DNA of 64,000 nucleotides, from the NCBI GenBank assembly GCA_022843825.1, contig JALHMX010000005.1, forward strand, positions 1-64,000, in the 5' to 3' direction. The notes under the pieces are model-generated. The model searched no databases and had not been told where the DNA came from. It worked only from the letters and a program-made list of their open reading frames with translations. A program made the position numbers and the translations under genes. Origin of the DNA: Pseudobdellovibrionaceae bacterium. GTDB taxonomy: Bacteria > Bdellovibrionota > Bdellovibrionia > Bdellovibrionales > Bdellovibrionaceae. Shown piece after piece: positions 1-64,000 of this stretch. Numbering within the stretch: position 1 is the first letter of the stretch; each line of letters begins with the position of its first letter.

Positions 1-1
1 T

Positions 2-958
2 GGCCGAGTTTTAAAAATCAATAATAACTATCTAGAAGGCGCGGGCGAGAACGTGATGTTTGGAGGGGCTGACCCAAGTATTCCGAACATTATACCCAGC
101 GATATTGAAATGCGCGGAAATTATATTTTCAAACCGCTAACATGGAAAATTGGACATGTATCGTACGCAGGTATCCCCTGGTTGGTTAAAAATCTTTTTG
201 AAACTAAAGCCTGTCAGCGCCTGTTGTTTGAAGGAAATATAATGGAAAACTCTTGGACTCATGGTCAAACGGGGTTTGCTTTTGTGCTAAAAAGTTCCAA
301 TCAAGATGGAAATTGTACTTGGTGTGTGAGTGGTGATTTAACCATTCGTTACAATATTATTAAAAATGCGGATCATGGAACCTCTCTGCATACGCTGGAT
401 GAATACTCTGGCGGCGGAGGAATCCCACAACAAAAAGTTAGTATTATTCACAACATTTTTGAAAACGTGGGTTATCGTTTGTTTCAAATTACGGGACCCA
501 GCAGTCAAGGGCCGCAAAGAAATCTAGAAATTATAAATAACACAGTCTGGGGTAATGCGACCGATGAATATCCTGCCTTTGTCGCGATGGGCGACGGCCC
601 TGGACATGTGGTCAATGGCCTAAAAATTCAGAACAATGTTTTCTATCATGCAGGGGCACACCAAGGAACCAGCGTAATGGGAAGCGGTCAAACCTGGGGT
701 CTACCTTCACTCAATTACTATGCGAGTAATCATGATGTCAGAGGAAATGCCTACATTAGATCGCATGAAGGGGCCAACGCCATACCTAATAATCAATATG
801 TTCCGGTGGCCAACGCCGGTTTTAAAAATGTAGCGACCCGAGATTTCGAATTACTTTCGACCAGTCCACTCAAAGGTACCGGTGTCGATGGTAAAGATCC
901 TGGTGCAGACATACCTTTAGTCAAAGCGATAACTTCACGAACAATCAGCGGCCAATAG
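2..958 (+). CDS. Secreted right-handed beta-helix protein, 5' end cut by window
   Basis: The reading frame is open to the left edge, so only the C-terminal 318 residues are visible; the GTG at 53 is internal. The protein has short recurring asparagine-rich turns (for example NNYLEGAGENV, EMRGNYIF, IRYNIIKN, IIHNIFEN, IINNTVWGN, IQNNVFYHAG) spaced roughly 22-30 residues apart. That is the pattern of right-handed parallel beta-helix proteins of the pectate-lyase-like superfamily. The end (FELLSTSPLKGTGVDGKDPGADI) resembles the usual exit of such helices. The fold is well supported. The substrate is not: it could be a polysaccharide lyase, a hydrolase or a purely structural surface protein. No catalytic residues could be assigned. 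Confidence 0.75.
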   Translation, partial: GRVLKINNNYLEGAGENVMFGGADPSIPNIIPSDIEMRGNYIFKPLTWKIGHVSYAGIPWLVKNLFETKACQRLLFEGNIMENSWTHGQTGFAFVLKSSNQDGNCTWCVSGDLTIRYNIIKNADHGTSLHTLDEYSGGGGIPQQKVSIIHNIFENVGYRLFQITGPSSQGPQRNLEIINNTVWGNATDEYPAFVAMGDGPGHVVNGLKIQNNVFYHAGAHQGTSVMGSGQTWGLPSLNYYASNHDVRGNAYIRSHEGANAIPNNQYVPVANAGFKNVATRDFELLSTSPLKGTGVDGKDPGADIPLVKAITSRTISGQ

Positions 959-972
959 TAGGCTTTGGCCGC
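948..972 (+). terminator. Hairpin at the end of the beta-helix gene
   Basis: An 8-bp perfect stem (GCGGCCAA / TTGGCCGC) with a 9-base loop spans the TAG stop codon of the beta-helix gene. There is no T-run after it, so it is at best a weak or Rho-assisted terminator, or an mRNA-stabilising hairpin. Confidence 0.35.
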
Positions 973-986
973 CCGAAGCGTCTCAT

Positions 987-1089
987 TGTAAAACAGTTTT
1001 ACACTTCTTCTTTCTAAAACGAGATCAGCTCCAATATATATGCTTATAGAACTTATTTAGCGGCAAAGACCTTGCTGTGTAAAACAGTT
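987..1089 (+). promoter_or_regulatory. Twin TGTAAAACAGTT motifs upstream of the carboxypeptidase gene
   Basis: The first motif (987-1003) is TGTAAAACAGTTTTACA, a perfect 8+1+8 palindrome. Its first 12 bases recur exactly at 1078-1089, where the right half is degenerate. The two copies are 91 bp apart, and the second ends 25 bp before the start codon at 1115. This looks like a pair of operator sites for a dimeric regulator. The bound protein cannot be named from sequence. Confidence 0.4.
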
Positions 1090-1114
1090 CTGTAAACACA
1101 TATTAAGGAGCTTT

Positions 1115-2122
1115 ATGAAAAAGGTTATTTTAAAGTTATTAGTGGTCTCTTTGTTTTTTCAAGGTCAGATATCGTCGGCTTCCACTTTATCGCTAGAAAT
1201 CCAACAATATAATCAAGAAATGACAGCTTCTGAAAATATCGGAGCTATGTCTGCAGAACAATATGATCAACTGATGGAGGCCAACGAGTACGAAGGAGAG
1301 GCTCCGTTAACAGAAGAAGAATTAATTCAACTTCAAAATGATTTAACTGAACAAAATCTCCAGCCGGCTCAAACAGATGACGACGTTGAAGATATCAGTG
1401 GTATAAACTCTGTAGCTGAACTTCAAAATGCGGCAATAGCTCGAACAAAAAGAGTCAAAGGCATTTGGGGAAATCACTTTGTCTATATCTCTAAAAAAGA
1501 TGGCACCCGAACTTCATTAACTGCTCAAAATATCAATACCTCGCTTACTCCCGCATCGACTTTAAAAGTATTCTCTGGATATTTGGCTTATCTCAATAAA
1601 AGTTATGCTAATAAAGACTTAAGCTATATGCTTCATGTCAGTAGCAACCCAGGTGCTGATGCAGCATTAAAATCTGTTAGTGGAACTATAAATAAAAGTG
1701 TCGCTACATTGAAAAAAACATTTAGCGGCCTTAGTGATATTAATAAACTAGTTATGGTTGATGGCAGTGGTCTTAGCCGCTCCAACAAGGTAACTGCGCG
1801 TTTATTAACTTCACTTTTAGAAAAAATCTATAAAAGTGATAACTATGATACTTTCAAACACTTTATGGCTCAGCCGGGCGAATACGGCACTATGCGATCA
1901 CAACTTAATGATGTTGATCAACAAATCGGTGATGTTTACGCTAAAACAGGAACCCTGCCCCGTGGTATGGTGAAAGGTCTTACGGGATACGTTGAATCAG
2001 ATAAAGGTATAATTATTTTTTCATCTATAGCCAATAAAGTTAACCACGCCAGCGCTAAAATCGCTATGCAAGATCTTGTACGCATGCATGCAAAATACTT
2101 AAAATCTAAAGGCTTACTTTAA
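1115..2122 (+). CDS. D-alanyl-D-alanine carboxypeptidase, PBP4-like (S13-related)
   Basis: Penicillin-binding serine DD-peptidase that trims or cleaves peptidoglycan cross-links in the periplasm. A signal peptide (about residues 1-22) is followed by an acidic, Glu/Gln-rich linker (about 25-95) and then the catalytic domain. All three active-site motifs are visible: SxxK as STLK (148-151), SxN as SSN (176-178) and KTG (277-279). The segment VDGSGLSRSNKVTARLL is typical of the DacB/PBP4 family. At 335 residues it is shorter than E. coli PBP4 (477) because the large insert between SxxK and SxN is missing. The start has a good ribosome site (AAGGAG) 6 bases upstream. It overlaps the convergent PAP2 gene by 4 bp. 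Confidence 0.85.
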   Translation: MKKVILKLLVVSLFFQGQISSASTLSLEIQQYNQEMTASENIGAMSAEQYDQLMEANEYEGEAPLTEEELIQLQNDLTEQNLQPAQTDDDVEDISGINSVAELQNAAIARTKRVKGIWGNHFVYISKKDGTRTSLTAQNINTSLTPASTLKVFSGYLAYLNKSYANKDLSYMLHVSSNPGADAALKSVSGTINKSVATLKKTFSGLSDINKLVMVDGSGLSRSNKVTARLLTSLLEKIYKSDNYDTFKHFMAQPGEYGTMRSQLNDVDQQIGDVYAKTGTLPRGMVKGLTGYVESDKGIIIFSSIANKVNHASAKIAMQDLVRMHAKYLKSKGLL

Positions 2123-2874
2123 TAGGACATAAAAAAGTTCAACCCAGTAGATCGGGATGATATCAAGGGAATCAACTGATAAAAGGTTTGATTCCCTTTT
2201 GCATTTTCAACAGCCGGCTCACCGGATCGACGATAAGCTGACTTATCATAAAAAGTAGCGCGTCCTACATAGTATCCTAAAAACATACCACCCACTACAT
2301 CTGAAAACCAATGCACATCATCAGCAACTCGCGTTGCAGCGGTGTACACAGTAATTGGAATTGAAAGGGCTGCCGCTGGCCACCCATAAGCATAGGATAA
2401 ATGAGTTGCCGTCATAGCTGTTATAGTCACATGACCTGAAGGAAATGACTGGCGGTTATCACTATTACCAGGACGATTTCGTGCAAAAAGTGTTTTCAAA
2501 CTGTAAATGGCAATACCACCGTAGGCGAAGCCTCTTAAGTGAGACAGCAGATGATCTTCATTTGGATCCCAAAAGTACTGGGCACCCATCACCAAAACAC
2601 TGCCCGCACCGGTACCGATAAAATCTCCAGCAGTAGTATCATCAGGTGAAATTTTTTGATGTTTTTTCCAACGTTCACGGACGTAGTCATCATTAGGACG
2701 TGCCACTAAAGACGCTAGCGCTCCCGATAAAAAAGTGATGCCTGAGTGAAAATCAGTACCTTTTCGCAACACTGGATAAATGTGTTTTTCCGAAAAAGTA
2801 TAATCTTCTTCAGTCGATTGAGCATTTGCTGTTAGCGAACCTAAAAGAAGTGTACAAAATAAAAAACGCAACAT
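2119..2874 (-). CDS. PAP2-family membrane-associated phosphatase
   Basis: Phosphatidic-acid-phosphatase type 2 superfamily protein, expected to dephosphorylate a lipid or isoprenoid phosphate on the periplasmic side. The three signature motifs are present: K127...R134-P135, PSGH (145-148), and R182...H188...D192. A signal peptide (about 1-18) ends at ANAQ. Hydrophobic stretches are shorter than in the six-helix enzymes, so it may be periplasmic or peripheral. The start codon lies inside the 3' arm of a terminator-like hairpin and lacks a Shine-Dalgarno sequence. Translation may therefore be controlled by that structure, or the true start may differ. Confidence 0.85.
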   Translation of the reverse strand: MLRFLFCTLLLGSLTANAQSTEEDYTFSEKHIYPVLRKGTDFHSGITFLSGALASLVARPNDDYVRERWKKHQKISPDDTTAGDFIGTGAGSVLVMGAQYFWDPNEDHLLSHLRGFAYGGIAIYSLKTLFARNRPGNSDNRQSFPSGHVTITAMTATHLSYAYGWPAAALSIPITVYTAATRVADDVHWFSDVVGGMFLGYYVGRATFYDKSAYRRSGEPAVENAKGNQTFYQLIPLISSRSTGLNFFMSY

Positions 2875-2897
2875 GAAACCATGTTGCGTTTTTTTTA
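2862..2897 (-). terminator. Terminator-like hairpin overlapping the PAP2 start codon
   Basis: On the minus strand the stem is AAAAACGCAACATG with a 4-base loop and the complementary arm CATGTTGCGTTTTTT. It has a GC-containing core and a T-run, the form of an intrinsic terminator for the upstream acidic-protein gene. The PAP2 ATG (2872-2874) and its first codons are formed by the 3' arm and the T-run. Confidence 0.75.
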
Positions 2898-2917
2898 ATT
2901 TCGATTCAAGTTATTTA

Positions 2918-3517
2918 TTATCGGCGACCTGATTTAATTTTTAATTGCAGTTTAGAAATTAAATGTACAGCCATTTTCTCTTGGACGCGACACATTTTAA
3001 GCTCATCTTTACGATAAGAACGCTGTGATGGAGTCAGTGTTCCTGTTTCAAGTTCCATTTCATAATCCATTTTGCTCGAACGAATGCCCTCTAACTCTTT
3101 AGTTTGCTGTTTAAACAATTTCGTTACACCGCTTAATGGAGCGACTTCAATCCACTCTTCTTTTTGACGATACCAAGAAACCATTCGAAAAAAGCGCGCT
3201 TTATTTTTAGCTAAAGTAAAACGAGGAAATTCTGTCTCCGGAAGATCTAAAATATTTTCTACCGCATCAAAGTTAAAATCTTCGTCCTCTTCGCCATAAG
3301 TACCTGTGATCGTTTCCGCTTCTAAGCTTTGCAATGCAAGATCATCACCGTCGTCGTCGCCAAAACGATCTATTGGTTTCGCTTTTTCGTCAGCAAAATC
3401 ATCTTGATCATCAGTATCGACGTCTTCAGCGTGGCCAGATGCTTTTTTAGTGTTTTCTAGATTTTTGTCGTCCACAGCTTTGCCCGCTGCATCGACTACC
3501 GAATGAGTAGATGGCAT
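2918..3517 (-). CDS. Acidic hypothetical protein
   Basis: Not recognised. The N-terminal half (about residues 15-95) is strongly acidic and low in complexity, rich in Asp and Glu (for example TDDQDDFADE, FGDDDGDDLA). The C-terminal half (about 105-199) is basic and looks helical. There is no signal peptide or membrane segment, so it is probably cytoplasmic. The acidic/basic split suggests binding to a basic partner or nucleic acid, which is inference only. The start ATG follows a GGGGGA ribosome site. Transcription probably ends at the hairpin at 2862-2897. Confidence 0.7.
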   Translation of the reverse strand: MPSTHSVVDAAGKAVDDKNLENTKKASGHAEDVDTDDQDDFADEKAKPIDRFGDDDGDDLALQSLEAETITGTYGEEDEDFNFDAVENILDLPETEFPRFTLAKNKARFFRMVSWYRQKEEWIEVAPLSGVTKLFKQQTKELEGIRSSKMDYEMELETGTLTPSQRSYRKDELKMCRVQEKMAVHLISKLQLKIKSGRR

Positions 3518-3614
3518 ATTTTCCCCCGATGAGACCCGTTTTAAATTTCGTTAAACTACGTATACACGAAATAAGGTCATGTCGCAATATGTCATCGTAA
3601 TAAAAATTTTACAT

Positions 3615-3640
3615 AGGGCCTTTTTTACAAAAATGGCCCT
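3615..3640 (-). terminator. Terminator-like hairpin downstream of ald
   Basis: The stem AGGGCC / GGCCCT is extended by an A/T-rich inner stem. It lies 22 bases past the ald stop codon, with ATGTAAAATTTTTATT following on the minus strand. The T-run is imperfect. Confidence 0.55.
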
Positions 3641-3662
3641 CAAACTCAACTCTGATGTCGCA

Positions 3663-4769
3663 CTATATTTTGTAAGGACGATACTCCAGGTTCAAGTCGC
3701 GTGCTACCGGCTCGTAGCAAACATATCCATTATAAACATTAAGGCCTTTCATCAACGGCTTATTTCTGGCGATGGCATCCTCTACGCCCATAGCTGCAAT
3801 CATAGAAGCATATTTTAATGTCACATTGGTTAAAGCATACGTTGATGTACGTGGAACGACGCCTGGCATATTCGGAACGCAGTAATGAATGACACCATCA
3901 ATTTCATAAGTGGGATCTGTATGTGAAGTTGGGCGACAAGTTTCGATACATCCACCTTGATCAACGGCAACGTCAACCACAACTGAACCCTTGGTCATTC
4001 GAGATACCATGTCTTTAGTCACTAAAGTCGGAGCTTTGTGCCCAGTAATAAGAACGCCTCCAACGACCAAATCTGAGTGCACAACCGACTCTTCAATATT
4101 TTTTGCATTCGAGTACAAAGTCTGGCAACGCCCCTGAAAAATATCATCAAGATATTCCAACCGCGGAGTGCTGACATCAAGTATAGTCACTTGCGCCCCA
4201 AGGCCGACCGCCATTTTGGCCGCGTTAGTTCCAACGACTCCTCCACCAATAATGGTGACTTTGGCTGGCATAACACCTGTTACTCCACCCATTAAAATCC
4301 CCTTACCTCCGTGATTTTTTTGAAGGTAAAAGGCTCCGATTTGTGTCGCCATACGTCCCGCTACTTCAGACATAGGTGTTAATAACGGAAGCGATCCATT
4401 TTCTAGTTGAATAGTTTCATAGGCGATAGACTTTACTTTACGCTCACAAAGAACTTTTGTTAATTTTGGTTCAGCCGCTAAATGTAAATAGGTGTATAGA
4501 ATTTGATTCTCACGCATAAGATCATATTCAGCAGGAAGAGGCTCTTTCACTTTCATAATCATCTCAGCTTTATCGTAAACTTCTTTTTTGCTGGCGATGA
4601 TCTTCGCTCCGGCCTTTTCGTACTGTTCATTAGTGATGCCACTGCCAATGCCCGCATCATTTTCTACAATCACTGTATGACCTTCTTTAACCAGTTGCAG
4701 AGCCCCTGCTTCTGTCATACCGACTCGATTTTCACTAATTTTAATTTCCTTAGGCACTCCGATAATCAT
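3663..4769 (-). CDS. ald: Alanine dehydrogenase
   Basis: NAD-dependent enzyme that interconverts L-alanine and pyruvate plus ammonia, allowing alanine to be used as carbon and nitrogen source. The 368-residue length is normal for the family. The substrate-binding residues K75 and H96 and the catalytic D270 are at the positions expected from characterised family members. The NAD-binding glycine motif is GGGVVG (175-180). The N-terminus ([10 protein letters not shown]) matches the family start, and the ribosome site TTGGAGG sits just upstream. It follows lpxC on the same strand but is separated from it by a very long hairpin, so it probably has partly independent expression. Confidence 0.96.
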
Positions 4770-4781
4770 AAATCCTCCAAT

Positions 4782-4842
4782 AAAAGGTGCCAGGCTACAT
4801 TTCGGAACGCTATGCGTTCCGAAATGTAGCCTGGCACTTTTT
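4782..4842 (-). repeat. Perfect 24-bp (extended 29-bp) stem hairpin between lpxC and ald
   Basis: Bases 4787-4810 and 4814-4837 are perfectly complementary around a 3-base loop (TAT). The stem can be extended outward by five more pairs using the flanking AAAAG and TTTTT. On the minus strand it ends in CCTTTTATT, so it can terminate lpxC transcription in front of ald. The stem is far longer than a usual terminator and contains GTGCCAGGC at the base. It may belong to a dispersed palindromic repeat family; only one copy was noticed in this window. Confidence 0.8.
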
Positions 4843-4847
4843 GAAGA

Positions 4848-5756
4848 TTAGTCGTTTACGGACCAATTGGCAAATTTTTTCGCCTCGGTGGAAATGTCTA
4901 CACCAAGCTCAACAAATTTATAGGACTGCGGGGATGCAATAATTTTCTTAACCAGTTTATTCATAATATCGTGACCCGCCTTATGCAGTACTACGTGCCC
5001 CATTAGCGGCATCTCCAAAGTCACCAAATCCCCTAATGCATCTAATATCTTATGACGAACAAACTCATCTTTAAACCGAAGCCCTTCTGGGTTAAGCACA
5101 CGGGCTTCATCCATTATAATGCAGTTGTCTAAGCCTCCGCCTTTAGCTAGACCAGCTGCTTTTAAAGCTTCCGCATCTTTAAGAAACCCAAAGGTTCTTG
5201 CCGGTGCTATTTCTCGTAAAAAAGATTGTTCAGTAATTTCCATATCTAAGGACTCTTTGCCAATCGCGGGATGATCGAAATCAATCGTTACGCCGACGCG
5301 CAGCCCGTGATAGGGCACTACATAGGCATGCTTATCACCTTCAGTATAACTGATAGGCTCCAGGATGTAACAATACTTACGGGGCTGATCAAGCTCAACT
5401 AATTCAGCTTTTAACAGTGCTTCAGTAAACTGCAAAGCACTGCCATCACAAATGGGAATTTCGGGACCGTCGAGTTCTATATATACATTATCTAAACGTA
5501 AGGCCGACAAGGCGGATACACAATGCTCTATGGTTGCGACTTTAAAGTGTTCGCCGCCTAACACTGTTTGGTAATGAACTGCTTGAACATGGGTAGACGA
5601 CACTTTTAAAAAAGGGCGCCCTGATAAATCGGCACGGATGAAATAAACCCCCGTGTCTGCTGGAGCCGGACAAAATTTTAAAGTGCAGGGCTGTCCAGAG
5701 TGAATACCTATTCCCTTAACTTCTATCGTTTTTCGAACCGTTTTTTGAAAAAACAT
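4848..5756 (-). CDS. lpxC: UDP-3-O-acyl-N-acetylglucosamine deacetylase
   Basis: Zinc amidase that carries out the committed step of lipid A synthesis in the cytoplasm. The zinc ligands H78 (in TIEHC), H235 and D239 (in RHKILDALGDL) and the general acid-base histidine H262 (in HKAGHD) are all present, with E77 next to the first ligand. The length (302) matches E. coli LpxC (305). The N-terminus QKTVRKTIEVKGIGIHSG is the family hallmark. It starts 11 bases after the ruvB stop, as the fourth gene of a ruvCAB-lpxC operon. Linkage of recombination and lipid A genes is unusual outside this group of bacteria (inference). Confidence 0.97.
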   Translation of the reverse strand: MFFQKTVRKTIEVKGIGIHSGQPCTLKFCPAPADTGVYFIRADLSGRPFLKVSSTHVQAVHYQTVLGGEHFKVATIEHCVSALSALRLDNVYIELDGPEIPICDGSALQFTEALLKAELVELDQPRKYCYILEPISYTEGDKHAYVVPYHGLRVGVTIDFDHPAIGKESLDMEITEQSFLREIAPARTFGFLKDAEALKAAGLAKGGGLDNCIIMDEARVLNPEGLRFKDEFVRHKILDALGDLVTLEMPLMGHVVLHKAGHDIMNKLVKKIIASPQSYKFVELGVDISTEAKKFANWSVND

Positions 5757-5767
5757 GATGGCTTATC

Positions 5768-6751
5768 CTAAAATAATGAAATCTGTTTGCTATATTGAGT
5801 CAACACACGACCCCTCGAAGTTTTCTGAATAAGTCCCTCTTGAATCAAGAAGGGCTCATAAACTTCTTCTAACGTTTCACGGTCCTCACTTAAGGCCGCC
5901 GCTAAGGTATCAATACCAACCGGACCGCCATCGTACTTTTCAGCCATCAATTTTAAAATCCGGCGATCCATCTGATCCAATCCATTTTTATCTACCCCCA
6001 GCTGATCTAAGGCATAAATTGCAATTTTGTGATCGATGTGCCCATCACCTTTTACCTGAGCGTAGTCTCTAACTCGTTTAAGTAAGCGATTCGCTACACG
6101 CGGCGTTCCTCGCGCTCGACGAGCCAGCTCTAAGGCACCATCTGTGTCCATCTTAAGTTCTAACAACTGGGCGGATCTCATTAAAATTTTTTGCAGATCA
6201 GACTGATGATAAAACTGCAACCGCTCCTGTATTCCAAAGCGATCGCGAAAAGGATTATCCAGTAATCCTGCACGCGTCGTCGCACCGATCAATGTAAATG
6301 GCGCCAACTGAAACTTCATGGACATCGCCCCCAAGCCATCGCCGGTAACGATATCGATATAATAATCTTCCATCGCTGTGTACAGATACTCTTCGATCGT
6401 ACGGTTTAAACGATGAATTTCATCAATAAACAAAATAGAATAGGGTTTCAAACTTGTTAATAGGGCTGCCAGATCACCCTTTTTATCAATCGCTGGCGCT
6501 GATGTAATTTTAATTTCTGCCTTAAGCTCATGAGCGATAATCTGAGCCAATGTTGTCTTGCCTAAGCCCGGAGGTCCAAACAATAAAGTATGATCCAAGG
6601 GCTCATTGCGGTTTCGCGCGGCCTGGACAAAAACTTTAAGCTTCTCTTTAACTTCATCTTGTCCCGGAAACTCTTCAAATGATAATGGACGAAGTTTATT
6701 TTCCCATTTTACTTCATTCTCAAGCTGTGCAGACTCTAAAATACGTGTCAT
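5768..6751 (-). CDS. ruvB: Holliday junction branch migration helicase RuvB
   Basis: AAA+ motor of the RuvAB complex, which moves Holliday junctions along DNA during recombinational repair. Walker A is GPPGLGKT (59-66). Walker B is LFIDEIHRL (D110, E111). Sensor 1 (GATTRAG) and the arginine-finger region (NPFRDRFG) follow. The C-terminal winged helix contains TPRVANRLLKRVRD and ends with the usual basic tail. The length of 327 is normal. Its ATG overlaps the ruvA stop codon (ATGA), so the two are translationally coupled. Confidence 0.98.
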   Translation of the reverse strand: MTRILESAQLENEVKWENKLRPLSFEEFPGQDEVKEKLKVFVQAARNRNEPLDHTLLFGPPGLGKTTLAQIIAHELKAEIKITSAPAIDKKGDLAALLTSLKPYSILFIDEIHRLNRTIEEYLYTAMEDYYIDIVTGDGLGAMSMKFQLAPFTLIGATTRAGLLDNPFRDRFGIQERLQFYHQSDLQKILMRSAQLLELKMDTDGALELARRARGTPRVANRLLKRVRDYAQVKGDGHIDHKIAIYALDQLGVDKNGLDQMDRRILKLMAEKYDGGPVGIDTLAAALSEDRETLEEVYEPFLIQEGLIQKTSRGRVLTQYSKQISLF

Positions 6752-7347
6752 AGTTGACCCGATAACTTTTGAAGTCCTAAACGTACTCCATCTTCAATTG
6801 TGGTCTGAGTATCTACTGTTGCAATAAACTCATCCACTAAGGTGGCCTTAAAGCCCAAATTAACTAAAGCTGAAACAATTTGTCGCTGACTCTCTGAGCG
6901 AATATTTTTGCCCGATGATTTACCGGTCAACTTGGAATCTAAAATCACCAACTTACCCTGAAGGGTTAAAACAATTTGTTCTGCTGTTTTCTTGCCTACT
7001 TTAGGAAGCTGCGACAAAGCTTTCGCATCACCCTCTTCAATCCATTTTTGAATTTGAGAATAATGTGCACCGGACATAATATTCAAAGCTGATTTTGGAC
7101 CTATGCCATTGACTTTAAGTAACTGAATATAAAATTCTTTTTCTGGCTTCGTCATAAATCCAAATAACTGGAACGCATCTTCGCGAATGTGCGAATAGAT
7201 CCAAAAAGAAATACTTTGGCCGATAAGCATTTGAACATCACTTAAGGTTTGTTGCGTAGTGGATATTTCGTATCCCACGCCGTTAGTTTTTAAAACTAAG
7301 CCCTCTGAGTTCACATCAAAAACCAGACCTTCTAAATAACCTATCAT
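6748..7347 (-). CDS. ruvA: Holliday junction DNA-binding subunit RuvA
   Basis: RuvA tetramers bind the four-way junction and load RuvB. An open frame extends further upstream, but the family N-terminus MIGYLEGLV begins at 7347. There the ATG overlaps the ruvC stop codon (ATGA), so that start was chosen, giving 199 residues (E. coli 203). The helix-hairpin-helix repeats are visible around LKVNGIGPKSALNIMSG and LSQLPKVGKKTAEQIVLTL. The C-terminal RuvB-binding domain (about 150-199) follows. Third-position coupling across ruvC-ruvA-ruvB suggests the three are made in fixed proportion. Confidence 0.97.
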   Translation of the reverse strand: MIGYLEGLVFDVNSEGLVLKTNGVGYEISTTQQTLSDVQMLIGQSISFWIYSHIREDAFQLFGFMTKPEKEFYIQLLKVNGIGPKSALNIMSGAHYSQIQKWIEEGDAKALSQLPKVGKKTAEQIVLTLQGKLVILDSKLTGKSSGKNIRSESQRQIVSALVNLGFKATLVDEFIATVDTQTTIEDGVRLGLQKLSGQL

Positions 7348-7850
7348 ATCGTTTTTTCCATCTGTCTTACTTTTATAGACTGCATTCGTATCTGAGTCGA
7401 ATGAAAACATGCTAAAGCCAACGCATCGGAAGCATCTAAAGATTTAATCGGTGGCAGCTTTAAAAGGTTTTGCACCACCATCCGAACATGATCTTTGTCA
7501 GAAGCGCCATTCCCAGTTATTCCCTTTTTTACTGATCGCGTAGCATATTCAAAAACTGAAACACGGGCCTCAAGCGCTTGATAAATGACTACGCCACGAG
7601 CATGCCCCAGCTTGAAGGCACTGTCAGCGTTCTTACCTAAGAATATTTTCTCAATCGACATGTGGTCCGGTTTATACTCTTGAATCAAGTCCTTTACGCC
7701 CTGGCCTATTTCCAGCAGACGCGTGGTTAGATCTTCACGGCTATCGAATTTTAAAACTCCATATTCTCGCGCGACCAAAACATTATTTTTGAATGAAATA
7801 ATGCCGAAGCCTAAAAAGCGAGAGCCTGGATCGATACCTATGATAGTCAT
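7344..7850 (-). CDS. ruvC: Crossover junction endodeoxyribonuclease RuvC
   Basis: Resolvase that nicks Holliday junctions symmetrically. The start was set at the ATG giving MTIIGIDPGSRFLGFG, the standard RuvC beginning, although the frame is open further upstream. The product has 168 residues (E. coli 173). The first catalytic aspartate is in IGIDPG. The next acidic residue is in SIEKIFLGKN, and the C-terminal acidic pair lies in the DASDALALACFH helix. It is the first gene of the ruvC-ruvA-ruvB-lpxC operon and diverges from the TPR gene at 7925, with only 74 bp between start codons. Confidence 0.96.
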   Translation of the reverse strand: MTIIGIDPGSRFLGFGIISFKNNVLVAREYGVLKFDSREDLTTRLLEIGQGVKDLIQEYKPDHMSIEKIFLGKNADSAFKLGHARGVVIYQALEARVSVFEYATRSVKKGITGNGASDKDHVRMVVQNLLKLPPIKSLDASDALALACFHSTQIRMQSIKVRQMEKTI

Positions 7851-7872
7851 AATTCTATTTTTCCTTATTTTA

Positions 7873-7906
7873 TTGAATAAGTTGCTTTTCATTCCGTCAA
7901 TATAAT
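7873..7906. promoter_or_regulatory. Back-to-back divergent promoters for ruvC and the TPR gene
   Basis: On the plus strand a perfect TATAAT (7901-7906) lies 18 bases before the TPR start codon, with a weak -35. On the minus strand TTGACG (7900-7895) is followed after 17 bases by TTCAAT, a reasonable promoter for ruvC. The ruvC -35 directly abuts the TATAAT, so the two polymerases would compete. Confidence 0.5.
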
Positions 7907-7924
7907 GAGAGGATAACCAAAGAG

Positions 7925-8740
7925 ATGACACACAACAACGACGAAGCACTTAAACAAATAGAATCCCTGCAAATCGAGCTTCTGTCCAACCCAAAGTCAC
8001 TTTCATTTGCTCGATTGGCAGATCTTTACCTTGCTCAAAATATGAACTCTGAAGCAGAAGAACTTTTGCTGAGAAGTTTAAAATATCATCCCCACTCTGT
8101 GAGTGGTCATATGCTTTTAGGCCGTATCTATCAGCTTAAAGGTGATGACGAAAAAACCTTGCAGCATTTAAATTTTTGCATCAACAAAGCTCCTACAAAT
8201 TGGAGCTGTTACCTGTTGCGTGCACAAGTTTATCTCAAAACTAAGAAAAACAAACTGGCCTTAGCTGATTTTAAACAGGTTATGCTTCACAACCCGAATC
8301 ATATGGGCGTTAGAAAATCCATCGCCCGTTTAGAGGTTCTTACGGCAGATGAATACGACGAAGACTTATTTGAAATAAAAAGCCTCAAAGAAATTAAAAA
8401 ACCAGCCCTACCGCTAGAGCCGGATAAATCAACTTCTATTTCAACCTCATCATCACGCATGGAACGAGTTCTATCTCTTGTTGATGCTTTTACAGTGCGC
8501 CAAGAATATGTTAAAGCTCTGAAACTTATCAAAGAGTGTAAATCCGAATTCGGTGAGCATGCGGAAATCAAGACCCGCCTGCTAAAACTTTCTCAATTCG
8601 AAAACGCAGAGAAACTGCGCCCAAAAGTAGCAGGACATACTTCTTTATCCAAGCAAAGCCTCATCATTGAAAAAAAGCAAAAAGCACTCGAATTATTGCT
8701 CCGCAGAATAGAAGAGTCTAAAATAAGTCAGCTTGTGTGA
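7925..8740 (+). CDS. Tetratricopeptide repeat protein
   Basis: Probable protein-interaction scaffold of 271 residues with no signal peptide. Three to four TPR units are visible between about residues 20 and 140 (for example SFARLADLYLAQNMNSEAEELLLRSL, then HMLLGRIYQLKGDDEKTLQHL). These carry the expected small and aromatic residues. A Ser/Pro-rich linker (about 155-180) leads to a further helical region. The ATG is preceded by GAGAGG. It is followed by efp after 69 bases. No partner or pathway can be assigned from sequence. Confidence 0.8.
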   Translation: MTHNNDEALKQIESLQIELLSNPKSLSFARLADLYLAQNMNSEAEELLLRSLKYHPHSVSGHMLLGRIYQLKGDDEKTLQHLNFCINKAPTNWSCYLLRAQVYLKTKKNKLALADFKQVMLHNPNHMGVRKSIARLEVLTADEYDEDLFEIKSLKEIKKPALPLEPDKSTSISTSSSRMERVLSLVDAFTVRQEYVKALKLIKECKSEFGEHAEIKTRLLKLSQFENAEKLRPKVAGHTSLSKQSLIIEKKQKALELLLRRIEESKISQLV

Positions 8741-8755
8741 GTCACGGGCTTGTTT

Positions 8756-8767
8756 TAGACTGGTCTA
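8756..8767 (+). promoter_or_regulatory. Short inverted repeat upstream of efp
   Basis: TAGAC-TG-GTCTA lies 43 bases before the efp start codon in the only intergenic gap upstream of that gene. It could be an operator half-site pair. It is short enough to be chance. Confidence 0.25.
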
Positions 8768-8809
8768 ATAGTCATTTAGGATTACGCATTAATACCAATT
8801 GGAGCATGT

Positions 8810-9376
8810 ATGTACGAAACGTCGGATTTTAAAAAGGGTCTAAAACTTATGGTTGAAGGCCAGCCTTATGTCATTGTTGATTTTCAGCACGTTAAGCCTG
8901 GTAAAGGGAATCAATTTTCCAGAACTAAAATGCGCGCTTTACTAACCGGACAAAACTTAGAACGTACTTTTAAATCTGGGGAAAAATTTGAGGTCCCTAA
9001 TGTTGAAAACGTTGAAATGACATTTTTATACAAAGACGATAGCGGCTACAACTTCATGAACCAAACAAATTACGAACAGATTACGATGATGGAGCATGAG
9101 ATCGGTGACGCAAAAAATTATTTAAGTGAAAACCTTGTCGTCGTAATTACAATTTACAATGATAAACCCGTTCTGGTCGATGTTCCGAAGGCGGTTAACT
9201 TAACTGTGGCCCACACTGAACCCGGAATCAAAGGTGATCGTGTGTCTGGCGCAACTAAACCAGCGACGATGGAAAGCGGACTTGTCGTCAACGTTCCATT
9301 GCATATTAACGAAGGCGACGTTTTAAGAATAGACACCAGTGAGGGTGCCTATGTCGAGAGAGTAAACCAGAAGTAA
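8810..9376 (+). CDS. efp: Translation elongation factor P
   Basis: Binds between the P and E sites and relieves ribosome stalling at polyproline. The length of 188 is standard, with the KOW-like N-domain and two OB-fold domains. The modification loop reads KPGKGNQF, with K32 at the tip in the position that is beta-lysylated or otherwise modified in characterised proteins. Whether the modifying enzymes exist is not visible in this window. The C-terminus (GDVLRIDTSEGAYVERV) is the family signature. The start follows a GGAG ribosome site. Confidence 0.97.
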   Translation: MYETSDFKKGLKLMVEGQPYVIVDFQHVKPGKGNQFSRTKMRALLTGQNLERTFKSGEKFEVPNVENVEMTFLYKDDSGYNFMNQTNYEQITMMEHEIGDAKNYLSENLVVVITIYNDKPVLVDVPKAVNLTVAHTEPGIKGDRVSGATKPATMESGLVVNVPLHINEGDVLRIDTSEGAYVERVNQK

Positions 9377-9421
9377 ATTTAATTCGATTAAAGTTACTTC
9401 ATAAGGATTGAGGATCAGGCT

Positions 9422-10498
9422 TTGGCAGGGATGAACAGCCTTGAAATTGAAATTCATAACTTATTTCAAGAGAGTGCCTCTATTGATTATGTATGTCAGG
9501 GGTTACTTGCCAAATATGAAAAAAATGAGACTCTGAATTCCGCAGAGGTTGAAAGCCTAAGTCATTTTTTAATTACAGCAGGAAAGCTAGAACTTCTTAA
9601 AAAATTCTACATCAAATGCCTTCGTCAGAAAAAAATTGGCCAACTTCCCCTAGGATTTATTGTTCAAGCTATGGTTTTAAGCCAAACACCGATCACTGAA
9701 GAAACATGCGCCTTTATTGAATACATTGTCTCCCTACAGCCTCAAGAAATGACTGCTCTTCAGTCTGAAGTTATTCACTTATACTCGACGACCGTAGCTC
9801 GCAGTAAAGAAGAACTGAAGACTCAGTTTCTTAGACAACGTGAAGAAGTAAAAGCTAAATTAATAGAGCAACTGAATAAAAACCGGCTCTACCAAATGCA
9901 TGACCAAGAAAGAAGTGTCCTTGATCAACTTAATCAGCTTTTTCCAAATGATATTGAGGTCGGCATCCTTAAACAAGCCCAGCTCGAAAGAAAAGCTGAT
10001 GAAATTTTATCAAGACTGAAAGCAAAAAAAAGTTTAGGTAAGCCCAGGAACTCTACTGTCGATATATCTCTTGACGCTGTTGCACAGCAAGCCATCGATG
10101 ATCTGGAAAAAAACATTCGCATCTTGGTCGAAAAATTTGTAAATGACTCTCCTGATCAGCTCTACAACCTGAGTATCTTGGCTTACCAGTTCGACTTCTA
10201 TGAGCTGACTTTAGAAATTCTAGAAAAAACTCCCCCAACTCATTCTCGTGATTGGCTCAAGGCCGAAGTTTTACACGACTGCGGTCGTTTTCTTGATTTG
10301 CTAAAGCTTATTGAACAACTTGAGAACTCTGCAAGTGCTCTGCCTGGAGATACCCACGGAGCAGTTTACCTGAAAGCTTTAGCCTATTATGGATTAGGTC
10401 AAAAAGATCTAGCTGTTCGTTTGCTGCAAAGCTTATCTCGATCTGTTCCATTTTATCGCTCTACTGAAGCCTTACTTCATGAATGGAAACAAACATGA
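9422..10498 (+). CDS. Helical repeat (TPR-like) hypothetical protein
   Basis: Soluble protein of 358 residues, predicted to be almost entirely helical, with TPR-like segments in the last third (for example HSRDWLKAEVLHDCGRFLDLLKLIEQL and GAVYLKALAYYGLGQKDLAVRLLQSL). A charged, coiled-coil-like stretch lies around residues 135-220. The TTG start at 9422 was chosen because GAGGA sits 7 bases upstream; the ATG at 9431 has no properly spaced ribosome site. The stop codon overlaps the tamB start (ATGA). Co-translation with tamB suggests a link to envelope assembly, but the function is unknown. Confidence 0.7.
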   Translation: MAGMNSLEIEIHNLFQESASIDYVCQGLLAKYEKNETLNSAEVESLSHFLITAGKLELLKKFYIKCLRQKKIGQLPLGFIVQAMVLSQTPITEETCAFIEYIVSLQPQEMTALQSEVIHLYSTTVARSKEELKTQFLRQREEVKAKLIEQLNKNRLYQMHDQERSVLDQLNQLFPNDIEVGILKQAQLERKADEILSRLKAKKSLGKPRNSTVDISLDAVAQQAIDDLEKNIRILVEKFVNDSPDQLYNLSILAYQFDFYELTLEILEKTPPTHSRDWLKAEVLHDCGRFLDLLKLIEQLENSASALPGDTHGAVYLKALAYYGLGQKDLAVRLLQSLSRSVPFYRSTEALLHEWKQT

Positions 10499-13400
10499 GA
10501 AAACGTCAGGCTATTTGGATACTCACTCCACCATTATTCATTTTTGTAGGTTTATTTCTAGTTTGGACACTCTGGTTAAAACAAAAAGTGATCACCTATG
10601 CCTTAAGCCAAATTCCAAAAATTAATGAAATGCAAAACGTTGTTCAGATTAATGTTAACGATTTGGACATATCATTACTCAAGTTGCAGGCAACAGCTAA
10701 AAACATTGATGTTCTTTTTATAAATGATCTAAATTATCTTACTCGAACAAAAATTGACTCTATTAAGCTGCAAGTTGACCCTTTTAGTTTAATGATTGGA
10801 CAACTTGAAGCTTCCTACATACAAATTAACTCTCTCCAGTGGAACATCCCTAAAGAGGCTTATAGCAAACTCTTTCAGTCTTCATCACAGGAACCCACCC
10901 AAATTAATTTAGAGCCGATCTTTAAGCATCTTCCCGATATACCTATAAAAAATATCTATATAGCGAACTCGCGTATCCAATTAAGCTTACCCCCATCACC
11001 CAACCATAGTATAGCGCATGCTGCTTTAGATCTTTCCTCTCTACAGATTACAAATCAGAAGAAAGCGATCGACCTTATTGCAAATAAAATCAATGTTATC
11101 GCGATCTCAAATGTAAATGGTGCGGTCGATGTAAGCGCTCAGATAAGTGCACGCATAGAGCAAAATGCCATCCAAAGTTTAAATATTGAAGTCTCAAAAA
11201 ATAATACATCGCTTCGCATAAACTTAACGACCGACCGACTGCGTACGTTGCTATTTAATCCTTATTTTGAAGGACAAGCTCAAGGCGAGATTCAGTTAGT
11301 TGAATTGCGCAATATAGCTTACCTGATAAAAAACACGGACTCTCGACTTCCGCAAATGAACGGAGAAGTTCGCTTCAACAGTAATATCTCTACGCAAGGC
11401 ATAGATAGCAACGAGGGGAATATTCACTTGCGCTACAGTGACATTAATATTGATACCTTAAAGTTTGGCAACGGGGAATTCAGCTCTAAAATCAAAAATA
11501 ATCAGTTCGATATTGACCGCGTTACTCTCCTCCACCCTTCAGGGCAAGCTGAGCTTAAAAAAATTGTCCTGGAAAACAAATCTCCTTATAAGTTTAAAAC
11601 AGAAATCGTTATCAACGAGTTTTCATTGCAAAAACTATTTTTATCCATCAACGAAAAAACTATTCCTGTTTTTCTTGATGTTAAAGCCACGGCCAGCTGC
11701 GAAGGACAGATAGAAAGCTTCTCGGCAATATGCACCGGCCAGCTTAACGCAGAGAACGTCGATGTTTTTAGTGACATGAAAAAAGAACTAAACATTGTCT
11801 CTATAAAAAGAGCCTTTTCTAAAGTTAAGGCAAATTTAAATGCTGATGGTGTTGAGTTCGAAAACACTGTTGAATTCAGTCCGGGCTCTGCTTTCAGCGC
11901 CAAGGGTCGCGTCGGTTTTAAAACAGGTTTTAATATGGAGTTTAAATCTGATGGGCTAAATCTGGATGATATTCAAAATATTGCCGATTTAAAACTTAAG
12001 GGTATAGCTAGTGGATCATTAGAGGCCTCGGGAGATTCAGATCATGGAATTATCGATTCTGAGCTTTCCCTAAATAAGGCTTCCATCAGCGATTTTTTCC
12101 TGGGCGACATCACAACTCATTTTAATTATCGAAATGGCCTTATAAGCCTGACTCGGTTGAATGCTCGCATGGGGGAAAGCTTATATCACGGACAAATCGA
12201 CGTTGATGTCGACAATAAAAGAACTCGTGGAGATTTTAAATTTTCTCATCTCAGAGTAGTCGATGCCTTAGAGATGATTGAAGAGAAATGGCATCTCCCC
12301 CTGAGGGCCACAGGTACAGGTTTAGCTTCAGTTTCGTTTAGCGGTCCACTGGATTTTTGGAAACTTAACCTTAAAATAAGTGCGGGCCTATTCAAAGGCA
12401 CTATTTATGACGAATCTTTTACTAAGCTTAATGCCGAAATAGAATCTAATGGCAGCAAAATGGATTTTAAAAATGTCATCCTTTCAAAGACAACTGGCTC
12501 AGTCATCGTCAGTCAACATATAGATACGTCAAAGCCTGAACCCGAATTTAATCTAAAAATCTCTTCACAAAATCTTAAAGTTGAAGATATAGATTACATT
12601 AACGGACTTTTCAAAAATGTATCTGGAAATCTACAAATTAATGGATCAGTCACAGGCCCCCTCGATCAGCCGTCAGTCGTCACTCATAGTCAAGTTAATC
12701 AATTTCAAATAGATAATTTTAGATTACCAAACTCTCAAATTGATTCCGAACTCAATAAAAAATATTTCCATGCTAACGGACAGGTGTTTGGCCGACAAAT
12801 ACAAGCCGACATTAAAATACCTTTTGTGGAACAAGAGGGCTATGCGGTAAAAGCCAAGCTTAATGATTTTCAACCGTTATTGCTTTTACCTTTAATCGAT
12901 ATTCCTCTGCCAGAATACGACATTAAATCTCAGCTGAGCGCTAATATTGATATAACAACTAAAAAAAATGACTTTACAACTTTAACCGGCCGAATATCAA
13001 TTGATCAATTTAACATTGAGCGAGGTTTACAAATAATTAAACTGACTCAGCCCACAGAAATACTTTACAGAGATGGTGCTATGACCATGGGGGCTCTTAA
13101 CCTTGCAGGTCCCGATCAAAATCTTTCTCTGCAATTACGAAATCAAAATGGTGAACAGCGACTGTTTACACATGGTCGTTTGTTTTTGAAGCCACTCCAG
13201 TTCTTAGTTCCTTTTACTGATAACTTAACGGGTGTACTTGAGTTTTCAACCTACATTGGGTTTAAAAACGGTCGCCCCCTTTTTTCTGGTGAAGGTCTTA
13301 TCAATGATGCCACGATTACGGCCAAAGGATTTCCTTACCCTATCACAAATACATCGGCCTTTTTTGATCTGTATGACTCTAAAATTGAATTCACTGATAT

Positions 13401-14511
13401 CACTGCAAATTTAAATCAGGCTCGACTTATTGGGCAAGGTTTAGTTGACATGAGAGGTCCAAAAAATATTCGAGTAGATTTAAATATGGATTCCGAAGAG
13501 CTCGAACTTGAATTCCCCAGCAAAATATTAACGGCCGGTATGGCTAAAATCAGATTTTCCGGAGATTGGCTTCCTTACACCTTAAATATCGATTATGATA
13601 TTTCGCATGGTTTAGTCACAAAAGAGTTTACCGGAGATGCTGAAGAAACAAATATGGTCTTGCCGCCTAGCTCACTGTTGCCGGCCTCTCAACTTGAAAG
13701 CAGCACCCAAGCCATGCTTTTGAATGTAAAAACTCAGTTTCCAAAAGGTATTGTTATTAAAAATAGTCTTATGGAGGGCTCTGTTGCTGGATACTTAAAT
13801 ATTACAGGAACTCCTAATACCCCGATAATGACCGGTGTAATAAATGTACTTCCAGGAAGTAAGCTGAACTTTAAAGATAAGCCTTTTGAAATTAAAAATG
13901 GAGTGGTTAGATTTAATGGGACCAAAGACATTAACCCTGAAGTCAGCCTGACAGCCAATGCTCGAGTTACTGACTATGACATTGCTTTAGATATTAACGG
14001 ACCGGCCAAGAGTTTAGATATTAAGCCTTCAAGCCAGCCCCCTTTAAGTCAAAACGATATTTTTTCTTTGCTGGCGCTGGGTTACACCACTTCGGATGAA
14101 ACATTGGCTGCTGGGCAAAATGTAACTTCAGAAACCCAGCAAAGACAAACTGGGCTTGAGGTTTTGTCAGCTATCGGTAACTCCTCTGAGTTTAGCAAAA
14201 AAATTCAGTCCCGATTGGGAGTCAATGTTCAATTAGCACCTTCTATTGATAATACGCGAAACATTGCTGTTCCAAAAGTTATCGTCAGTAAACAATTAAG
14301 TAAAAAAATATACACTTCCTATGGCCGCTCGCTGGTCGGCGATCGACAAAACAATGAAGTAAAACTGCAATGGCTGTTTCATCCGAATGCTTCCGCGATT
14401 GTTAGCTATCAAAATCAACCTAATATTTTAGAAAACACCAATATTTTAAATCAGGAAAATGAAGTTGGTGTTGGCGGACTTGATCTTGAGTACAAATGGG
14501 AGTTCGATTGA
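10495..14511 (+). CDS. tamB: Translocation and assembly module protein TamB (AsmA-like/DUF490)
   Basis: Large inner-membrane-anchored periplasmic protein of the bridge-like lipid-transfer family. It works with an Omp85 partner in outer-membrane protein assembly and phospholipid transport. The N-terminal anchor is about residues 8-28 (IWILTPPLFIFVGLFLVWTLW). About 1100 residues of beta-rich repeats follow, then the conserved C-terminal DUF490 segment (GAVRFNGT-like motif at 13909, NDIFSLLALGY, then a final region ending KWEFD). The ATG at 10495 overlaps the upstream stop, and was preferred over the ATG at 10483. It is immediately followed by the Omp85 gene, which is the usual tamA-tamB pairing in reverse order. 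Confidence 0.92.
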   Translation: MRKRQAIWILTPPLFIFVGLFLVWTLWLKQKVITYALSQIPKINEMQNVVQINVNDLDISLLKLQATAKNIDVLFINDLNYLTRTKIDSIKLQVDPFSLMIGQLEASYIQINSLQWNIPKEAYSKLFQSSSQEPTQINLEPIFKHLPDIPIKNIYIANSRIQLSLPPSPNHSIAHAALDLSSLQITNQKKAIDLIANKINVIAISNVNGAVDVSAQISARIEQNAIQSLNIEVSKNNTSLRINLTTDRLRTLLFNPYFEGQAQGEIQLVELRNIAYLIKNTDSRLPQMNGEVRFNSNISTQGIDSNEGNIHLRYSDINIDTLKFGNGEFSSKIKNNQFDIDRVTLLHPSGQAELKKIVLENKSPYKFKTEIVINEFSLQKLFLSINEKTIPVFLDVKATASCEGQIESFSAICTGQLNAENVDVFSDMKKELNIVSIKRAFSKVKANLNADGVEFENTVEFSPGSAFSAKGRVGFKTGFNMEFKSDGLNLDDIQNIADLKLKGIASGSLEASGDSDHGIIDSELSLNKASISDFFLGDITTHFNYRNGLISLTRLNARMGESLYHGQIDVDVDNKRTRGDFKFSHLRVVDALEMIEEKWHLPLRATGTGLASVSFSGPLDFWKLNLKISAGLFKGTIYDESFTKLNAEIESNGSKMDFKNVILSKTTGSVIVSQHIDTSKPEPEFNLKISSQNLKVEDIDYINGLFKNVSGNLQINGSVTGPLDQPSVVTHSQVNQFQIDNFRLPNSQIDSELNKKYFHANGQVFGRQIQADIKIPFVEQEGYAVKAKLNDFQPLLLLPLIDIPLPEYDIKSQLSANIDITTKKNDFTTLTGRISIDQFNIERGLQIIKLTQPTEILYRDGAMTMGALNLAGPDQNLSLQLRNQNGEQRLFTHGRLFLKPLQFLVPFTDNLTGVLEFSTYIGFKNGRPLFSGEGLINDATITAKGFPYPITNTSAFFDLYDSKIEFTDITANLNQARLIGQGLVDMRGPKNIRVDLNMDSEELELEFPSKILTAGMAKIRFSGDWLPYTLNIDYDISHGLVTKEFTGDAEETNMVLPPSSLLPASQLESSTQAMLLNVKTQFPKGIVIKNSLMEGSVAGYLNITGTPNTPIMTGVINVLPGSKLNFKDKPFEIKNGVVRFNGTKDINPEVSLTANARVTDYDIALDINGPAKSLDIKPSSQPPLSQNDIFSLLALGYTTSDETLAAGQNVTSETQQRQTGLEVLSAIGNSSEFSKKIQSRLGVNVQLAPSIDNTRNIAVPKVIVSKQLSKKIYTSYGRSLVGDRQNNEVKLQWLFHPNASAIVSYQNQPNILENTNILNQENEVGVGGLDLEYKWEFD

Positions 14512-17336
14512 AACTTAAGTTAAATATTTTAATTTTGTTTTTTATTTTTCAATGGGCCTCTGATCTCATGGCCAAGCCATCCGCGACAGCACATGCCGTA
14601 AAGTTTGACCTGTCCTCGTGGCCCGTTGTGACTCAAGCTAATTTGTTAAAAAGTATTCCTGAACTTAAAAAAAGTCATTTTACAGATGAAGAGTTAAATA
14701 TACTTATTAAAAAAATATATAAAGTGACTCGTCATAAAAAAATAAAAATTGTTAAAACCAACAATACACTTCAAATACATGCAGAAGCCGATTCAAAAGT
14801 GGATGAAATAACCTTTGATAGCACCCCACTGCTGAGCTATAATGATGCCATAGAGGTTTTAAATCTTGGACTTTCTGATGCCGTTGAGTCTGATAAAGTC
14901 AAATTAGCCCTAGACCGTTTAGTTAGTTATTATAAAAACTTAGGATATCAAAAAGCGAATGCAAGTTTTAAATATATTGATTTAGCAGATTTTAAAAAAC
15001 GACTTCACATAAATATTAGTATTGGCCCCAAAACTATTATTCAAGCCCTATCTTTTGAAAATATTCCCGCGAAAGATATCGCTTATCTTAAAGATAATAT
15101 TTATTGGAACTTTGTAGGCGAAAACTTAACAGATGACCGGCTAAAAAGTATCAATACAGAGGTTCGTGCCCGTTTAAATCAACGTGGCTTATTTCTGATT
15201 AGTAATATCTCACCACAAATTTTGTACAACTCGGATGATACCCGTGTTACTTTACTTTACAAATTTAATCCCAAAACAAAATACGAAATTAATATTGTAG
15301 GAAATCGATATTTCTCAGAGACTCATTTAAAATCTGAAGTTTTAAACTTAGCCGAATACAGCCCTAGCGATGAAAGTTTTCCTGACGAAATTCAATCTAA
15401 GCTTCAAAGGTTTTATCTTGCAGAGGGATACAGTCAATCCCAGGTCAAATACACACTAGCCAAGCAAAATGATCAGAATGTTTTAACCTATACAATTACT
15501 GAAAATTATAAAACCAGAATTTACAAACTTAAAATTACGGGTAGTCTTTCTCGATCAGAAAAATTTTATATTAACTTATTTGATGAGTATGCCTCTACAT
15601 CTGTACAAAATCGTGTTTTTATAAGAGCTGATATAGATCAGGCTACTCAAAATCTGGTGATGGCATTAAAAAATCAAGGTTTTGTAAATGCTAAACTTAA
15701 AAGATTAGAAATGATAACCGATGAAGCCTATCCAGAAAGGGGCTTGGTGACAATCAACATTGATGAGGGCGCGCAAACGCGGATCGCATCTTTAGAATTT
15801 AAAAACGCGAAAAATTTAGCTCCAAGTGAACTGCTAAAATCGATGGAGCTATCCGACAGCCAGCTACTTAATTTAAATGAATTTGAACAGGGCCTAAACA
15901 AACTTCAACTTCACTATGCAAACCAAGGTTTCCTGGAGATGCGTATTGCAAATTTAGAATCTGAAAGTCTTATTCAATACAGCAATGATTTTACTTCTGC
16001 TCGTATTATGCTCGAAATAGTTGAAGGCCCTCAGATTTACGTGAATTCTATTCTTATAGATGGAAATAATAAAACCCATGACCGTGTCATTCTAACTGAA
16101 CTTGAATTCTCGCCGGGAGAGCTTTTAACATTATCAAGGCTACAAGAGTCTACAGCTCGATTACAAAAAACAGGTTTATTTTCCTCTATAGAAATTAAAA
16201 CACTGGAAAGCAATACCGATGTAGCACAGCGAACAATTATCGTTACCGTCGGAGAGCGTAAACCCGGAGTAGCCACTATCGGGGGTGGTGTTACCAATGA
16301 AAATGACTTTACCATGAGGGGTTATTTAGGTTGGGCCTACCGCAATATCGGCGGGTGGGGCCGCGGAGTCTCGCTTCGTGGCGAGGGCAGCTACAATCCC
16401 ACCATACTTAATTTCTTAGAAAGTAAATTTACTTTAGGTTATCTTGAGCCCTATCTTTTTGATACCCGACTCCGTTTTCGTTTAAATTACACTACGTCTC
16501 GTACTGTGACAGATTACCTTATTCGTCGAAAAACAATCACTAACCAGGCCATCTGGTCCGTAGAACAAGATATCACCTCCAACATAACAGGCATCTGGCA
16601 AATCTATAATATTGCTAACTATGTGGATGAGGGCATCACCAAAGATGATGAAATTAGATACGGCTATACCCGGGATGATTTAGTTATTGCGTCCACCGGT
16701 CCTATTTTAGATTTAGATTATCGCGATAACGTTTTAAATCCAATGACTGGAAATTTTTCGCGTATATCTATAGAGTATGCCTCTAATATGATTGGCTCGA
16801 ACAAGACTGATGATTTTTTAAGGTATACGGCACAAACCACTTTCTATTTTAATGTTTACAAACAAATGGTGTGGGCTAATTCCTTAAGGGGCGGATATTT
16901 ACAGCCCTTAAAAATCAATGATGAAGGCGTAAGATTTGATAAAAAAGGCTTTATCCTTGGGGGACGTACGACCATACGTGGATTTGAATCCAATGAGTTT
17001 TTTCCTTCGACGGATACGGAAAAAACGTCTGAAGCAATCAGTCCCAACCTAAGACTGAGCGGCAATACATCGTACGAGCTTTTTAAGTCCGAGATGCGCT
17101 TTCCATTAATGAAAAAATCAGATCTTTCAGGCGCCATCTTTTATGATGGCGGCCAAGTTCACATTTCTAGTTTACCAAGCACAACGAGCTATAAAGCTGA
17201 ATGGCGTAGCTCGGTGGGGATTGGAATACGATATAACCTGCCTATAGGCCCACTAAATCTTGAATATGCGCAAAAGCTCAACAAAAAAAGCTACGAGTCA
17301 GATGGTGCATTTCATTTGTCTGTAGGTGTCTTCTAG
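14508..17336 (+). CDS. Omp85-family outer-membrane assembly protein (TamA/BamA-like) with extended POTRA array
   Basis: Outer-membrane barrel with periplasmic POTRA domains, the probable partner of the adjacent TamB. The TTG at 14508 overlaps the tamB stop and has GGGAG 5-6 bases upstream; the ATG at 14496 is the alternative. A signal peptide is followed by about 560 residues before the barrel. Repeated units begin with beta-strand/GN-type turns (for example INIVGNRYFSETHLKSE, IYKLKITGSLSRSEKF, IASLEFKNAKNLAPSELL, VNSILIDGNNKTHDRVI) and end in glycine-rich strands (NISIGPKT, NIDEGAQTR, EIVEGPQ). I count six or seven POTRA units, against five in BamA and three in TamA. The barrel (about 585-942) has GGRTTIRGFESNEFFP, the conserved lid-lock region, and ends in phenylalanine. 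Confidence 0.9.
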   Translation: MKLKLNILILFFIFQWASDLMAKPSATAHAVKFDLSSWPVVTQANLLKSIPELKKSHFTDEELNILIKKIYKVTRHKKIKIVKTNNTLQIHAEADSKVDEITFDSTPLLSYNDAIEVLNLGLSDAVESDKVKLALDRLVSYYKNLGYQKANASFKYIDLADFKKRLHINISIGPKTIIQALSFENIPAKDIAYLKDNIYWNFVGENLTDDRLKSINTEVRARLNQRGLFLISNISPQILYNSDDTRVTLLYKFNPKTKYEINIVGNRYFSETHLKSEVLNLAEYSPSDESFPDEIQSKLQRFYLAEGYSQSQVKYTLAKQNDQNVLTYTITENYKTRIYKLKITGSLSRSEKFYINLFDEYASTSVQNRVFIRADIDQATQNLVMALKNQGFVNAKLKRLEMITDEAYPERGLVTINIDEGAQTRIASLEFKNAKNLAPSELLKSMELSDSQLLNLNEFEQGLNKLQLHYANQGFLEMRIANLESESLIQYSNDFTSARIMLEIVEGPQIYVNSILIDGNNKTHDRVILTELEFSPGELLTLSRLQESTARLQKTGLFSSIEIKTLESNTDVAQRTIIVTVGERKPGVATIGGGVTNENDFTMRGYLGWAYRNIGGWGRGVSLRGEGSYNPTILNFLESKFTLGYLEPYLFDTRLRFRLNYTTSRTVTDYLIRRKTITNQAIWSVEQDITSNITGIWQIYNIANYVDEGITKDDEIRYGYTRDDLVIASTGPILDLDYRDNVLNPMTGNFSRISIEYASNMIGSNKTDDFLRYTAQTTFYFNVYKQMVWANSLRGGYLQPLKINDEGVRFDKKGFILGGRTTIRGFESNEFFPSTDTEKTSEAISPNLRLSGNTSYELFKSEMRFPLMKKSDLSGAIFYDGGQVHISSLPSTTSYKAEWRSSVGIGIRYNLPIGPLNLEYAQKLNKKSYESDGAFHLSVGVF

Positions 17337-17402
17337 GGTATTTTTCAGAGTGCTTTTTTATAATTTTAATCATCAAAATTGACGTTAAATCAAGGAGACC
17401 CC

Positions 17403-18911
17403 ATGCGACAAATTCCGGTACGAGTTTACCCCTCTAAAGAAAAAATCGACAAAAAAGATCAGTTAGCTTGGAAGCTGGCTGAGATCAGCTCAGACAATGC
17501 TCCAATCAAAGAAGATGTTATCGATATGGTTATAAATCGAGTGATTGATAATGCCTCTGTAGCTATTGCAGCAGCTAATCGTCGCCCGGTGGCCTCTGCG
17601 AGGTCAATGGCATTAGCTCATCCTCGCGCTGGCGGATCCACTGTTTTCGGTATGCCTAATGATCAAAAATTTTCTTGTGAGTGGGCCGCTTGGGCCAACG
17701 GCACTGCCGTTCGCGAACTTGATTACCACGATACATTTTTAGCTGCTGATTACTCCCACCCAGGTGATAATATTCCACCGATATTAGCCGTGGCTCAACA
17801 AATGGGTAAGTCGGGAAAAGATTTTGTCCGCGCCGCAGTGACAGCTTATGAAATCCACGTCGATCTGGTTAAAGCCATTTGTCTGCATGAACACAAAAAA
17901 GATCATATCGCTCACTTGGCCCCGGCAGCTGCTGGCGGTATCGGGACCCTTCTAGGTTTATCTACTGATACAATTTACCAAGCTATTCAACAAGCCGTTC
18001 ATGTTTCATTTACAACGCGCCAATCACGCAAAGGTGAGATCTCTTCATGGAAAGCTTATGCCCCAGCGCACGCAGGTAAATTAGCAATTGAAGCTGTCGA
18101 CCGTTGCATGCGCGGAGAAGGCGCCCCTTCTCCGATTTACGAAGGAGAAGACTCTGTTATCTCTTACATGCTCAGTGGTAAAAATGGAAAATACAGTGTT
18201 CCTCTTCCTGAGCTCGGTGAAGAAAAGCGCGCCATTCTTGAAACCTACACCAAAGAGCATTCAGCTGAATACCAATCACAGGCCTTGATCGACTTAGCTG
18301 CACGCATGAAAACAAAAATTAAAAATTTTGATGATATTAAAGAGATAATGATTCACACATCTCATCATACTCATTACGTTATCGGTACCGGCGCTAACGA
18401 TCCTCAAAAAATGGATCCCTCAGCATCTCGTGAAACTTTAGATCATTCGATCATGTATATTTTTGCAGTGGCCTTACAAGATGGAACTTGGCACCATGTC
18501 GATTCCTATGCGCCAGAGCGCGCTCAGCGCCCTGATACTATTAAACTATGGCACAAAATTAAAACTGTAGAAGACGCCAAATGGACTGAAATGTATCACG
18601 ATCAAGATCCGAATAAAAAACGTTTCGGCGGTCGAGTTGAAATCACACTTAATGATGGCACTACAATCATTGATGAATTAGGTGTAGCGAATGCTCACCC
18701 TGCCGGTGCTCGCCCTTTCAAGCGCGCAGACTATATCAAAAAATTTGATACTTTAACGGCCGACATTATTACTAAAGAAGAAAGAAATCGTTTCATTTCT
18801 TTATGTGAACGTCTTCCTGAACTGACTGCGGCTGAAGTTCAACAACTGAATGTCCAAATCCCAATTGATAAGTTAGTGGCCAACAAACGTGATCAAAAAG
18901 GAATTTTTTAA
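17403..18911 (+). CDS. prpD: 2-methylcitrate dehydratase PrpD
   Basis: Converts 2-methylcitrate to 2-methylaconitate in the methylcitrate cycle, which degrades propionyl-CoA to pyruvate and succinate. The ATG at 17403 was chosen because AAGGAG lies just upstream; an earlier in-frame start at 17379 would include that ribosome site in the coding region. The product has 502 residues, near the E. coli length (483). Family segments include [13 protein letters not shown], the histidine-rich [18 protein letters not shown], and [17 protein letters not shown]. It leads the prpD-prpB-prpC cluster. No prpR-type regulator is adjacent. Confidence 0.94.
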
Positions 18912-19810
18912 TGTTGTTTCCAACGACTACACCTCAAGAGAAAAGAAAACTTTTCCGCGAGAAATTAAAAGCCGGAAAGTTATTACAATTTCCAGGATCA
19001 TACTCCCCCCTAGTAAGTATGATGATTGAAAAAAAAGGGTTCGATGGAGTTTACATCTCAGGATCCGTCTTATCCAATGATCTGGGTTACCCGGATATTG
19101 GCTTAACTACCCTTTCTGAAGTCTCTTATCGTGGGCGTCAAATCGCGCGAACGACATCACTTCCTGCAATTATAGATGCTGATACTGGATGGGGTGAGCC
19201 CATGAACGTCACCCGCACCATTCAAGAATTTATTGAGATGGGCCTTTCAGGCTGTCACCTGGAGGACCAGGAAAATCCTAAGCGTTGTGGGCACTTAGAC
19301 AATAAGGCTATAGTAGAACCTCAAGCTATGCTTAAAAAGATCAAAGCCGCTGTTAACGGTAAAAAACTAGATCAAAACTTTCTACTCATCGCCCGAACTG
19401 ATGCGCGCGCCTCGGAAGGCTTAGAAAAAACCATCGACCGGGCTAAAGCTTATGTTGATGCCGGTGCCGATATGATTTTTCCTGAAGCGCTTCAAGATGA
19501 AAAAGAATTTGAACAAATGCGCAAAGCTATTTCAGCCCCGCTGTTGGCTAATATGACTGAGTTTGGAAAAGGAAAGCTTTACACCAAAGCAGAACTTGAA
19601 AACTTAGGTTACAACTTGGTGATTTATCCCGTGACGACGTTCCGCTTGGCCATGGGAAACACCGAAAAAGGCTTAGACATTATTAAAAGCACCGGCTCGC
19701 AAAATGAGGCGTTGTCTCTCATGCAAACTCGTCAACAACTGTATGATTTAACTCGTTATGAAGAGTACAACCAGTTCGATCAAAACATTTTCAATTTTAA
19801 ATTAAAATAA
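18911..19810 (+). CDS. prpB: Methylisocitrate lyase PrpB
   Basis: Splits 2-methylisocitrate into pyruvate and succinate. It belongs to the isocitrate lyase/PEP mutase superfamily, with the catalytic loop KRCGH at 124-128 (C126 as the expected acid). The Mg-binding acidic residues are seen in IIDADTGWGE (89-96) and HLEDQ (116-120). The 299-residue length matches characterised PrpB (296). The ATG shares one base with the prpD stop codon (TAATG), so the two genes are translationally coupled. Confidence 0.96.
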   Translation: MLFPTTTPQEKRKLFREKLKAGKLLQFPGSYSPLVSMMIEKKGFDGVYISGSVLSNDLGYPDIGLTTLSEVSYRGRQIARTTSLPAIIDADTGWGEPMNVTRTIQEFIEMGLSGCHLEDQENPKRCGHLDNKAIVEPQAMLKKIKAAVNGKKLDQNFLLIARTDARASEGLEKTIDRAKAYVDAGADMIFPEALQDEKEFEQMRKAISAPLLANMTEFGKGKLYTKAELENLGYNLVIYPVTTFRLAMGNTEKGLDIIKSTGSQNEALSLMQTRQQLYDLTRYEEYNQFDQNIFNFKLK

Positions 19811-19826
19811 AAGGAGCACCCCCCAC

Positions 19827-20993
19827 ATGGCTGAATATATTAATCCCGATTATGTCCCTGAACCAGAGAAGATGAATGTAAAAAAAGGACTTGAAGGCGT
19901 CGTTATGGATACTTCAAGCGTTTCCAAAGTTAATGCGGAAACTAACTCGCTTGTGTACCGCGGTTATCCAGTTCAGGATTTAGCAGAAAATTGCACTTTC
20001 GAAGAAGTGGCTTACCTGCTTTACAATGGTGAGCTTCCGAATAAATCTCAGTTAGAGGAATTTTCGAAAAAAGAGCGTTCATTACGTGATATCACCAAAG
20101 ATAATTTAAGCGTGATTAAAGCTTTACCTAAAAAATGTCACCCTATGGATTCTGTGCGGACTGGCGTCAGCTTCTTAGGTTGTGAAGATGAACGTATATG
20201 GGATGCAACGCCCGAGACAAACTTGGATAAAGCTGTTCGCTTGTTAGCAAAAATTCCAACTATGGTCGCCGCAGATTACCGCTTTAAAAAAGGTTTAGAT
20301 TTTATTGCGCCGAACCCTTCTTTATCAATAGCTGAAAATTTTTTCCACATGTGCTTTGGAAAAGTTCCCGATACAAAAATTGTTAAAGCTTTTGACGTGT
20401 CATTAGTACTTTATGCTGAGCACAGCTTTAATGCTTCAACATTTACCTCTAGAGTAGTGACTTCAACCCAGTCAGATATTTACTCGGCGACCACCGCCGG
20501 TATCGGTGCGCTGAAAGGACCATTACACGGCGGAGCCAATGAAATGGTGATGCACATGATGATAGAGATCGCCGATCCAACAAAAGCTGAGCAATGGATG
20601 ATCGATGCTTTAGCGCAGAAGAAAAAAGTGATGGGCTTTGGTCACCGCGTATATAAATCGGGTGATTCACGTGTTCCCACTATGAAAAAATATGCGCAAG
20701 TGATGGCGGATGCCATCGGTGATCAAAAATGGATGCAGATGTATAATTCCTTAGAAAAAGTTATGGTGGAAAAGAAAAAAATCTATCCGAATCTAGACTT
20801 TCCGGCGGGGCCTGCTTACTACATGATGGGCTTTGAAATTGATTTCTTTACTCCAATTTTTGTGATGGCTCGTACCACAGGGTGGTCCGCACACATTATG
20901 GAGCAAGCGGCGAATAACCGAATCATCCGTCCGCTTTCTGAGTACATCGGAAGCCCGCAACGCAAAGTGGCCCCGCTATCAGAAAGAAAATGA
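19827..20993 (+). CDS. prpC: 2-methylcitrate synthase PrpC (citrate synthase family)
   Basis: Condenses propionyl-CoA with oxaloacetate. It is a citrate synthase family member with the catalytic and binding histidines H199 (AEHSFNAST), H234 (GPLHGGANE) and H273 (GFGHRVYK), and the acidic residue in MGFEIDFFTPIF. The short length (388) and the position after prpD and prpB favour methylcitrate synthase over the TCA-cycle citrate synthase. Some family members do both. AAGGAG lies just upstream of the ATG, and the stop overlaps the next gene (ATGA). Confidence 0.92.
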   Translation: MAEYINPDYVPEPEKMNVKKGLEGVVMDTSSVSKVNAETNSLVYRGYPVQDLAENCTFEEVAYLLYNGELPNKSQLEEFSKKERSLRDITKDNLSVIKALPKKCHPMDSVRTGVSFLGCEDERIWDATPETNLDKAVRLLAKIPTMVAADYRFKKGLDFIAPNPSLSIAENFFHMCFGKVPDTKIVKAFDVSLVLYAEHSFNASTFTSRVVTSTQSDIYSATTAGIGALKGPLHGGANEMVMHMMIEIADPTKAEQWMIDALAQKKKVMGFGHRVYKSGDSRVPTMKKYAQVMADAIGDQKWMQMYNSLEKVMVEKKKIYPNLDFPAGPAYYMMGFEIDFFTPIFVMARTTGWSAHIMEQAANNRIIRPLSEYIGSPQRKVAPLSERK

Positions 20994-21241
20994 AGCATCT
21001 CGTTTTTTGTTTAATTTTAATAACTGCAGATCTTTTTTTTACGTCTTGTAATATTAAGCCGGAAGATCTGGTGGAAAATTTTAGTTATCAATACAGCGAA
21101 GCCTTTTGCGAAACTGGTTATCACAGCTTCAATACACTAAATGCCTACTGCGAAGCCTTGCGCAACGACGTTTTAAATAACGGTTGCGCTCGCGCCCAGC
21201 GCCAAGATGCTTTTTATAATCGATGCTCAGGAAGTTTTTAG
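20990..21241 (+). CDS. Small cysteine-rich lipoprotein
   Basis: An 83-residue protein with a type II signal peptide: a hydrophobic segment (3-17) ending at a lipobox-like FFTSC (C20). Four further cysteines lie in the mature part (CETGYHS, AYCEAL, NNGCARA, NRCSGSF), suggesting two disulfides in the periplasm. The ATG overlaps the prpC stop codon, so it is translationally coupled to the methylcitrate cluster. A role there is not evident. No family was recognised. Confidence 0.75.
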   Translation: MKHLVFCLILITADLFFTSCNIKPEDLVENFSYQYSEAFCETGYHSFNTLNAYCEALRNDVLNNGCARAQRQDAFYNRCSGSF

Positions 21242-21243
21242 CT

Positions 21244-21285
21244 TACAGCGAGCAGCTTTGTTGAGCTACAGCGAGCAGCTTTTAA
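21244..21285. repeat. Two tandem copies of a short motif at the holA 3' end
   Basis: ACAGCGAGCAGCTTT occurs at about 21245 and again at about 21269, flanked by similar AGCT/AGC bases, as an imperfect tandem duplication. One copy encodes the last residues of holA and the other lies just past its stop codon. Confidence 0.6.
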
Positions 21286-22267
21286 GAACCATGTTCTCAA
21301 GCCAAATATGCGATGACACCGGAGAAGATTTTAAAGCGCGATCAGTGTCCGATAAGACGACCAATGCTTCTTCGATTTTTTTAACCGGCCACAAACGAGC
21401 CTGATCACAATAGCCTTCGATAAAATACGCTGGGACCTGAGCCATGCTGGCCAGCTTCGCTCCGCCAATGCCTTGATCCATACCGGAACGAATGGTTAAT
21501 AAAATTCGCATATGCCGAGCTAAAAGACTGACAATTCCGATTTCACTTTGACCTTGATCTATTAAACTCACCAATTGCTCTAAGGCCAGTACGCGATCTT
21601 TTTTACCAATCGCTCGAGTAAAATCAAAAACACTTTCCTCTTTGCTATTCGACACCACGCTGTTGACGTCTTGCACATCAACGACCGATTTTCCATTTAA
21701 GAAATTTTTAATTTTTTCAATCTGATTACTTAGCTCTGAAAGATTATTCCCTACTAGGCGATGAAGCCTGTGGGTTGCTTCTTTAGAAAATTTGAGTTCA
21801 AAATTCTGAGCCAAGTAATTAATCCATTGTGGAACCTGATTATCATAGGGCTTTTTAAACTCAGCCGAAACGGCCGCATCCATTAATGACTTCACACCTT
21901 TTTTTCGCTTATCGACTTTATCTGCTAAAACAACAAAAACTGTAGACTCCACCGGATTAGACCACAGTGATTGAAGCTCGCTCCATTCCGCTTCCTTAAG
22001 TTCATGGGCGTTTTTTAATATCACAAGCCGATGCTGTGACATCACTGGTAAAGTTTCAACGGTGTCTTTAATTACGCCAACTTCCGTATCAGCGGCATAG
22101 AATGATGCAAAATTAAAATCGAATGTGCTTTCACTAAGAACTGCGGCTTTGAAACGATCTGGAATTTGATTTAACAAAAAAGGCTCGTCTCCGAAAAAGA
22201 AATACACCGGCTTTAGCTTCTTAGCCTCTAAATCTTTGTAAATCACTTGCGAATCGACTACGGGCAT
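21266..22267 (-). CDS. holA: DNA polymerase III delta subunit
   Basis: Subunit of the clamp loader that opens the beta clamp during replication. The 333-residue length matches E. coli HolA (343). The N-terminal segment KPVYFFFGDEPFLLNQIPDRFK is the family signature. The central Rossmann-like region and the C-terminal collar domain (VSLLARHMRILLTIRSGM) follow. The start has AGGAAG upstream. It follows lptE by 29 bases, and the lptE-holA order is conserved in many Proteobacteria, which supports both assignments. Confidence 0.95.
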   Translation of the reverse strand: MPVVDSQVIYKDLEAKKLKPVYFFFGDEPFLLNQIPDRFKAAVLSESTFDFNFASFYAADTEVGVIKDTVETLPVMSQHRLVILKNAHELKEAEWSELQSLWSNPVESTVFVVLADKVDKRKKGVKSLMDAAVSAEFKKPYDNQVPQWINYLAQNFELKFSKEATHRLHRLVGNNLSELSNQIEKIKNFLNGKSVVDVQDVNSVVSNSKEESVFDFTRAIGKKDRVLALEQLVSLIDQGQSEIGIVSLLARHMRILLTIRSGMDQGIGGAKLASMAQVPAYFIEGYCDQARLWPVKKIEEALVVLSDTDRALKSSPVSSHIWLENMVLKSCSL

Positions 22268-22296
22268 TCTGCTTCCTGAACTATTAAGTTAAATGA

Positions 22297-22881
22297 CTAA
22301 AAATTATCAACTAAACGATCTAATGCAAGTTGCATCATATCCTTGGATATTGACTCCAAAGTCTGCCTTCTCTCGGACAAATTGTAAAGATTGTTAGCCG
22401 AATTAATGACAGGCAAAGTTATCTGTGGAGGAGTATAATTTTTAGAGTTCGTATAATTAGCAGACCACAATATTTTTTGTGTTTTTTTATCTGTAAGCGT
22501 AATAGTTACGTTTACAGTAACTCGCACTATGGCAGACAAAACTGAGCCATACGGAAGAAACTGAGTATTCTTAGCTTCGGTTACAGACTCATCTGATTTC
22601 AATTCCACAGAGTGGATAACACCTGTCAGAATACCCTCTGCCGCAGAAGCCTCATTAACCAGCTTAACACGACCGAAGCGCAAGACCTCGTCTTTAAGCG
22701 CATCGGTGAAAAACACTTCCACATTGGGTTCGCGCGACACGTTGGAAAATACGGGAACCTGAACAGTTTGAATGTCTCCCGGAAATCGATCAACTTTGTT
22801 GCTGAGCTTGTACGCACACCCTGTGGTCAATATAAAGCAAAGCACTAAGGTGACAAATTTAAAGACAAAGTTTCTGTTCAT
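22297..22881 (-). CDS. lptE: LPS-assembly lipoprotein LptE
   Basis: Outer-membrane lipoprotein that plugs the LptD barrel during lipopolysaccharide export. The signal peptide ends in the lipobox LTTGC. The mature protein has the family pattern (CAYKLS, then IQTVQVPVFSN, then alternating strands), and a C-terminal helix with SISKDMMQLALDRLV. The start was set at the ATG at 22881. Two longer in-frame starts (22896 and 22917) exist, but the longest overlaps the divergent aminotransferase gene, and none has a clear ribosome site. It is followed by holA. Confidence 0.87.
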   Translation of the reverse strand: MNRNFVFKFVTLVLCFILTTGCAYKLSNKVDRFPGDIQTVQVPVFSNVSREPNVEVFFTDALKDEVLRFGRVKLVNEASAAEGILTGVIHSVELKSDESVTEAKNTQFLPYGSVLSAIVRVTVNVTITLTDKKTQKILWSANYTNSKNYTPPQITLPVINSANNLYNLSERRQTLESISKDMMQLALDRLVDNF

Positions 22882-22910
22882 TGGTTTAATAAACATCCAA
22901 GGTACAATAA

Positions 22911-24053
22911 ATGTCAAATTCTATATTGCTATTAGCCCCAGGCCCTGTGCAACTCCACCCAAAAGTTCAAACGATTTTATCCATGCCTATGGTTCATCAT
23001 CGCACACCTGAGTTCGATCTTATTTTTAAATCCGCGCTGGATAATTTAAAATTTATTTTCCAAACTCGACAGCCTGCTTTTATGTTAAGCTCTACTGGCA
23101 CTGGCGGCATGGAGTGCTTATTGGTTAACGTTCTTAACCCTGGCGAAAAAGTTCTGGCGATTATCAATGGTAAATTTGGTGAGCGCTGGGCAGAAATGGC
23201 TCAAGCCTACGGCGCAGAAGTGATTCGCTATGATATTCCATGGGGACAAGCGGCTTCAGCTGACGAAGTTAAAAAATACTTTGAACAGCACAATGATATT
23301 AAAATTGTTTTAGTGCAAGCCTGTGAAACCAGTACCGCTACTAAAAATCCGATCCAAGAAATTTCCACTGTTGTTGCGAACACACCTGCATTGTTACTAG
23401 TCGACGGAATAACTGCGCTAGGAGCATACCACATTCCCATGGACGAATGGAAAATTGACGGCCTAGTTGGCGGAAGCCAAAAGGCCTTTATGTTGCCCAC
23501 AGGGTTAAGTTTTGTGTGTTTTTCCGAAAAAGCCTGGAAAAAAATTAAAATAACTAAAAATAGAACCTACTATTTTAATATTCAAAATGAATTGGCCGCT
23601 AATCTTCGTGGCGAATGTTTATTTTCTGCTAACGTTCCCTTGATCCGCGGCTTAGATTATATTCTTCATCGTATGCAACATCATGGACTTACAAAGCACT
23701 TCAGCCATATAGCACAAAGGGCTAATTACACACGATCGATGGCGAAGATTATGGGTCTTGAGCTATTTTCACAGTCTCCTTCAGAATCAGTCACAGCCTT
23801 GAAGCTGCCGCCAAATGTAAATGGAGTAAAATTTCGGGATGACCTAGAAAAAAAATATCATCTTACCGTCATGGGTGGACAAGATCAGCTTAAAGGAAAA
23901 ATTATTCGTATAGGCCATATGGGATATATTACAGCTCGTGATCTTCATGAAACCACATTGCGCCTAACGCGGGCATTTAACGAAAATAATTATCAAATGA
24001 ATTTAAATGAAATAGACTACCAATCGAAAACATTACTTGAAGGTCAGGTTTAA
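22911..24053 (+). CDS. Class V PLP-dependent aminotransferase (serine/alanine-glyoxylate type)
   Basis: Fold-type I aminotransferase. The N-terminal LLAPGPVQLHPKV and HHRTPEF are typical of serine-pyruvate and alanine-glyoxylate enzymes. The phosphate-binding SSTGTGGME (60-68), the PLP-nitrogen aspartate D165 (in LVDGITALG) and the Schiff-base lysine K191 (in GGSQKAFMLPTG) are all present. The C-terminal domain has HMGYITARDL, like alanine-glyoxylate aminotransferases. The exact amino donor cannot be set from sequence. It is divergent from lptE with only 29 bases between start codons, and precedes purA by one base. Confidence 0.88.
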   Translation: MSNSILLLAPGPVQLHPKVQTILSMPMVHHRTPEFDLIFKSALDNLKFIFQTRQPAFMLSSTGTGGMECLLVNVLNPGEKVLAIINGKFGERWAEMAQAYGAEVIRYDIPWGQAASADEVKKYFEQHNDIKIVLVQACETSTATKNPIQEISTVVANTPALLLVDGITALGAYHIPMDEWKIDGLVGGSQKAFMLPTGLSFVCFSEKAWKKIKITKNRTYYFNIQNELAANLRGECLFSANVPLIRGLDYILHRMQHHGLTKHFSHIAQRANYTRSMAKIMGLELFSQSPSESVTALKLPPNVNGVKFRDDLEKKYHLTVMGGQDQLKGKIIRIGHMGYITARDLHETTLRLTRAFNENNYQMNLNEIDYQSKTLLEGQV

Positions 24054-24054
24054 T

Positions 24055-25365
24055 ATGTCAATAACAGTGGTTGTTGGAGCTCAATGGGGTGACGAAGGAA
24101 AAGGTAAGTTGATCGATGTATTTGCCACTCATGCAGATACCATCGTGCGCTTTCAAGGCGGCTCAAATGCCGGACACACCTTAGTGGTCAAAGGCAAGAA
24201 AACCATTCTTCATCTGATTCCCTCAGGCATTCTTCATCAAGAAAAAACCTGTGTTATCACTTCCAGTGTCGTCATTGATATTTTTGGCTTACTGGAAGAG
24301 ATCAAACGCTTACGCGAATCAGGCGTAGAAATCGGACCTTCACAATTATTTATCTCAGACCGCGCCACGGTTTTACTTCCTTATCACAAAAGCATTGATA
24401 AAGCGCGCGAGCTGGCTTTAACCAAAGACACCAATAAGGAAAAAATTGGAACCACCGGAAAAGGTATTGGTCCGGCCTATGAAGATCGTGCCTCTCGACA
24501 TGCCTTAATTATGAGTGATTTATTTGAACCTGAAACTTTACTTCAAAAAATTGAACATGCTTTAAAAGAAAAAAACTTCCTTCTGAAAAACATGTACGAT
24601 ATGCCAGAAATTAACGCTAAACAGTTACATGAGCAAATTCTAGACGTTGTCGAACAGCTGCGACCATTCAGAAAATCAGACACCAGCCTGTATATTTCTC
24701 AAAAACTGAAAGAAGGTAAACGTCTTCTGTTTGAAGGTGCTCAAGGCACATTATTAGATATCCACCACGGAACCTATCCATTTGTAACAAGTTCTTCCAC
24801 TTTAGCTGGCTCTGGCGCAACCAGTGCCGGCATCGGACCCTACCATCTTTCGAAAGTGATAGGCGTGTTTAAAGCCTATTGCACGCGCGTAGGCAGCGGT
24901 CCTTTTCCCACTGAACTGACAGATTCCATTGGTGAAAAAATTCAAGCCGAAGGTCACGAGTTCGGATCCACCACAGGCCGTGCACGTCGCTGTGGTTGGT
25001 TAGATCTGGTCGCATTAAAATATGCCATTCGGCTGAATGGCATCAACAGCTTGGCCATCATGAAGCTAGATGTGCTGTCATGCCTAGATGAAGTTTATGT
25101 TTGCACCGGCTACAAAATTGGAAATGAAATCGTTCATGATTTTCCCACGGACACCAGCCTATTAAAAAACATCGAACCGATTTTGGAAAAATTCCCCGGC
25201 TGGAAAGAGGATCTTACGGCGATCAGATCAGTGATGAGTTTACCTCGAAAAGCGACAGATTATATTCACTTCATTCAAAGATACTTAGGATGCCCGATTG
25301 ACGTCATCTCTGTGGGGCCAGATCGTGAGCAAACTTTGTGGGTGAAACCGGTCTACAAAGACTGA
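24055..25365 (+). CDS. purA: Adenylosuccinate synthetase
   Basis: GTP-dependent enzyme that joins IMP and aspartate in AMP synthesis. The start at 24055 gives MSITVVVGAQWGDEGKGK, the universal N-terminus with the catalytic Asp and P-loop. An earlier frame start at 24037 lies inside the upstream gene. GSNAGHT, the IMP-binding TTGKGIGPAYEDRASR and the switch-like GSTTGRARRCGW are all present. The 436-residue length is normal. It follows the aminotransferase stop by one base and uses AAGGTCAGG as ribosome site. Confidence 0.97.
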   Translation: MSITVVVGAQWGDEGKGKLIDVFATHADTIVRFQGGSNAGHTLVVKGKKTILHLIPSGILHQEKTCVITSSVVIDIFGLLEEIKRLRESGVEIGPSQLFISDRATVLLPYHKSIDKARELALTKDTNKEKIGTTGKGIGPAYEDRASRHALIMSDLFEPETLLQKIEHALKEKNFLLKNMYDMPEINAKQLHEQILDVVEQLRPFRKSDTSLYISQKLKEGKRLLFEGAQGTLLDIHHGTYPFVTSSSTLAGSGATSAGIGPYHLSKVIGVFKAYCTRVGSGPFPTELTDSIGEKIQAEGHEFGSTTGRARRCGWLDLVALKYAIRLNGINSLAIMKLDVLSCLDEVYVCTGYKIGNEIVHDFPTDTSLLKNIEPILEKFPGWKEDLTAIRSVMSLPRKATDYIHFIQRYLGCPIDVISVGPDREQTLWVKPVYKD

Positions 25366-25393
25366 GCAAAGATTGAGCACGGGAAAAAACCCT

Positions 25394-25420
25394 TTGACTG
25401 AAACCCCGGTTTATTAGAAA
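25394..25420 (+). promoter_or_regulatory. Probable promoter of the tRNA-Lys/tRNA-Glu pair
   Basis: TTGACT (25394-25399) is a strong -35. The best -10 match is TAGAAA about 15 bases on, which is weak, followed by a GC-rich GCGTCTC discriminator as is common at stable-RNA promoters. The tRNA-Lys 5' end is at 25445. Confidence 0.45.
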
Positions 25421-25444
25421 TTAGCGTCTCTGAGATTCGAGAGT

Positions 25445-25520
25445 GGTTCGCTAGCTCAGCTGGTAGAGCATTTCACTTTTAATGAAAGGGTCGATGGTTC
25501 GAATCCATCGCGAGCCACCA
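25445..25520 (+). tRNA. tRNA-Lys (anticodon TTT)
   Basis: A 76-base cloverleaf. The acceptor stem GGTTCGC pairs with GCGAGCC (one G-U). The anticodon stem TTTCA/TGAAA holds a loop with TTT. GGTTCGAATCC forms the T-arm and CCA is encoded. It lies 23 bases before tRNA-Glu in the same direction. Confidence 0.97.
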
Positions 25521-25543
25521 ATTTTTGAATCTTGTCTTCGTTC

Positions 25544-25619
25544 GTTCCCATCGTCTAGTGGCCTAGGACACCTCCCTTTCACGGAGGATACAGGGGTTCA
25601 AATCCCCTTGGGAACGCCA
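25544..25619 (+). tRNA. tRNA-Glu (anticodon TTC), integration target
   Basis: A 76-base cloverleaf. The acceptor stem GTTCCCA pairs with TGGGAAC. The anticodon stem CCTCC/GGAGG has the TTC anticodon at 25578-25580, and CCA is encoded. Its 3' 31 bases form the left part of a 37-bp direct repeat whose second copy lies at 35097-35133. The element has therefore integrated here and restored a complete tRNA. Confidence 0.97.
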
Positions 25620-25625
25620 ATATTT
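25589..25625 (+). repeat. attL: 37-bp direct repeat overlapping the tRNA-Glu 3' end
   Basis: Identical over 37 bases to 35097-35133. It covers the T-arm, the acceptor 3' strand, CCA and six bases beyond the gene. The sequences diverge on both sides, which defines the crossover region of the integrative element. Confidence 0.93.
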
Positions 25626-25657
25626 CTCGCAACATATTGAAATCACTCATATTTTTA

Positions 25658-25685
25658 TACAGGAATCCCTGTAATTTTACAGGGG
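25658..25685 (+). promoter_or_regulatory. Clustered TACAGG motifs between attL and the integrase gene
   Basis: TACAGG-AATC-CCTGTA (25658-25673) is an inverted pair. It is followed by TACAGGGG (25678-25685), the same 8 bases that open the attL repeat at 25589 and attR at 35097. These may be integrase binding sites and may also control integrase expression, since they end 10 bases before its start codon. Confidence 0.4.
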
Positions 25686-25695
25686 TTATAGGTGA

Positions 25696-26862
25696 GTGTA
25701 TTATTTAGCTATTTACTTTATAAGACTGCCAGCCGATATAAAGTTTATGGGTTATACAGCACGTAAAATTAAAAATAATATATATATTTATCACGAGTCT
25801 TATAAACCTAGGACACAAAAAATAGTCCCACGTGATAACTATATCCACTTAGGTTTTTCGAATTCTATGTCATTAGAAGAAGCCAAAATCCGCTGTAAAG
25901 AATTAAATATTGAAGACCAGATAGAACGTACAAATATAAAAAAGACTCAAACACTTGAACGCATTAGAAAACAAAAGTTATCTTATGTAGCTTTTTTGCC
26001 TCATACCAGGGTTGAACGTTTCATAAGTGAACTAGAAGCTGATTACTCTGATAACCCTGAGAGACTGAATAATGTTAAAAAATTGTGGTCTTCAGCCAGC
26101 AAGATAATCACTACACTGAAGCTAGATTTTACAAAGTTTTTTGATAATAGAAATTTAGTATATAATTATTTTAAGAATGAAGCCTATTCGCCTGATTATA
26201 TCAAAAAATTGATTTGGATTATTAACAAATGGGGTGAATTCAGTGCTCGACAAGTTTCGGCCTATTATAAAGACATTCCCAAATTACCCTCTACTGCAAA
26301 GCAGATCATTTTGGATAAGCGTCAAGGTAAAGATGACATAAAACGCGCTGCTGATTTAATAACTTTTAAAGAACTAAAAAATCTTAGGACATCATTTAAG
26401 AATCAAGAATTAGAAATGCAATGGAACTGGATGTTCGTTGCTTTCAGTTTTGGTTTACGACCTACCGAATGTGATTGGCTTTTATCACAACCACACACTC
26501 CGATTGAATATGACAAGCAAAATAAATGTCAGGTTTTAAAAATATATCAATCAAAGCTTACTTCAGTTGACCATAAGGATAGATTTAAAGTTATTCCTGT
26601 GTATCTTGAAAATCAAAAAGAAGCCTTAAAACTAATTGAATCAAAGAATTTTAAAAGACCACTTAATAAGACTCTTAAAAGAATATTTGACCATAATGTT
26701 CAAACCTATTCGCCACGTAAAAGCTTTACAGACTTTATGCTTGAAAATAAATTCCAGCTTGAAGACATCTCTATATTTCTAGGTCACCGAAGTATCGACA
26801 TGACATGGCGTCATTATAAAGGTCGAACTAAGTTTAACTTACCTAAACGAAAAGCTGCCTAA
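25696..26862 (+). CDS. Tyrosine recombinase (integrase) of the element
   Basis: Site-specific recombinase expected to integrate and excise the element at tRNA-Glu. The catalytic residues can be placed as R255 (FGLRPTE), K287 (YQSKLTS), R341 (YSPRKSF), H364 (LGHRS) and Y374 (TWRHY). The usual histidine of the HxxR box is tyrosine here (Y338). The N-terminal part (about 15-80) has the DUF4102/AP2-like arm-binding look, and the core-binding domain is about 100-200. The GTG start at 25696 has AGGGG upstream; an ATG at 25747 is an alternative. Its position next to attL is typical of integrative elements. Confidence 0.92.
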   Translation: MYYLAIYFIRLPADIKFMGYTARKIKNNIYIYHESYKPRTQKIVPRDNYIHLGFSNSMSLEEAKIRCKELNIEDQIERTNIKKTQTLERIRKQKLSYVAFLPHTRVERFISELEADYSDNPERLNNVKKLWSSASKIITTLKLDFTKFFDNRNLVYNYFKNEAYSPDYIKKLIWIINKWGEFSARQVSAYYKDIPKLPSTAKQIILDKRQGKDDIKRAADLITFKELKNLRTSFKNQELEMQWNWMFVAFSFGLRPTECDWLLSQPHTPIEYDKQNKCQVLKIYQSKLTSVDHKDRFKVIPVYLENQKEALKLIESKNFKRPLNKTLKRIFDHNVQTYSPRKSFTDFMLENKFQLEDISIFLGHRSIDMTWRHYKGRTKFNLPKRKAA

Positions 26863-26879
26863 ACCTGAAAGGTCATGCA

Positions 26880-27203
26880 ATGAAAAAAATACTCTTATTA
26901 ATTCTCATTAACGTCTTCGCCAGCTGTACCAAACCAAAGGTAACCAACTGGCAAGGTACGTATTACCCTAAAGGTTGTTTAACATGTGATGAGTTTTATG
27001 AATATAGCCCGATATTTAAAACATTTAAAGAATGTAAAAGTTGGGCAGATACCAAGATAAAAGATACCATCGACAAAGTTTCGTGTGGACGGCAATGCGA
27101 ATTTGAAGGCCAGTTAGATATGTCTAAATGTGATTTAGTTGTTAGGTCTTGGGCAGTCCCATTGTTTCCTGACTCACCAACCTTTGATACTTATAAAGAA
27201 TAA
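26880..27203 (+). CDS. Small cysteine-rich lipoprotein in the element
   Basis: A 107-residue product with a type II signal peptide (lipobox-like VFASC at C16). The mature part contains several cysteines (KGCLTCDEF, FKECKSW, VSCGRQCEF, SKCDL), likely disulfide-bonded. GAAAGG precedes the ATG, 17 bases after the integrase stop, so it may be co-transcribed with the integrase. No family was recognised. It could be a cargo surface protein or an entry-exclusion-like factor, but nothing in the sequence shows which. Confidence 0.7.
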   Translation: MKKILLLILINVFASCTKPKVTNWQGTYYPKGCLTCDEFYEYSPIFKTFKECKSWADTKIKDTIDKVSCGRQCEFEGQLDMSKCDLVVRSWAVPLFPDSPTFDTYKE

Positions 27204-27229
27204 TTTTGCTGTACCTATTCAGATTTAGC

Positions 27230-27778
27230 CTATCTGTTGTAGGCAAGTTCTAGTTTATAAAAATCTGGTTCAGCATGACAAATAGCTACTCCATCTGGAT
27301 TACTACAAAACGCAACTGTGCTCTTATCACTACCTCGCACTATTATACTTAGGGAAGTTACTTCTTTTTTGTTGTTTATAACTGGGACAACTCTACTTAA
27401 ATCCTCAAATATTTTATAATATGTTTCTATGGCGTTCGACTTGGTTACCAGCTCAGCATTAACCTCTGTTTTGTAGTATGTGACAAAGTGATGGACGACC
27501 AAATTAGACTCATTATCGTAGACTGAAAATACTTCTGAGCCAGTCGGTCTAATCTTAAGATATTGCCAGTCACTAATGTTTCGCTCAACATAAGTAATTG
27601 CATACTTTTTTAATGAAGATTTAAGTAACTCCTCACCTTTTAATATTAAACGTTCTCGTTCTTTTATAGAAAGTAGATCAGCTCTCTTAGTAGCAACAAC
27701 AGAAGTAGTCTTTTTATCTTCTTTAATGACTATCAAGCAAGCGCCTATAATTAATATCAGTATAACTATGTTTTTCAT
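27230..27778 (-). CDS. Membrane-anchored hypothetical protein
   Basis: The 182-residue product has one N-terminal hydrophobic segment (about 4-18, IVILILIIGACLIVI). This may be a membrane anchor or, given the GAC, a lipoprotein signal. The rest is hydrophilic with mixed strands and helices and looks periplasmic. No known domain was recognised. It converges with the lipoprotein gene at 26880 and lies 26 bases from it. Confidence 0.6.
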   Translation of the reverse strand: MKNIVILILIIGACLIVIKEDKKTTSVVATKRADLLSIKERERLILKGEELLKSSLKKYAITYVERNISDWQYLKIRPTGSEVFSVYDNESNLVVHHFVTYYKTEVNAELVTKSNAIETYYKIFEDLSRVVPVINNKKEVTSLSIIVRGSDKSTVAFCSNPDGVAICHAEPDFYKLELAYNR

Positions 27779-27976
27779 TTCACTTTTATATCACAACTCA
27801 ATTTCCTTATGTGACAGTTTGTAAAAATGAAAGTCTTGTCAAAAGATTCAACAATCCAGGGTCAGCCTAACCTTTGAGAATGCTGTTCAATGGCTTAGTA
27901 CTTTTAATAGTATGATTGAATATATAGTAAAATATATATAGACCTAATCTTCGTTTTAAGGCTGATCGTCATTTAA

Positions 27977-27999
27977 AAATTAGCTGAAACAACTAATTT
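27977..27999 (-). terminator. Hairpin overlapping the end of the pentapeptide-like gene
   Basis: AAATTAG / CTAATTT with a 9-base loop, followed on the minus strand by TTTAAAT. The stem includes the TAG stop codon of the gene at 27993. Confidence 0.45.
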
Positions 28000-29129
28000 A
28001 TTTTAAACCGCTTTCTAATACCCAGAATTAAGAAAAACCACAATAAAAATATATATAAACGAATCACAAATTTAATAAACGGAATTAATGTATTATCTAG
28101 AAACCTAATGTTGGAATTACTAGTAATAATTTTTAATCCAGAATCACCTATAGCAGAAATTGGACTTACCAATACGGCTAAGTAATTATGAGCAAAATCA
28201 GTAATCAAGTTTAAATAAATATAGATATTATAATATGGGCTTTGTAGGATCTGCACCAAAAGACTGTATACACTTAACAGTAATGCTATAGCAGCAGTAT
28301 ATTTTACCATTGTCCAAAATGGTTTATATGTATCTAGTCCAAAACTATTTATCCAATCATAAGCTTTAAAAACTCTCGTCTCAATACTATTAGGATATCC
28401 AAGTGCCTGCTTGCGAGTGTATTGACTCTTTAACTCCAATGAACCAAAATAATTAGCCATTCTGTCATTTCCATTATCGCCGTAACAATTTTTTATATGC
28501 CTAAACGTACTAGTTTTTAATGGATCTCCACTTGTGAAATCACAATCATCAAAAAACACATTTTGCTTTAACTTTAAATGATTGAAACCACCAGCTTCAT
28601 CAAAGCTGCAATTATCAAATGAAATATGATCAATTAAAATATAGTCACGTTTTCTACTGGTTTCAGCTTCAACAACATGTATAACACTTCGTTCAAAATT
28701 TAAACCTGATATAACACTAGGGTCTCCGTACTCACGAAATTCTAATCGTCCGACACTGACATGCTCAAAATGTGTATATCTTGACGCCCCTTCTATCACT
28801 AAATTTTCTATCCTGTTAGGTTTTTCAGAATCACCGCCGGAAGTAAATCTTATTTGCCCGCCATATTGCTTTGTATCCCTTAAGCTAATCTCATCAAATT
28901 CACAGGCAAGAAATTCTAATGAAAATCTACTGTTCAACATTTTGTCTTTAGAATATAAAGGGTCTTGTGGTGTACTGTGGATGTACAGTTTTTCAAACTT
29001 GCAATTAACAAATTGAATATCCCCACCCATATACGCCAAACCTAAACTAATTTCTTTATTAGTAAACGCTGTATCGGTGAAGATCTGCGACATAACAATA
29101 CTTTCCATTTTAAATTGTGCTTTATTCAT
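27993..29129 (-). CDS. Pentapeptide-like repeat protein with C-terminal channel-like membrane segments
   Basis: A 378-residue product. The N-terminal two thirds contain degenerate F-x-x-C-x-F repeats typical of quadrilateral pentapeptide-type beta-helices (FVNCKFEKL, FLACEFDEI, ISFDNCSFDEA, VFFDDCDFTSG). Then comes the linker GNDRMANYFGSLELKSQYTRK and an INSFGLDTYKPFW segment. Both are seen in pentapeptide proteins fused to two-helix ion-channel modules. Membrane segments lie at about 275-295 and 348-373, with a less certain one near 310. The potassium-channel filter (TVGYG) is not visible, so any conductance is unproven. The gene is divergent from 29250. Confidence 0.65.
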   Translation of the reverse strand: MNKAQFKMESIVMSQIFTDTAFTNKEISLGLAYMGGDIQFVNCKFEKLYIHSTPQDPLYSKDKMLNSRFSLEFLACEFDEISLRDTKQYGGQIRFTSGGDSEKPNRIENLVIEGASRYTHFEHVSVGRLEFREYGDPSVISGLNFERSVIHVVEAETSRKRDYILIDHISFDNCSFDEAGGFNHLKLKQNVFFDDCDFTSGDPLKTSTFRHIKNCYGDNGNDRMANYFGSLELKSQYTRKQALGYPNSIETRVFKAYDWINSFGLDTYKPFWTMVKYTAAIALLLSVYSLLVQILQSPYYNIYIYLNLITDFAHNYLAVLVSPISAIGDSGLKIITSNSNIRFLDNTLIPFIKFVIRLYIFLLWFFLILGIRKRFKIN

Positions 29130-29195
29130 AAATTCAATAAATCAACCCACACTGGAAAACAGTCAATCAGAACTTCGATAGTTCTATCTTTTTAC

Positions 29196-29225
29196 TTGAC
29201 TTTAGCTTATGATTTGTGCTATATT
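29196..29225 (+). promoter_or_regulatory. Promoter for the divergent membrane protein gene
   Basis: TTGACT (29196-29201) and TATATT (29220-29225) are separated by 18 bases, 24 bases before the start codon at 29250. It is one of the better sigma-70-like matches inside the element. Confidence 0.55.
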
Positions 29226-29249
29226 ATGATTATCTGCTAGGACTACCCA

Positions 29250-30227
29250 ATGAACCTTTGGAACACAAAAGAAATTATTACTGGCACAATTGGATCTATA
29301 CTAGGTGCTATTGGATTTGCATCGATTGTATATATTTGGCGAAAATTCAAAACCCGCAATCAAATCGGCTTAGATAAAAAGATCGCTATAGAGTACTGGA
29401 GACTTTTTGGTGGACGCTCAGTACCTCTTTTGATGAAGTTATTAAGTGAACCTCACAAGCTAATACCTGATTCTAACTACGATCCTTACTATAATCGTGT
29501 TGAATTTTCTAATGACGAATGCAATCTCATAGATCAAAAACACTATAGCTTTTATACCAACCTTAAAAAAAAGCGTGATATTAGAATTTCAAGAGTGCTG
29601 TTATGGGATAAGTATGCAGGAAACCTTCAATTAGGTACTTGGAAAGATTTCTTAGCGAAAAAGCCAACAGATATTGAAACTTATCAATTAATTAATGACA
29701 ATGATCTTGACTCTGGCGCATCAATAAACGATTACCCATCTTCTTTAGATTGGAAAAAACATAGCTCAAACATGAAAGATCTTTCTGGTCAGGTTGGGTT
29801 TCTATTTCTAAGCATTAAGAACATTTCTAAGAAATCTCTAAGCAATTTAGAACTTACTTTAAACAAAGCTGAGGTTGAAAGTTTTTTACCTCAACAACGT
29901 GAAAACAGAATTAGAGGGGGTAACTCCTTTTCTCTTTTGAAAAAGAAGATAAAAGATAAAGGTTCTTTCGAAAAAATTTCAGCAGATAAGAACATTGTTT
30001 TTGCGGAACATATCAAGTTTAACTTAGGAACATTAGACCCTAGCACAGAAATACTATTTCTAATCGCAGTTTATAGATCTAATCAAAAAGGTTATGACGA
30101 TTTTTTTCTTGACGATGCTTATAAGCCAAAGTCAATCACATATCAGAATCTTAAAATGAAACTCAGAGAGCCCTTGAGAGATGCCTCTATTCGAGAACTC
30201 GTGCCTGATGGGTGGTTTCGGCAATAG
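29250..30227 (+). CDS. Hypothetical protein with N-terminal membrane anchor
   Basis: Not recognised. The 325-residue product has a membrane segment at about 9-30 (ITGTIGSILGAIGFASIVYIW) followed by a basic stretch, so the bulk is probably cytoplasmic (positive-inside rule). A possible beta-sandwich region around 185-285 (VGFLFLSIKNISKKSLSNLEL, then ILFLIAVYRSN) resembles immunoglobulin-like modules attached to membrane anchors. It diverges from the pentapeptide-like gene and is followed by a short gene at 30278. The arrangement would fit a small functional module. Confidence 0.6.
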   Translation: MNLWNTKEIITGTIGSILGAIGFASIVYIWRKFKTRNQIGLDKKIAIEYWRLFGGRSVPLLMKLLSEPHKLIPDSNYDPYYNRVEFSNDECNLIDQKHYSFYTNLKKKRDIRISRVLLWDKYAGNLQLGTWKDFLAKKPTDIETYQLINDNDLDSGASINDYPSSLDWKKHSSNMKDLSGQVGFLFLSIKNISKKSLSNLELTLNKAEVESFLPQQRENRIRGGNSFSLLKKKIKDKGSFEKISADKNIVFAEHIKFNLGTLDPSTEILFLIAVYRSNQKGYDDFFLDDAYKPKSITYQNLKMKLREPLRDASIRELVPDGWFRQ

Positions 30228-30277
30228 ATTAGTTTAAAAAGTGTTTTTTATCAGTAAGATATAGAAGGGGTTACTTG

Positions 30278-30553
30278 TTGAAAAAAGGAAAATATCCGGA
30301 AAAAATTCTGAAACTAACAAATAAGTTCGACGGAACTAATAAAATGTATTTAGACAAAATGATAGAAGACTTAAGAAAAAGAGGAAAACTCAATTTAGAT
30401 GATGACGTTTTTATTGAACTAAGTAAAATTGTTAATTTGAACGAATTGCCAGATTCACTATTAAAAGCGTTAAAAGATCTCTACCCTGAGCGCTCACTTA
30501 AGTATTTGATTACCCATCCAAACTTCACAAAGGTCAAAAAATTAAAGTCATAA
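30278..30553 (+). CDS. Short basic hypothetical protein
   Basis: The 91-residue, helix-rich and lysine-rich protein has no recognised domain. The TTG at 30278 was chosen because AGAAGGGG ends 7 bases upstream; a TTG at 30275 is also possible. It lies 50 bases after the previous gene on the same strand and may be read from the same promoter. Its small size and charge would suit a regulatory or antidote partner, which is speculation. Bases 30554-30789 after it hold no convincing gene. Confidence 0.5.
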   Translation: MKKGKYPEKILKLTNKFDGTNKMYLDKMIEDLRKRGKLNLDDDVFIELSKIVNLNELPDSLLKALKDLYPERSLKYLITHPNFTKVKKLKS

Positions 30554-30789
30554 TAGTAAATAATTAGTTTCACATGGGGAGATGCTACAGATATGCGTGT
30601 TTCTATACCTCAGTCATATTTTATTCATATATACCATTTAAAACGCAATAGAGCCAAATATATCGTTTATATCCTGTAAATAAGAAATGCAAATCCTGCT
30701 AAACTAGGAGTCGATTAGGAAGATTCTCAAAAAATTGCCGCCGCTATCCCAGAAACCAATCCGCCCACTAAAAGCCAGCACCCCTACCC

Positions 30790-30984
30790 CTACATTTTAT
30801 TAGCGTCTATAAAGCCCTGCATTAACATTTCAATAGCCACTGACGGCGAAACGCCTCGATCTTTGCAGGCCCTGCCAAAGCCCTTATACGTAGCTTTAGA
30901 AAGGTACAAACTTGTCTTTGTTCTATCGCCTTTAATACCATCAATCTTTTTAAGAACTTCTTTAGCAATTTTCTTAGTACTCAT
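30790..30984 (-). CDS. Small ribbon-helix-helix-like protein
   Basis: The 64-residue product starts at the ATG giving MSTKKIAKEV; a longer frame reaches 31035. The core TKTSLYLSKATYKGFGRACKDRGVSPSVAIEMLMQGFI fits the strand-helix-helix pattern of CopG/Arc-type DNA-binding proteins. These include plasmid copy-control proteins and antitoxins. It is divergent from the serine recombinase gene, so it may repress that gene. No toxin gene sits beside it on the same strand, so an antitoxin role is not supported. Confidence 0.6.
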   Translation of the reverse strand: MSTKKIAKEVLKKIDGIKGDRTKTSLYLSKATYKGFGRACKDRGVSPSVAIEMLMQGFIDANKM

Positions 30985-31039
30985 ACCTAAAGTGTAAATA
31001 AATCTATTTACAACTGTCAAATTATATACCGTCAAATAT

Positions 31040-31104
31040 ACCTAATTAATTATATAGAAGATATAGGGCCGGACTAAAGCTTGCATTAGCCTAATTAAAT
31101 AGGC
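31040..31104. promoter_or_regulatory. Repeated CCTAATTAA motif and inverted repeat between RHH and recombinase genes
   Basis: CCTAATTAA occurs near 31040 and again near 31091. The second copy is part of GCCTA-ATTAAA-TAGGC (31089-31104), an inverted repeat immediately upstream of the recombinase start codon. It could bind the RHH-like protein or the recombinase. Confidence 0.35.
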
Positions 31105-31111
31105 GGTACAA

Positions 31112-31702
31112 ATGAAAAAAACTGGAATATATGTCAGAGTATCTACGGATAACCAAAGTATAGATGCACAGCTACACTCTATAAAGAAGTATTGCGAATC
31201 CCAAGGAATAGCCAATTATTGCATATATTCCGATGAGGGTATTAGTGGAGCGGCTAAGTCTAGACCTGCTTTGGATAACCTTATTGACGATGTTGAGAAC
31301 TGTTGTATTGATACGGTTATCTGCTATTCATTATCTCGCATCTCAAGAACGACTACCCACCTCTTAAAGGTCTTAGAACGCTTTCAAGAACTTAATATAG
31401 ACTTTATTTCCCTAAGCGAGAATATCTCTTTATCAACTCCAGCAGGTAAACTAATGGTTACTGTTCTAGGCGCAGTATATGAACTAGAACGCTCTATAAT
31501 CAGGGAGCGAGTTATGTCTGGCCTTGCAAATGCCAAAGCTCAAGGGAAGAAGCTCGGTGCACCAAAAAGAAGAAACTCAGCATTAATTCGAGAACTGTAC
31601 AGACAAGGGATGAGTTATCGTAAAATCGCAGCTCTCGCTAGAGTGTCAATTGGCACTGTTCACGCTGAAATCAATGCGTGTTCATTAAAGCAGTCCGCCT
31701 AG
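31112..31702 (+). CDS. Serine recombinase (resolvase/invertase family)
   Basis: Small serine recombinase of 196 residues. The N-terminal catalytic domain has the nucleophile S11 in YVRVSTDNQS, with R9 beside it. The arginines of SLSRISRTT and the long E-helix region (ELERSIIRERVMSGLANAKAQGK) follow. The C-terminal helix-turn-helix is SYRKIAALARVSIGTVHAEI. It resembles Tn3-type resolvases and Hin-type invertases. It could resolve element dimers, invert a segment or help maintain the element. No matched inverted crossover sites were noticed nearby. Confidence 0.9.
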   Translation: MKKTGIYVRVSTDNQSIDAQLHSIKKYCESQGIANYCIYSDEGISGAAKSRPALDNLIDDVENCCIDTVICYSLSRISRTTTHLLKVLERFQELNIDFISLSENISLSTPAGKLMVTVLGAVYELERSIIRERVMSGLANAKAQGKKLGAPKRRNSALIRELYRQGMSYRKIAALARVSIGTVHAEINACSLKQSA

Positions 31703-31772
31703 AAAAATAAACATTTAAGTCTGTTTAGTAGATTGTAGATAACTAAACAAATTATAAACACAGGAGAACTAA

Positions 31773-31835
31773 TATGATTTCATTAGGCCTAATCCTCTTC
31801 GCTTTATATGTGATATTCTACATCATTATGTACTA
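31773..31835 (+). CDS. Possible 20-residue hydrophobic membrane peptide
   Basis: An ATG with AGGAG 7 bases upstream opens a 20-codon frame ending in TAG. The peptide begins MISLGLILFA and ends IIMY. It has no charged residue and is made almost wholly of Ile, Leu, Phe, Tyr, Met and Val, so it would form a single membrane helix. The frame fills the gap between the serine recombinase and the XRE regulator. Peptides of this size and composition include type I toxins such as Ibs and small regulatory membrane proteins. No antisense RNA promoter was identified. Confidence 0.45.
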
Positions 31836-31874
31836 GATACAGAATTAAATTCTTTAACGAAGGAATTATATAAC

Positions 31875-32213
31875 GTGAGCGAGAATGTATTTAAAATTTT
31901 TCCTCATATAGCCGAACCGCTAGAGGATATGATTTTAGCTAAACAACTTAAAAACCTATTACACCGAGAAGATGCAACCGTCGCACAACTTGCCCGTGCT
32001 ACTAAAATATCTGCCAAAACTATTTACCAATGGCTACAAGGTCAGAATCCAAGGGATTTGAAACAAGTTCGTAAAGTTGCTGATTATTTTTCAGTGAGTA
32101 TTGATTTTTTAGCGTTTGGAATAGAGCCGAAAACTAAAAATAGTTTTACCGACTATAGCGAAGAAATCAATGCAGGACAATTTGAAGTTATATTAAGAAA
32201 GATTAAGGCATAA
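31875..32213 (+). CDS. XRE-family transcriptional regulator
   Basis: The 112-residue protein has a Cro/C1-type helix-turn-helix (about residues 37-85: TVAQLARATKISAKTIYQWLQGQNP, then LKQVRKVADYFSVSIDFLAFG). This layout is common in phage and element repressors. The start is GTG with GAAGGA upstream. A short C-terminal tail probably mediates dimerisation. As the only classic repressor-like gene in the element it may control integrase or recombinase expression, or the small hydrophobic peptide just upstream. Confidence 0.85.
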   Translation: MSENVFKIFPHIAEPLEDMILAKQLKNLLHREDATVAQLARATKISAKTIYQWLQGQNPRDLKQVRKVADYFSVSIDFLAFGIEPKTKNSFTDYSEEINAGQFEVILRKIKA

Positions 32214-32214
32214 A

Positions 32215-32649
32215 ATGAAACCATTTTTTTTTATAATGTTCTTAGTGCTTATCGTGTCTTGTAAAAATAGCTATCAAACAGATAGCTCTAGCACATCAGT
32301 AGGAGATCAAAAACTGATTGGCACTTGGAGGTACATTAGCGACACCTGCAATTCCGTCGAAACTCCAACAACATGGGATTATAAAATGATAATTAGTCAA
32401 AATGGCGCAACAGTCGTTAATGTCAATCTTAACGATGTAATCTCTCCTTGTCTCTTTTCATTTAGCGCCACATCCTCTGGAAATGAAATCAACTTCTCAT
32501 TTGCCCCAACCAAGTCTTCACTAACAGGCAGCAGTTGTATAAATCATATAATTCTAAATGATCCAACCATAGAACCCTATATAATTTCAAACAATGATTT
32601 ATTGTTGACGAAGCAAGATGGTTGCATTACCAAATACACAAAAGATTAG
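32215..32649 (+). CDS. Lipoprotein with lipocalin-like body
   Basis: A 144-residue product with a type II signal peptide (lipobox-like LIVSC at C16). The mature part reads KLIGTWRYISDTC, then alternating strands with four cysteines, and ends LLLTKQDGCITKYTKD. The GTW opening and strand pattern recall the lipocalin-like domains of many small bacterial lipoproteins. It starts one base after the XRE stop codon, so the two may be co-expressed. Confidence 0.65.
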   Translation: MKPFFFIMFLVLIVSCKNSYQTDSSSTSVGDQKLIGTWRYISDTCNSVETPTTWDYKMIISQNGATVVNVNLNDVISPCLFSFSATSSGNEINFSFAPTKSSLTGSSCINHIILNDPTIEPYIISNNDLLLTKQDGCITKYTKD

Positions 32650-32668
32650 AATTAATCGAAAGGCTAAT

Positions 32669-32950
32669 ATGAGGAATATATTTTTTATTATTTTTTTATT
32701 TGGCTCTTCTATTTCTTTCGCAAAAACATTTGATAGCAAAATTAAAGTTGGTGATTGTATTTCCATAAAAGGCTTTTTAGATGCATACCATGTGTCTGCT
32801 ATAGTTCAAGTCCCAGTTGCAAAAGAGGAAACACTCTACCAAGGATATGCATTGACCTACAAGTTACCTGACAAAACGTTCTCACAAATAGGAACATTTA
32901 TCCCTAGCTTGGTAAATAGTAAGCATTGGAATAAGGTCAGTTGTAACTAA
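32669..32950 (+). CDS. Small secreted hypothetical protein
   Basis: The ATG at 32669 was chosen because it begins a clear signal peptide (MRNIFFIIFLFGSSISFA) behind GAAAGG. The longer frame from 32618 would place 17 non-signal residues first and overlap the previous gene. The mature protein is about 75 residues, mostly beta, with two cysteines (VGDCISI and VSCN). Function unknown. Confidence 0.6.
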   Translation: MRNIFFIIFLFGSSISFAKTFDSKIKVGDCISIKGFLDAYHVSAIVQVPVAKEETLYQGYALTYKLPDKTFSQIGTFIPSLVNSKHWNKVSCN

Positions 32951-32984
32951 CTGATTTAAATTTACTGCATGGTGGCAACTTAAA

Positions 32985-33509
32985 ATGAATTTCAATATTA
33001 TATATAGAGAAATATTTATTTTAGCGTGCTGGATCTTTTTTCCTGTCGGGCTGCTCGTGCTTATCATAATTCACACTTTTAAGGCTTTTAACTCAACACA
33101 TAAACTAACCAACAACGATAAGCCTGAGATGTTGTTAGAAAATAATAACTGCAAAATGCCAACCGTAACTAAACTGTTACATTATAGATCTAAAATTAGA
33201 TGTGTTAATCTGCCAATGAAAAATATAAATAAAAATGTAGCTTATCTAGAACAGCGCCCTCAACATGATGCTTATAATAATTGTCTATTTAGACTACAAC
33301 AATTAGTTGAGCACTATGGAGAAACCGATGTGTTTAACACCATTCAAGATATATATTATACATCACATCCTGAATTAGCATGGCATTTAAAAAATCTGAT
33401 AAGTACGTATAATATAGAATGCGTTAAAGATGCAATGGCAATGGTTGAATGGAGTACAAATACTAAAATTCTTGAAAAATACTACAAACTGAAACGCACA
33501 GGAGAATAG
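32985..33509 (+). CDS. Hypothetical membrane protein
   Basis: The 174-residue product has one strong N-terminal membrane segment (about 8-33, REIFILACWIFFPVGLLVLIIIHTF) and a soluble C-terminal region. It has no recognised domain. Its 3' end contains AGGAG, well placed to serve as ribosome site for the Sel1-like frame that begins two bases after its stop codon. Confidence 0.6.
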   Translation: MNFNIIYREIFILACWIFFPVGLLVLIIIHTFKAFNSTHKLTNNDKPEMLLENNNCKMPTVTKLLHYRSKIRCVNLPMKNINKNVAYLEQRPQHDAYNNCLFRLQQLVEHYGETDVFNTIQDIYYTSHPELAWHLKNLISTYNIECVKDAMAMVEWSTNTKILEKYYKLKRTGE

Positions 33510-33510
33510 T

Positions 33511-33894
33511 ATCTTAAAAGCTCTACTAGGTATCCTTACTGTTAATATAATTTCTTTTTCCTATGCCCAGTGGATTGTACCGCCTAAATCCTACTGGCCT
33601 AATCTATCAGAAATAAATAACTTCCATAAAGACTGTACTATCCAATCTAATGGACAAGCTTGTTATAACTACGGTGTACACTTAACTCAAAATCTTCTTA
33701 AAGAAGATGAAGGCATTGCGTTTTACAAAAAAGCCTGTGAACTTAAAGATTACCTAGGATGCTTCAATCTAGGGGCAGTTTTAATAAAATACGAAGAAAG
33801 CCTTAATCAAGGAATCCTTTATCTGGAAAAAGCCTGTCCAATAGTTCCTGATTCATGCAAGCTATTACAAGCCGCTTTAAAACATCAAAAGTAA
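33511..33894 (+). CDS. Sel1/Hcp-like secreted protein without a canonical start codon
   Basis: A 127-codon frame with a convincing signal peptide (LKALLGILTVNIISFSYA) and cysteine-containing Sel1-type repeats (GQACYNYGVHLTQN, YKKACELKDYLGCFNLGAVL, LEKACPIVPDSCKLL). This is the pattern of Helicobacter cysteine-rich (Hcp) proteins. The frame contains no ATG, GTG, TTG or CTG at all. Its first codon is ATC, 6 bases after AGGAG, exactly where a start is expected. Either ATC is used as a rare start, or the ATG has mutated (or been misread) and the gene is silent. It abuts the preceding membrane protein gene. Confidence 0.6.
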   Translation: MLKALLGILTVNIISFSYAQWIVPPKSYWPNLSEINNFHKDCTIQSNGQACYNYGVHLTQNLLKEDEGIAFYKKACELKDYLGCFNLGAVLIKYEESLNQGILYLEKACPIVPDSCKLLQAALKHQK

Positions 33895-34148
33895 AGCTAT
33901 AGACTCCTCACTTAAAAGCCTTTCACTGAGTTCATAAAATTCCTGTTAGTTTTTAACAACTCCTAAAAATAAACCTTTTCTCTTCAAACAAAAAATCAAA
34001 AATCTAAAAAAATCCAAAAAACTCATTTTTTTACGAATATGCAGTCGATTACTAAATAAATATATGAGATCTGAAGACGCCAAAAGCAATACATTGCTCA
34101 TAAAAAAATAATTCATTTTCTTTCAAAAAAACTCTCTGAAAAAAAACA
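33895..34148. other. AT-rich gap in the element
   Basis: A very AT-rich, poly-A/T-tract-containing stretch between the Sel1-like and nuclease genes. No coding frame, convincing hairpin or repeat was seen. An origin or regulatory region is possible but not supported. Confidence 0.3.
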
Positions 34149-34248
34149 AGTGAATATATGGGGATATTTTTTCAAAGATTCCCATCTGAAAAATCAAAGC
34201 CGAGCATCAAATGCTTTAGGCAAGCTATTACCCAAACGAAGGGCAAAC

Positions 34249-35028
34249 ATGAAAAAGAATCCTCGCAGATACATTGTACCATATCACACTAAAACAGATA
34301 AAAGAAATCAGGAGTTAGCTGGTCATTACCTTGAAGGGCAATACTCAATTGAAAAAACCAATATCTCTAAAAAGGAACTTGTTGAAAAAGATCTTATAAC
34401 AACAATAACGCCATCTGAAAATACCTTTAAAAGTCATTTCTACCGCCAACTACAATCAAACATTGCATTTTATGTAGCTCACCAGGCTTTTATACTTACC
34501 TATGGGAAATCAACACAAAAGCAACTTTTAAAATCATCAGACAATGCACATCTCGTTCAATACTTAGATTATATAACAATCTATAGACCTGATTTTTTAA
34601 TACCCCTTTATGGAATTGCTATAGAAATTGATGGACATATTCATAACAAGGATAAAGTTAAACAAACAAAGGATAGCTTAGCTGATTATGCTTATGCTGG
34701 CGTTGATTATTACATTTTCAGAATATCTAATGACGATGTTCACAGCCCAACCAAAAGACAAAAATTTATTAATGCTATTAATGCTTACATCGCTGAATGT
34801 AACACCGACCCTAGTCTACTTAAAAAATACCAAGCACGGCGCACAAGACAATCAACTTTAAGAAAAAAATATAAAGCCTTACCTCAACATCTTAAGAAGT
34901 CCTCGGTTGAAAAAAACCTAACCACTCCCATCAAAGACTCTGCTCGCTCTAAATACCAAGCTCACTATTGTGACGAACATGTCTATTGGACAAAGATAAG
35001 ACCAGTTAGCGCCATTCGCAAGAAATGA
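34249..35028 (+). CDS. Vsr/DUF559-like nuclease
   Basis: The core YRPDFLIPLYGIAIEIDGHIHNKDKVKQTKDSLADYAYAGV is the PD-(D/E)xK-type layout of the DUF559/Vsr endonuclease superfamily: D148 of PDF and E159/D161 of EIDG (numbered from the GTG at 34150), followed by a histidine and the YYIFRISNDDV strand. The ATG at 34249 was preferred because GAAGGG sits 5 bases upstream; a GTG at 34150 adds 33 residues. The C-terminal region (about 225-292) is strongly basic and probably binds DNA. It is the last gene before attR. It may act in element transfer, replication or defence. Confidence 0.7.
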   Translation: MKKNPRRYIVPYHTKTDKRNQELAGHYLEGQYSIEKTNISKKELVEKDLITTITPSENTFKSHFYRQLQSNIAFYVAHQAFILTYGKSTQKQLLKSSDNAHLVQYLDYITIYRPDFLIPLYGIAIEIDGHIHNKDKVKQTKDSLADYAYAGVDYYIFRISNDDVHSPTKRQKFINAINAYIAECNTDPSLLKKYQARRTRQSTLRKKYKALPQHLKKSSVEKNLTTPIKDSARSKYQAHYCDEHVYWTKIRPVSAIRKK

Positions 35029-35096
35029 ATAATTCCTAAATAGCCTGATTTTTACTCATTGCCTAATTTGAATAATGCACTACAGTAGAAATAAGT

Positions 35097-35133
35097 TACA
35101 GGGGTTCAAATCCCCTTGGGAACGCCAATATTT
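35097..35133 (+). repeat. attR: second 37-bp direct repeat
   Basis: An exact copy of 25589-25625 (3' end of tRNA-Glu plus six bases) without the rest of the tRNA gene. It marks the right end of the element and overlaps nothing else. The SOUL-family gene ends just beyond it at 35135. Confidence 0.93.
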
Positions 35134-35134
35134 T

Positions 35135-35830
35135 CTAATACTGATTATTCTTGCCCACAATTGGTTTAACCTCGACTAATATTTCATTACGTCTAAAAAA
35201 GGGCAATGTCCATGGCGGATTGTATCCAGCAAACATAAGTTTTGAATCGGCTTCGTATTGTTTTTCGCTTTCTATCCAATTAAGTAACCTTACACCTAAT
35301 TCTTGATTTTTAGTTTCGTTCCAGAACCCAGAAAACATATAGGCGGCAACATATTTAGCAGGCGCAACTTCAATGACAATACGACTATCTTCGGGCGCAG
35401 GTAAGGTCTCCATGGTGTATTCAGAAGGCATACTGAATGTCATCGTCCACGTTCCAACTTTATTCCCTTGCCCGTTTTGACCAGGGGACATAACCACTGG
35501 CGCTGTCATTGAAATTTTCTCACTTATGTTATCAGGTTTTTGTACAACGGGCGCGGTCATTGCCATCTTTTTTTTGGATTTATTTTTTCCAAAAATGTAT
35601 CCTGCCAAAATTTTAAAACCTCTACTTTGCGCCTCTTCAAAGGTTCCTTCAACAGTTGCTTTTGCAACAATATGGCTTTGATATTTTCGTATCTCTTTGC
35701 TGTCCTGCTTGTGCAAAACTTCATAGGTTGGCTGCTCTTCACTGCGAATTCCAAAAACAGAACATCCAGCACCAATCATCCCTATCAATGCTAAACCAAG
35801 AAATTTAATAAAATTTGTCCTTGAAATCAT
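35135..35830 (-). CDS. SOUL/heme-binding family lipoprotein
   Basis: The ATG at 35830 has GGAGG upstream; a TTG four codons earlier lies inside that ribosome site. The signal peptide ends in GAGC, a lipobox. The mature protein carries the SOUL-family signature twice (KKMAMTAPVV and EKISMTAPVV). It also has EVLHKQDSKEIRKYQ near the start and FRRNEILVEV at the end. SOUL proteins bind heme or related tetrapyrroles in some cases; a heme ligand cannot be assigned here. Its stop codon lies two bases from attR. Confidence 0.87.
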   Translation of the reverse strand: MISRTNFIKFLGLALIGMIGAGCSVFGIRSEEQPTYEVLHKQDSKEIRKYQSHIVAKATVEGTFEEAQSRGFKILAGYIFGKNKSKKKMAMTAPVVQKPDNISEKISMTAPVVMSPGQNGQGNKVGTWTMTFSMPSEYTMETLPAPEDSRIVIEVAPAKYVAAYMFSGFWNETKNQELGVRLLNWIESEKQYEADSKLMFAGYNPPWTLPFFRRNEILVEVKPIVGKNNQY

Positions 35831-35871
35831 CTTTACCTCCAATCGTCTCGCACATAAATACCACTCGACGT

Positions 35872-36624
35872 TTAAAAACTCAATTTAAGCTCTAGCAAGG
35901 CATAGTTAAACCAGGAAAATGCAAACACTTTTTCATTGTCCGCCCCACCTTCAAGAGAGCGCACACCCACACCCAAGCTTGATTTTTCTCTGAACTTGTA
36001 GCGAGCTTTAAGTGCAGCATCTACCGCGCGCCCTTGTGCTGCAGCGGCCAAATCTACGTTAAAATTCAAATTCCAATTTGAGTTTAATGTCTTTTGATAT
36101 TCAAAGTACAGCAAAGGCACAAAACCCACATTATCATAGGACTCACTTATGTTCGATTGACTGAATGTCGTTTTGGCATCGCGAACTTTTCCAGTAAAAC
36201 CAAGATTTAATTGGTCATCCCCAAAATCCCAGAATCCGTAAATATAGGACAAACGATAAGAATTAAACTTATAACGAATTGTTAAATCTTCGCTATCTGA
36301 AAAAGCTTGACCATCAAAAACAACAGCTTTACCTGGGCGACCGGTCACTTCAATTTCAAATGGGGCATAGACCAAACGTAAAGCATGCTTTTGATTGACT
36401 CTGTAGTATGATTCAATTCGGTAATAATAAAACGGTCCATCGTTAAATTCGTCAACTTCAAGTCTCGTACCCGAATTCGATGGGATTTGAACATCATTTC
36501 GACTCTGCCAAACGGCCCCAGTCTCTATAAGAATATCAAAATTATCTTCAGCATAAGCTTCCGTTGCAAAAACCACTGACCCCATTAAAACAAAAGCAAA
36601 AATTATTGAATATTCTTTAGCCAC
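35872..36624 (-). CDS. Outer-membrane beta-barrel protein
   Basis: The 250-residue product begins with GTG and a signal peptide ending AYA-ED. The rest shows alternating strands rich in aromatic residues (YYYRIESYYR, YRLSYIYGFWDFG, VPLLYFEYQ) and ends in LELKLSF, a C-terminal phenylalanine typical of outer-membrane barrels. About ten strands would fit. No family was recognised. It precedes the SOUL gene on the same strand by 41 bases and may share its transcript. Confidence 0.7.
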   Translation of the reverse strand: MAKEYSIIFAFVLMGSVVFATEAYAEDNFDILIETGAVWQSRNDVQIPSNSGTRLEVDEFNDGPFYYYRIESYYRVNQKHALRLVYAPFEIEVTGRPGKAVVFDGQAFSDSEDLTIRYKFNSYRLSYIYGFWDFGDDQLNLGFTGKVRDAKTTFSQSNISESYDNVGFVPLLYFEYQKTLNSNWNLNFNVDLAAAAQGRAVDAALKARYKFREKSSLGVGVRSLEGGADNEKVFAFSWFNYALLELKLSF

Positions 36625-36823
36625 AAAAAACTCTTTCCACCTAAAATAGAATTACAAAACAACTTGAGTCTACAACGAATCATCCAAAATAAAAGCACTA
36701 AGTAAGCGTGAAGTCTAAAGTTATGTTCATAATATAATCAAAAATGAATTTTCGAAACTCTAAATATACATGCAAATGTTCAAATTGCAAAGGCTGCTAC
36801 AAAAGAATAAAAAGCTGAATTCA

Positions 36824-39037
36824 CTACTGCCCGATTAATACATCTTTCAGAATATACAGCTTAGTTGAGTCCCCGACATAGACCAAATCAAAACCGTTGC
36901 GTGCAGCGTTCACTGCAAACGTTGGTGATCGCGGGTATTTCAACAGCTCAATAAAAATTCCCGTGTTGGTCACATCATCATAGCGGTAAATTCCGCTCTT
37001 ACCATTTTTGACGGCCCCAAACCACACCTTCCCGTCGGGTCCTCGTAATAATTCACCATCTAAACTGTATTGATCGGGTTCTGCATGCGTGATTTCAGTA
37101 AGAATTTCACTTTGGACATCGCCGGAGACTAAATCGATTCGTGTTACCCGTGGCTGACCATTCGCATTTCCGCGTCCAGTCACTAAAACTATTTTTCCGG
37201 GACTGGTCTCGGCCACACGCCCCGGGGTTCCACCCTGAGCCATCGTGCCCGTATCAATCACCCGTTCAATCGTATTGGTCTCGACATCGATCACACGCAC
37301 CTGAGAGCTTAATCCTACATTGGTCGTGGCCACGATTTTTGTTCCACCCATCACCGAAATGATTTTGTAGACATCAAAATTCGGAAAATTTCCTAAAGAA
37401 AATTCTCGGGTTTGAGTATTAAAACGATGAACAAAATGACCGTCACCAATTCGCACCTTACGACCGGAGACAAATACGTATTTCCCTGCAGAGGCTACGC
37501 TGGTGTAATAGTGAGCTCGCCCCGCTTCAGGAACATCTAAATTTTTAGGATTTACGTCGGCAGTGATGGGTTGTGTAGGGTCAAACTCCATAAATTTAAA
37601 AGGATAACCGGCAGTATAGAATTTTCGCGAGGTCGCATTAAAGGTTTGCGCATAAAATGAAGATCCTGAAGGCCCAAGTTTGGTAATCGCGCCGGTGACT
37701 GTATGCCGTGTTAGCACGTCATTCAAACCGGTCCACGCATAAATATTATTAGCATGATAGGTAATTTGTGTGATTCCCGTTTCGGCCAGATTAAAACCCG
37801 ACTGAGTAGCTTGAAACCAAGGCTCATTGGGTTTTCTCCATCGTAGGGTTGCCGTAGCATTATTTATATTGGACGGAATCAAATTGCTATTATCGATTTC
37901 ATACGGAGGGCCATAAAAATTATTTCCCGTGTATCTGCGATCTTTCCAATGCTTTACACATCCCGTAGGCATATACCATTCAGAATACATTCCTTTTGTT
38001 ACATATATTGGTTCACTAAATCCGTTAGCCTTGTACCAATAAGACATACCTTCAGGGTCACCAGCCGCGACCTTAGCATTCGATAGCGGTGTTCCTGGCT
38101 TATAACTGATCATCACGGAAAGACTTTGATCGTCTTGCCAGGTGCATTCCCCAACGGTCACCGATGCCGCCTGACTTCCCACACTGTTTTCGCTATTCAC
38201 AAAAGGGTAAGAGCCCCTCCAAATAGGATGTACTTCTCCGGTCACGGTGTTTTTTGCTGTGTAATAAAAATAATAATTATAATTTCCGCCATCTTTTCGA
38301 ATCGTACTGTAAATATATCGTTGGCCATTTCTAATTTCAGAAGCAGAGCCAAAGACATATCTTACCCCAGTTAAATCTGGATCAGCCGGACCATGATCTT
38401 TCCAGGCCTCAGCAGCATTCGGATTATCGGGATCGTAAGTAAAAACTTTTCCTTCCACCCCTGAAGTTGAAATAATCACGCGATTTGATCCAGGAACCTG
38501 ATCATGCAAAACTGATTGCGCTCCATCACCCAAGTAGCCGATGAGTTTGTTGGTATGATTAACGGGATCGATCTCCCAGAACTTGGCATGCTCGTATCCA
38601 CCACCAATGTAAACCTTTCCGTTATTATTGTGGCAAATCGCATCGCCGATATTAGATCCATCAAAAGTGGTCTTCCAAGATTCACCGGTGCTATAATCGA
38701 CCTGGAACAATTCCCCGATGGGGTGATAATAAGTTGCCAAAGATTTTGTAAAAACAAAAAAGCCCATCCACTTACCATTAACATCAGGACAATTTATTTG
38801 TCTTAAAACCAAAGACGAATACATCGGCCCAAGAAGGTTCGATTGCAGTACACCGGTATTCAACCCTAGGTTGGGAATAACTGGAATATTAGGATCATTT
38901 TGGCTGCTATTCGTCGATGAGGACAATGTTTCCGACTGATAAGAAGAACAGTTTTGATAAAAAACCAACAAAGTTGTTATTAGAATTAGGTATTTCGATT
39001 GAGCAACAACACGCCGAAACGAAAAGGTGGTTTTCAT
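36824..39037 (-). CDS. Large lipoprotein with beta-propeller-like repeats
   Basis: The 737-residue product has a long signal peptide ending LLVFYQNC, with C30 as the probable lipidation site; the QNC lipobox is non-standard. A Ser/Asn-rich linker follows. The remainder has repeated strand motifs such as KVYIGGGYEHAKFWEIDP, KFYTAGYPFKFMEFDP, KYVFVSGRKVRIGDG, KIVATTNVGLSSQVRVID and KVWFGAVKNGKSGIYRYD. These are characteristic of a beta-propeller. It is probably exposed at the cell surface or in the periplasm, and may bind or cleave a polymer. The ATG is preceded by AGGGGA. Bases 36625-36823 downstream hold no gene. Confidence 0.75.
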   Translation of the reverse strand: MKTTFSFRRVVAQSKYLILITTLLVFYQNCSSYQSETLSSSTNSSQNDPNIPVIPNLGLNTGVLQSNLLGPMYSSLVLRQINCPDVNGKWMGFFVFTKSLATYYHPIGELFQVDYSTGESWKTTFDGSNIGDAICHNNNGKVYIGGGYEHAKFWEIDPVNHTNKLIGYLGDGAQSVLHDQVPGSNRVIISTSGVEGKVFTYDPDNPNAAEAWKDHGPADPDLTGVRYVFGSASEIRNGQRYIYSTIRKDGGNYNYYFYYTAKNTVTGEVHPIWRGSYPFVNSENSVGSQAASVTVGECTWQDDQSLSVMISYKPGTPLSNAKVAAGDPEGMSYWYKANGFSEPIYVTKGMYSEWYMPTGCVKHWKDRRYTGNNFYGPPYEIDNSNLIPSNINNATATLRWRKPNEPWFQATQSGFNLAETGITQITYHANNIYAWTGLNDVLTRHTVTGAITKLGPSGSSFYAQTFNATSRKFYTAGYPFKFMEFDPTQPITADVNPKNLDVPEAGRAHYYTSVASAGKYVFVSGRKVRIGDGHFVHRFNTQTREFSLGNFPNFDVYKIISVMGGTKIVATTNVGLSSQVRVIDVETNTIERVIDTGTMAQGGTPGRVAETSPGKIVLVTGRGNANGQPRVTRIDLVSGDVQSEILTEITHAEPDQYSLDGELLRGPDGKVWFGAVKNGKSGIYRYDDVTNTGIFIELLKYPRSPTFAVNAARNGFDLVYVGDSTKLYILKDVLIGQ

Positions 39038-39151
39038 TTGATTCCCCTATATCAAATAGAATAGCAAAAATTTAATCAAATGACTGCTTTTTTTAAAATT
39101 AACAGACTTTAGTTTGCGAAAAAAATCTGGCCGCCTCAAAATGATCCAGCC

Positions 39152-39550
39152 TCAGTGAAATTTAGTACTTCGCTCTAAAGCTTTCATTAAAGAAGAAATC
39201 GAAAGAGGTTTTTTTATGACATCAGATTTCATTTTTATACGGATGGCGGAAATATCGTCTTCTCCGCTGACGACGATAACAGGTATGTCGCGCAGTTTGG
39301 GATCGGCACATTGCAAGCGACGAAATTCTAAACCACCCATCGTTTCCATGTTCATATCCAACAGGATCGTCTGCGGCTTTTCTTTTTTGGAGCGCAATAT
39401 ACTTAGTGCTTCTTTACCATTAAGGGTGCATTCTGTGGTAAATCCTTTCGATTCTAAAAGTATTTTTAGAAGGAATTGCTGATCTAAAGAATCATCAACG
39501 ATAAGTATGTATTTTGACTGATTTTTTTCCATCATTCGGCAATGGATCAT
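39152..39550 (-). CDS. Single-domain response regulator
   Basis: A receiver domain with no output domain, about 132 residues. The acidic pocket is in LIVDDS, the phosphorylation site in ILLDMNM, the conserved Ser/Thr in VIVVSGED and the lysine in IKKPLS. The start is uncertain among closely spaced in-frame ATGs; 39550 was chosen because TAGG lies upstream. It is divergent from a histidine kinase gene (39635), the likely partner. Such proteins often act as phosphate shuttles or control protein partners directly. Confidence 0.87.
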   Translation of the reverse strand: MIHCRMMEKNQSKYILIVDDSLDQQFLLKILLESKGFTTECTLNGKEALSILRSKKEKPQTILLDMNMETMGGLEFRRLQCADPKLRDIPVIVVSGEDDISAIRIKMKSDVIKKPLSISSLMKALERSTKFH

Positions 39551-39634
39551 GATTTGCACCTATCCGCAATGATTATACTAAAATAATATCAAAGCGAGGT
39601 TTTAATACCCCAAACGCATCAAAACGAGGCCATA

Positions 39635-40771
39635 ATGCTACATGAATTTTTGACAACCCACAGAAACGAAATCTTAGAGCTCAGTTCTGAAAAAACTAAA
39701 GAGCTTGCCGGAGTTCGTGGTGGCTCTGAGCAACTCAAACTTGGCCTTCCCTTATTTTATGAACAACTTATTAAAGTTTTAGAGCACAAACTCAACAAAT
39801 ATCCTCAGGAAGACATGTTAAGCGTGGCGGCTTCGCATGGAAAAGAATTTTTAAAACTTGGGTACACGCTTTCGCATGTAGTTCATTCTTACGGGTCAAT
39901 GTGTCAGGCGATCACGGAAATGGCGACTAAAAAAAATGCCAATATATCACCGAGTGAATTTAATATTTTAAACGGATGCTTAGATATCGCCATAGCTTCA
40001 GCAGTGTCAGAATTTCAGTTTCGTAGTAATGCCGCCAGCGAAGAGCGTGAAATCAAACATCTAGGTTTTTTAGCGCATGAGTTAAGGAATGCTTTATCCA
40101 GTGCGACCGTGGCGCAAGAGATGATTAAAGCGGGCCTGGTCGGAGTCGGAGGCAGCACGGCCAGCGTGCTTGAGGCCAATTTGACGCGGATGCGGGATCT
40201 TATTGACCGCGCGCTGTCGGAAGTCAGGATGCGTGCGGACTCGGATTTATTTATAGAAAAATTTCGTCTTTCAGATTTATTCGATCAAATCGTGATTACG
40301 GCAAAAACTGATGCGGCTAAAAAACGTCAGACCATCGACGTAGACATTGATTGGAAAATCGAAATCGAAGCTGATCGACAATTTATTTTATCCGCAGTAG
40401 CAAATTTGATTCAGAATGCGCTTAAGTACTCCAAGTCCGGCGGAAAGATATCGCTTAAAGGTAAACTTAACGGAGATCGGGTTATTATCGAAGTGGAAGA
40501 TGAATGCGGTGGAATTCAAATTGATAAAATCAGCTCTTTATTCAACCCCTACGTGCAAGAAAACATGGATCGCAGCGGTTTAGGATTAGGATTAACAATC
40601 ACTCAAAGGGCTGTCCTGTTAAGCCAGGGAACAATTCAAGTACGAAATAATCCCGGAACTGGTTGCGCCTTTGTGATCGATATTCCACAAAAAGTAATTC
40701 TACCACCGAGTAACAAAAACGCAGTTAGCGGCACAAACTCGGTCCAACCTGATTTTACGAAAAAAAAATAA
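39635..40771 (+). CDS. Soluble histidine kinase with RsbR-like N-terminal domain
   Basis: The 378-residue product has no membrane segment. An all-helical N-terminal sensor (about 1-140) resembles the RsbRD/non-heme globin-like domain. HisKA follows, with the phospho-histidine in LAHELRNALSS. The ATPase domain has NLIQNALKYS (N box), ECGGI (G1-like, with Cys in place of the usual Gly-x-Gly) and SGLGLGLTITQ (G2). The C-terminus is short and Asn/Ser-rich. It is divergent from the response regulator and converges with the next kinase, 3 bases apart. Confidence 0.87.
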   Translation: MLHEFLTTHRNEILELSSEKTKELAGVRGGSEQLKLGLPLFYEQLIKVLEHKLNKYPQEDMLSVAASHGKEFLKLGYTLSHVVHSYGSMCQAITEMATKKNANISPSEFNILNGCLDIAIASAVSEFQFRSNAASEEREIKHLGFLAHELRNALSSATVAQEMIKAGLVGVGGSTASVLEANLTRMRDLIDRALSEVRMRADSDLFIEKFRLSDLFDQIVITAKTDAAKKRQTIDVDIDWKIEIEADRQFILSAVANLIQNALKYSKSGGKISLKGKLNGDRVIIEVEDECGGIQIDKISSLFNPYVQENMDRSGLGLGLTITQRAVLLSQGTIQVRNNPGTGCAFVIDIPQKVILPPSNKNAVSGTNSVQPDFTKKK

Positions 40772-40774
40772 CTG

Positions 40775-41866
40775 TTACTGCCAAACTCTAGGAATCGTAA
40801 AAGATAAGGTGCTGCCTTCATTGATTTTAGATTCACCCCAGATGCGCCCGCCGTGGGCATCTACCAACATTTTCGAGATATAAAGGCCAAGGCCTAATCC
40901 GCGCCTATCATTTGAACCCACCTGAGCAAAACGCTCAAAGATATTAACTAACTTATCTTCGGGAATTCCCGGACCAGTATCTTTGATCGATACCTGCATC
41001 TCCGTTTTGCTTACACTGGTGATAATGTTAATAGATCCTCCATCCGGAGTAAATTTAAGTGCATTACCGATTAAGTTTGAAAACACTTGTAATATCCGAT
41101 CATAATCACAAACGACTTCATCCGATCCATCTATTGGAACTGCCCGCAGAAGAATATTTTTTGCCGAAGCTGTATGGGCAAAGCTTTCAACCGACTGCCG
41201 AATAATTTTCCCAATGCTATGTTTTTCTAATTTAATCTCTAATTTCCCCACTGCCATACGCTCTACATCCAAAAGATCCGTAATCATGCGCAATGAAACA
41301 TCTACATTTCGTTTTATAAATTCAATCCAATATTTAACTTCTGGATCGATATTACTAAAGGTTGAATCCTGTAACAGCATTTCCGCGCAAGTGGCCGCCG
41401 CTCCGATAGGATTACGAAGATCATGACTAACAATGGCCAGAAACTCATCCCGAGTTGTTAATGAAATTTTTGTGCGACTAACTTCTAAATCCGCCTTCAC
41501 TCTTTCAGAGGAAAGATTCTTATCGGTTTGTTTTCGCTCTTGATCGAACACTTGATCGACCAGATCACTTTTAATTCCTCGCTCTTTTTCTAAAGTGGCA
41601 TCAGCTTGTGATCGCTCTAGCTCAACAGCGTTATCTGAATGCTTTCTTTCCACTGTAATGCTGTCTTCCCCATTACGGTCAGCGCTAGCTCGCGCGACCT
41701 CACGAGCCTGATCGGCTGCAAGCCGATCACTAGTAACATCTTTATCTATTTGTTCTTCCGTATGAGTACGGGATTGAGTAATGGATTTGTTCGCATTTTC
41801 GCGTTCTGCGACTAAGCTCTCATCGGTAAGTTGACGTTCATTTTTTAAAAATTTTTCTGTTTCCAA
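40775..41866 (-). CDS. Soluble histidine kinase with long 11-residue-repeat coiled coil
   Basis: The C-terminal half has HisKA (phospho-His in IVSHDLRNPIGA) and a complete HATPase (NLIGNALKFT, DTGPGI, GLGLGL). The N-terminal 140 residues contain no sensor domain. They show a highly charged repeat of 11 residues, ERxxxDxxxxx (for example ERKHSDNAVEL, ERSQADATLEK, ERKQTDKNLSS, ERVKADLEVSR). A hendecad of this kind forms an almost straight coiled coil, which may act as a rigid dimer rod. The only available start is TTG at 41866, with no clear ribosome site. Confidence 0.87.
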   Translation of the reverse strand: METEKFLKNERQLTDESLVAERENANKSITQSRTHTEEQIDKDVTSDRLAADQAREVARASADRNGEDSITVERKHSDNAVELERSQADATLEKERGIKSDLVDQVFDQERKQTDKNLSSERVKADLEVSRTKISLTTRDEFLAIVSHDLRNPIGAAATCAEMLLQDSTFSNIDPEVKYWIEFIKRNVDVSLRMITDLLDVERMAVGKLEIKLEKHSIGKIIRQSVESFAHTASAKNILLRAVPIDGSDEVVCDYDRILQVFSNLIGNALKFTPDGGSINIITSVSKTEMQVSIKDTGPGIPEDKLVNIFERFAQVGSNDRRGLGLGLYISKMLVDAHGGRIWGESKINEGSTLSFTIPRVWQ

Positions 41867-42011
41867 AAGGGCCGCTCAGTCTCTCAGATAAAAACTTTGT
41901 AGATTACAATGCCTAAGTGAGAACCTGTCATACCACGCCCTTTGGCACTCTACAAGGCAGAGTACAAAAGGCTGTTATCAGCACGATAACAGTTATGAAA
42001 AGAAATTCACT

Positions 42012-42443
42012 CTAATTTGACGAGGTGTCACAAGACATATGGACTTCTTTTTCAACGCCACGAGAATTCGCTAATCTCATTGAAGAAGAGCTCGTTTCAT
42101 CTAAGTAGGTGTTGAAAGCAAAACTATTCTCTTTAATGGCATTGATCCCGTAGTATACATCTTCACTGCTGGAAATAGCATTAAACTGCTTCACAACTTG
42201 AGAACGACCGGTATTTGGATTAAAACGACCTATAGTGACTTTAACGTCGTAAACGTAGTCAGCTACATATTCACCATCACGCATTACACCGCGTCCGATT
42301 TCTTTAGTCTCCTCTATTTTTAAAGTGTAATGAGTTTTATGGGCATCACGCGAGGAAAGATCCTCTTTACAAAGAAAAGTTTCTAATGCAAATGCAGAAC
42401 TTGTACTCAGAGTAATGGCCAGCGACATTAATAGTTTTTTCAT
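42012..42443 (-). CDS. Small secreted hypothetical protein
   Basis: The 143-residue product has a signal peptide (MKKLLMSLAITLSTSSAFA) and a beta-rich mature part with two cysteines (FLCKED and MSCDTSSN), probably disulfide-linked. AAGGAG precedes the ATG. No family was recognised. It is one of several small secreted proteins in this region. Confidence 0.7.
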   Translation of the reverse strand: MKKLLMSLAITLSTSSAFALETFLCKEDLSSRDAHKTHYTLKIEETKEIGRGVMRDGEYVADYVYDVKVTIGRFNPNTGRSQVVKQFNAISSSEDVYYGINAIKENSFAFNTYLDETSSSSMRLANSRGVEKEVHMSCDTSSN

Positions 42444-42602
42444 AAAATCTCCTTAAGTATTTAGGGTTGCAGTTATATCACAGACCACAATATTTATCGC
42501 TTCGTTTTTTGCCAGATATAATTTTTTTCATAGCCGTCAAATACTTAGACACTCGAAAATAGCCTGTAATCAAATAACTTAACTACCGTGACGGAACGAT
42601 CG

Positions 42603-42631
42603 TTGCATACCACAGCTTGATCAATTTATAT
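42603..42631 (+). promoter_or_regulatory. Promoter-like pair upstream of 42645
   Basis: TTGCAT and TTATAT are spaced by 17 bases. The -10 ends 13 bases before the start codon, with AAGGAG in between, so the 5' leader would be very short. Confidence 0.4.
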
Positions 42632-42644
42632 TTAAGGAGCTTTC

Positions 42645-42980
42645 ATGAAAAAGACTATTATACTTACTGCTTTACTCTTCGTCGGAATATCTCAAGCACA
42701 GGCAGATATTGTCTGTCAGTTCTCTAAAAGTAATTACGGGCTAAGCGCCGCAAAGCTGGTTATCACCGATGAAGTTGACATTGTAATGTCTGAACGCGAA
42801 GAAAAAGGCGAATACACTATTAGCCTTTCCGAAAGCGAATGCGAAGACAGCACTTTGATTACAATAGATAAAAAAGATGTCGCTGCCTACAAGGCTGGAA
42901 AAGTGATTGAAGCTTTTGTGTCGCATGAGACTCCAGATGTACACATCAAGGGTCATGCTCGCTGCCAATTGAAAAAGTAA
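42645..42980 (+). CDS. Small secreted hypothetical protein
   Basis: The 111-residue product has a signal peptide ending SQAQA-D. Three cysteines lie in the mature part (IVCQFS, ESECEDS, HARCQLKK). It is acidic and beta-rich, with no recognised family. The ribosome site AAGGAG is strong. It converges with the gene at 42991, leaving 10 bases between. Confidence 0.7.
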   Translation: MKKTIILTALLFVGISQAQADIVCQFSKSNYGLSAAKLVITDEVDIVMSEREEKGEYTISLSESECEDSTLITIDKKDVAAYKAGKVIEAFVSHETPDVHIKGHARCQLKK

Positions 42981-42990
42981 AAATATTTAT

Positions 42991-43434
42991 CTAATTACAT
43001 TGAGCATCTAATGAAAAATAGTCCATGTTGGTCGTAATCCAAAAAGGTCCATCGACTGTGCACGATCCTTGAAGATCTTTGCCAAAAATAAATGAGGATC
43101 GCGCGCTAAAAGAGCCGCCTTGAGAACAACGTCCTTGCCAGTTTAAATACTGGTTATTTGTTCTTATCCAAATACGACCATTCATACACTGTCCGGTCAA
43201 AATTTCCGTTGAAGTACGTGCGTCCGCCGTAAAATATTGGCCATCTTGGCAAAAGCCGCTGGCTCTGATAAAATCTGGTGATGTATAAGCCGTACAGCGA
43301 TCCCCGATACATGATCCTTGAATATTCTGAGCTGGTATTCTGACATTCGCATGACAAGGTGCCATTGACGTAATCTGTTCAGCAAACACGCTAAATGCAG
43401 CTAAAAATACTGTGGTAAAGATAATTCTTTTCAT
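42991..43434 (-). CDS. Cysteine-rich secreted protein
   Basis: The ATG at 43434 was chosen because AAGGAG is just upstream and a signal peptide (MKRIIFTTVFLAAFSVFA) starts there. The longer frame to 43572 overlaps the upstream gene and has no signal. The mature protein has eight cysteines in regular spacing (NIQGSCIGDRC, RASGFCQDGQYF, ILTGQCMNGRIW, WQGRCSQGGSF, LQGSCTVDGPFW, LDAQCN). That is a repeating GxC-xxG-x-aromatic motif of about 22 residues, like an extracellular cyanovirin-type or OB-like repeat. Confidence 0.7.
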   Translation of the reverse strand: MKRIIFTTVFLAAFSVFAEQITSMAPCHANVRIPAQNIQGSCIGDRCTAYTSPDFIRASGFCQDGQYFTADARTSTEILTGQCMNGRIWIRTNNQYLNWQGRCSQGGSFSARSSFIFGKDLQGSCTVDGPFWITTNMDYFSLDAQCN

Positions 43435-43462
43435 AAATTCTCCTTTAAATTTCATACAACTA

Positions 43463-44155
43463 TTAATTCGACGAAGCGCCACTTGGCTTAATCCAACTTG
43501 GCACACCGCTAATAATAAGTCCAACGCCCATATATGGGCCGCTGAAATCCAGGCCCGAGATATTAGAACCAATAACTCCAGAGTGACTTAAATTATCTAA
43601 CTTAAACATTTCATATCCGCCTTCGACATAAAATTTCATTGCTGCACTGCCCACACCGGCCGACATACCCGCCCGTTGATAAAAATGAGCATCCTGCTTC
43701 CAACTGGCTTTCCCTGAACTCGTCGCAATTTCAATGGAATTATTGGAAAGACCGAGCTCACCAAAAAGATCCAACAAAAATAAATCTTTACTGACTAAAT
43801 TTATTCGACCGGTAAATCCTACTGAATATTGTTGATATGATAAATAGTACTGTGCTGGTGGTGCTGACTCAGCTTTATTTGAACCCGAAAATATGCCTTT
43901 AAATTTGGTCCCTATTTTAAACCATGGAACAAGCTGTGCTGTGGCCTCAAGACCGAAACCAATGGCTTGATTAAACTCTTCTATTTGATCCGCTTGCATT
44001 ATGGCTTTTAGCTCAGAAGATGTATTTACAAACTGTGTTTGATTTAAAAAGAATCTAATCTCTGACCAATCAAAATTAAGATCTTTAGCCAGAACAGATT
44101 TCGACATTAAAATGCAAAGTGCAAAACTTAAAAATAAGACATATTTTTTATTCAT
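43463..44155 (-). CDS. Outer-membrane beta-barrel protein
   Basis: The 230-residue product has a signal peptide ending VLA-K. The mature part has alternating strands with glycine-rich turns (FGLEATAQLVPWFKIGTKF, YYLSYQQYSVGFTGRINL, MKFYVEGGYEMF, GPYMGVGLIISG). This pattern suits an eight-strand outer-membrane barrel. The C-terminus carries an unstructured tail rather than the usual terminal aromatic residue. No specific function can be assigned. Confidence 0.65.
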   Translation of the reverse strand: MNKKYVLFLSFALCILMSKSVLAKDLNFDWSEIRFFLNQTQFVNTSSELKAIMQADQIEEFNQAIGFGLEATAQLVPWFKIGTKFKGIFSGSNKAESAPPAQYYLSYQQYSVGFTGRINLVSKDLFLLDLFGELGLSNNSIEIATSSGKASWKQDAHFYQRAGMSAGVGSAAMKFYVEGGYEMFKLDNLSHSGVIGSNISGLDFSGPYMGVGLIISGVPSWIKPSGASSN

Positions 44156-44204
44156 ATGCTAAAAGCATAGATATTTTTTATTGCTCAAGCAATAACTTTT
44201 AAGC

Positions 44205-44705
44205 TTAAAAATAATATCTTGCGCCTAAGCCAAAATCCATATCAACGTCAGTTTTAGGAACCAACTCTAAAGCCAATGCAATCTCAGTAAACAGCTCTAT
44301 GCGAGGATCATGAAACTGCATTCTTAAGCCCACAGGAGCACGAACTGCTGCGTGGAAATCGTTTTCATGGCGATCAGAGTGATTGTGATGTCTAAAGGAA
44401 TTATGGTCGTGGTCGTAATCATGACTGATCATCCGCGCCCCAATGCCATAATACCAATTAACTGGATATCGATCCAGTTCAAATAGCGTTTCCTTAGAAA
44501 TCAACCATGTTGTATGAAGATAGATGTTACCCCCACCGCCGAAGGCCAACGCCCCATCAATAGCCTCCGTAGAATTAAGTACATATTTAGCACTTATACC
44601 CGTAGGGTCCCCTAAAACGACGCCTAAACCGAAATTATTATTTGAAAACGCAGGAACAGAAAAAAATAAAATGAGCAGCAGAGTGGTCTTGATTAAGAAA
44701 CGCAT
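44205..44705 (-). CDS. Outer-membrane barrel with histidine-rich loop
   Basis: The 166-residue product has a signal peptide and the motif NFGLGVVLGDPTGISAKYVL, seen in a family of small outer-membrane barrels (DUF3996-like). It ends in LGARYYF. Between residues about 93 and 117 lies a loop with nine histidines and several aspartates (HDYDHDHNSF, RHHNHSDRHENDFH). This loop probably binds Zn, Cu or Ni. The ribosome site GGAGG is clear. The gene lies 49 bases upstream of the preceding barrel gene on the same strand. Confidence 0.75.
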   Translation of the reverse strand: MRFLIKTTLLLILFFSVPAFSNNNFGLGVVLGDPTGISAKYVLNSTEAIDGALAFGGGGNIYLHTTWLISKETLFELDRYPVNWYYGIGARMISHDYDHDHNSFRHHNHSDRHENDFHAAVRAPVGLRMQFHDPRIELFTEIALALELVPKTDVDMDFGLGARYYF

Positions 44706-44791
44706 AAGATATCCTCCATTGAATTGATAATATCTTCCTCATTCTGCCAATATTCTAGATTCAAGCAATAAAATTTTGTTTTATTTATTTA

Positions 44792-44823
44792 AAGTGGGGC
44801 TTTTGATGCAAAATACCCCACTT
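44792..44823 (-). terminator. Hairpin downstream of the repeat protein
   Basis: AAGTGGGG / CCCCACTT with a 16-base loop, 14 bases beyond the stop codon of the gene at 44837. The following minus-strand sequence is T/A-rich without a clean T-run. Confidence 0.5.
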
Positions 44824-44836
44824 AATTATTTTTGTA

Positions 44837-46375
44837 TTACTTCTTACACATAAATACAGATTTTTTCGTCGTATTTTTTTGTTTATTATTCTTATGTTTG
44901 TTCTTGTGACATGTCTTTTTAGGAGTCTCGACCTCGACAAACTTACATTGTTCACAACTTGGTAAGAAGCTGGACTTCATCACAACAAACTTTTTATTTA
45001 CCGATGGAACATATTGTACATTTGGACGCTTACACTGGTTGTACCCATACTTATTCACCATGAAACCCCAAATCTGCTTAAGATCATCGGGCAGTCTATT
45101 TTTCATGATGACAGTCCAAGTTTTTCCACCGTCACGACTTACACGGGACTTAAAGTATCCAACGCCCATACCCCAGTTGCCGCGACATACATTCGGAAAC
45201 TCCCAAATAATATTATTTATATCACAGGTATTAATCGGAGGCTTTGGCTGCACTATGCATGATTCGTATTGCGCTGAACCCGAAAGTACTCCATTCACAC
45301 AATTTCTAGTCTCTGACTGACAGACACTTCCATAAGGTACGCTTGCAGATTGGAAAAGAGTGATTGAGTCTCCACTTTGTACGGTCTTACCGTTGATTGA
45401 ACAACTTAAAGGCGCAGGAGGTGGCGGCTCTACCGGCAGCGGCTCTACTGGCGGTGCCGGATTAACACTGCACGAAGAATGACTGTATGATCCGCTCAGT
45501 AATCCATTATTACACGACCGAGCTTGACTTAGACATGACTGACCATAATCAACAGTTAAAGATTCGAAAGCCGTTACTGATTCACCATGCACAACAGTTC
45601 GTCCGTCAAAACTACAGTTTGCTGGATTTCCTACAGTACATGATGAGAAATTATATGATCCTGACAAGGTCCCATTATCACAAGTCCGAGACTGCTGCGT
45701 ACACTGACTGCCATACATCACAGAAGATTGAGCAAAAGCGTTTACAGTTTCTCCATGAGCTATATTTCTTCCATCAAAAAGACAGCTGGCGGGTTGATCG
45801 ATATTACACGCACTAAACTGGTATGTTCCTGACAGTGTACCGTCATTACAAGTACGGTCTTCAGATCGGCACTGACCACCGTATTGACTTGTTGACTCTA
45901 GAAAGGCCGTAACGGTATCTCCGTGATCAAGCGTTACTCCATTAAATAAACAGGCGCGTGGAGAATTTGAATTACACGATGAATACTGCGCACTGCCCGT
46001 CAGTACTCCATTATTACAAGTTCTTACTTCAGCTACTGTGTTACAAGATACTCCAAATGCCACGGATGATGAATGATAGGCTACAACCGTTTCTTCATGG
46101 GCAATAGATACTCCATTAAATAAACAACTGGCATTTTGGGCAACTTCACAGGTGGCATAGGCAAAACTTCCATACAAGATGCCATCGACGCAAAGTCGAT
46201 TTTCAGACACACAGGCCTCACCAATAGGAACAGTTGAGTTTTGATAAGCAACAACCTGAGTATCGTTCGGTATGATTTGGCCGTTAAACTGACAAGTGCC
46301 ATCGAGTATAGCGGCGTTTGCAGACAGACCATACATGGTTACTATAAAGACAAAAAACGATTTTAAATAAGTCAT
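44837..46375 (-). CDS. Secreted protein with six cysteine-rich tandem repeats
   Basis: The 512-residue product has a signal peptide ending NAA-I. Six repeats of about 56-58 residues follow, each with four cysteines in the pattern CxFNG-(x)n-C-(x)6-C-NG-L-SG-(x)n-C. Examples are CLFNGVSIAHEETVVAY, RTCNNGVLTGSAQYSSC and RTCDNGTLSGSYNFSSC. A proline-rich spacer (VEPLPVEPPPPAP) separates repeats five and six. The C-terminal domain has no recognised family and ends with a lysine/asparagine-rich basic tail. It is likely an extracellular adhesive or surface protein. The ATG is preceded by AGGAG. Confidence 0.75.
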   Translation of the reverse strand: MTYLKSFFVFIVTMYGLSANAAILDGTCQFNGQIIPNDTQVVAYQNSTVPIGEACVSENRLCVDGILYGSFAYATCEVAQNASCLFNGVSIAHEETVVAYHSSSVAFGVSCNTVAEVRTCNNGVLTGSAQYSSCNSNSPRACLFNGVTLDHGDTVTAFLESTSQYGGQCRSEDRTCNDGTLSGTYQFSACNIDQPASCLFDGRNIAHGETVNAFAQSSVMYGSQCTQQSRTCDNGTLSGSYNFSSCTVGNPANCSFDGRTVVHGESVTAFESLTVDYGQSCLSQARSCNNGLLSGSYSHSSCSVNPAPPVEPLPVEPPPPAPLSCSINGKTVQSGDSITLFQSASVPYGSVCQSETRNCVNGVLSGSAQYESCIVQPKPPINTCDINNIIWEFPNVCRGNWGMGVGYFKSRVSRDGGKTWTVIMKNRLPDDLKQIWGFMVNKYGYNQCKRPNVQYVPSVNKKFVVMKSSFLPSCEQCKFVEVETPKKTCHKNKHKNNKQKNTTKKSVFMCKK

Positions 46376-46450
46376 TTATTACTCCTGCTTTAGTGCTTCA
46401 ACTAGAATAACCCTAGTTTACAAAAACAAAAATAATAAATAATTTATTTT

Positions 46451-46487
46451 AAACTCAAGACATTCAATCCGAGAATGTCCTGAGTTT
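46451..46487 (-). terminator. Terminator of the aconitase gene
   Basis: A 15-base inverted repeat (AAACTCAAGACATTC / GAATGTCCTGAGTTT) with one mismatch, 30 bases past the aconitase stop. AAAATAAATTATT follows on the minus strand. Confidence 0.7.
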
Positions 46488-46516
46488 TGTATTAAAGTTT
46501 GACAAAATTTTTAAAC

Positions 46517-48784
46517 TTAATGGGCTCCACCTGAGCGAATCAAGTTCAAAGCCGACCCTGCCTTGAACCATTTAATTTGCTCAGTATTGTATGTGTGTTT
46601 GATCTCGATACGATCACTGGTTCCATTTTCATGCTTAGCTATCAACGTTAAATTTTTTCCTGGAGCAAAATCCTTAAGTCCTTCTACACTTAAAAGATCG
46701 GCTTCTTGGATTTTTTCAAAATCCTCTGGATGAACAAAAGTTGCCGCTAGCAATCCTTGTTTTTTTAAGTTGGTTTCGTGAATACGGGCGAAGGATTTTG
46801 TGATCACAGCGCTACATCCTAAAAAGCGAGGACACATTGCTGCATGCTCACGGGAAGAACCTTCACCGTAGTTCTCATCACCAATAATCATCCACCCCTT
46901 GCCCAGTTTTTTATAATCTCGAGCCACCTGAGCAAATTCATCTGTCATCCCGGTGACTTGGTTTTTACCTTTTCCTATTTCTTCTGGACGAAAAGCATTG
47001 GTTGCTCCTAATAACATATTATTAGAAATATTATCTAAGTGGCCACGAAAGTTCAGCCATTTACCCGCAGGGCTAATATGATCTGTTGTACACTTTCCCT
47101 TAGCTTTCGCTAATAAAAAATGATCTTGAAAATCTTCACCATTCCATTTTGAAAATGGCTGAAGTAACTGCAACCGACTTGATTTTGGATCTACAGCTAT
47201 TGTGGTTTTTGCACCTTCGGGCTTTTGATAACCCAAAAGATCTGGCACAAAACCTTTTTCTGGCAACTCTGGAGCTTCCGGGGCTTTTAATTTTATTTTT
47301 CCTTTTGGCCCCTCTAGTTCGTCAGTGATCGGATTAAAATCAACACGACCAGCTAATCCCATTGCCATGACGATCTCAGGCGAACCAATAAATGAAAGAG
47401 TTTCCGGGTTCGCATCATTACGTCCACGGAAGTTACGATTAAAAGAGGTAATAATAGTATTTTTTTCGCCCGGCTTAATATCATCGCGTTTCCACTGGCC
47501 AATACAAGGTCCGCAGGCATTGGCCAAAACCATTGCACCGACACTTTCAAAAGTTTTCATCTGCCCATCTCTGGTGATGGTATTTTGAATTTGGGTTGAG
47601 CCTGGTGAAACTAAAAAAGGTTGACGCATTTTTAAACCGATATTTATGGCTTGCTCTGCGATTACAGCGGCACGACCGATATCTTCATAAGAAGAATTGG
47701 TACAAGACCCGATCAGTGCGCTAGAAAGTTTAACTGGCCAGTCATTAATACGCGCTTCCTCGGCCATCTTAGAGATCGGTCGAGCTAAATCCGGGGTATG
47801 CGGACCCACGACGTGCGGCTCTAATGCCGTAAGATCAATTTCATAGACTTCATCAAAATATTTTTTTGCATTAGTGACGACATCGCTGTCCGCTCGCAGA
47901 ATATCTTTATTAGCATCAGCGACAGCGGCTAAATCTGCACGTCCTGTGGCTTTTAAGTAGCTACTCATTTTTTCATCGTAAGGAAATAAAGAGCATGTGG
48001 CTCCAAGCTCTGCTCCCATATTTGTAATCGTAGCTTTTCCGGTACAGCTAATCGTATCTGCTCCGTCTCCAAAGTACTCTACGATTTTATCTGTCCCACC
48101 TTTAACAGTTAACATCCCACAGAGTTTCAAAATAACGTCTTTTGCTGACGTCCACCCATTCATTTTTCCCGTAAGATGAACGCCGATGAGTTTTGGATTT
48201 TTTACTTCCCAAGGAAGGCCCACCATCACGTCACTGGCATCAGATCCTCCAACACCCACAGCACACATTCCTAATCCACCAGCGTTCGGCGTATGGGAGT
48301 CAGTTCCAATCATTAATCCACCAGGAAACGCATAGTTTTCTAAAATAACTTGATGAATAATCCCAGCGCCAGGCTTCCAAAAGCCAATATTGTATTTAGA
48401 ACTGGTGGTCGCTAAGAAATCAAAAACTTCTTTATTCGTCATATTTGATGAGGCCATGTCTTTTTCTTTGCCCTGATAGGCTTGAATAAGATGATCACAA
48501 TGAACGGTCGAAGGAACCGCGGCTTCAGATTTATCCGCTAACATAAATTGCAATAAGGCCATTTGCGCTGTTGCATCTTGCATAGCCACGCGATCAGGTC
48601 GTAGAAGCAAAAAAGACTTACCTCTTTCCAAGGCTTGATTGTTTGGATCATCAAGATGTCCATAGACAATCTTCTCTGCCAAAGTCATCGAACGATTTAA
48701 ACGCTTTTGTACAATCGCTATTTTCTCTCTTGTTGTTTTATAAACATTCTCGACCATTTCTTTTGTGGTTTCTATTTGAGCCAT
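46517..48784 (-). CDS. Aconitate hydratase, mitochondrial type
   Basis: Interconverts citrate and isocitrate in the TCA cycle using a [4Fe-4S] cluster. The length of 755, and segments such as [15 protein letters not shown] and [12 protein letters not shown], match the eukaryotic mitochondrial-type aconitases rather than AcnA or AcnB of E. coli. The cluster cysteines lie in [11 protein letters not shown] and in [10 protein letters not shown]. The swivel domain ([15 protein letters not shown]) is complete. A 2-methylaconitate hydration role in the methylcitrate pathway is possible, since no acnD is seen near prpDBC; this is inference. The gene is divergent from a LysR regulator. Confidence 0.93.
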
Positions 48785-48870
48785 ATATCCCCATTCCCTT
48801 TGTTAAGAGTTCATTAAATTTCTAATATGTTGGATATAGATATAGTCGGTCAAATTAATACTAGAAAAAA

Positions 48871-48898
48871 TAGAATAATTGGAATACAATTAATTCTA
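48871..48898. promoter_or_regulatory. Inverted repeat between aconitase and lysR genes
   Basis: TAGAATAATTG at the left is matched by CAATTAATTCTA at the right, an inverted repeat with a one-base difference in arm length. It is centred 100 bases upstream of the aconitase gene and 55 upstream of the regulator gene. It is a good candidate operator for the LysR protein. Confidence 0.5.
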
Positions 48899-48939
48899 TA
48901 TAGGAATATATCAAGACCTTAGCCCTAAAAAGGAGCACT

Positions 48940-49788
48940 ATGATCAATTACCTTGAAGCCCTACTGGCTTTAGAGCGAACCGGCACCATCAGCGAAGCTG
49001 CAGCTCGACTGCGACTGACCCAATCTGCAGTGACAAAAAGAATCCAAGCACTGCAAAACGAAGTGAAGTTTAAAGTGATCGAGCCCGACGGACGTCGAGT
49101 AAAGCTAACAGCCAAAGGCCAAAGCCTGTTGGATAAAGCCCGACCCCTTATTTCTGAAATCAAAAGTCTTAAAGATATCCAAACCGAAAACAACATGAAT
49201 CAGTTTTCCATCGGTGTATCTGACTCCATCGCCGCGTCATGGGGGCCTCGATTAATTCGGTTAGCCACAAAAAAAGAAAAAGATCTAGTTTTAAATATTC
49301 ACGTTCATCGCAGCACCCTGATCGAAGAAAATGTAAAGCTGGGACGTTATCATTTAGGATTATGTGTAAGCCCAACTGAAGATAGTCAGCTTGTTTCCGA
49401 GGTCATTTCAACCGAATCCATGATTCTACTTTCCAATCGGTTTGATCCTGATACCGAATCAAATAAAATTATTACCATTGAGCCCAATTCAGCAACTTGG
49501 AAAGTGATTCAAGAAAAAACCATCAAACATCCAAAACTTAAAAATTTAGAAATGGTTCACGTGGAATCATTCGCCGCCATCGTTCAAATGGTGAAAGAGG
49601 GCTTTGGCCACGGCTTAGTGCCGATTGGCGTAGCTTTAACCATGGGGGCCCCGAAAAAAGCCATTCACTTACTGCTGCCCTCTGTAAAACGTGAAATCAA
49701 ATTAATTTCACGAAAAAATATTTCATTACTTCCCGCAGTCCAATCCTTAGTAAAATCTTTGAAAGACACCTCTAAGGAGCTTTTTTAA
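48940..49788 (+). CDS. LysR-family transcriptional regulator
   Basis: The 282-residue product has the N-terminal winged helix-turn-helix (ISEAAARLRLTQSAVTKRIQALQ, about 17-39) and a periplasmic-binding-protein-like effector domain (about 90-275). The effector is unknown. Divergent placement with aconitase and an inverted repeat between them is the classic LysR arrangement, so it probably controls aconitase and itself (inference). The ATG has AAGGAG upstream. Confidence 0.93.
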   Translation: MINYLEALLALERTGTISEAAARLRLTQSAVTKRIQALQNEVKFKVIEPDGRRVKLTAKGQSLLDKARPLISEIKSLKDIQTENNMNQFSIGVSDSIAASWGPRLIRLATKKEKDLVLNIHVHRSTLIEENVKLGRYHLGLCVSPTEDSQLVSEVISTESMILLSNRFDPDTESNKIITIEPNSATWKVIQEKTIKHPKLKNLEMVHVESFAAIVQMVKEGFGHGLVPIGVALTMGAPKKAIHLLLPSVKREIKLISRKNISLLPAVQSLVKSLKDTSKELF

Positions 49789-49798
49789 TTGATATAAC

Positions 49799-52000
49799 TT
49801 AGCCTACACACGCGGATACATAGCCGCAGTTATGGCACCTATAACAACTAGCCTCAAGCACCATTAAATTTTTACAAATGACACAATTCACTTGCGAACT
49901 CTGTATTTGATTGTTGAGCGGCTGCACAAACTTACTTTGGTCGCGATAAATAGAAACCGCTTTTAGTTTTAACTTCCACGCTTGACGGTAAACTTCAGAT
50001 ATATCATCCACAGAACTTGACGCAGGTAAATTCACTGTTTTAGAAATCGCGCCACTTAAAAATGCCTGTGCCGCTGCCATCATTAACAAATGCCCTTCGG
50101 CCGATATCATTTGATTTTGATCCTCAGATTGCGCCATCTGAAAAATACGAAGGTGTTCCGGTTTAAAATTCGGCGCATCTTTTAAAGAACCCGTTTTCAT
50201 AACATGCTGCTTTATCCGCTCTACCTCTATTGGCGAATAATTTAAACTCAATAAAGCTTTTTCGACTGCAGGGTTCGTAATATTAAGACTTCCTCCACCA
50301 GACAGTTTTTTAAATTTAATCAACGCATAATCAGGCTCGATTCCGGTCGTGCCACAATCCATGACTAATCCAATGGTTCCCGTCGGAGCAATCACAGTGA
50401 CTTGTGCATTACGAAGTCCATATTTTTTTACATTGACTATATTTTTGTCCCACAAAGAAACAATTTCATCTTTAAAGCCCGCAGGTAAAACACTCCAATC
50501 AATTTTAGCTAATGACTTTTTCTGCTTACTCATCACCTGTGAAATTGATTTTTTATTTTTTTTATATTCTTTAAATGGCGCCCTTGTACGAGCCAAATCA
50601 ATACTTGAAGCATAGGCCTGACCGGTCATGGCCGCAGTTATGGCGGAGGCCCAGGCACGCCCCTGTTCGCTATCATAAGGAATACCCATCAACATCAATA
50701 AGCTTCCTAAATTTGCGTATCCTAAACCGATCGGTCGAAAACGATGAGAATTCGCTGCAATAAGTTGCGTCGGATAACTCGAATAATCAACCAGAGCTTC
50801 TTGAGTTCTGAAAACCAGATCAGAAGTTTTTAAAAATTCTGTTAAATCAAAACTACTTTGATCTAAAAACCGAACTAAATTTATCGAAGCCAAGTTGCAA
50901 GCGGTATTATCCAAGAACATATACTCAGAGCATGGATTACTGGCGCGGATTTCATCGGATTTTTTACACATGTTATATTCATTAATAGTGTCATGAAATT
51001 GGATCCCCGGGTCGGCACAGGCCCAAGTTGACTGACAAAGACGACTCCAAATATCTTGGGCCATCACGGATTTAAATGCTTTTCCAGATGAAGGGTATTT
51101 CAAAGTCCATTTTTCATTTTTTTGAACGGCCTGCATAAAATTATCCGTCACTCGCACTGAATTGTTTGAGTTTTGCCCTGAAATTGTACGATAGACTTCA
51201 CCATCTAAAGACCCATCATAACCTGCTTGAATTAAATGCCGAGCTTTCTGCTCTTCATTTTTTTTCCATTCTATAAAATCAATAATTTCCGGGTGATCCA
51301 CATCCAGACAAACCATTTTGGCGGCCCGCCTGGTGACACCTCCAGATTTAATCGACCCTGCGGATTTATCAAAAATTTCAAGGAAAGAAATTAATCCAGA
51401 GCTTTTGCCTCCTGGTTTTAGTTTTTCATATTTACTTCTTAAGGGCGTAAAATTTGTTCCACTGCCGGAGCCATATTTAAACAACATCGCTTCACTTTTT
51501 AGTAAATTAAATATGGACTCCATACTGTCATCAACAGATTGTATAAAGCAGGCTGAACACTGCGGACTGGCATAGGCATTTTTCACAAGCTCTGTTTTTT
51601 TTGTTTTAAAATTGTAGGCATAGTGCTGGCCATCATTGGATTGAACTTTGTAGCTTTCAAACAATCCACAGTTAAACCAAACCGGCGAATTGAAGGCAAA
51701 TTTCTGCTGATACAAACCTAATTTTATTTCTTCTAAATGATGTGATAATTCTTTAGTGGTTTTAAAAGTTTTGTTTTTTCTAAAAGCCGCTTCAAAACCA
51801 CGCGCAATCCGCCCCACCAACTGACGAACTGATTTTTCTTTACCTTTATAAAAATACTTGCTGGCCACTATATCCACCGCAGTTTGTGACCAAAAAACCG
51901 GAGCCTCAACTCCGTTCATTTCAAAAATAACCTGACCCTCAGTATCAACTATTTTACAGTCAAACTTCTTCCATTGGATTTGGCTTTCTGCGCGTTTCAT
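49799..52000 (-). CDS. nrdJ: Adenosylcobalamin-dependent (class II) ribonucleotide reductase
   Basis: Makes deoxyribonucleotides under aerobic or anaerobic conditions using vitamin B12. The catalytic loop is NPCSE (N355, C357, E359), with the thiyl radical expected on C357. The first redox cysteine is C151 in QCSACF, and the conserved segment ACNLASINL lies nearby. The C-terminus carries a zinc-ribbon-like CxxC pair (CVIC, then CYRCHNCG). The length of 733 is shorter than many class II enzymes. No nrdA/B or nrdD gene is seen in the window. The start is the ATG at 52000. Confidence 0.93.
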   Translation of the reverse strand: MKRAESQIQWKKFDCKIVDTEGQVIFEMNGVEAPVFWSQTAVDIVASKYFYKGKEKSVRQLVGRIARGFEAAFRKNKTFKTTKELSHHLEEIKLGLYQQKFAFNSPVWFNCGLFESYKVQSNDGQHYAYNFKTKKTELVKNAYASPQCSACFIQSVDDSMESIFNLLKSEAMLFKYGSGSGTNFTPLRSKYEKLKPGGKSSGLISFLEIFDKSAGSIKSGGVTRRAAKMVCLDVDHPEIIDFIEWKKNEEQKARHLIQAGYDGSLDGEVYRTISGQNSNNSVRVTDNFMQAVQKNEKWTLKYPSSGKAFKSVMAQDIWSRLCQSTWACADPGIQFHDTINEYNMCKKSDEIRASNPCSEYMFLDNTACNLASINLVRFLDQSSFDLTEFLKTSDLVFRTQEALVDYSSYPTQLIAANSHRFRPIGLGYANLGSLLMLMGIPYDSEQGRAWASAITAAMTGQAYASSIDLARTRAPFKEYKKNKKSISQVMSKQKKSLAKIDWSVLPAGFKDEIVSLWDKNIVNVKKYGLRNAQVTVIAPTGTIGLVMDCGTTGIEPDYALIKFKKLSGGGSLNITNPAVEKALLSLNYSPIEVERIKQHVMKTGSLKDAPNFKPEHLRIFQMAQSEDQNQMISAEGHLLMMAAAQAFLSGAISKTVNLPASSSVDDISEVYRQAWKLKLKAVSIYRDQSKFVQPLNNQIQSSQVNCVICKNLMVLEASCYRCHNCGYVSACVG

Positions 52001-52111
52001 CTTAAAACCTCTATTTTTAATTTAAACGCCTAAAAACCTATAAATCTATGGTTAACACACCTCCTTTAATAAATATTATCTATCCCCCTTCCCCAATAGA
52101 CTGAATCCGTG

Positions 52112-52117
52112 TATAAT
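52112..52117 (+). promoter_or_regulatory. TATAAT directly upstream of the iscA-type gene
   Basis: A perfect -10 hexamer ends 6 bases before the ATG at 52124, so the expected transcription start coincides with the start codon. The -35 region is weak (TTCCCC at 17-base spacing). Confidence 0.55.
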
Positions 52118-52123
52118 GGATCC

Positions 52124-52450
52124 ATGATAGATATTTCTCCGGCAGCAGCCACTAAACTAAAAAGCCTTAAACAAGAGGAGTCTCAGCCCGATACGGCGGT
52201 TCTTCGCGTGGAAGTTAAAAAAGGTGGATGCTCTGGTCTTTCTTATAAGATGAATTTTGATAAAACCCCTCAAGAGGGCGATCAAGTCTTTGAATCCAAT
52301 GGAGAAAAAATTATCGTGGATGGCCAAAGTCTTCTGTATATTATCGGAATGACTCTGGATTATTCGGGTGGCCTTAATGGAAAAGGATTTGTTTTCTCTA
52401 ACCCCAATGCCACTAAAAACTGTGGTTGTGGTTCAAGTTTTAACGTCTAA
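52124..52450 (+). CDS. Iron-sulfur cluster carrier protein, IscA/ErpA family
   Basis: A-type carrier that receives and delivers Fe-S clusters. The three conserved cysteines are in GGCSGLSY and in NCGCGSSF (CxC). The start was set at the ATG at 52124 (MIDISPAAATKLK), the family N-terminus. An upstream frame at 52109 would read through the TATAAT. There is no ribosome site, which fits a leaderless mRNA. It probably supports the Fe-S proteins nearby, such as aconitase and the ferredoxin. Confidence 0.92.
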   Translation: MIDISPAAATKLKSLKQEESQPDTAVLRVEVKKGGCSGLSYKMNFDKTPQEGDQVFESNGEKIIVDGQSLLYIIGMTLDYSGGLNGKGFVFSNPNATKNCGCGSSFNV

Positions 52451-52592
52451 TTGATCTGGTTTTAAATATACGCTTTACCTTGTTTGTAAACCTATAAAAA
52501 TTACCTTTTAATCGATAAGCCTTTACTTTAATCAGACCAACTGAGAATTTAGCTTTTTAAACGGCGCGTAATACCGTCAGAAATGAGATATT

Positions 52593-54401
52593 GTGAACAC
52601 TGCAACTCCTGAAACACCTGTGACTGCTCCAGTAGAGAATTTAGAACCTATCACTTCACCAATGGCTGAACCAGAAATGCCAATTAATGACTTTGAAGAG
52701 TTTGGTCTTTCTCCAGAAACTTTTAAGTCAGTCAGCAAAATGAAATACACGACGGCCACAGCTATTCAAAAAGCCTGTATTCCGTACTTAATGGATAATG
52801 TATCTGATATTATAGCTTTGGCTAAAACCGGAACTGGTAAAACAGCGGCTTTTGGTATCCCTTTAATCGAAAAAATGGACGCCGATGGCGGGCTTCAGGG
52901 CTTAATACTTTGCCCTACCCGTGAGTTAGCTCAACAGGTGGCTTTAAACATTAAAAACATGGGAGAGCAAAAAGGAATTCGCGTAGCCACTATTCTTGGC
53001 GGTGAATCCTATGATAAACAATTGCGAGCGCTGCGAGCTAACCCGCATGTCATCGTAAGTACTCCAGGACGACTTATTGATCTTATCGAACAAAAAATTA
53101 TTAAATTGGAAACTGTAAGATATTTTATTCTCGACGAAGCTGATGAAATGCTTTCTTTTGGCTTCCAAGATGCTTTAGAGCAAATTTGGAAGTCCTTAGA
53201 TGAAAAAGCCGGAGGAAAATCTAAAGTTGAAGACAAAACTTTTAATACTTGGTTGTTTTCTGCAACGATGTCTGAAAGCATCCGAAAGCTAGCAAAAAAA
53301 TACTTACACACTCCGTATGAAGTTAAATTAAATACTAAAATGGAAAAAATCAAAGTGGAGTCTTTCGCCGCTGTGATTTTTGAAGAGGACAAGGTTGACG
53401 CTTTGTCTTTACTTATTAAAAATGAACCTGAGTTTTATGGGATTATTTTCGCCACAACGAAAAAACAAGTGGCCGAGTTAGAGTTATGCTTAAGAAATCT
53501 TGGCTTAGACGTGGACAGCCTTCATGGCGATAAAGTTCAAGCTGAAAGAACACGAACAATTAATCGCATGAAAGCGAAACACACTAAGATATTAGTGGCT
53601 ACTGACGTAGCGGCACGTGGATTAGATATTCAAGATTTGACTCATGTTGTGAACTTTGAAATTCCTTGGGATGTAGAAACTTACACTCACCGTATTGGCC
53701 GAACGGCCCGCGCCGGTAAAGGTGGAATCGTTTGGACTATGGTTAAACCTAAAGAAAGTCCTTCACTACGTCGTTTTGAGCGCGCTTTAGATTTTGAATT
53801 TAAAAAATTAATCATCCCTACGGTTGAAGATGTTCAAGTGTTTCAAAAAGTAAAATCATTAAAAGATATTGCTGCGCGACCTTTCCGTGAATCTGAATTT
53901 GTTAAATTTGAAAAAGCTATCGCTAAAATGGACGATGAATCCATCCAAGCTTTATCTTTAGAAACGCGCCAATGGTTAGCACGAGCTTTCCAATATTTCG
54001 GACAATCTGAAGAGTTACACATGAAACAACCTCGTGCTTTAGAGTTAAGAAAAAGCAGTGATTTTGATTCTCGTGGACCTCGTCGTGATGACCGCGGTGG
54101 GTACTCGAACGACCGACCGCGCAGCGGAGGCTATTCATCTCGTGGCGGTAGCCGTGATGGCGGTGGTTATGCGCCTCGTGGTGGCGATCGTCGTCCGGTC
54201 CCAAGCCGTGACAGCAGAGATGCTGACCGTGATGGTGCTCGAAGCACCAGTGGCAGTGGTGATCGCTGGAATCGCAATGATCGCGGTCTCGGCGCTCGAA
54301 GTAGTGATCGTAGCAGTGCAAGTAGTAGTCCCCGTCGCCCAGCTGCTGCGGCTGCCCCTCGCTCTAAGTCGCCCTTCCGTCGCGCAAGTCGCGAAGGTTA
54401 G
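52593..54401 (+). CDS. DEAD-box RNA helicase with RG-rich tail
   Basis: ATP-dependent RNA helicase of about 602 residues. The Q-motif region, motif I (AKTGTGKT, 77-84), Ia (PTRELAQQ), II (LDEADEM), III (SAT), V (ATDVAARGLD) and VI (HRIGRTARAG) are all intact. After the core (about residue 480) comes a long low-complexity tail rich in Arg, Gly, Ser and Asp with RGG-like motifs. It is typical of RNA-binding tails of CsdA/DeaD or RhlE-like helicases. The start is GTG. It probably acts in ribosome assembly or RNA turnover. Confidence 0.93.
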   Translation: MNTATPETPVTAPVENLEPITSPMAEPEMPINDFEEFGLSPETFKSVSKMKYTTATAIQKACIPYLMDNVSDIIALAKTGTGKTAAFGIPLIEKMDADGGLQGLILCPTRELAQQVALNIKNMGEQKGIRVATILGGESYDKQLRALRANPHVIVSTPGRLIDLIEQKIIKLETVRYFILDEADEMLSFGFQDALEQIWKSLDEKAGGKSKVEDKTFNTWLFSATMSESIRKLAKKYLHTPYEVKLNTKMEKIKVESFAAVIFEEDKVDALSLLIKNEPEFYGIIFATTKKQVAELELCLRNLGLDVDSLHGDKVQAERTRTINRMKAKHTKILVATDVAARGLDIQDLTHVVNFEIPWDVETYTHRIGRTARAGKGGIVWTMVKPKESPSLRRFERALDFEFKKLIIPTVEDVQVFQKVKSLKDIAARPFRESEFVKFEKAIAKMDDESIQALSLETRQWLARAFQYFGQSEELHMKQPRALELRKSSDFDSRGPRRDDRGGYSNDRPRSGGYSSRGGSRDGGGYAPRGGDRRPVPSRDSRDADRDGARSTSGSGDRWNRNDRGLGARSSDRSSASSSPRRPAAAAAPRSKSPFRRASREG

Positions 54402-54414
54402 TTTATAAATATTT

Positions 54415-54930
54415 ATGTCAGAACAAAGCTTATGCGTAACCTGCCAAAAAAGCAACGCTCCACTTGAATGTGGAGTTTGCAAGTCGGCTGTTTGTAAAAA
54501 CTGTGCGGATTTTTTGGCAGAAGATGCTTTTCAGTATATCGATGAGCGACCTGTCATTTTGAATGGCCTGGTATATTGTCAAAGTTGCTACCTCAGCGCT
54601 ATCGCTCCCGAAATTGAAAACTATAATCAAATACTAGCTCAAGCTGAAGATGTGCGGATTTTTGATCGATCGCAAACTAAAGAGACGCGCCTTATGAAGC
54701 GTAATGAAAAGCCATTGCAAGTCAAAAACTGTTTGGATCCTCAAGAGGCCACGATGAAGCTGGCCTACTTAGCTGCGTTGAAAAATTTTAACGCTATCAT
54801 CGACGTGGACATCAAAACGACTAAAATACGCGATGGTAGTTATCAAACATCTGAGTGCTCAGGTATAGGCTTTCCGACAAATATTTCTAACACTAAAATT
54901 GAACGCGACCGCAAAGTTCGTGGAAATTAA
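54415..54930 (+). CDS. Zinc-finger-like hypothetical protein
   Basis: The 171-residue product has an N-terminal cysteine cluster (CVTC, CGVC, CKNC, CQSC across about 7-60) that should bind two zinc ions, similar to treble-clef or FYVE-like fingers. The C-terminal part (KLAYLAALKNFNAIIDVDIKTTK) resembles the YbjQ/heavy-metal-binding fold, but only weakly. The ATG lies 13 bases after the helicase stop and has no clear ribosome site. It is probably co-transcribed with the helicase. Confidence 0.6.
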   Translation: MSEQSLCVTCQKSNAPLECGVCKSAVCKNCADFLAEDAFQYIDERPVILNGLVYCQSCYLSAIAPEIENYNQILAQAEDVRIFDRSQTKETRLMKRNEKPLQVKNCLDPQEATMKLAYLAALKNFNAIIDVDIKTTKIRDGSYQTSECSGIGFPTNISNTKIERDRKVRGN

Positions 54931-54942
54931 TTTAATAAAATT

Positions 54943-55341
54943 TTATTTCTTATCTTTTTGTGAATCATTAAGAATAAACGTGTCTTGCTTGGCGTGTATA
55001 TCTTTTTGATCAGCCGTTCTAACGCCTTTGATTTTCTTTTGAGTATTAGTTTTACCCATCTGCTCAGTTAAATCCACCGTAACACTTCCATAGCAGTGGA
55101 CTTGGCAACTTAAGCGTCTGCCATCGATAAAATAACTTGTCCCAATTAAATTCAGCTCTTCTTTTCCTGGGACTGGGATATTTGACGTGCCCTCAATGAT
55201 TTTCACGCGACATTCAGCGCAGGAAGGCTTTCCGTTACAAATAGATTTAATATCAATCTGATTTTCATGAGCAATCTGCATCAAACTTTTTTCTGGATTC
55301 CCGTCAACTTCAATATTTTGGGGCATAAATTTAATTTTCAT
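54943..55341 (-). CDS. 2Fe-2S ferredoxin
   Basis: Plant-type [2Fe-2S] ferredoxin of 132 residues. The cluster loop [10 protein letters not shown] gives C35, C41 and C44, and the fourth ligand is C79 or C83 (SCQVHC). A basic, lysine-rich tail (about 98-132) follows. Its ATG overlaps the tyrS stop codon (ATGA), so it is translationally coupled to tyrS, which is unusual company. The partner redox enzyme is unknown. Confidence 0.9.
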
Positions 55342-56543
55342 GGTTTCGCCTTAATTCTAAAAAATTTTTTCTTGCCCGCTTTAAGTATGACTTCTTCTCC
55401 AACTTTAAGTTGAATAATCATTTTAGGGTCACTTACTTTTTGCTGATTAAGACTGACTCCGCCACCGGAGACCAGCCTTTGAGCTTCTCCATTGGATTGA
55501 CTACTTTGTGTTTTGACCAGTAACTGCACGATGGTCAGTGGCTGATTTGTCTCAACTAAAAAATCATCGATCTGATCAGGAAGACCTTTGTCTACGAATA
55601 TGCGATTAAATTCGTCTTCAGCCGCTTGAGCAGCCGCAGCTGAATGAAATCGAGTCACTAAAAATTTTGCTAATTGCACTTTGACCTCGCGGGGATGTTT
55701 AGTCTTTAAGACTGCAATATCTGAAGGCTTCATGTCTGTTAACAATTCATAGTATCTAAACATTAACTCATCCGACACCCGCATAGTTTTACCAAACATA
55801 TCCTTCGGTGATTCGTTTACGCCAATATAGTTATCCAAAGATTTAGACATCTTATTAACGCCGTCTAAGCCCTCAAGAATCGGCATAGTCAAAATACATT
55901 GCGGAGCTTGGCCATAGTGAGATTGTAAATCACGACCGACCAGTAAATTAAATTTTTGATCAGTTCCACCCAGCTCTAAATCCGATTTTAAAGCAACTGA
56001 ATCGTAACCTTGGCAAAGGGGATACAAAAATTCATGAATAGATATAGGAATTCCCGCTTTGTAGCGATTAGTGAAATCATCACGTTCCAGCATGCGGGCC
56101 ACCGTGTACTGAGCCGCTAGCTTTATAAAATCAATTGAAGAAAACTTTAATAGCCACTCGGAATTGTAAACAATCTGAGTTTTATTTGGATCTAATATCT
56201 TAAAAATTTGATCTGAATATGTTTTAGCATTTTGATTTATTTCTTCCCGAGTCAAAATCGGACGTGTCGTGTTTTTTCCTGTAGGATCGCCGATGAGCGC
56301 GGTAAAATCCCCAATTAAAAATTGAATATGATGCCCCAAATCTTGTAACACTTTTAATTTGTTGATCACTACAGTGTGACCGATATGAATATCGGGACGA
56401 TTTGGATCTGCACCCAATTTTATGTTTAAGGGCTTTTTATTATCGAAACTTTTTTGAAGTTTCTTAAGCATGTCACTTTCGGAAATAAAATCCACCGTGC
56501 CATGTTTAATAATTTCAAGCTGTTCTTGAGGAGCCAAAAACAT
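55338..56543 (-). CDS. tyrS: Tyrosyl-tRNA synthetase (TyrZ-like)
   Basis: Class I aminoacyl-tRNA synthetase charging tRNA-Tyr. HIGH is at 53-56 (in PDIHIGHT) and KMSKS at 231-235 ([10 protein letters not shown]). The tyrosine-binding segment is [22 protein letters not shown]. The C-terminal S4-like domain ([26 protein letters not shown]) is present. The length (401) and motif spacing fit the TyrZ branch. It lies one base downstream of the rny stop codon and is followed by the ferredoxin. Confidence 0.96.
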
Positions 56544-56544
56544 A

Positions 56545-58110
56545 CTATCGCGCCATTTCTACCGAGCGAGTCTCGCGCGTAACTGTCACCTTAACTGATC
56601 CTACATGTGGAAGCTCTCGCTCAATTTTTTTGATAATATCTCGAGCTAATACAATAGATTGATCATCAGTCACTTTAGAGCTTTCAACCAAAACACGAAT
56701 CTCGCGACCCGCTTGAACAGCTACTGATTTCACAACACCGTCGAAAGAATTTGAGATACTTTCCAAATCTTTTAACCGATTAATAAAACTGTCCATCTGA
56801 GGACGTCGAGCCCCTGGGCGAGAGTTCGATAATACATTGGCCGCATGGATGATCCACGCTAGCACTGAGCCATGCTTATCTTCATCATGATGTGCTAAAA
56901 TAGCATGACAAACCTCTTCAGACTCGCCAAACTTTTTTGCTAAATCTGCCGCTACACTGGCGTGATTGCCTTCAAAAGTATGATCAGCTGCTAAACCGAT
57001 GTCATGTAGGATCCCTGCGCGCTTAGCTAGTTTAACATTATAGCCTAATTCCGTCGCCAATAATGATGCGATGTAGGCGACTTCTAAAGAGTGATTCAAA
57101 GCGTTTTGCGCATGATTGTTTCGATATTTTAAAGCACCAATAAGTTTAACCAATTCATTGTGAATTCCCGAAAGACCCAGTTCAACGATAACTTTGTCTC
57201 CCTCTTCTTTCATGGATTTCTGAAGTTCGGTTTTCTGCTTCTCTACCACTTCTTCAATGCGGGCTGGATGTACGCGACCATCTTCCATCAATTTATCAAT
57301 CGTGCGCTTTGCTAGCTCACGACGAACAGGATCGAATCCTGAAATAACGATAGTCTCCGGAGTATCATCGACAATAAGATCCACCCCACACAAAGCCTCA
57401 AGAGTTCTGATATTACGCCCTTCACGACCTATAATTTTCCCCTTCATCTCATCAGAAGTTAAACTCATGACTGATACGGTTCTCTCCGAGGTGTACTCCG
57501 AAGCGAATCGTGCTAAAGCACGTGCGATCACAGCTTTAGCGCGCTTATCCGCTTCACGATGAGCTTCTTCTTCAATCTGGGTGATACGCACAGACGCTTC
57601 TTTTTTCGCCTGGTCTTCCATAACTAAAAACAATTCGCGCTTAGCTTGATCTTGCGACATGCCTGCTATGTTTTCTAATTTTTTCTGTAAGAATTGAATT
57701 TGCTCATGGGTTGATTTCTCAGCTTCCTTTAAACGATTTTCAGAAATTTGAATTTTCTCTTGTCGATCCTTAAGGCTTTGAGCAAACTTATCGTTTTCAT
57801 CCATACGATGTTTGTGCTGGTCTTCAACTTCTTTTAAGCGTCGCTCAAGCTGCGATTCCTTATTTTTCAGCTGAGATTTGTGTTTATTAATTTCAACCTC
57901 TGCATTACGGCGAGCTTTAGTTTCAAAATCTTTAGACTTCGTTTCTGAATCTCTTTTTATGCGACCTGCTTCTGATTGAGCTTTACTTATAATTTTTTGC
58001 GCCTCAGATTGTGCCGTTTTTTTCGTGTTTTGATCTTTAATTTTTTTAATGGCAAACATGGTGAATGCCCCAATAACCAAACCTATAACTGCTCCAATAA
58101 CCATTTCCAT
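56545..58110 (-). CDS. rny: Ribonuclease Y
   Basis: Membrane-anchored endoribonuclease that starts mRNA decay. It has an N-terminal membrane anchor (about 2-19), a long charged coiled coil (about 30-195), a KH domain ([14 protein letters not shown] near 233-246) and an HD domain (HDIG near 351, then AHHDE near 392). The 521-residue length matches B. subtilis Rny (520). AGGAGTC precedes the ATG. RNase Y is absent from many Gram-negative bacteria, so its presence is a taxonomic clue. Confidence 0.96.
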
Positions 58111-58124
58111 TTTCTTGACTCCTA

Positions 58125-58628
58125 CTACGCTGCTTGCACAATTCTTTGATCTGTTATGATGGTGTTAACTTTTACGTCATGAGCTTCATACGGAAGCTCA
58201 TCATTTACCGTCAAATCAAAGGCAATACCTATTTTTAGTTTATTAAAATTTTGCAATTCTCGATCATAGTATCCACCACCGCGCCCCAAGCGAGCGCCGT
58301 TAAGATGAAAACCTAAACCGGGAATACAAATCCCATCCAGCTCTTGGACAGAATAATTTTTATTATTATTTACGAATCTAAGGCCATTTTGCTCGACTTG
58401 AACAAAACACCACTCAATTTGCGAACTTGCCTCTATCCAGTTTACTTGAGGCTCACTGGCTAAGGGCACAAAGGCTCCCCATTTTCCTGACTTACCTACA
58501 AGATACTGCTTCAAATTCTGTGTAACTTGAGCAGACATAACCTTATTGTCATGTACAGAAATAGACATGATCTGCTTCTTCAAAAGCAAACGAGACTGTT
58601 CTTTAGACTGATTTTGACTTTGTACCAA
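58125..58628 (-). CDS. 5-formyltetrahydrofolate cyclo-ligase
   Basis: Converts 5-formyl-THF to 5,10-methenyl-THF with ATP. The 167-residue product has the signature GLGFHLNGARLGRGGGYYDREL near 106-127 and the N-terminal lysine-rich helix. TTG is used as start, with GAGGT 5 bases upstream. Its position immediately after zapA mirrors the zapA-ygfA order of many Proteobacteria. The 14-base gap to rny suggests co-transcription. Confidence 0.9.
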   Translation of the reverse strand: MVQSQNQSKEQSRLLLKKQIMSISVHDNKVMSAQVTQNLKQYLVGKSGKWGAFVPLASEPQVNWIEASSQIEWCFVQVEQNGLRFVNNNKNYSVQELDGICIPGLGFHLNGARLGRGGGYYDRELQNFNKLKIGIAFDLTVNDELPYEAHDVKVNTIITDQRIVQAA

Positions 58629-58651
58629 CGGGACCTCGACAAATTAAACTT

Positions 58652-59011
58652 TTAACTCCAATTTACTTTGTCGACTTTAGAAGAATCAATTTTACTTGCT
58701 AATTTAGAAGCCTTCGCTTCAAGAATCTCAAGTTCATCATAAGCTCTTTTTTTCAAAAGAATTAGCTCTTCAGCTATATTAAGGGCAGCCAAAACAGCAG
58801 CGTTTTGGAAAGAAGCATTTTTAGTAACTTTTATCGCGTCACTGACTTTTGAGTCTACGTAATTCACCAAATTTTTTACAGTCTCTTCGTCATGAGAAGA
58901 TTTTATTTTATAAGAGACCCCGGCGATTTTAAAATCAAAAAATTTCTTCGCATCTAAAGCCCCTGTGCTTTTAACTGGCGTCGAATTATTTTTTTTGATT
59001 TCTTTGTCCAT
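58652..59011 (-). CDS. zapA: Cell division protein ZapA
   Basis: Small FtsZ-associated protein that stabilises the Z-ring. The 119-residue product has the ZapA beta-sheet head (FDFKIAGVSYKIKSSHDEETVKNLVNYVDSKV) and a C-terminal coiled coil (NAAVLAALNIAEELILLKKRAYDELEILEAKASKL). It leads the zapA-fau-rny-tyrS-fdx operon, with the promoter at 59082-59109. In enterobacteria 6S RNA lies between zapA and the cyclo-ligase. Here the gap is only 23 bases, so no 6S RNA is present there. Confidence 0.88.
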   Translation of the reverse strand: MDKEIKKNNSTPVKSTGALDAKKFFDFKIAGVSYKIKSSHDEETVKNLVNYVDSKVSDAIKVTKNASFQNAAVLAALNIAEELILLKKRAYDELEILEAKASKLASKIDSSKVDKVNWS

Positions 59012-59081
59012 GCTTTTTTGCGCTCAATCTTTATGTTGTTTATTTTCAAAAATTCTAAAGTAAACAAATACTTACACTATT

Positions 59082-59109
59082 ATTATAAAGATCAACGAGG
59101 TTTTCGCAA
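59082..59109 (-). promoter_or_regulatory. Promoter of the zapA-rny-tyrS operon
   Basis: On the minus strand TTGCGA (59109-59104) and a perfect TATAAT (59087-59082) are separated by 16 bases. The leader to the zapA ATG would be about 65 bases. Confidence 0.65.
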
Positions 59110-59247
59110 GGATTTATCCGTAAAAATTGTGCAAACCTATGACGCGGCGCTTTGGTGGCCACCTATACAATTTATATGTCAAAAACTAAGACACTATCAA
59201 TATCCATAAGTTGCTATATATTAGCACAATATTAGGAGATTTATCAT

Positions 59248-59604
59248 ATGAAAACTATTGTACTTATTTTAACGCTTACTGCAACCATCACAGCTCAAAC
59301 AGCCTTTGCGGCCAACAAATGTGATCACAAAGTGGCTCGTGACTTTCAAAGATATGCTGAATCTAGAAATCATCAGTTTTTAAGCGTCGAAGAGACGAAC
59401 CAAGACGAAGCATTTCATTACATTACTGAAAGCGATGAGCTATCACTTAAAGAACAGGATCAAGCCGTTAAAATGATCGATCGTGAAGATGTAGCCTTAT
59501 ATTTAGCGACCGATTCATATATGTCAGGAGCTGGTCAGACAATCCTTGTCGTCAACCAAAAGTCTTGCCGTACTTTAAAAAGATTTTTAGTTTACGTTGA
59601 ATAA
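59248..59604 (+). CDS. Small secreted hypothetical protein
   Basis: The 118-residue product has a signal peptide ending AFA-AN. The mature part is acidic with two cysteines (NKCDHK and KSCRTL), likely one disulfide. It has no recognised family. The strong ribosome site AGGAG is 10 bases upstream. It converges with ftsY, leaving 17 bases between. A palindrome (ACCTTAAGGT) lies just past its end and recurs near the ftsY 3' end. Confidence 0.7.
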   Translation: MKTIVLILTLTATITAQTAFAANKCDHKVARDFQRYAESRNHQFLSVEETNQDEAFHYITESDELSLKEQDQAVKMIDREDVALYLATDSYMSGAGQTILVVNQKSCRTLKRFLVYVE

Positions 59605-59621
59605 TTAAAATATCTCAGACC

Positions 59622-60782
59622 TTAAGGTAATATCGAGTTGATATACTCTTTATAATCAAACACCTTAAGGTCAGAAATTTTTTCTCCAAGGCCCACCAGT
59701 TTAATCGGCACCCCAAGATTGTCTACTACACCAATCACCACACCGCCCTTGGCTGTGCCGTCCATTTTAGTTAAAATGACTCCACTGATTTCCATGGCTT
59801 TATTAAATTCTATAGCTTGATTTAAAGCGTTCTGACCAGAATTCGCATCTAAAACGATCCAGGTATTGTGTGGCGCTTCGGGAATGGCTTTGGTCATCAC
59901 ACGCTTTACTTTTTTCAGCTCTTCCATTAGATGGCTTTGGGTGTGCAGTCGTCCCGCCGTATCCAAAATAATATAATCAAAGTTTTGCGCTTTTCCCTTG
60001 GCGACGGCATCAAAAGCCACTGCTGCGGGGTCAGTTACGCCGGCGGGCCAAAAAATATCGACCATACCACTTTCAGTGGCTTGCGTTTGGGCGCGATCGG
60101 TCCAGGTTTTAAGTTGTCCACCAGCGGCGGCACGGAAGGTGTCCCCGGCAGCCACTAATACTTTTTTATTTTTACTGGCTAAAGCGGCGGCCATTTTTCC
60201 GATGGACGTGGTTTTTCCCGCACCATTCACGCCAAGAATCATAATCACTGTCGGACCGCTTGAGGCATGTTGAATAACGTCAATCAATTCCGCTTGACCT
60301 GTTTGCGTAGAATGCGCCGGCTGCAAGATTTTAGTGATCTCAATACTTAATGCACTTTTTATTTTATCGATTTGATTTAAATCACTTTTGGATAAATCAT
60401 CTTGCACAGCAGATATTAGTTTCTGAACGGTTTTAGGACCCAGATCGCTGGTGTATAGAATTTCTTCGATTTGCTCGATGATATCTTCGGATTTATTATT
60501 TGCGGAAAAAACCTGTTTAATTCGCCCGAAAAAACTTTCTTCCGTTTTTGATAAGGCAGATTTTAAAGTGACCTCTGGTGTCGGCTCCGGTTTTTGTGCT
60601 ACAATGGGTACATCTTTTTCAGAGAGCTTCTCGCCGGTGATTATTTTTTCAGGACTTAGCTCTGAACTTTCAATTTTACTTTGAGTCTTCTTAGACTTAA
60701 AGAAAACAAAAACAGGAACCAGCAAAACAGCGGCTCCACTTAATATATAGATTAAACTAGGGTCAGCGAATAACTGTTCCAC
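59622..60782 (-). CDS. ftsY: Signal recognition particle receptor FtsY
   Basis: GTPase that docks SRP-ribosome complexes at the membrane. An N-terminal membrane segment (about 10-28) replaces the acidic A domain of E. coli FtsY. The NG domain has the P-loop GVNGAGKT (184-191), DTFRAAA, DTAGR and TKMDGTAKGG, and ends near VFDYKEYINSILP. The 386-residue length is normal for membrane-anchored FtsY. The GTG start lies 4 bases after smc, so the two are co-transcribed. Confidence 0.96.
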   Translation of the reverse strand: MEQLFADPSLIYILSGAAVLLVPVFVFFKSKKTQSKIESSELSPEKIITGEKLSEKDVPIVAQKPEPTPEVTLKSALSKTEESFFGRIKQVFSANNKSEDIIEQIEEILYTSDLGPKTVQKLISAVQDDLSKSDLNQIDKIKSALSIEITKILQPAHSTQTGQAELIDVIQHASSGPTVIMILGVNGAGKTTSIGKMAAALASKNKKVLVAAGDTFRAAAGGQLKTWTDRAQTQATESGMVDIFWPAGVTDPAAVAFDAVAKGKAQNFDYIILDTAGRLHTQSHLMEELKKVKRVMTKAIPEAPHNTWIVLDANSGQNALNQAIEFNKAMEISGVILTKMDGTAKGGVVIGVVDNLGVPIKLVGLGEKISDLKVFDYKEYINSILP

Positions 60783-60786
60783 AGGC

Positions 60787-63700
60787 CTACTGAATATCAG
60801 CTAGACTTACAGAAACCATGGTCGACACTCCACGTTCTTGCATAGTGACGCCGTAAAGTTTCTGGGCGCCTTCCATGGTGTGCTTGTTGTGTGTCACCAC
60901 GATGATCTGTGAACGCTTCGCCATTTCTTTGACTAAATCATTAAAGCGGAAAACGTTGGCGTCATCCAGTGGTGCATCAACCTCATCTAATAAGCAATAC
61001 GGAGATGGCTTAACTAGAAAAATAGAAAACACTAAAGCCACCGCTGTTAGGGCTTTTTCGCCACCAGACATCAATGATACATTCTGCATTTTTTTACCAG
61101 GAGGTTTTGCGATAATTTCAATTCCCACTTCACTTTTTTCAGGATCTTCCACAATAAGAAGCTGGGCTTCACCGCCACCGAATAGTACCGGGAAAACTTT
61201 TTGGAAGCGCTCATTCACTAAATCAAAGGTCTCTTTAAAACGTTTCGAGCAAATTTTATTAATACGTTCGATCACTTTTCTTAGTTGTTCTTTGGCTTCT
61301 GTTAAATCCTGATGTTGCTGAGTAAGAAATGTATAGCGCTCTTGTGTTTCTGAAAACTCTGCAATAGCCGAAAGATTTACTTCACCGATTTTAGATAGTT
61401 TCTCTCGAAGCTCTTTAAGCTCTGCATCCGCAGCCAATGGATCACCTTCGCGACCTTCATACTTAGAAATAATATCCGGCAAAACAAGCATGTATTTTTC
61501 TCGCGTTTGGTCGATGAGGTACTGCTCTTTCATTTTCGCTTGCTCTAATTTTAATTGTGAATCGTTCATTCGAGCCAAACGTTCGTTGCGTTCGCGCTGT
61601 GATGTCATCACTTTATTTTCTAATTCGCGAATATGAGCGGTCTCATTTTCAAATTGATTTTTAAATTGTGAAACCTCAAGACGTTTAGTCTCGATATCTG
61701 CAACCATTCTTTCAAAATCAATTTTTGCTTGCTCGAGTGCATACTGACCTTCACTCATCTGTGATGAATAGCCCTCTGCCTCTTCTGACATTCTGGATAA
61801 CTGAAGTTGCAAATCTGAAACCTGACGGCTGACCATCTCAAGTTGCTTGAGCACGCCCTGATATTCTTGCGTTCGCGATGCAGCCTCTATTTGAAGCTGA
61901 GTGACCTCAACTTGTTGAGCCTCAAAACCATCTTTCATAGACATATATTCGTTGGTCAATTCAGTGATGGCTATCTCGAGCTCCGCTTTTTGGGCCTTGA
62001 CGCTACCTAAACTTGAATTCATTTCGTCAATTTTTTCATTTAAAGAACTCAGTTGTTCTTGTAAACGGCGAACTTCTTTTTCTTGGCGCTCAACAACTGA
62101 TTTAGCTTGTTCAAATTCATTCTCGACGCGCTCTAAATCTTTTTTAAACTCAGCGGCCTTAACTTCTTGATCATTTCTGCGCTTTTGAGCACCTTCATAA
62201 TCCGTTAAAATATTTTTCAATTGTTCTTCTGTTTTCTTTAAAGCTTGCGAAGCCAACGCGAGCTTGCCCGCCCATTCGGATTTCTTCTGAGACAATTCTT
62301 TAATTTCCCGACGACGCTTAAGCACTCCGCTTTCTGCGGACTCTTTTGCTCCGCCAGTGAGTACGCCATCAGAAGACAGAGTGTCGCCCTCTTCGGTCAC
62401 AAAAGTCCAACCTGAATAATTAGGTCTTAACTGTAACGCTGTACGAATAGAGTCAACTATCGCAACTCCACCTAAAATGTGCTGAACCGATTGCTTAAAG
62501 GTCTCATCAGCCTGAACCACTTCATTTAATAATCCTAAAACGCCAGATTCATTTTTTGGATTACCCTGAACCATTGCCGTAGAGCTGTCATTGGAGTAAA
62601 AACTTGATCGGCCCGCTTGTTGAGATTTTAAGTAATCAACCGCTTCAATGGAGTGATCTTGCTTGTTAGATAATAAAATTTGAAGCTTAGATCCCAAAGC
62701 CGCTTCCATTGCTACTTCATACTGGCTAGGAACTTGAATCACTTCAGAGACCGGATGAAAAACTTCAGAGACCGTGCCGTCAGCGTGTATTTCTGTTGAT
62801 TTTGTTTTGCTCCAAAGCATGACTTGTTTCACGCCTTCTTCAAAACCCTCAAAATTTGAATGCAAATTTTCCAATCCATATAATAAAGATGTCACTTCAT
62901 TAAGATTATCTTTAAATTCTTGGACTTCCTGTTGTTTAGTTTCTAATTGCTCCGTTAAAATTTTCTTATTGGCTTCAAAAGACTCGACGTCATTTGATAG
63001 ATCCAATTGCAATTGACGTTGCTCGTCCAAATGCGTGATCACCTTACGTCGACGATTTTCAAATTCATGCTGAGTTTCTCGATATTCACTAAGTTTAATT
63101 TCTTCCTCAGAAATGCGATCGGAAACCTCTTGCTGTTGAGCTTTGTAGGTGTTTAATCGCGCATCAATCGAGGATTCCGACTGACCTAAGGCAAATTGCT
63201 CGCGTCGTTTAACAGTCAATTCTTCGTCAATCTCAACATATCTTTTTTGTTGCGCTGTAAAAATCTCAGATTTTTCTACAGACTCAACGCTTAAAGATTC
63301 TGATTCCGCTTTTAATTCATCGGCCTGTGCTTGCAACTGAACTTGATCCCGAGAAAGCAGATCAAAGCGTGCCTGCTGCTCGTTCAAAATACTACCGGTC
63401 ATTTGCTCGTTGCGTTTAGCTTGCTCTAAAGTAAAGCGAAGCTCTTGAATTTCCATTTCCTTTTTCTGAACTGCAGATTGATGATTGTAAAAATCCTGCT
63501 GTTTGGTTTCCACGGCTTTTTCTTGTTCAAGGATAGACAATTTCAATGCTTCAAGCTGCGATTGCATTCCGGCAAGCTCTGCCTCACTTCCGATTTCTAA
63601 ACTTTGCGCTTCGTCAAAGATTTTTTGCGCTTCGTCTGCAGCACGTTTTAATTCTACATATTGAATTGACGACAACCACAACTCAAGATCTTCAATTTGA

Positions 63701-63999
63701 GTTTTAATTCCCTTATAACGCTCAGCCCGTTGAGCTTGTCGCTGTAGACTGTCGATTTGGCGCTTTAATTCTCCAATGATATCTTGTAACCGAATCAAAT
63801 TTTGATCCGTTGATAAAAGCTTTCTTTGCGATTCTTTTTTGCGCGCTTTGAACTTCGTAATTCCCGCCGCTTCCTCGATAAGCATTCGGCGATCTTCTGG
63901 TTTCGAAGTAATGATCTTCCCAATCATTCCTTGTGCGATAATGGAAAAACCCTTAGAGCCCGCTCCGGTGTCCATAAAAATTTCTTGAACATCTTTAAG
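60787..63999 (-). CDS. smc: Chromosome partition protein SMC, N-terminus cut by window end
   Basis: Condensin ATPase that compacts and segregates chromosomes. The frame is open to the right edge, so the N-terminal Walker A part is missing. The visible start LKDVQEIFMDTGAGSKGFSIIAQG is the usual segment about 130 residues in; the ATG at 63975 is internal. Then come a coiled-coil arm, the hinge (about GVLGLLNEVVQADETFKQSV, with GGAK nearby), the return arm, and the C-terminal ATPase half with the signature LMSGGEKALTAVAL and Walker B YCLLDEVDAPLD. About 1070 residues are visible. Confidence 0.96.
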   Translation of the reverse strand, partial: LKDVQEIFMDTGAGSKGFSIIAQGMIGKIITSKPEDRRMLIEEAAGITKFKARKKESQRKLLSTDQNLIRLQDIIGELKRQIDSLQRQAQRAERYKGIKTQIEDLELWLSSIQYVELKRAADEAQKIFDEAQSLEIGSEAELAGMQSQLEALKLSILEQEKAVETKQQDFYNHQSAVQKKEMEIQELRFTLEQAKRNEQMTGSILNEQQARFDLLSRDQVQLQAQADELKAESESLSVESVEKSEIFTAQQKRYVEIDEELTVKRREQFALGQSESSIDARLNTYKAQQQEVSDRISEEEIKLSEYRETQHEFENRRRKVITHLDEQRQLQLDLSNDVESFEANKKILTEQLETKQQEVQEFKDNLNEVTSLLYGLENLHSNFEGFEEGVKQVMLWSKTKSTEIHADGTVSEVFHPVSEVIQVPSQYEVAMEAALGSKLQILLSNKQDHSIEAVDYLKSQQAGRSSFYSNDSSTAMVQGNPKNESGVLGLLNEVVQADETFKQSVQHILGGVAIVDSIRTALQLRPNYSGWTFVTEEGDTLSSDGVLTGGAKESAESGVLKRRREIKELSQKKSEWAGKLALASQALKKTEEQLKNILTDYEGAQKRRNDQEVKAAEFKKDLERVENEFEQAKSVVERQEKEVRRLQEQLSSLNEKIDEMNSSLGSVKAQKAELEIAITELTNEYMSMKDGFEAQQVEVTQLQIEAASRTQEYQGVLKQLEMVSRQVSDLQLQLSRMSEEAEGYSSQMSEGQYALEQAKIDFERMVADIETKRLEVSQFKNQFENETAHIRELENKVMTSQRERNERLARMNDSQLKLEQAKMKEQYLIDQTREKYMLVLPDIISKYEGREGDPLAADAELKELREKLSKIGEVNLSAIAEFSETQERYTFLTQQHQDLTEAKEQLRKVIERINKICSKRFKETFDLVNERFQKVFPVLFGGGEAQLLIVEDPEKSEVGIEIIAKPPGKKMQNVSLMSGGEKALTAVALVFSIFLVKPSPYCLLDEVDAPLDDANVFRFNDLVKEMAKRSQIIVVTHNKHTMEGAQKLYGVTMQERGVSTMVSVSLADIQ

Positions 64000-64000
64000 T

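Follow-up and report, generated by a model that had tools for sequence, protein, structure and literature searches.

The window, a 64,000-nucleotide stretch of Pseudobdellovibrionaceae DNA, carries a complete integrative island of 9,508 bp (from repeat start to repeat start) inserted at the 3′ end of a tRNA-Glu gene. The island is real and complete, and it is one variant within a diverse local population. It has an intact tyrosine integrase, as well as modules that are common to satellite-like elements. We think it probable that this is a non-autonomous island with satellite-like kin that is moved by a helper. The initial annotation had described a complete tRNA-targeted element with a tyrosine integrase at one end, and both the att anatomy and the intact integrase bear this out. 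The features at its ends are listed below.

25544–25619 (+): tRNA-Glu(TTC), integration target, intact at the left end (ARAGORN; Rfam tRNA, 6.2e-12)
25589–25625 (no strand): attL, 37-bp repeat comprising 31 bp of the tRNA-Glu end and 6 bp (repeat comparison)
25696–26862 (+): tyrosine recombinase (integrase) of an order-wide family, probable start ATG 25747 (Pfam Phage_integrase, 0.0021; PHROG integrase, 3.2e-6)
35097–35133 (no strand): attR, identical 37-bp repeat (two copies only in its own genome and in G010 among 14 congeners)

ARAGORN and Rfam agree on the tRNA-Glu(TTC) gene, which is the only gene of its type. Each copy of the repeat consists of the last 31 bp of the gene and 6 bp downstream; the two copies are 100% identical, lie exactly where the initial annotation had placed them, and form the sole exact repeat of at least 20 bp within the 64-kb window. 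Since attL spans these 31 and 6 bp, the tRNA is whole at the left end, in keeping with the restored tRNA of the initial annotation, and the right copy is a displaced 3′ end. The GC content of the element is 33.4%, compared to 40 to 42% in the flanks and 40.4% in the remainder of the window. Of 72 equally long stretches taken from elsewhere in the window, which ranged from 38.1 to 42.0%, none fell below 38.1%. The source is a 2.4-Mb draft genome in 33 contigs, and a repeat in such an assembly could be an artifact of assembly or binning. However, the repeats, the element, and both flanks are contained in one 152-kb contig, and the same architecture is seen independently in a relative, so that an artifact is highly improbable.

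The tRNA-Glu site was surveyed in 14 congeners using the 31-bp tRNA end with up to 2 mismatches. This sequence is found twice only in the window’s own genome and in G010. It is single-copy in five congeners (G001, G002, G003, G004, and G008), whereas a lack of empty sites in all genomes had been named in advance as an outcome that would refute the element. It also occurs once in G007, as an attR remnant, and in G009, where it lies at the end of a contig. A terminator directly follows tRNA-Glu in G001. In G007, the closest relative, one contig breaks within tRNA-Glu at the first repeat bases, while the remnant is on another contig, where it adjoins a gene family found beyond the tRNA in G004. 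Genes to the right of tRNA-Glu vary among congeners, and there is therefore no exact ortholog-flanked before/after pair; the evidence for unduplicated sites is the single tRNA-Glu copies in congeners with variable right flanks. None of the relatives compared carries the genes of the window element at this locus without the second repeat, an arrangement that had been named in advance as contrary to an integrative element. As in other tRNA-targeted integrative islands, repeats of the tRNA 3′ end flank the insert and leave the tRNA whole, the integrase adjoins one att site, and the site is unduplicated in relatives. In G010, the same tRNA-Glu houses a different element of 5.2 kb (locus L031) that has its own repeats and an integrase of another lineage than that of the window element. 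The tRNA-Glu site is a hot spot that has been used repeatedly by unrelated elements. As a side observation, the G001 assembly consists of one contig of 2,657,893 bp.

The integrase begins 71 to 122 bp past attL, as counted to the listed open reading frame (25696) or to the probable ATG (25747). Its match to Pfam Phage_integrase is below the cut-off, and PHROG integrases match it at 3.2e-6. Catalytic residues R255, H364, and Y374 are retained; the HxxR motif reads Y338-x-x-R341, and YxxR is found in all seven aligned members of the family. Members are present in 28 of 141 genomes of the order. Among 31 inspected loci, the integrase closely follows a tRNA (Met, Asn, Leu, Val, or Glu) in 16, and six of these 16 have a repeat downstream; several of the loci that are not tRNA-adjacent are cut by contig ends. 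Cargo varies among family members, with nearly no overlap beyond the integrase itself. No match to the integrase was detected in 50,697 phage records, 72,556 plasmid records, or viral contigs of IMG/VR. The seven-sequence alignment was too diverse to serve as a seed for the collection scan, and a two-sequence profile matched only a Pseudobdellovibrionaceae MAG that matches an order-mate, G085.

The inner part of the element contains a module of four genes.

30790–31035 (−): ribbon-helix-helix (RHH)–like small protein, divergent from the serine recombinase (sequence; G013 counterpart at the same position, 51% identical, 41 aa)
31112–31702 (+): small serine recombinase of resolvase/invertase type (Pfam Resolvase, 1.7e-42; PHROG DNA invertase, 1.2e-54)
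31875–32213 (+): Xre-type regulator of an order-wide family (Pfam HTH_26, 2e-6; PHROG phrog_8, 5.9e-13)
32215–32649 (+): lipoprotein paired with the Xre gene, 1 bp after it (lipobox ...LIVSC)

Two recombinases had been noted in the initial annotation, and both are present, but the second is a small resolvase/invertase-type serine enzyme and not an integrase. No convincing inverted repeats were seen, and an invertible DNA segment for this enzyme was rejected. The serine recombinase is present in 52 and the Xre family in 59 of 141 genomes of the order; no match to the Xre regulator was found in IMG/VR. The gene order, with the RHH-like gene on the minus strand followed by serine recombinase, Xre, and lipoprotein genes, is the same in G013 and G112, and the module recurs elsewhere in the order within larger elements. 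In G023, G032, G034, and G052, a nuclease-like gene takes the position of the lipoprotein gene after the recombinase-Xre pair, and in G023, the module adjoins TerL (1e-112) and TerS (6.6e-33). The gene after Xre encodes a hydrophobic N terminus in 26 of 32 cases, versus 63 of 289 other open reading frames at the same loci (Fisher P = 3.6e-11, which is indicative only, since readable downstream partners were scored by a simple hydropathy rule at related loci). Such Xre pairs also exist outside mobile elements: in one genus of the family, some of them (L107, L110, L111, L114, and L117) belong to a resident locus of the chromosome.

The remaining cargo is listed below; assignments given with no source were made from the sequence.

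26880–27203 (+): small predicted lipoprotein (N-terminal ...VFASC), no family
27230–27778 (−): secreted or membrane-anchored protein, no confident family
27993–29129 (−): pentapeptide/beta-helix–like domain with C-terminal membrane helices, candidate membrane effector (NCBIfam HalA, 0.00099)
29250–30227 (+): N-terminally membrane-anchored protein (homolog in a G029 mobile region)
30275–30553 (+): small open reading frame, no assignment
32666–32950 (+): small secreted protein, no family
32985–33509 (+): membrane-anchored protein, no family match
33511–33895 (+): open frame resembling a secreted Sel1-repeat protein, no canonical start codon
34150–35028 (+): DUF559/Vsr-like putative nuclease, probable ATG 34249, last gene before attR (DUF559, 0.0046; G010 homolog)

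The candidate membrane effector belongs to a rare family (3 of 369 genomes of the phylum) and bears a distant resemblance to the Hailong effector HalA (18.4 bits, with the cut-off at 250); its homolog in G059 matches Pentapeptide_3 (1.2e-5). A low-confidence structure model consists of strands followed by helices, the single-sequence models being poor (pLDDT 53 and 35). In Foldseek, nothing matched at E < 0.001, and the top weak matches were pentapeptide-repeat proteins. The Hailong HalA/HalB pair was not recognized, with HalA below the cut-off and no nucleotidyltransferase match among the neighbors. The G029 homolog of the protein encoded at 29250–30227 lies in a mobile-looking region that contains a cut serine recombinase gene, a DUF3987 primase-like gene, an AbiH-like gene adjoining the homolog, and an Xre gene with a gene for a secreted TPR protein. 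The weak HalA match and the neighborhood of this one homolog are suggestive of a defense role for the two membrane proteins.

The element could also be a relict of a larger prophage or satellite that has lost its replication and structural genes while keeping integrase and cargo. This would fit the lack of replication and packaging genes, the cargo frame at 33511–33895 that has no canonical start codon, and the broken integrases at related loci (with stops in G037 and ten stops in G018). However, the perfect att repeats, intact integrase, serine recombinase, and regulators point to recent integration, and we regard a relict as rather doubtful.

Searches with Pfam, PHROGs, PADLOC, and NCBIfam, at the sensitivity of these collections, revealed no relaxase, replication, terminase, or capsid gene in the element, upholding what had been proposed from inspection; portal and tail genes were not found in it either. 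In Pfam, PHROGs, and NCBIfam, there was likewise no AlpA-like or primase gene, leaving the integrase as the only component of the set (integrase, AlpA, and primase together) that the PICMI model requires (PMC10803314). Since every tested hallmark is absent, the window element is not filed under a known satellite family. It resembles PICIs and PICMIs in being small, in attaching site-specifically at a conserved gene, and in having a terminal tyrosine integrase, regulators, and accessory cargo of envelope and defense-like genes, but differs in having no AlpA, primase, or terminase gene; moreover, PICMIs are Vibrio elements inserted at fis.

A second element in the same genome does carry these genes. 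On contig C11, perfect 34-bp repeats at a tRNA-Ser, separated by 7.7 kb, bracket an Xre gene of the same family (37%), lipoprotein genes, a DUF5906/D5 primase gene, an AlpA-like gene, an integrase gene, and an Xre/RES toxin-antitoxin pair. It matches the set that defines PICMIs (PMC10803314) but lies at a tRNA and not at fis. One genome therefore offers a paired test of an element with satellite-type replication genes and an element without them.

The window element may itself be a working phage satellite, similar to PICIs or PICMIs, whose replication and packaging functions have escaped recognition. Its size, tRNA target, regulators, and accessory cargo would be as expected, the Xre-lipoprotein pair is shared with the satellite-type C11 element, and the nearest relative of its integrase (41%) lies in a tRNA-Leu region beside a major head/protease gene (phrog_4523, 3.7e-148). 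The incomplete PICMI set and the lack of terminase and capsid genes in the element argue against this, making a working satellite somewhat unlikely. As for the initial proposal of an undescribed element type or a satellite, “undescribed” is too strong, because the order has a varied population of small elements targeted to tRNAs, to which this one belongs and of which some have satellite hallmarks; this copy, which has no such hallmark gene, could be a satellite.

Tycheposons have a partial tRNA repeat, a tRNA-adjacent tyrosine recombinase, and changeable cargo, and their kin range from cargo carriers to capsid-bearing elements. The window element is like them in all four respects but is found in another host phylum and has no tycheposon replication genes; the likeness is one of architecture. 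Tycheposons are named as a family in PMC11389934. Integrative mobilizable elements without a relaxase (iOriT) also share with the window element an integrase, att repeats, and the lack of transfer machinery; an iOriT element does not have to encode a relaxase (PMC11389934), and conjugation from an oriT alone could then account for mobility. In two loci with related integrases (L065 and L071), an AAA ATPase gene lies beside a gene for a protein with no assignment, and the two products could be transfer or replication proteins. Yet the window element has neither of these two companion genes, nor a relaxase gene, nor, differing in this from iOriT elements, a recognized oriT. We consider conjugation from an oriT alone quite unlikely. 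A reading of the Rep-like proteins of L065 and L071 as known replication initiators was dropped for lack of Pfam support.

Under the explanation that we favor, a non-autonomous island moved by a helper, the integrase would act on a 9.5-kb circle and recombine it with the 31-bp 3′ end of tRNA-Glu, leaving a whole tRNA at the left, and the integrated element would then be passive in the chromosome. The RHH-like protein and the Xre repressor probably govern excision and cargo promoters. For the serine recombinase, the probable role is to resolve multimers or to exchange the cassette linked to Xre. The cargo may benefit the host through Xre-switched envelope proteins and through the beta-helix membrane protein and the second membrane protein, which resemble anti-phage effectors. 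With no transfer genes of its own, the element would move by means of a borrowed helper. A phage is a likelier helper than a conjugative element, since genes for a terminase, a capsid, or a satellite-type primase accompany relatives of the integrase and of the Xre module in other elements; the window copy has no AlpA-like, primase, terminase, capsid, or relaxase gene, so the helper-phage route is drawn by analogy.

Small tRNA-targeted elements appear to be common in the order, with reuse of a hot-spot tRNA and a recurring regulator-envelope gene pair; a limited literature search did not bring up any account of such hitchhikers in predatory Bdellovibrionales. The recurrence of Xre-envelope pairs and of the serine recombinase switch in unrelated elements is the more interesting part. 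Speculatively, and in our estimation improbably, there may be an element class specific to predatory Bdellovibrionales, whose members have several unrelated integrases, hitchhike on unknown helper phages, and share a switch (RHH, serine recombinase, and Xre) that drives a swappable gene for either an envelope protein or a nuclease; with integrase and switch as its sole requirements, the window element would represent the minimal form of this class. Should the Xre-envelope pair keep phages from entering or change the surface of the predator, mobile DNA would be linked to phage resistance or predation in bacteria that are considered for biocontrol.

The G010 element shares with the window element the tRNA-Glu site, a homologous DUF559-type protein, and a homologous Xre gene with a lipoprotein gene, but differs in its integrase lineage, its AlpA-like and ParE toxin genes, and the lack of any other cargo homolog. 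A TerS-like reading of L031 positions 5976–6398 was dropped, as there was no Pfam or PHROG match. The nuclease proposed in the initial annotation has a sub-threshold DUF559 match of its own (E = 0.0046, 17.2 bits versus a 20.6 cut-off), but its G010 homolog (E = 1.2e-4) passes (5.4e-7, 29.9 bits); putative motif residues are E159-x-D161-G-x-x-H165...K171...D175. No phage match was found for the DUF559-type protein. On the circular map, its gene lies near the integrase end in both the window and the G010 elements, and this place beside the integrase hints that the protein may serve the element’s own life cycle.

The tRNA-Glu gene that houses the window element is also used by another type of integrase, a large serine integrase, and a distinct small element occupies it in a congener.

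L152 (G023, another genome of the family), 7000-15192: large serine integrase overlapping the same tRNA-Glu
L031 (congener G010), 3424-8631: distinct 5.2-kb element in the same tRNA-Glu

The serine integrase is followed by genes for a small serine recombinase, Xre, a secreted protein, and a lipoprotein. The 5.2-kb element encodes an integrase of another lineage, an AlpA-like protein, a DUF559 nuclease, ParE, a lipoprotein, and Xre.

Two further tRNA-associated regions were delineated, one of them in the host genome.

L166 (host contig G000:C11), 7345-15103: second small tRNA element, with 34-bp repeats at tRNA-Ser
L070 (Pseudobdellovibrionaceae MAG G085), 8991-19716: region between tRNA-Leu and an 18-bp repeat

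The tRNA-Ser element carries an integrase, AlpA-like and DUF5906 primase genes, Xre with a lipoprotein, and an Xre/RES toxin-antitoxin pair, a gene set resembling that of PICMI phage satellites. The L070 region contains the closest relative of the window integrase (41%). It also encodes a fusion of major head protein and protease (phrog_4523, 3.7e-148) and gives a weak match to a tail collar protein; no terminase or portal gene was seen. It may represent a capsid-forming satellite or a cut-down prophage. Relatives of the window integrase also occur in the elements L065 and L071, which encode related AAA ATPases (E=2.8e-13 when compared with each other), each adjoining a protein without known family; the two neighbouring genes could form a transfer or replication pair.

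In L091-L120 and other loci, the gene following an Xre regulator of the order-wide family mostly encodes a secreted, lipoprotein, or membrane-type partner, and its start often overlaps the Xre gene; a nuclease-like gene replaces this envelope-type partner in four cases.

Two further features lie inside the window element.

33511-33895: open frame with similarity to secreted proteins of the Sel1-repeat type
25661-25690, just inside attL: palindromic stretch TACAGGAATCCCTGTA, then a partial att-core copy (TACAGGGGTT)

The Sel1-like frame, for which the window sequence offers no ATG, GTG, or TTG start, is possibly a disabled gene. The palindrome and partial core copy together constitute a possible arm site for the integrase.

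Follow-up and report, generated by a model that had tools for sequence, protein, structure and literature searches.

To our knowledge, protein genes outside infC that start at near-cognate codons are very rare. Passages of one study describe infC as starting at ATT in E. coli and at ATC in Streptomyces, and such starts as repressed by IF3 (PMC5472188). In a passage on N-terminomics of E. coli, one ATC is listed among 17 upstream start sites (PMC13245402). Chloroplast work, cited in a passage of PMC9845219, found initiation lowered when AUG was replaced by AUU or AUC, and the passages available from PMC11497404 hold nothing on AUC. The Hcp proteins are the second point of reference for the locus described here. 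In these proteins disulfides tether one repeat to the next, as stated in a passage of PMC3851747.

We analysed a stretch of DNA of 64,000 nucleotides, in the following called the window, and in it a reading frame that appears to start at ATC and to encode an exported Hcp-like protein. The coordinates of the frame, its parts and its surroundings are given in Table 1. The open frame spans 33493-33894 on the forward strand, comprises 133 codons and begins right after a TGA at 33490-33492. An initial annotation had reported a frame of 127 codons with an ATC 6 bases past an AGGAG, and these coordinates were confirmed. It had also stated that the frame is devoid of ATG, GTG, TTG and CTG. The first three are indeed absent from all 133 codons, but the statement fails for CTG, which occurs once in frame, at 33823-33825 (codon 105). 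This CTG is too late to start the protein. That the ATC is the first possible start was borne out, as no other codon fits both the AGGAG and the signal-peptide-like beginning of the protein. As in near-cognate-start genes of the infC type, no ATG, GTG or TTG is able to start the protein, and a Shine-Dalgarno site, the AGGAG, is found at a proper distance (6 nt, spacer AATAGT). Three further triplets, ATC at 33532, ATA at 33547 and ATT at 33550, were considered as starts and rejected by eye; they have no proper Shine-Dalgarno site and would truncate the signal peptide.

Table 1. Position and strand of the features discussed in the text.
Feature	Position	Strand	Remarks
tRNA-Glu	25544-25619		
att repeat	25589-25625	+	37-nt perfect direct repeat overlapping the 3' end of tRNA-Glu
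Tyrosine integrase of the element	25696-26862	+	phrog_216 integrase, 3.2e-6
Cro/C1-type HTH regulator	31875-32213	+	PF13443, 28.4 bits (cut-off 22); phrog_8, 5.9e-13
Lipoprotein-like protein, 144 aa	32215-32649	+	By eye; ATG 1 nt past the stop of the HTH gene
93-aa protein, signal-peptide-like start	32669-32950	+	By eye; no Pfam match
Upstream ORF, 174 aa, hydrophobic N-terminal segment	32985-33509	+	Stop codon TAG
Shine-Dalgarno-like AGGAG	33500-33504	+	Within the end of the upstream ORF
Predicted gene, Hcp-like exported-protein type	33511-33894	+	127 codons, ATC to TAA at 33892-33894
ATC, only plausible start codon	33511-33513	+	6 nt past AGGAG, directly before the signal-peptide-like stretch
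Signal-peptide-like stretch, 19 codons	33511-33567	+	By eye from the translation; likely cut before Q20
Three cysteine pairs	33634-33858	+	Codons 42/51, 76/84 and 109/116
Second att repeat, right end of the element	35097-35133	+	37-nt perfect direct repeat

An AGGAG located 5-8 nt ahead of an ATH triplet was found for 12 of the 8958 such triplets on both strands of the 64-kb window. For comparison, a motif of at least 5 bases, 3-12 nt ahead of a candidate start within the first 40 codons, was present in 16 of 58 window ORFs. From these two counts we conclude that the ATC site is well formed except for the codon itself. The TAG of the upstream ORF, at 33507-33509, ends 1 nt before the ATC (junction TAG-T-ATC), and the same gap of 1 nt separates the HTH gene from the lipoprotein-like gene (TAA-A-ATG). 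The predicted mRNA structure at the start is ordinary (z 0.37). The probability of finding no start codon inside the frame is about 0.002 with the codon usage of the window and 0.027 with that of the island, and 193 of 12374 overlapping 126-codon stretches of window ORFs likewise have no ATG, GTG or TTG. The missing internal start codons are thus only mildly unusual, and they are consistent with the G-poor third codon positions of the gene (9 of 127).

The predicted protein begins with a signal-peptide-like stretch, as the initial annotation had claimed and as we judge by eye: a lysine at residue 3 is followed by a hydrophobic core and by S-Y-A before Q20. Six cysteines follow, one pair per repeat as in Hcp-type Sel1-like repeat proteins, with 8, 7 and 6 residues between the paired cysteines. 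A phmmer search against PDB sequences gave HcpC (1OUV) with an E value of 9.5e-18, which is summed over five stretches and inflated by the repeats (best single stretch 0.0005), and HcpB (1KLX) with 1.7e-5 (best single stretch 0.059). The protein thus resembles solved Hcp proteins, and designed TPR proteins match as well, making up most of the 19 matches listed; the best of them, 8BU0 (E 2e-7), stands between HcpC and HcpB. The similarity is therefore not exclusive to Hcp, which ranks first, but is shared with helical-hairpin repeats at large. The Pfam Sel1 family (PF08238) scored 16.1 bits, below its gathering cut-off of 30.7, and for this reason we name the predicted protein Hcp-like rather than a Pfam Sel1 member. 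The earlier description of cysteine-paired Sel1/Hcp-like repeats accordingly stands for the Hcp-like part, by PDB matches and cysteine spacing, and falls for the Pfam Sel1 part. For this protein PHROGs and PADLOC returned no match, and NCBIfam a single weak and irrelevant one. AlphaFold2, run on the single sequence, predicted six helices and placed each cysteine pair across one hairpin turn, at low confidence (mean pLDDT 55.3). A Foldseek search of the PDB with this model, which is too poor to carry weight, gave no match at E 0.001, the best being a designed TPR at 0.47.

A codon score trained on the codon usage of the 41 window ORFs of at least 180 codons gave 0.054 per codon for the frame and negative values for the other five frames, and none of 5000 composition shuffles reached this score. 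The 41 long ORFs have a 5th percentile of 0.039, a 25th percentile of 0.092 and a median of 0.166, so the frame lies between the 5th and 25th percentiles and is weaker than most. The scores of eight genes of the island, four of them long enough to belong to the training set, run from -0.039 to 0.211 and bracket that of the frame. Among the 183 stop-to-stop frames of at least 60 codons in the 64-kb window, seven have no start or a first start at least 60 codons in, and the frame is the only one of these seven with a positive score. The Hcp similarity, the three cysteine pairs and a codon score above that of all 5000 shuffles lead us to regard the frame as very probably a gene for an exported Hcp-like protein.

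Part of this evidence also bears on a very improbable reading in which the frame has no start of its own: either ribosomes would enter it by frameshifting out of the upstream ORF, or it would be no gene. The two frames do overlap at 33493-33509, and a +1 shift would join them. Such a fusion would, however, bury the signal peptide inside a protein, and by eye no slippery sequence precedes the TAG; we rejected it on these two grounds. Against a chance frame speak the Hcp similarity and the codon score.

The gene is the last in a cassette that encodes, in order, an HTH regulator, a lipoprotein-like protein, a small exported-looking protein, a membrane-type protein and the Hcp-like protein. Neither the promoter-like sites (8 found, mean of 11.7 in shuffles) nor the terminator-like sites (2 found, 1.2 in shuffles, sd 1.4) exceed chance. 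Just 5' of the HTH gene a 20-codon ORF, MISLGLILFALYVIFYIIMY, is found behind an AGGAG at 31774-31836 (+); it is possibly a hydrophobic leader or a small membrane protein of the cassette. A shared leader motif, allowing up to 2 mismatches, was searched for and discarded: its one match in the window, at 31760, lies before the 20-codon ORF and not before the Hcp-like gene, and 48 of 100 shuffles did equally well.

The cassette is part of a 9.5-kb G+C-poor integrative element at tRNA-Glu, spanning 25589-35133 and marked by the 37-nt repeats, the overlap with the tRNA gene and the tyrosine integrase. The integrase stays below the cut-off of Pfam Phage_integrase (18.3 vs 27.1 bits), and 27 of 146 other genomes contain a match to it at E 1e-10. 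In one genus relative (L139) an ORF beside the same tRNA-Glu reads, by eye, like another tyrosine integrase, and the site may therefore be an integration hotspot; in a second genus relative (L142) no integrase-like ORF was seen by eye beside this tRNA within the stretch read. Two further genes of the element were looked at. A 378-aa protein at 27993-29129 (-) weakly matches the anti-phage Hailong effector HalA (E 0.00099, 18.4 bits vs a cut-off of 250), and PADLOC gave no match for it. A 259-aa protein at 34249-35028 (+) has weak DUF559/DUF2726 matches below the cut-off; we assume that it is perhaps a restriction-type or Vsr-like nuclease.

Homologues of the Hcp-like protein were searched for in several collections. 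A tblastn search against plasmids and phages gave no match at E 0.1. A peptide-pattern search, which reaches close relatives only, matched 4 stretches in viral contigs and 28 in genome contigs, where records near the genome of the window may be left out, and none of these was confirmed. Matches in the genomes of relatives were found in 17 of 195 (E 0.01), 36 of 367 (E 0.001) and 3 of 139 (E 0.001); the genome sets overlap between the searches, and the genome of the window is excluded from both numbers of each count. These matches are distant (23-50% identity). No homologue aligned over the start was found in plasmids, phages, viral contigs or relatives' genomes, no listed match reaching residues 1-12, and the same searches gave no sign that the ATC is conserved. 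Three distant loci were read (L047, L051 and L008), and all three encode cysteine-paired repeats. The best match in L047, from another genome of the phylum, has 37% identity over residues 36-126. Like the predicted protein, that of L047 has a signal-peptide-like N-terminus and serial cysteine-paired repeats (by eye), but it is far longer (470 aa), starts at an ordinary ATG and its N-terminus does not align.

The neighbours in the cassette are similarly isolated. Used as bait, they gave no ortholog and one weak match each for two of them. The 144-aa lipoprotein-like protein has one weak match in 65 other family genomes (27% identity, E 7.6e-4). The upstream 174-aa ORF has no match in phages, plasmids, viral contigs or Pfam, and one weak match in 146 other genomes (E 0.0032) that contains four in-frame stops.

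Mobile islands gather dispensable genes, and the Hcp-like gene and its upstream neighbour are orphans with no close match in the relatives searched. Moreover, a change of one base would turn the ATC into ATG, and the initiation site is well formed in all other respects. These observations would suit a recent ATG-to-ATC change that largely silenced an otherwise intact cargo gene, making it an early pseudogene on the mobile element. Yet its 127 codons contain no stop, frameshift or obvious lost cysteine partner, its codon score is within that of the island genes, and a leaky product would still be expected. On balance we hold such a loss of the start to be somewhat unlikely.

Distinctly unlikely, in our judgement, is a consensus or assembly error that hides a G at 33513 and with it an ordinary ATG start. 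The assembly is a draft of 33 contigs. By the RNase Y encoded in the window, which shares 89% identity with the one of an uncultured Bdellovibrio sp. MAG, the host probably belongs to the Bdellovibrionaceae or Pseudobdellovibrionaceae. Of the ten named relatives listed first in this RNase Y comparison, nine are assembled from metagenomes, a type of genome in which single-base consensus errors occur. A substitution exactly at the start codon would nevertheless be improbable at usual consensus accuracy. Such errors are also not common in the window, to judge by its start-less frames of 60 codons or more, none of which scores as coding apart from the one described here.

The organism's own infC gene was also inspected. 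It reads AGGAGG, 5 nt, ATT (contig C4, positions 1192-1194 of L046), the arrangement known from IF3 autoregulation, and the first ATG, GTG or TTG of its frame is a GTG that already lies within the conserved part. ATT is therefore its probable start, and the organism thus probably makes use of a near-cognate start codon. Together with the ATC of Streptomyces infC, this makes weak, IF3-sensitive initiation at the Hcp-like gene plausible.

We tentatively take the frame to be a real, intact gene for an exported Hcp-like protein, carried as cargo of the element and weakly made from the ATC at 33511 as its only usable start. Weak, coupled and probably IF3-sensitive initiation at this codon is in our opinion the most likely single account of the gene, a preference we state with reserve. 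In brief, fMet-tRNA would be placed at the ATC with the help of the AGGAG site and of ribosomes terminating 1 nt earlier on the upstream ORF, and the protein would be made at a low level. After export, its three disulfide-paired helix hairpins may bind proteins as an adaptor in the periplasm or outside the cell. One could further speculate that the mobile element uses the ATC and the 1-nt coupling to keep the exported adaptor low and tied to the IF3 level of the host, which would make it an IF3-gated cargo gene outside infC and sigR; we consider this improbable.

The initial annotation named the right set of alternatives, namely an ATC start, a recent loss and an error. A one-base change or error accounts for the facts as simply as an ATC start does, and a weak authentic start, a recent start loss and a consensus error cannot be separated by sequence alone. 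If the ATC is real and used, the gene joins the rare natural examples of near-cognate initiation beyond infC and represents a class of genes missed by callers limited to ATG, GTG and TTG. If it reflects loss or error, a single base is enough to conceal what is otherwise plainly a gene for a secreted protein.

The predicted protein is of an ordinary kind, an Hcp-like repeat protein, and its apparent start is rare. HcpC and HcpB are alpha/alpha repeat proteins with paired cysteines, an architecture that the predicted protein probably shares, and HcpC is exported; the predicted protein differs from them in having three putative hairpins only, a cysteine spacing of 8/7/6, an apparent ATC start and a gene carried by a mobile element in a Bdellovibrio-type bacterium. 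For infC and for Streptomyces sigR there is experimental support and a regulatory role, whereas the gene described here is known from its sequence. It shares with infC (ATT or ATC) and sigR (GTC) an apparent start other than ATG, GTG or TTG, of the kind that IF3 represses according to passages of PMC5472188.
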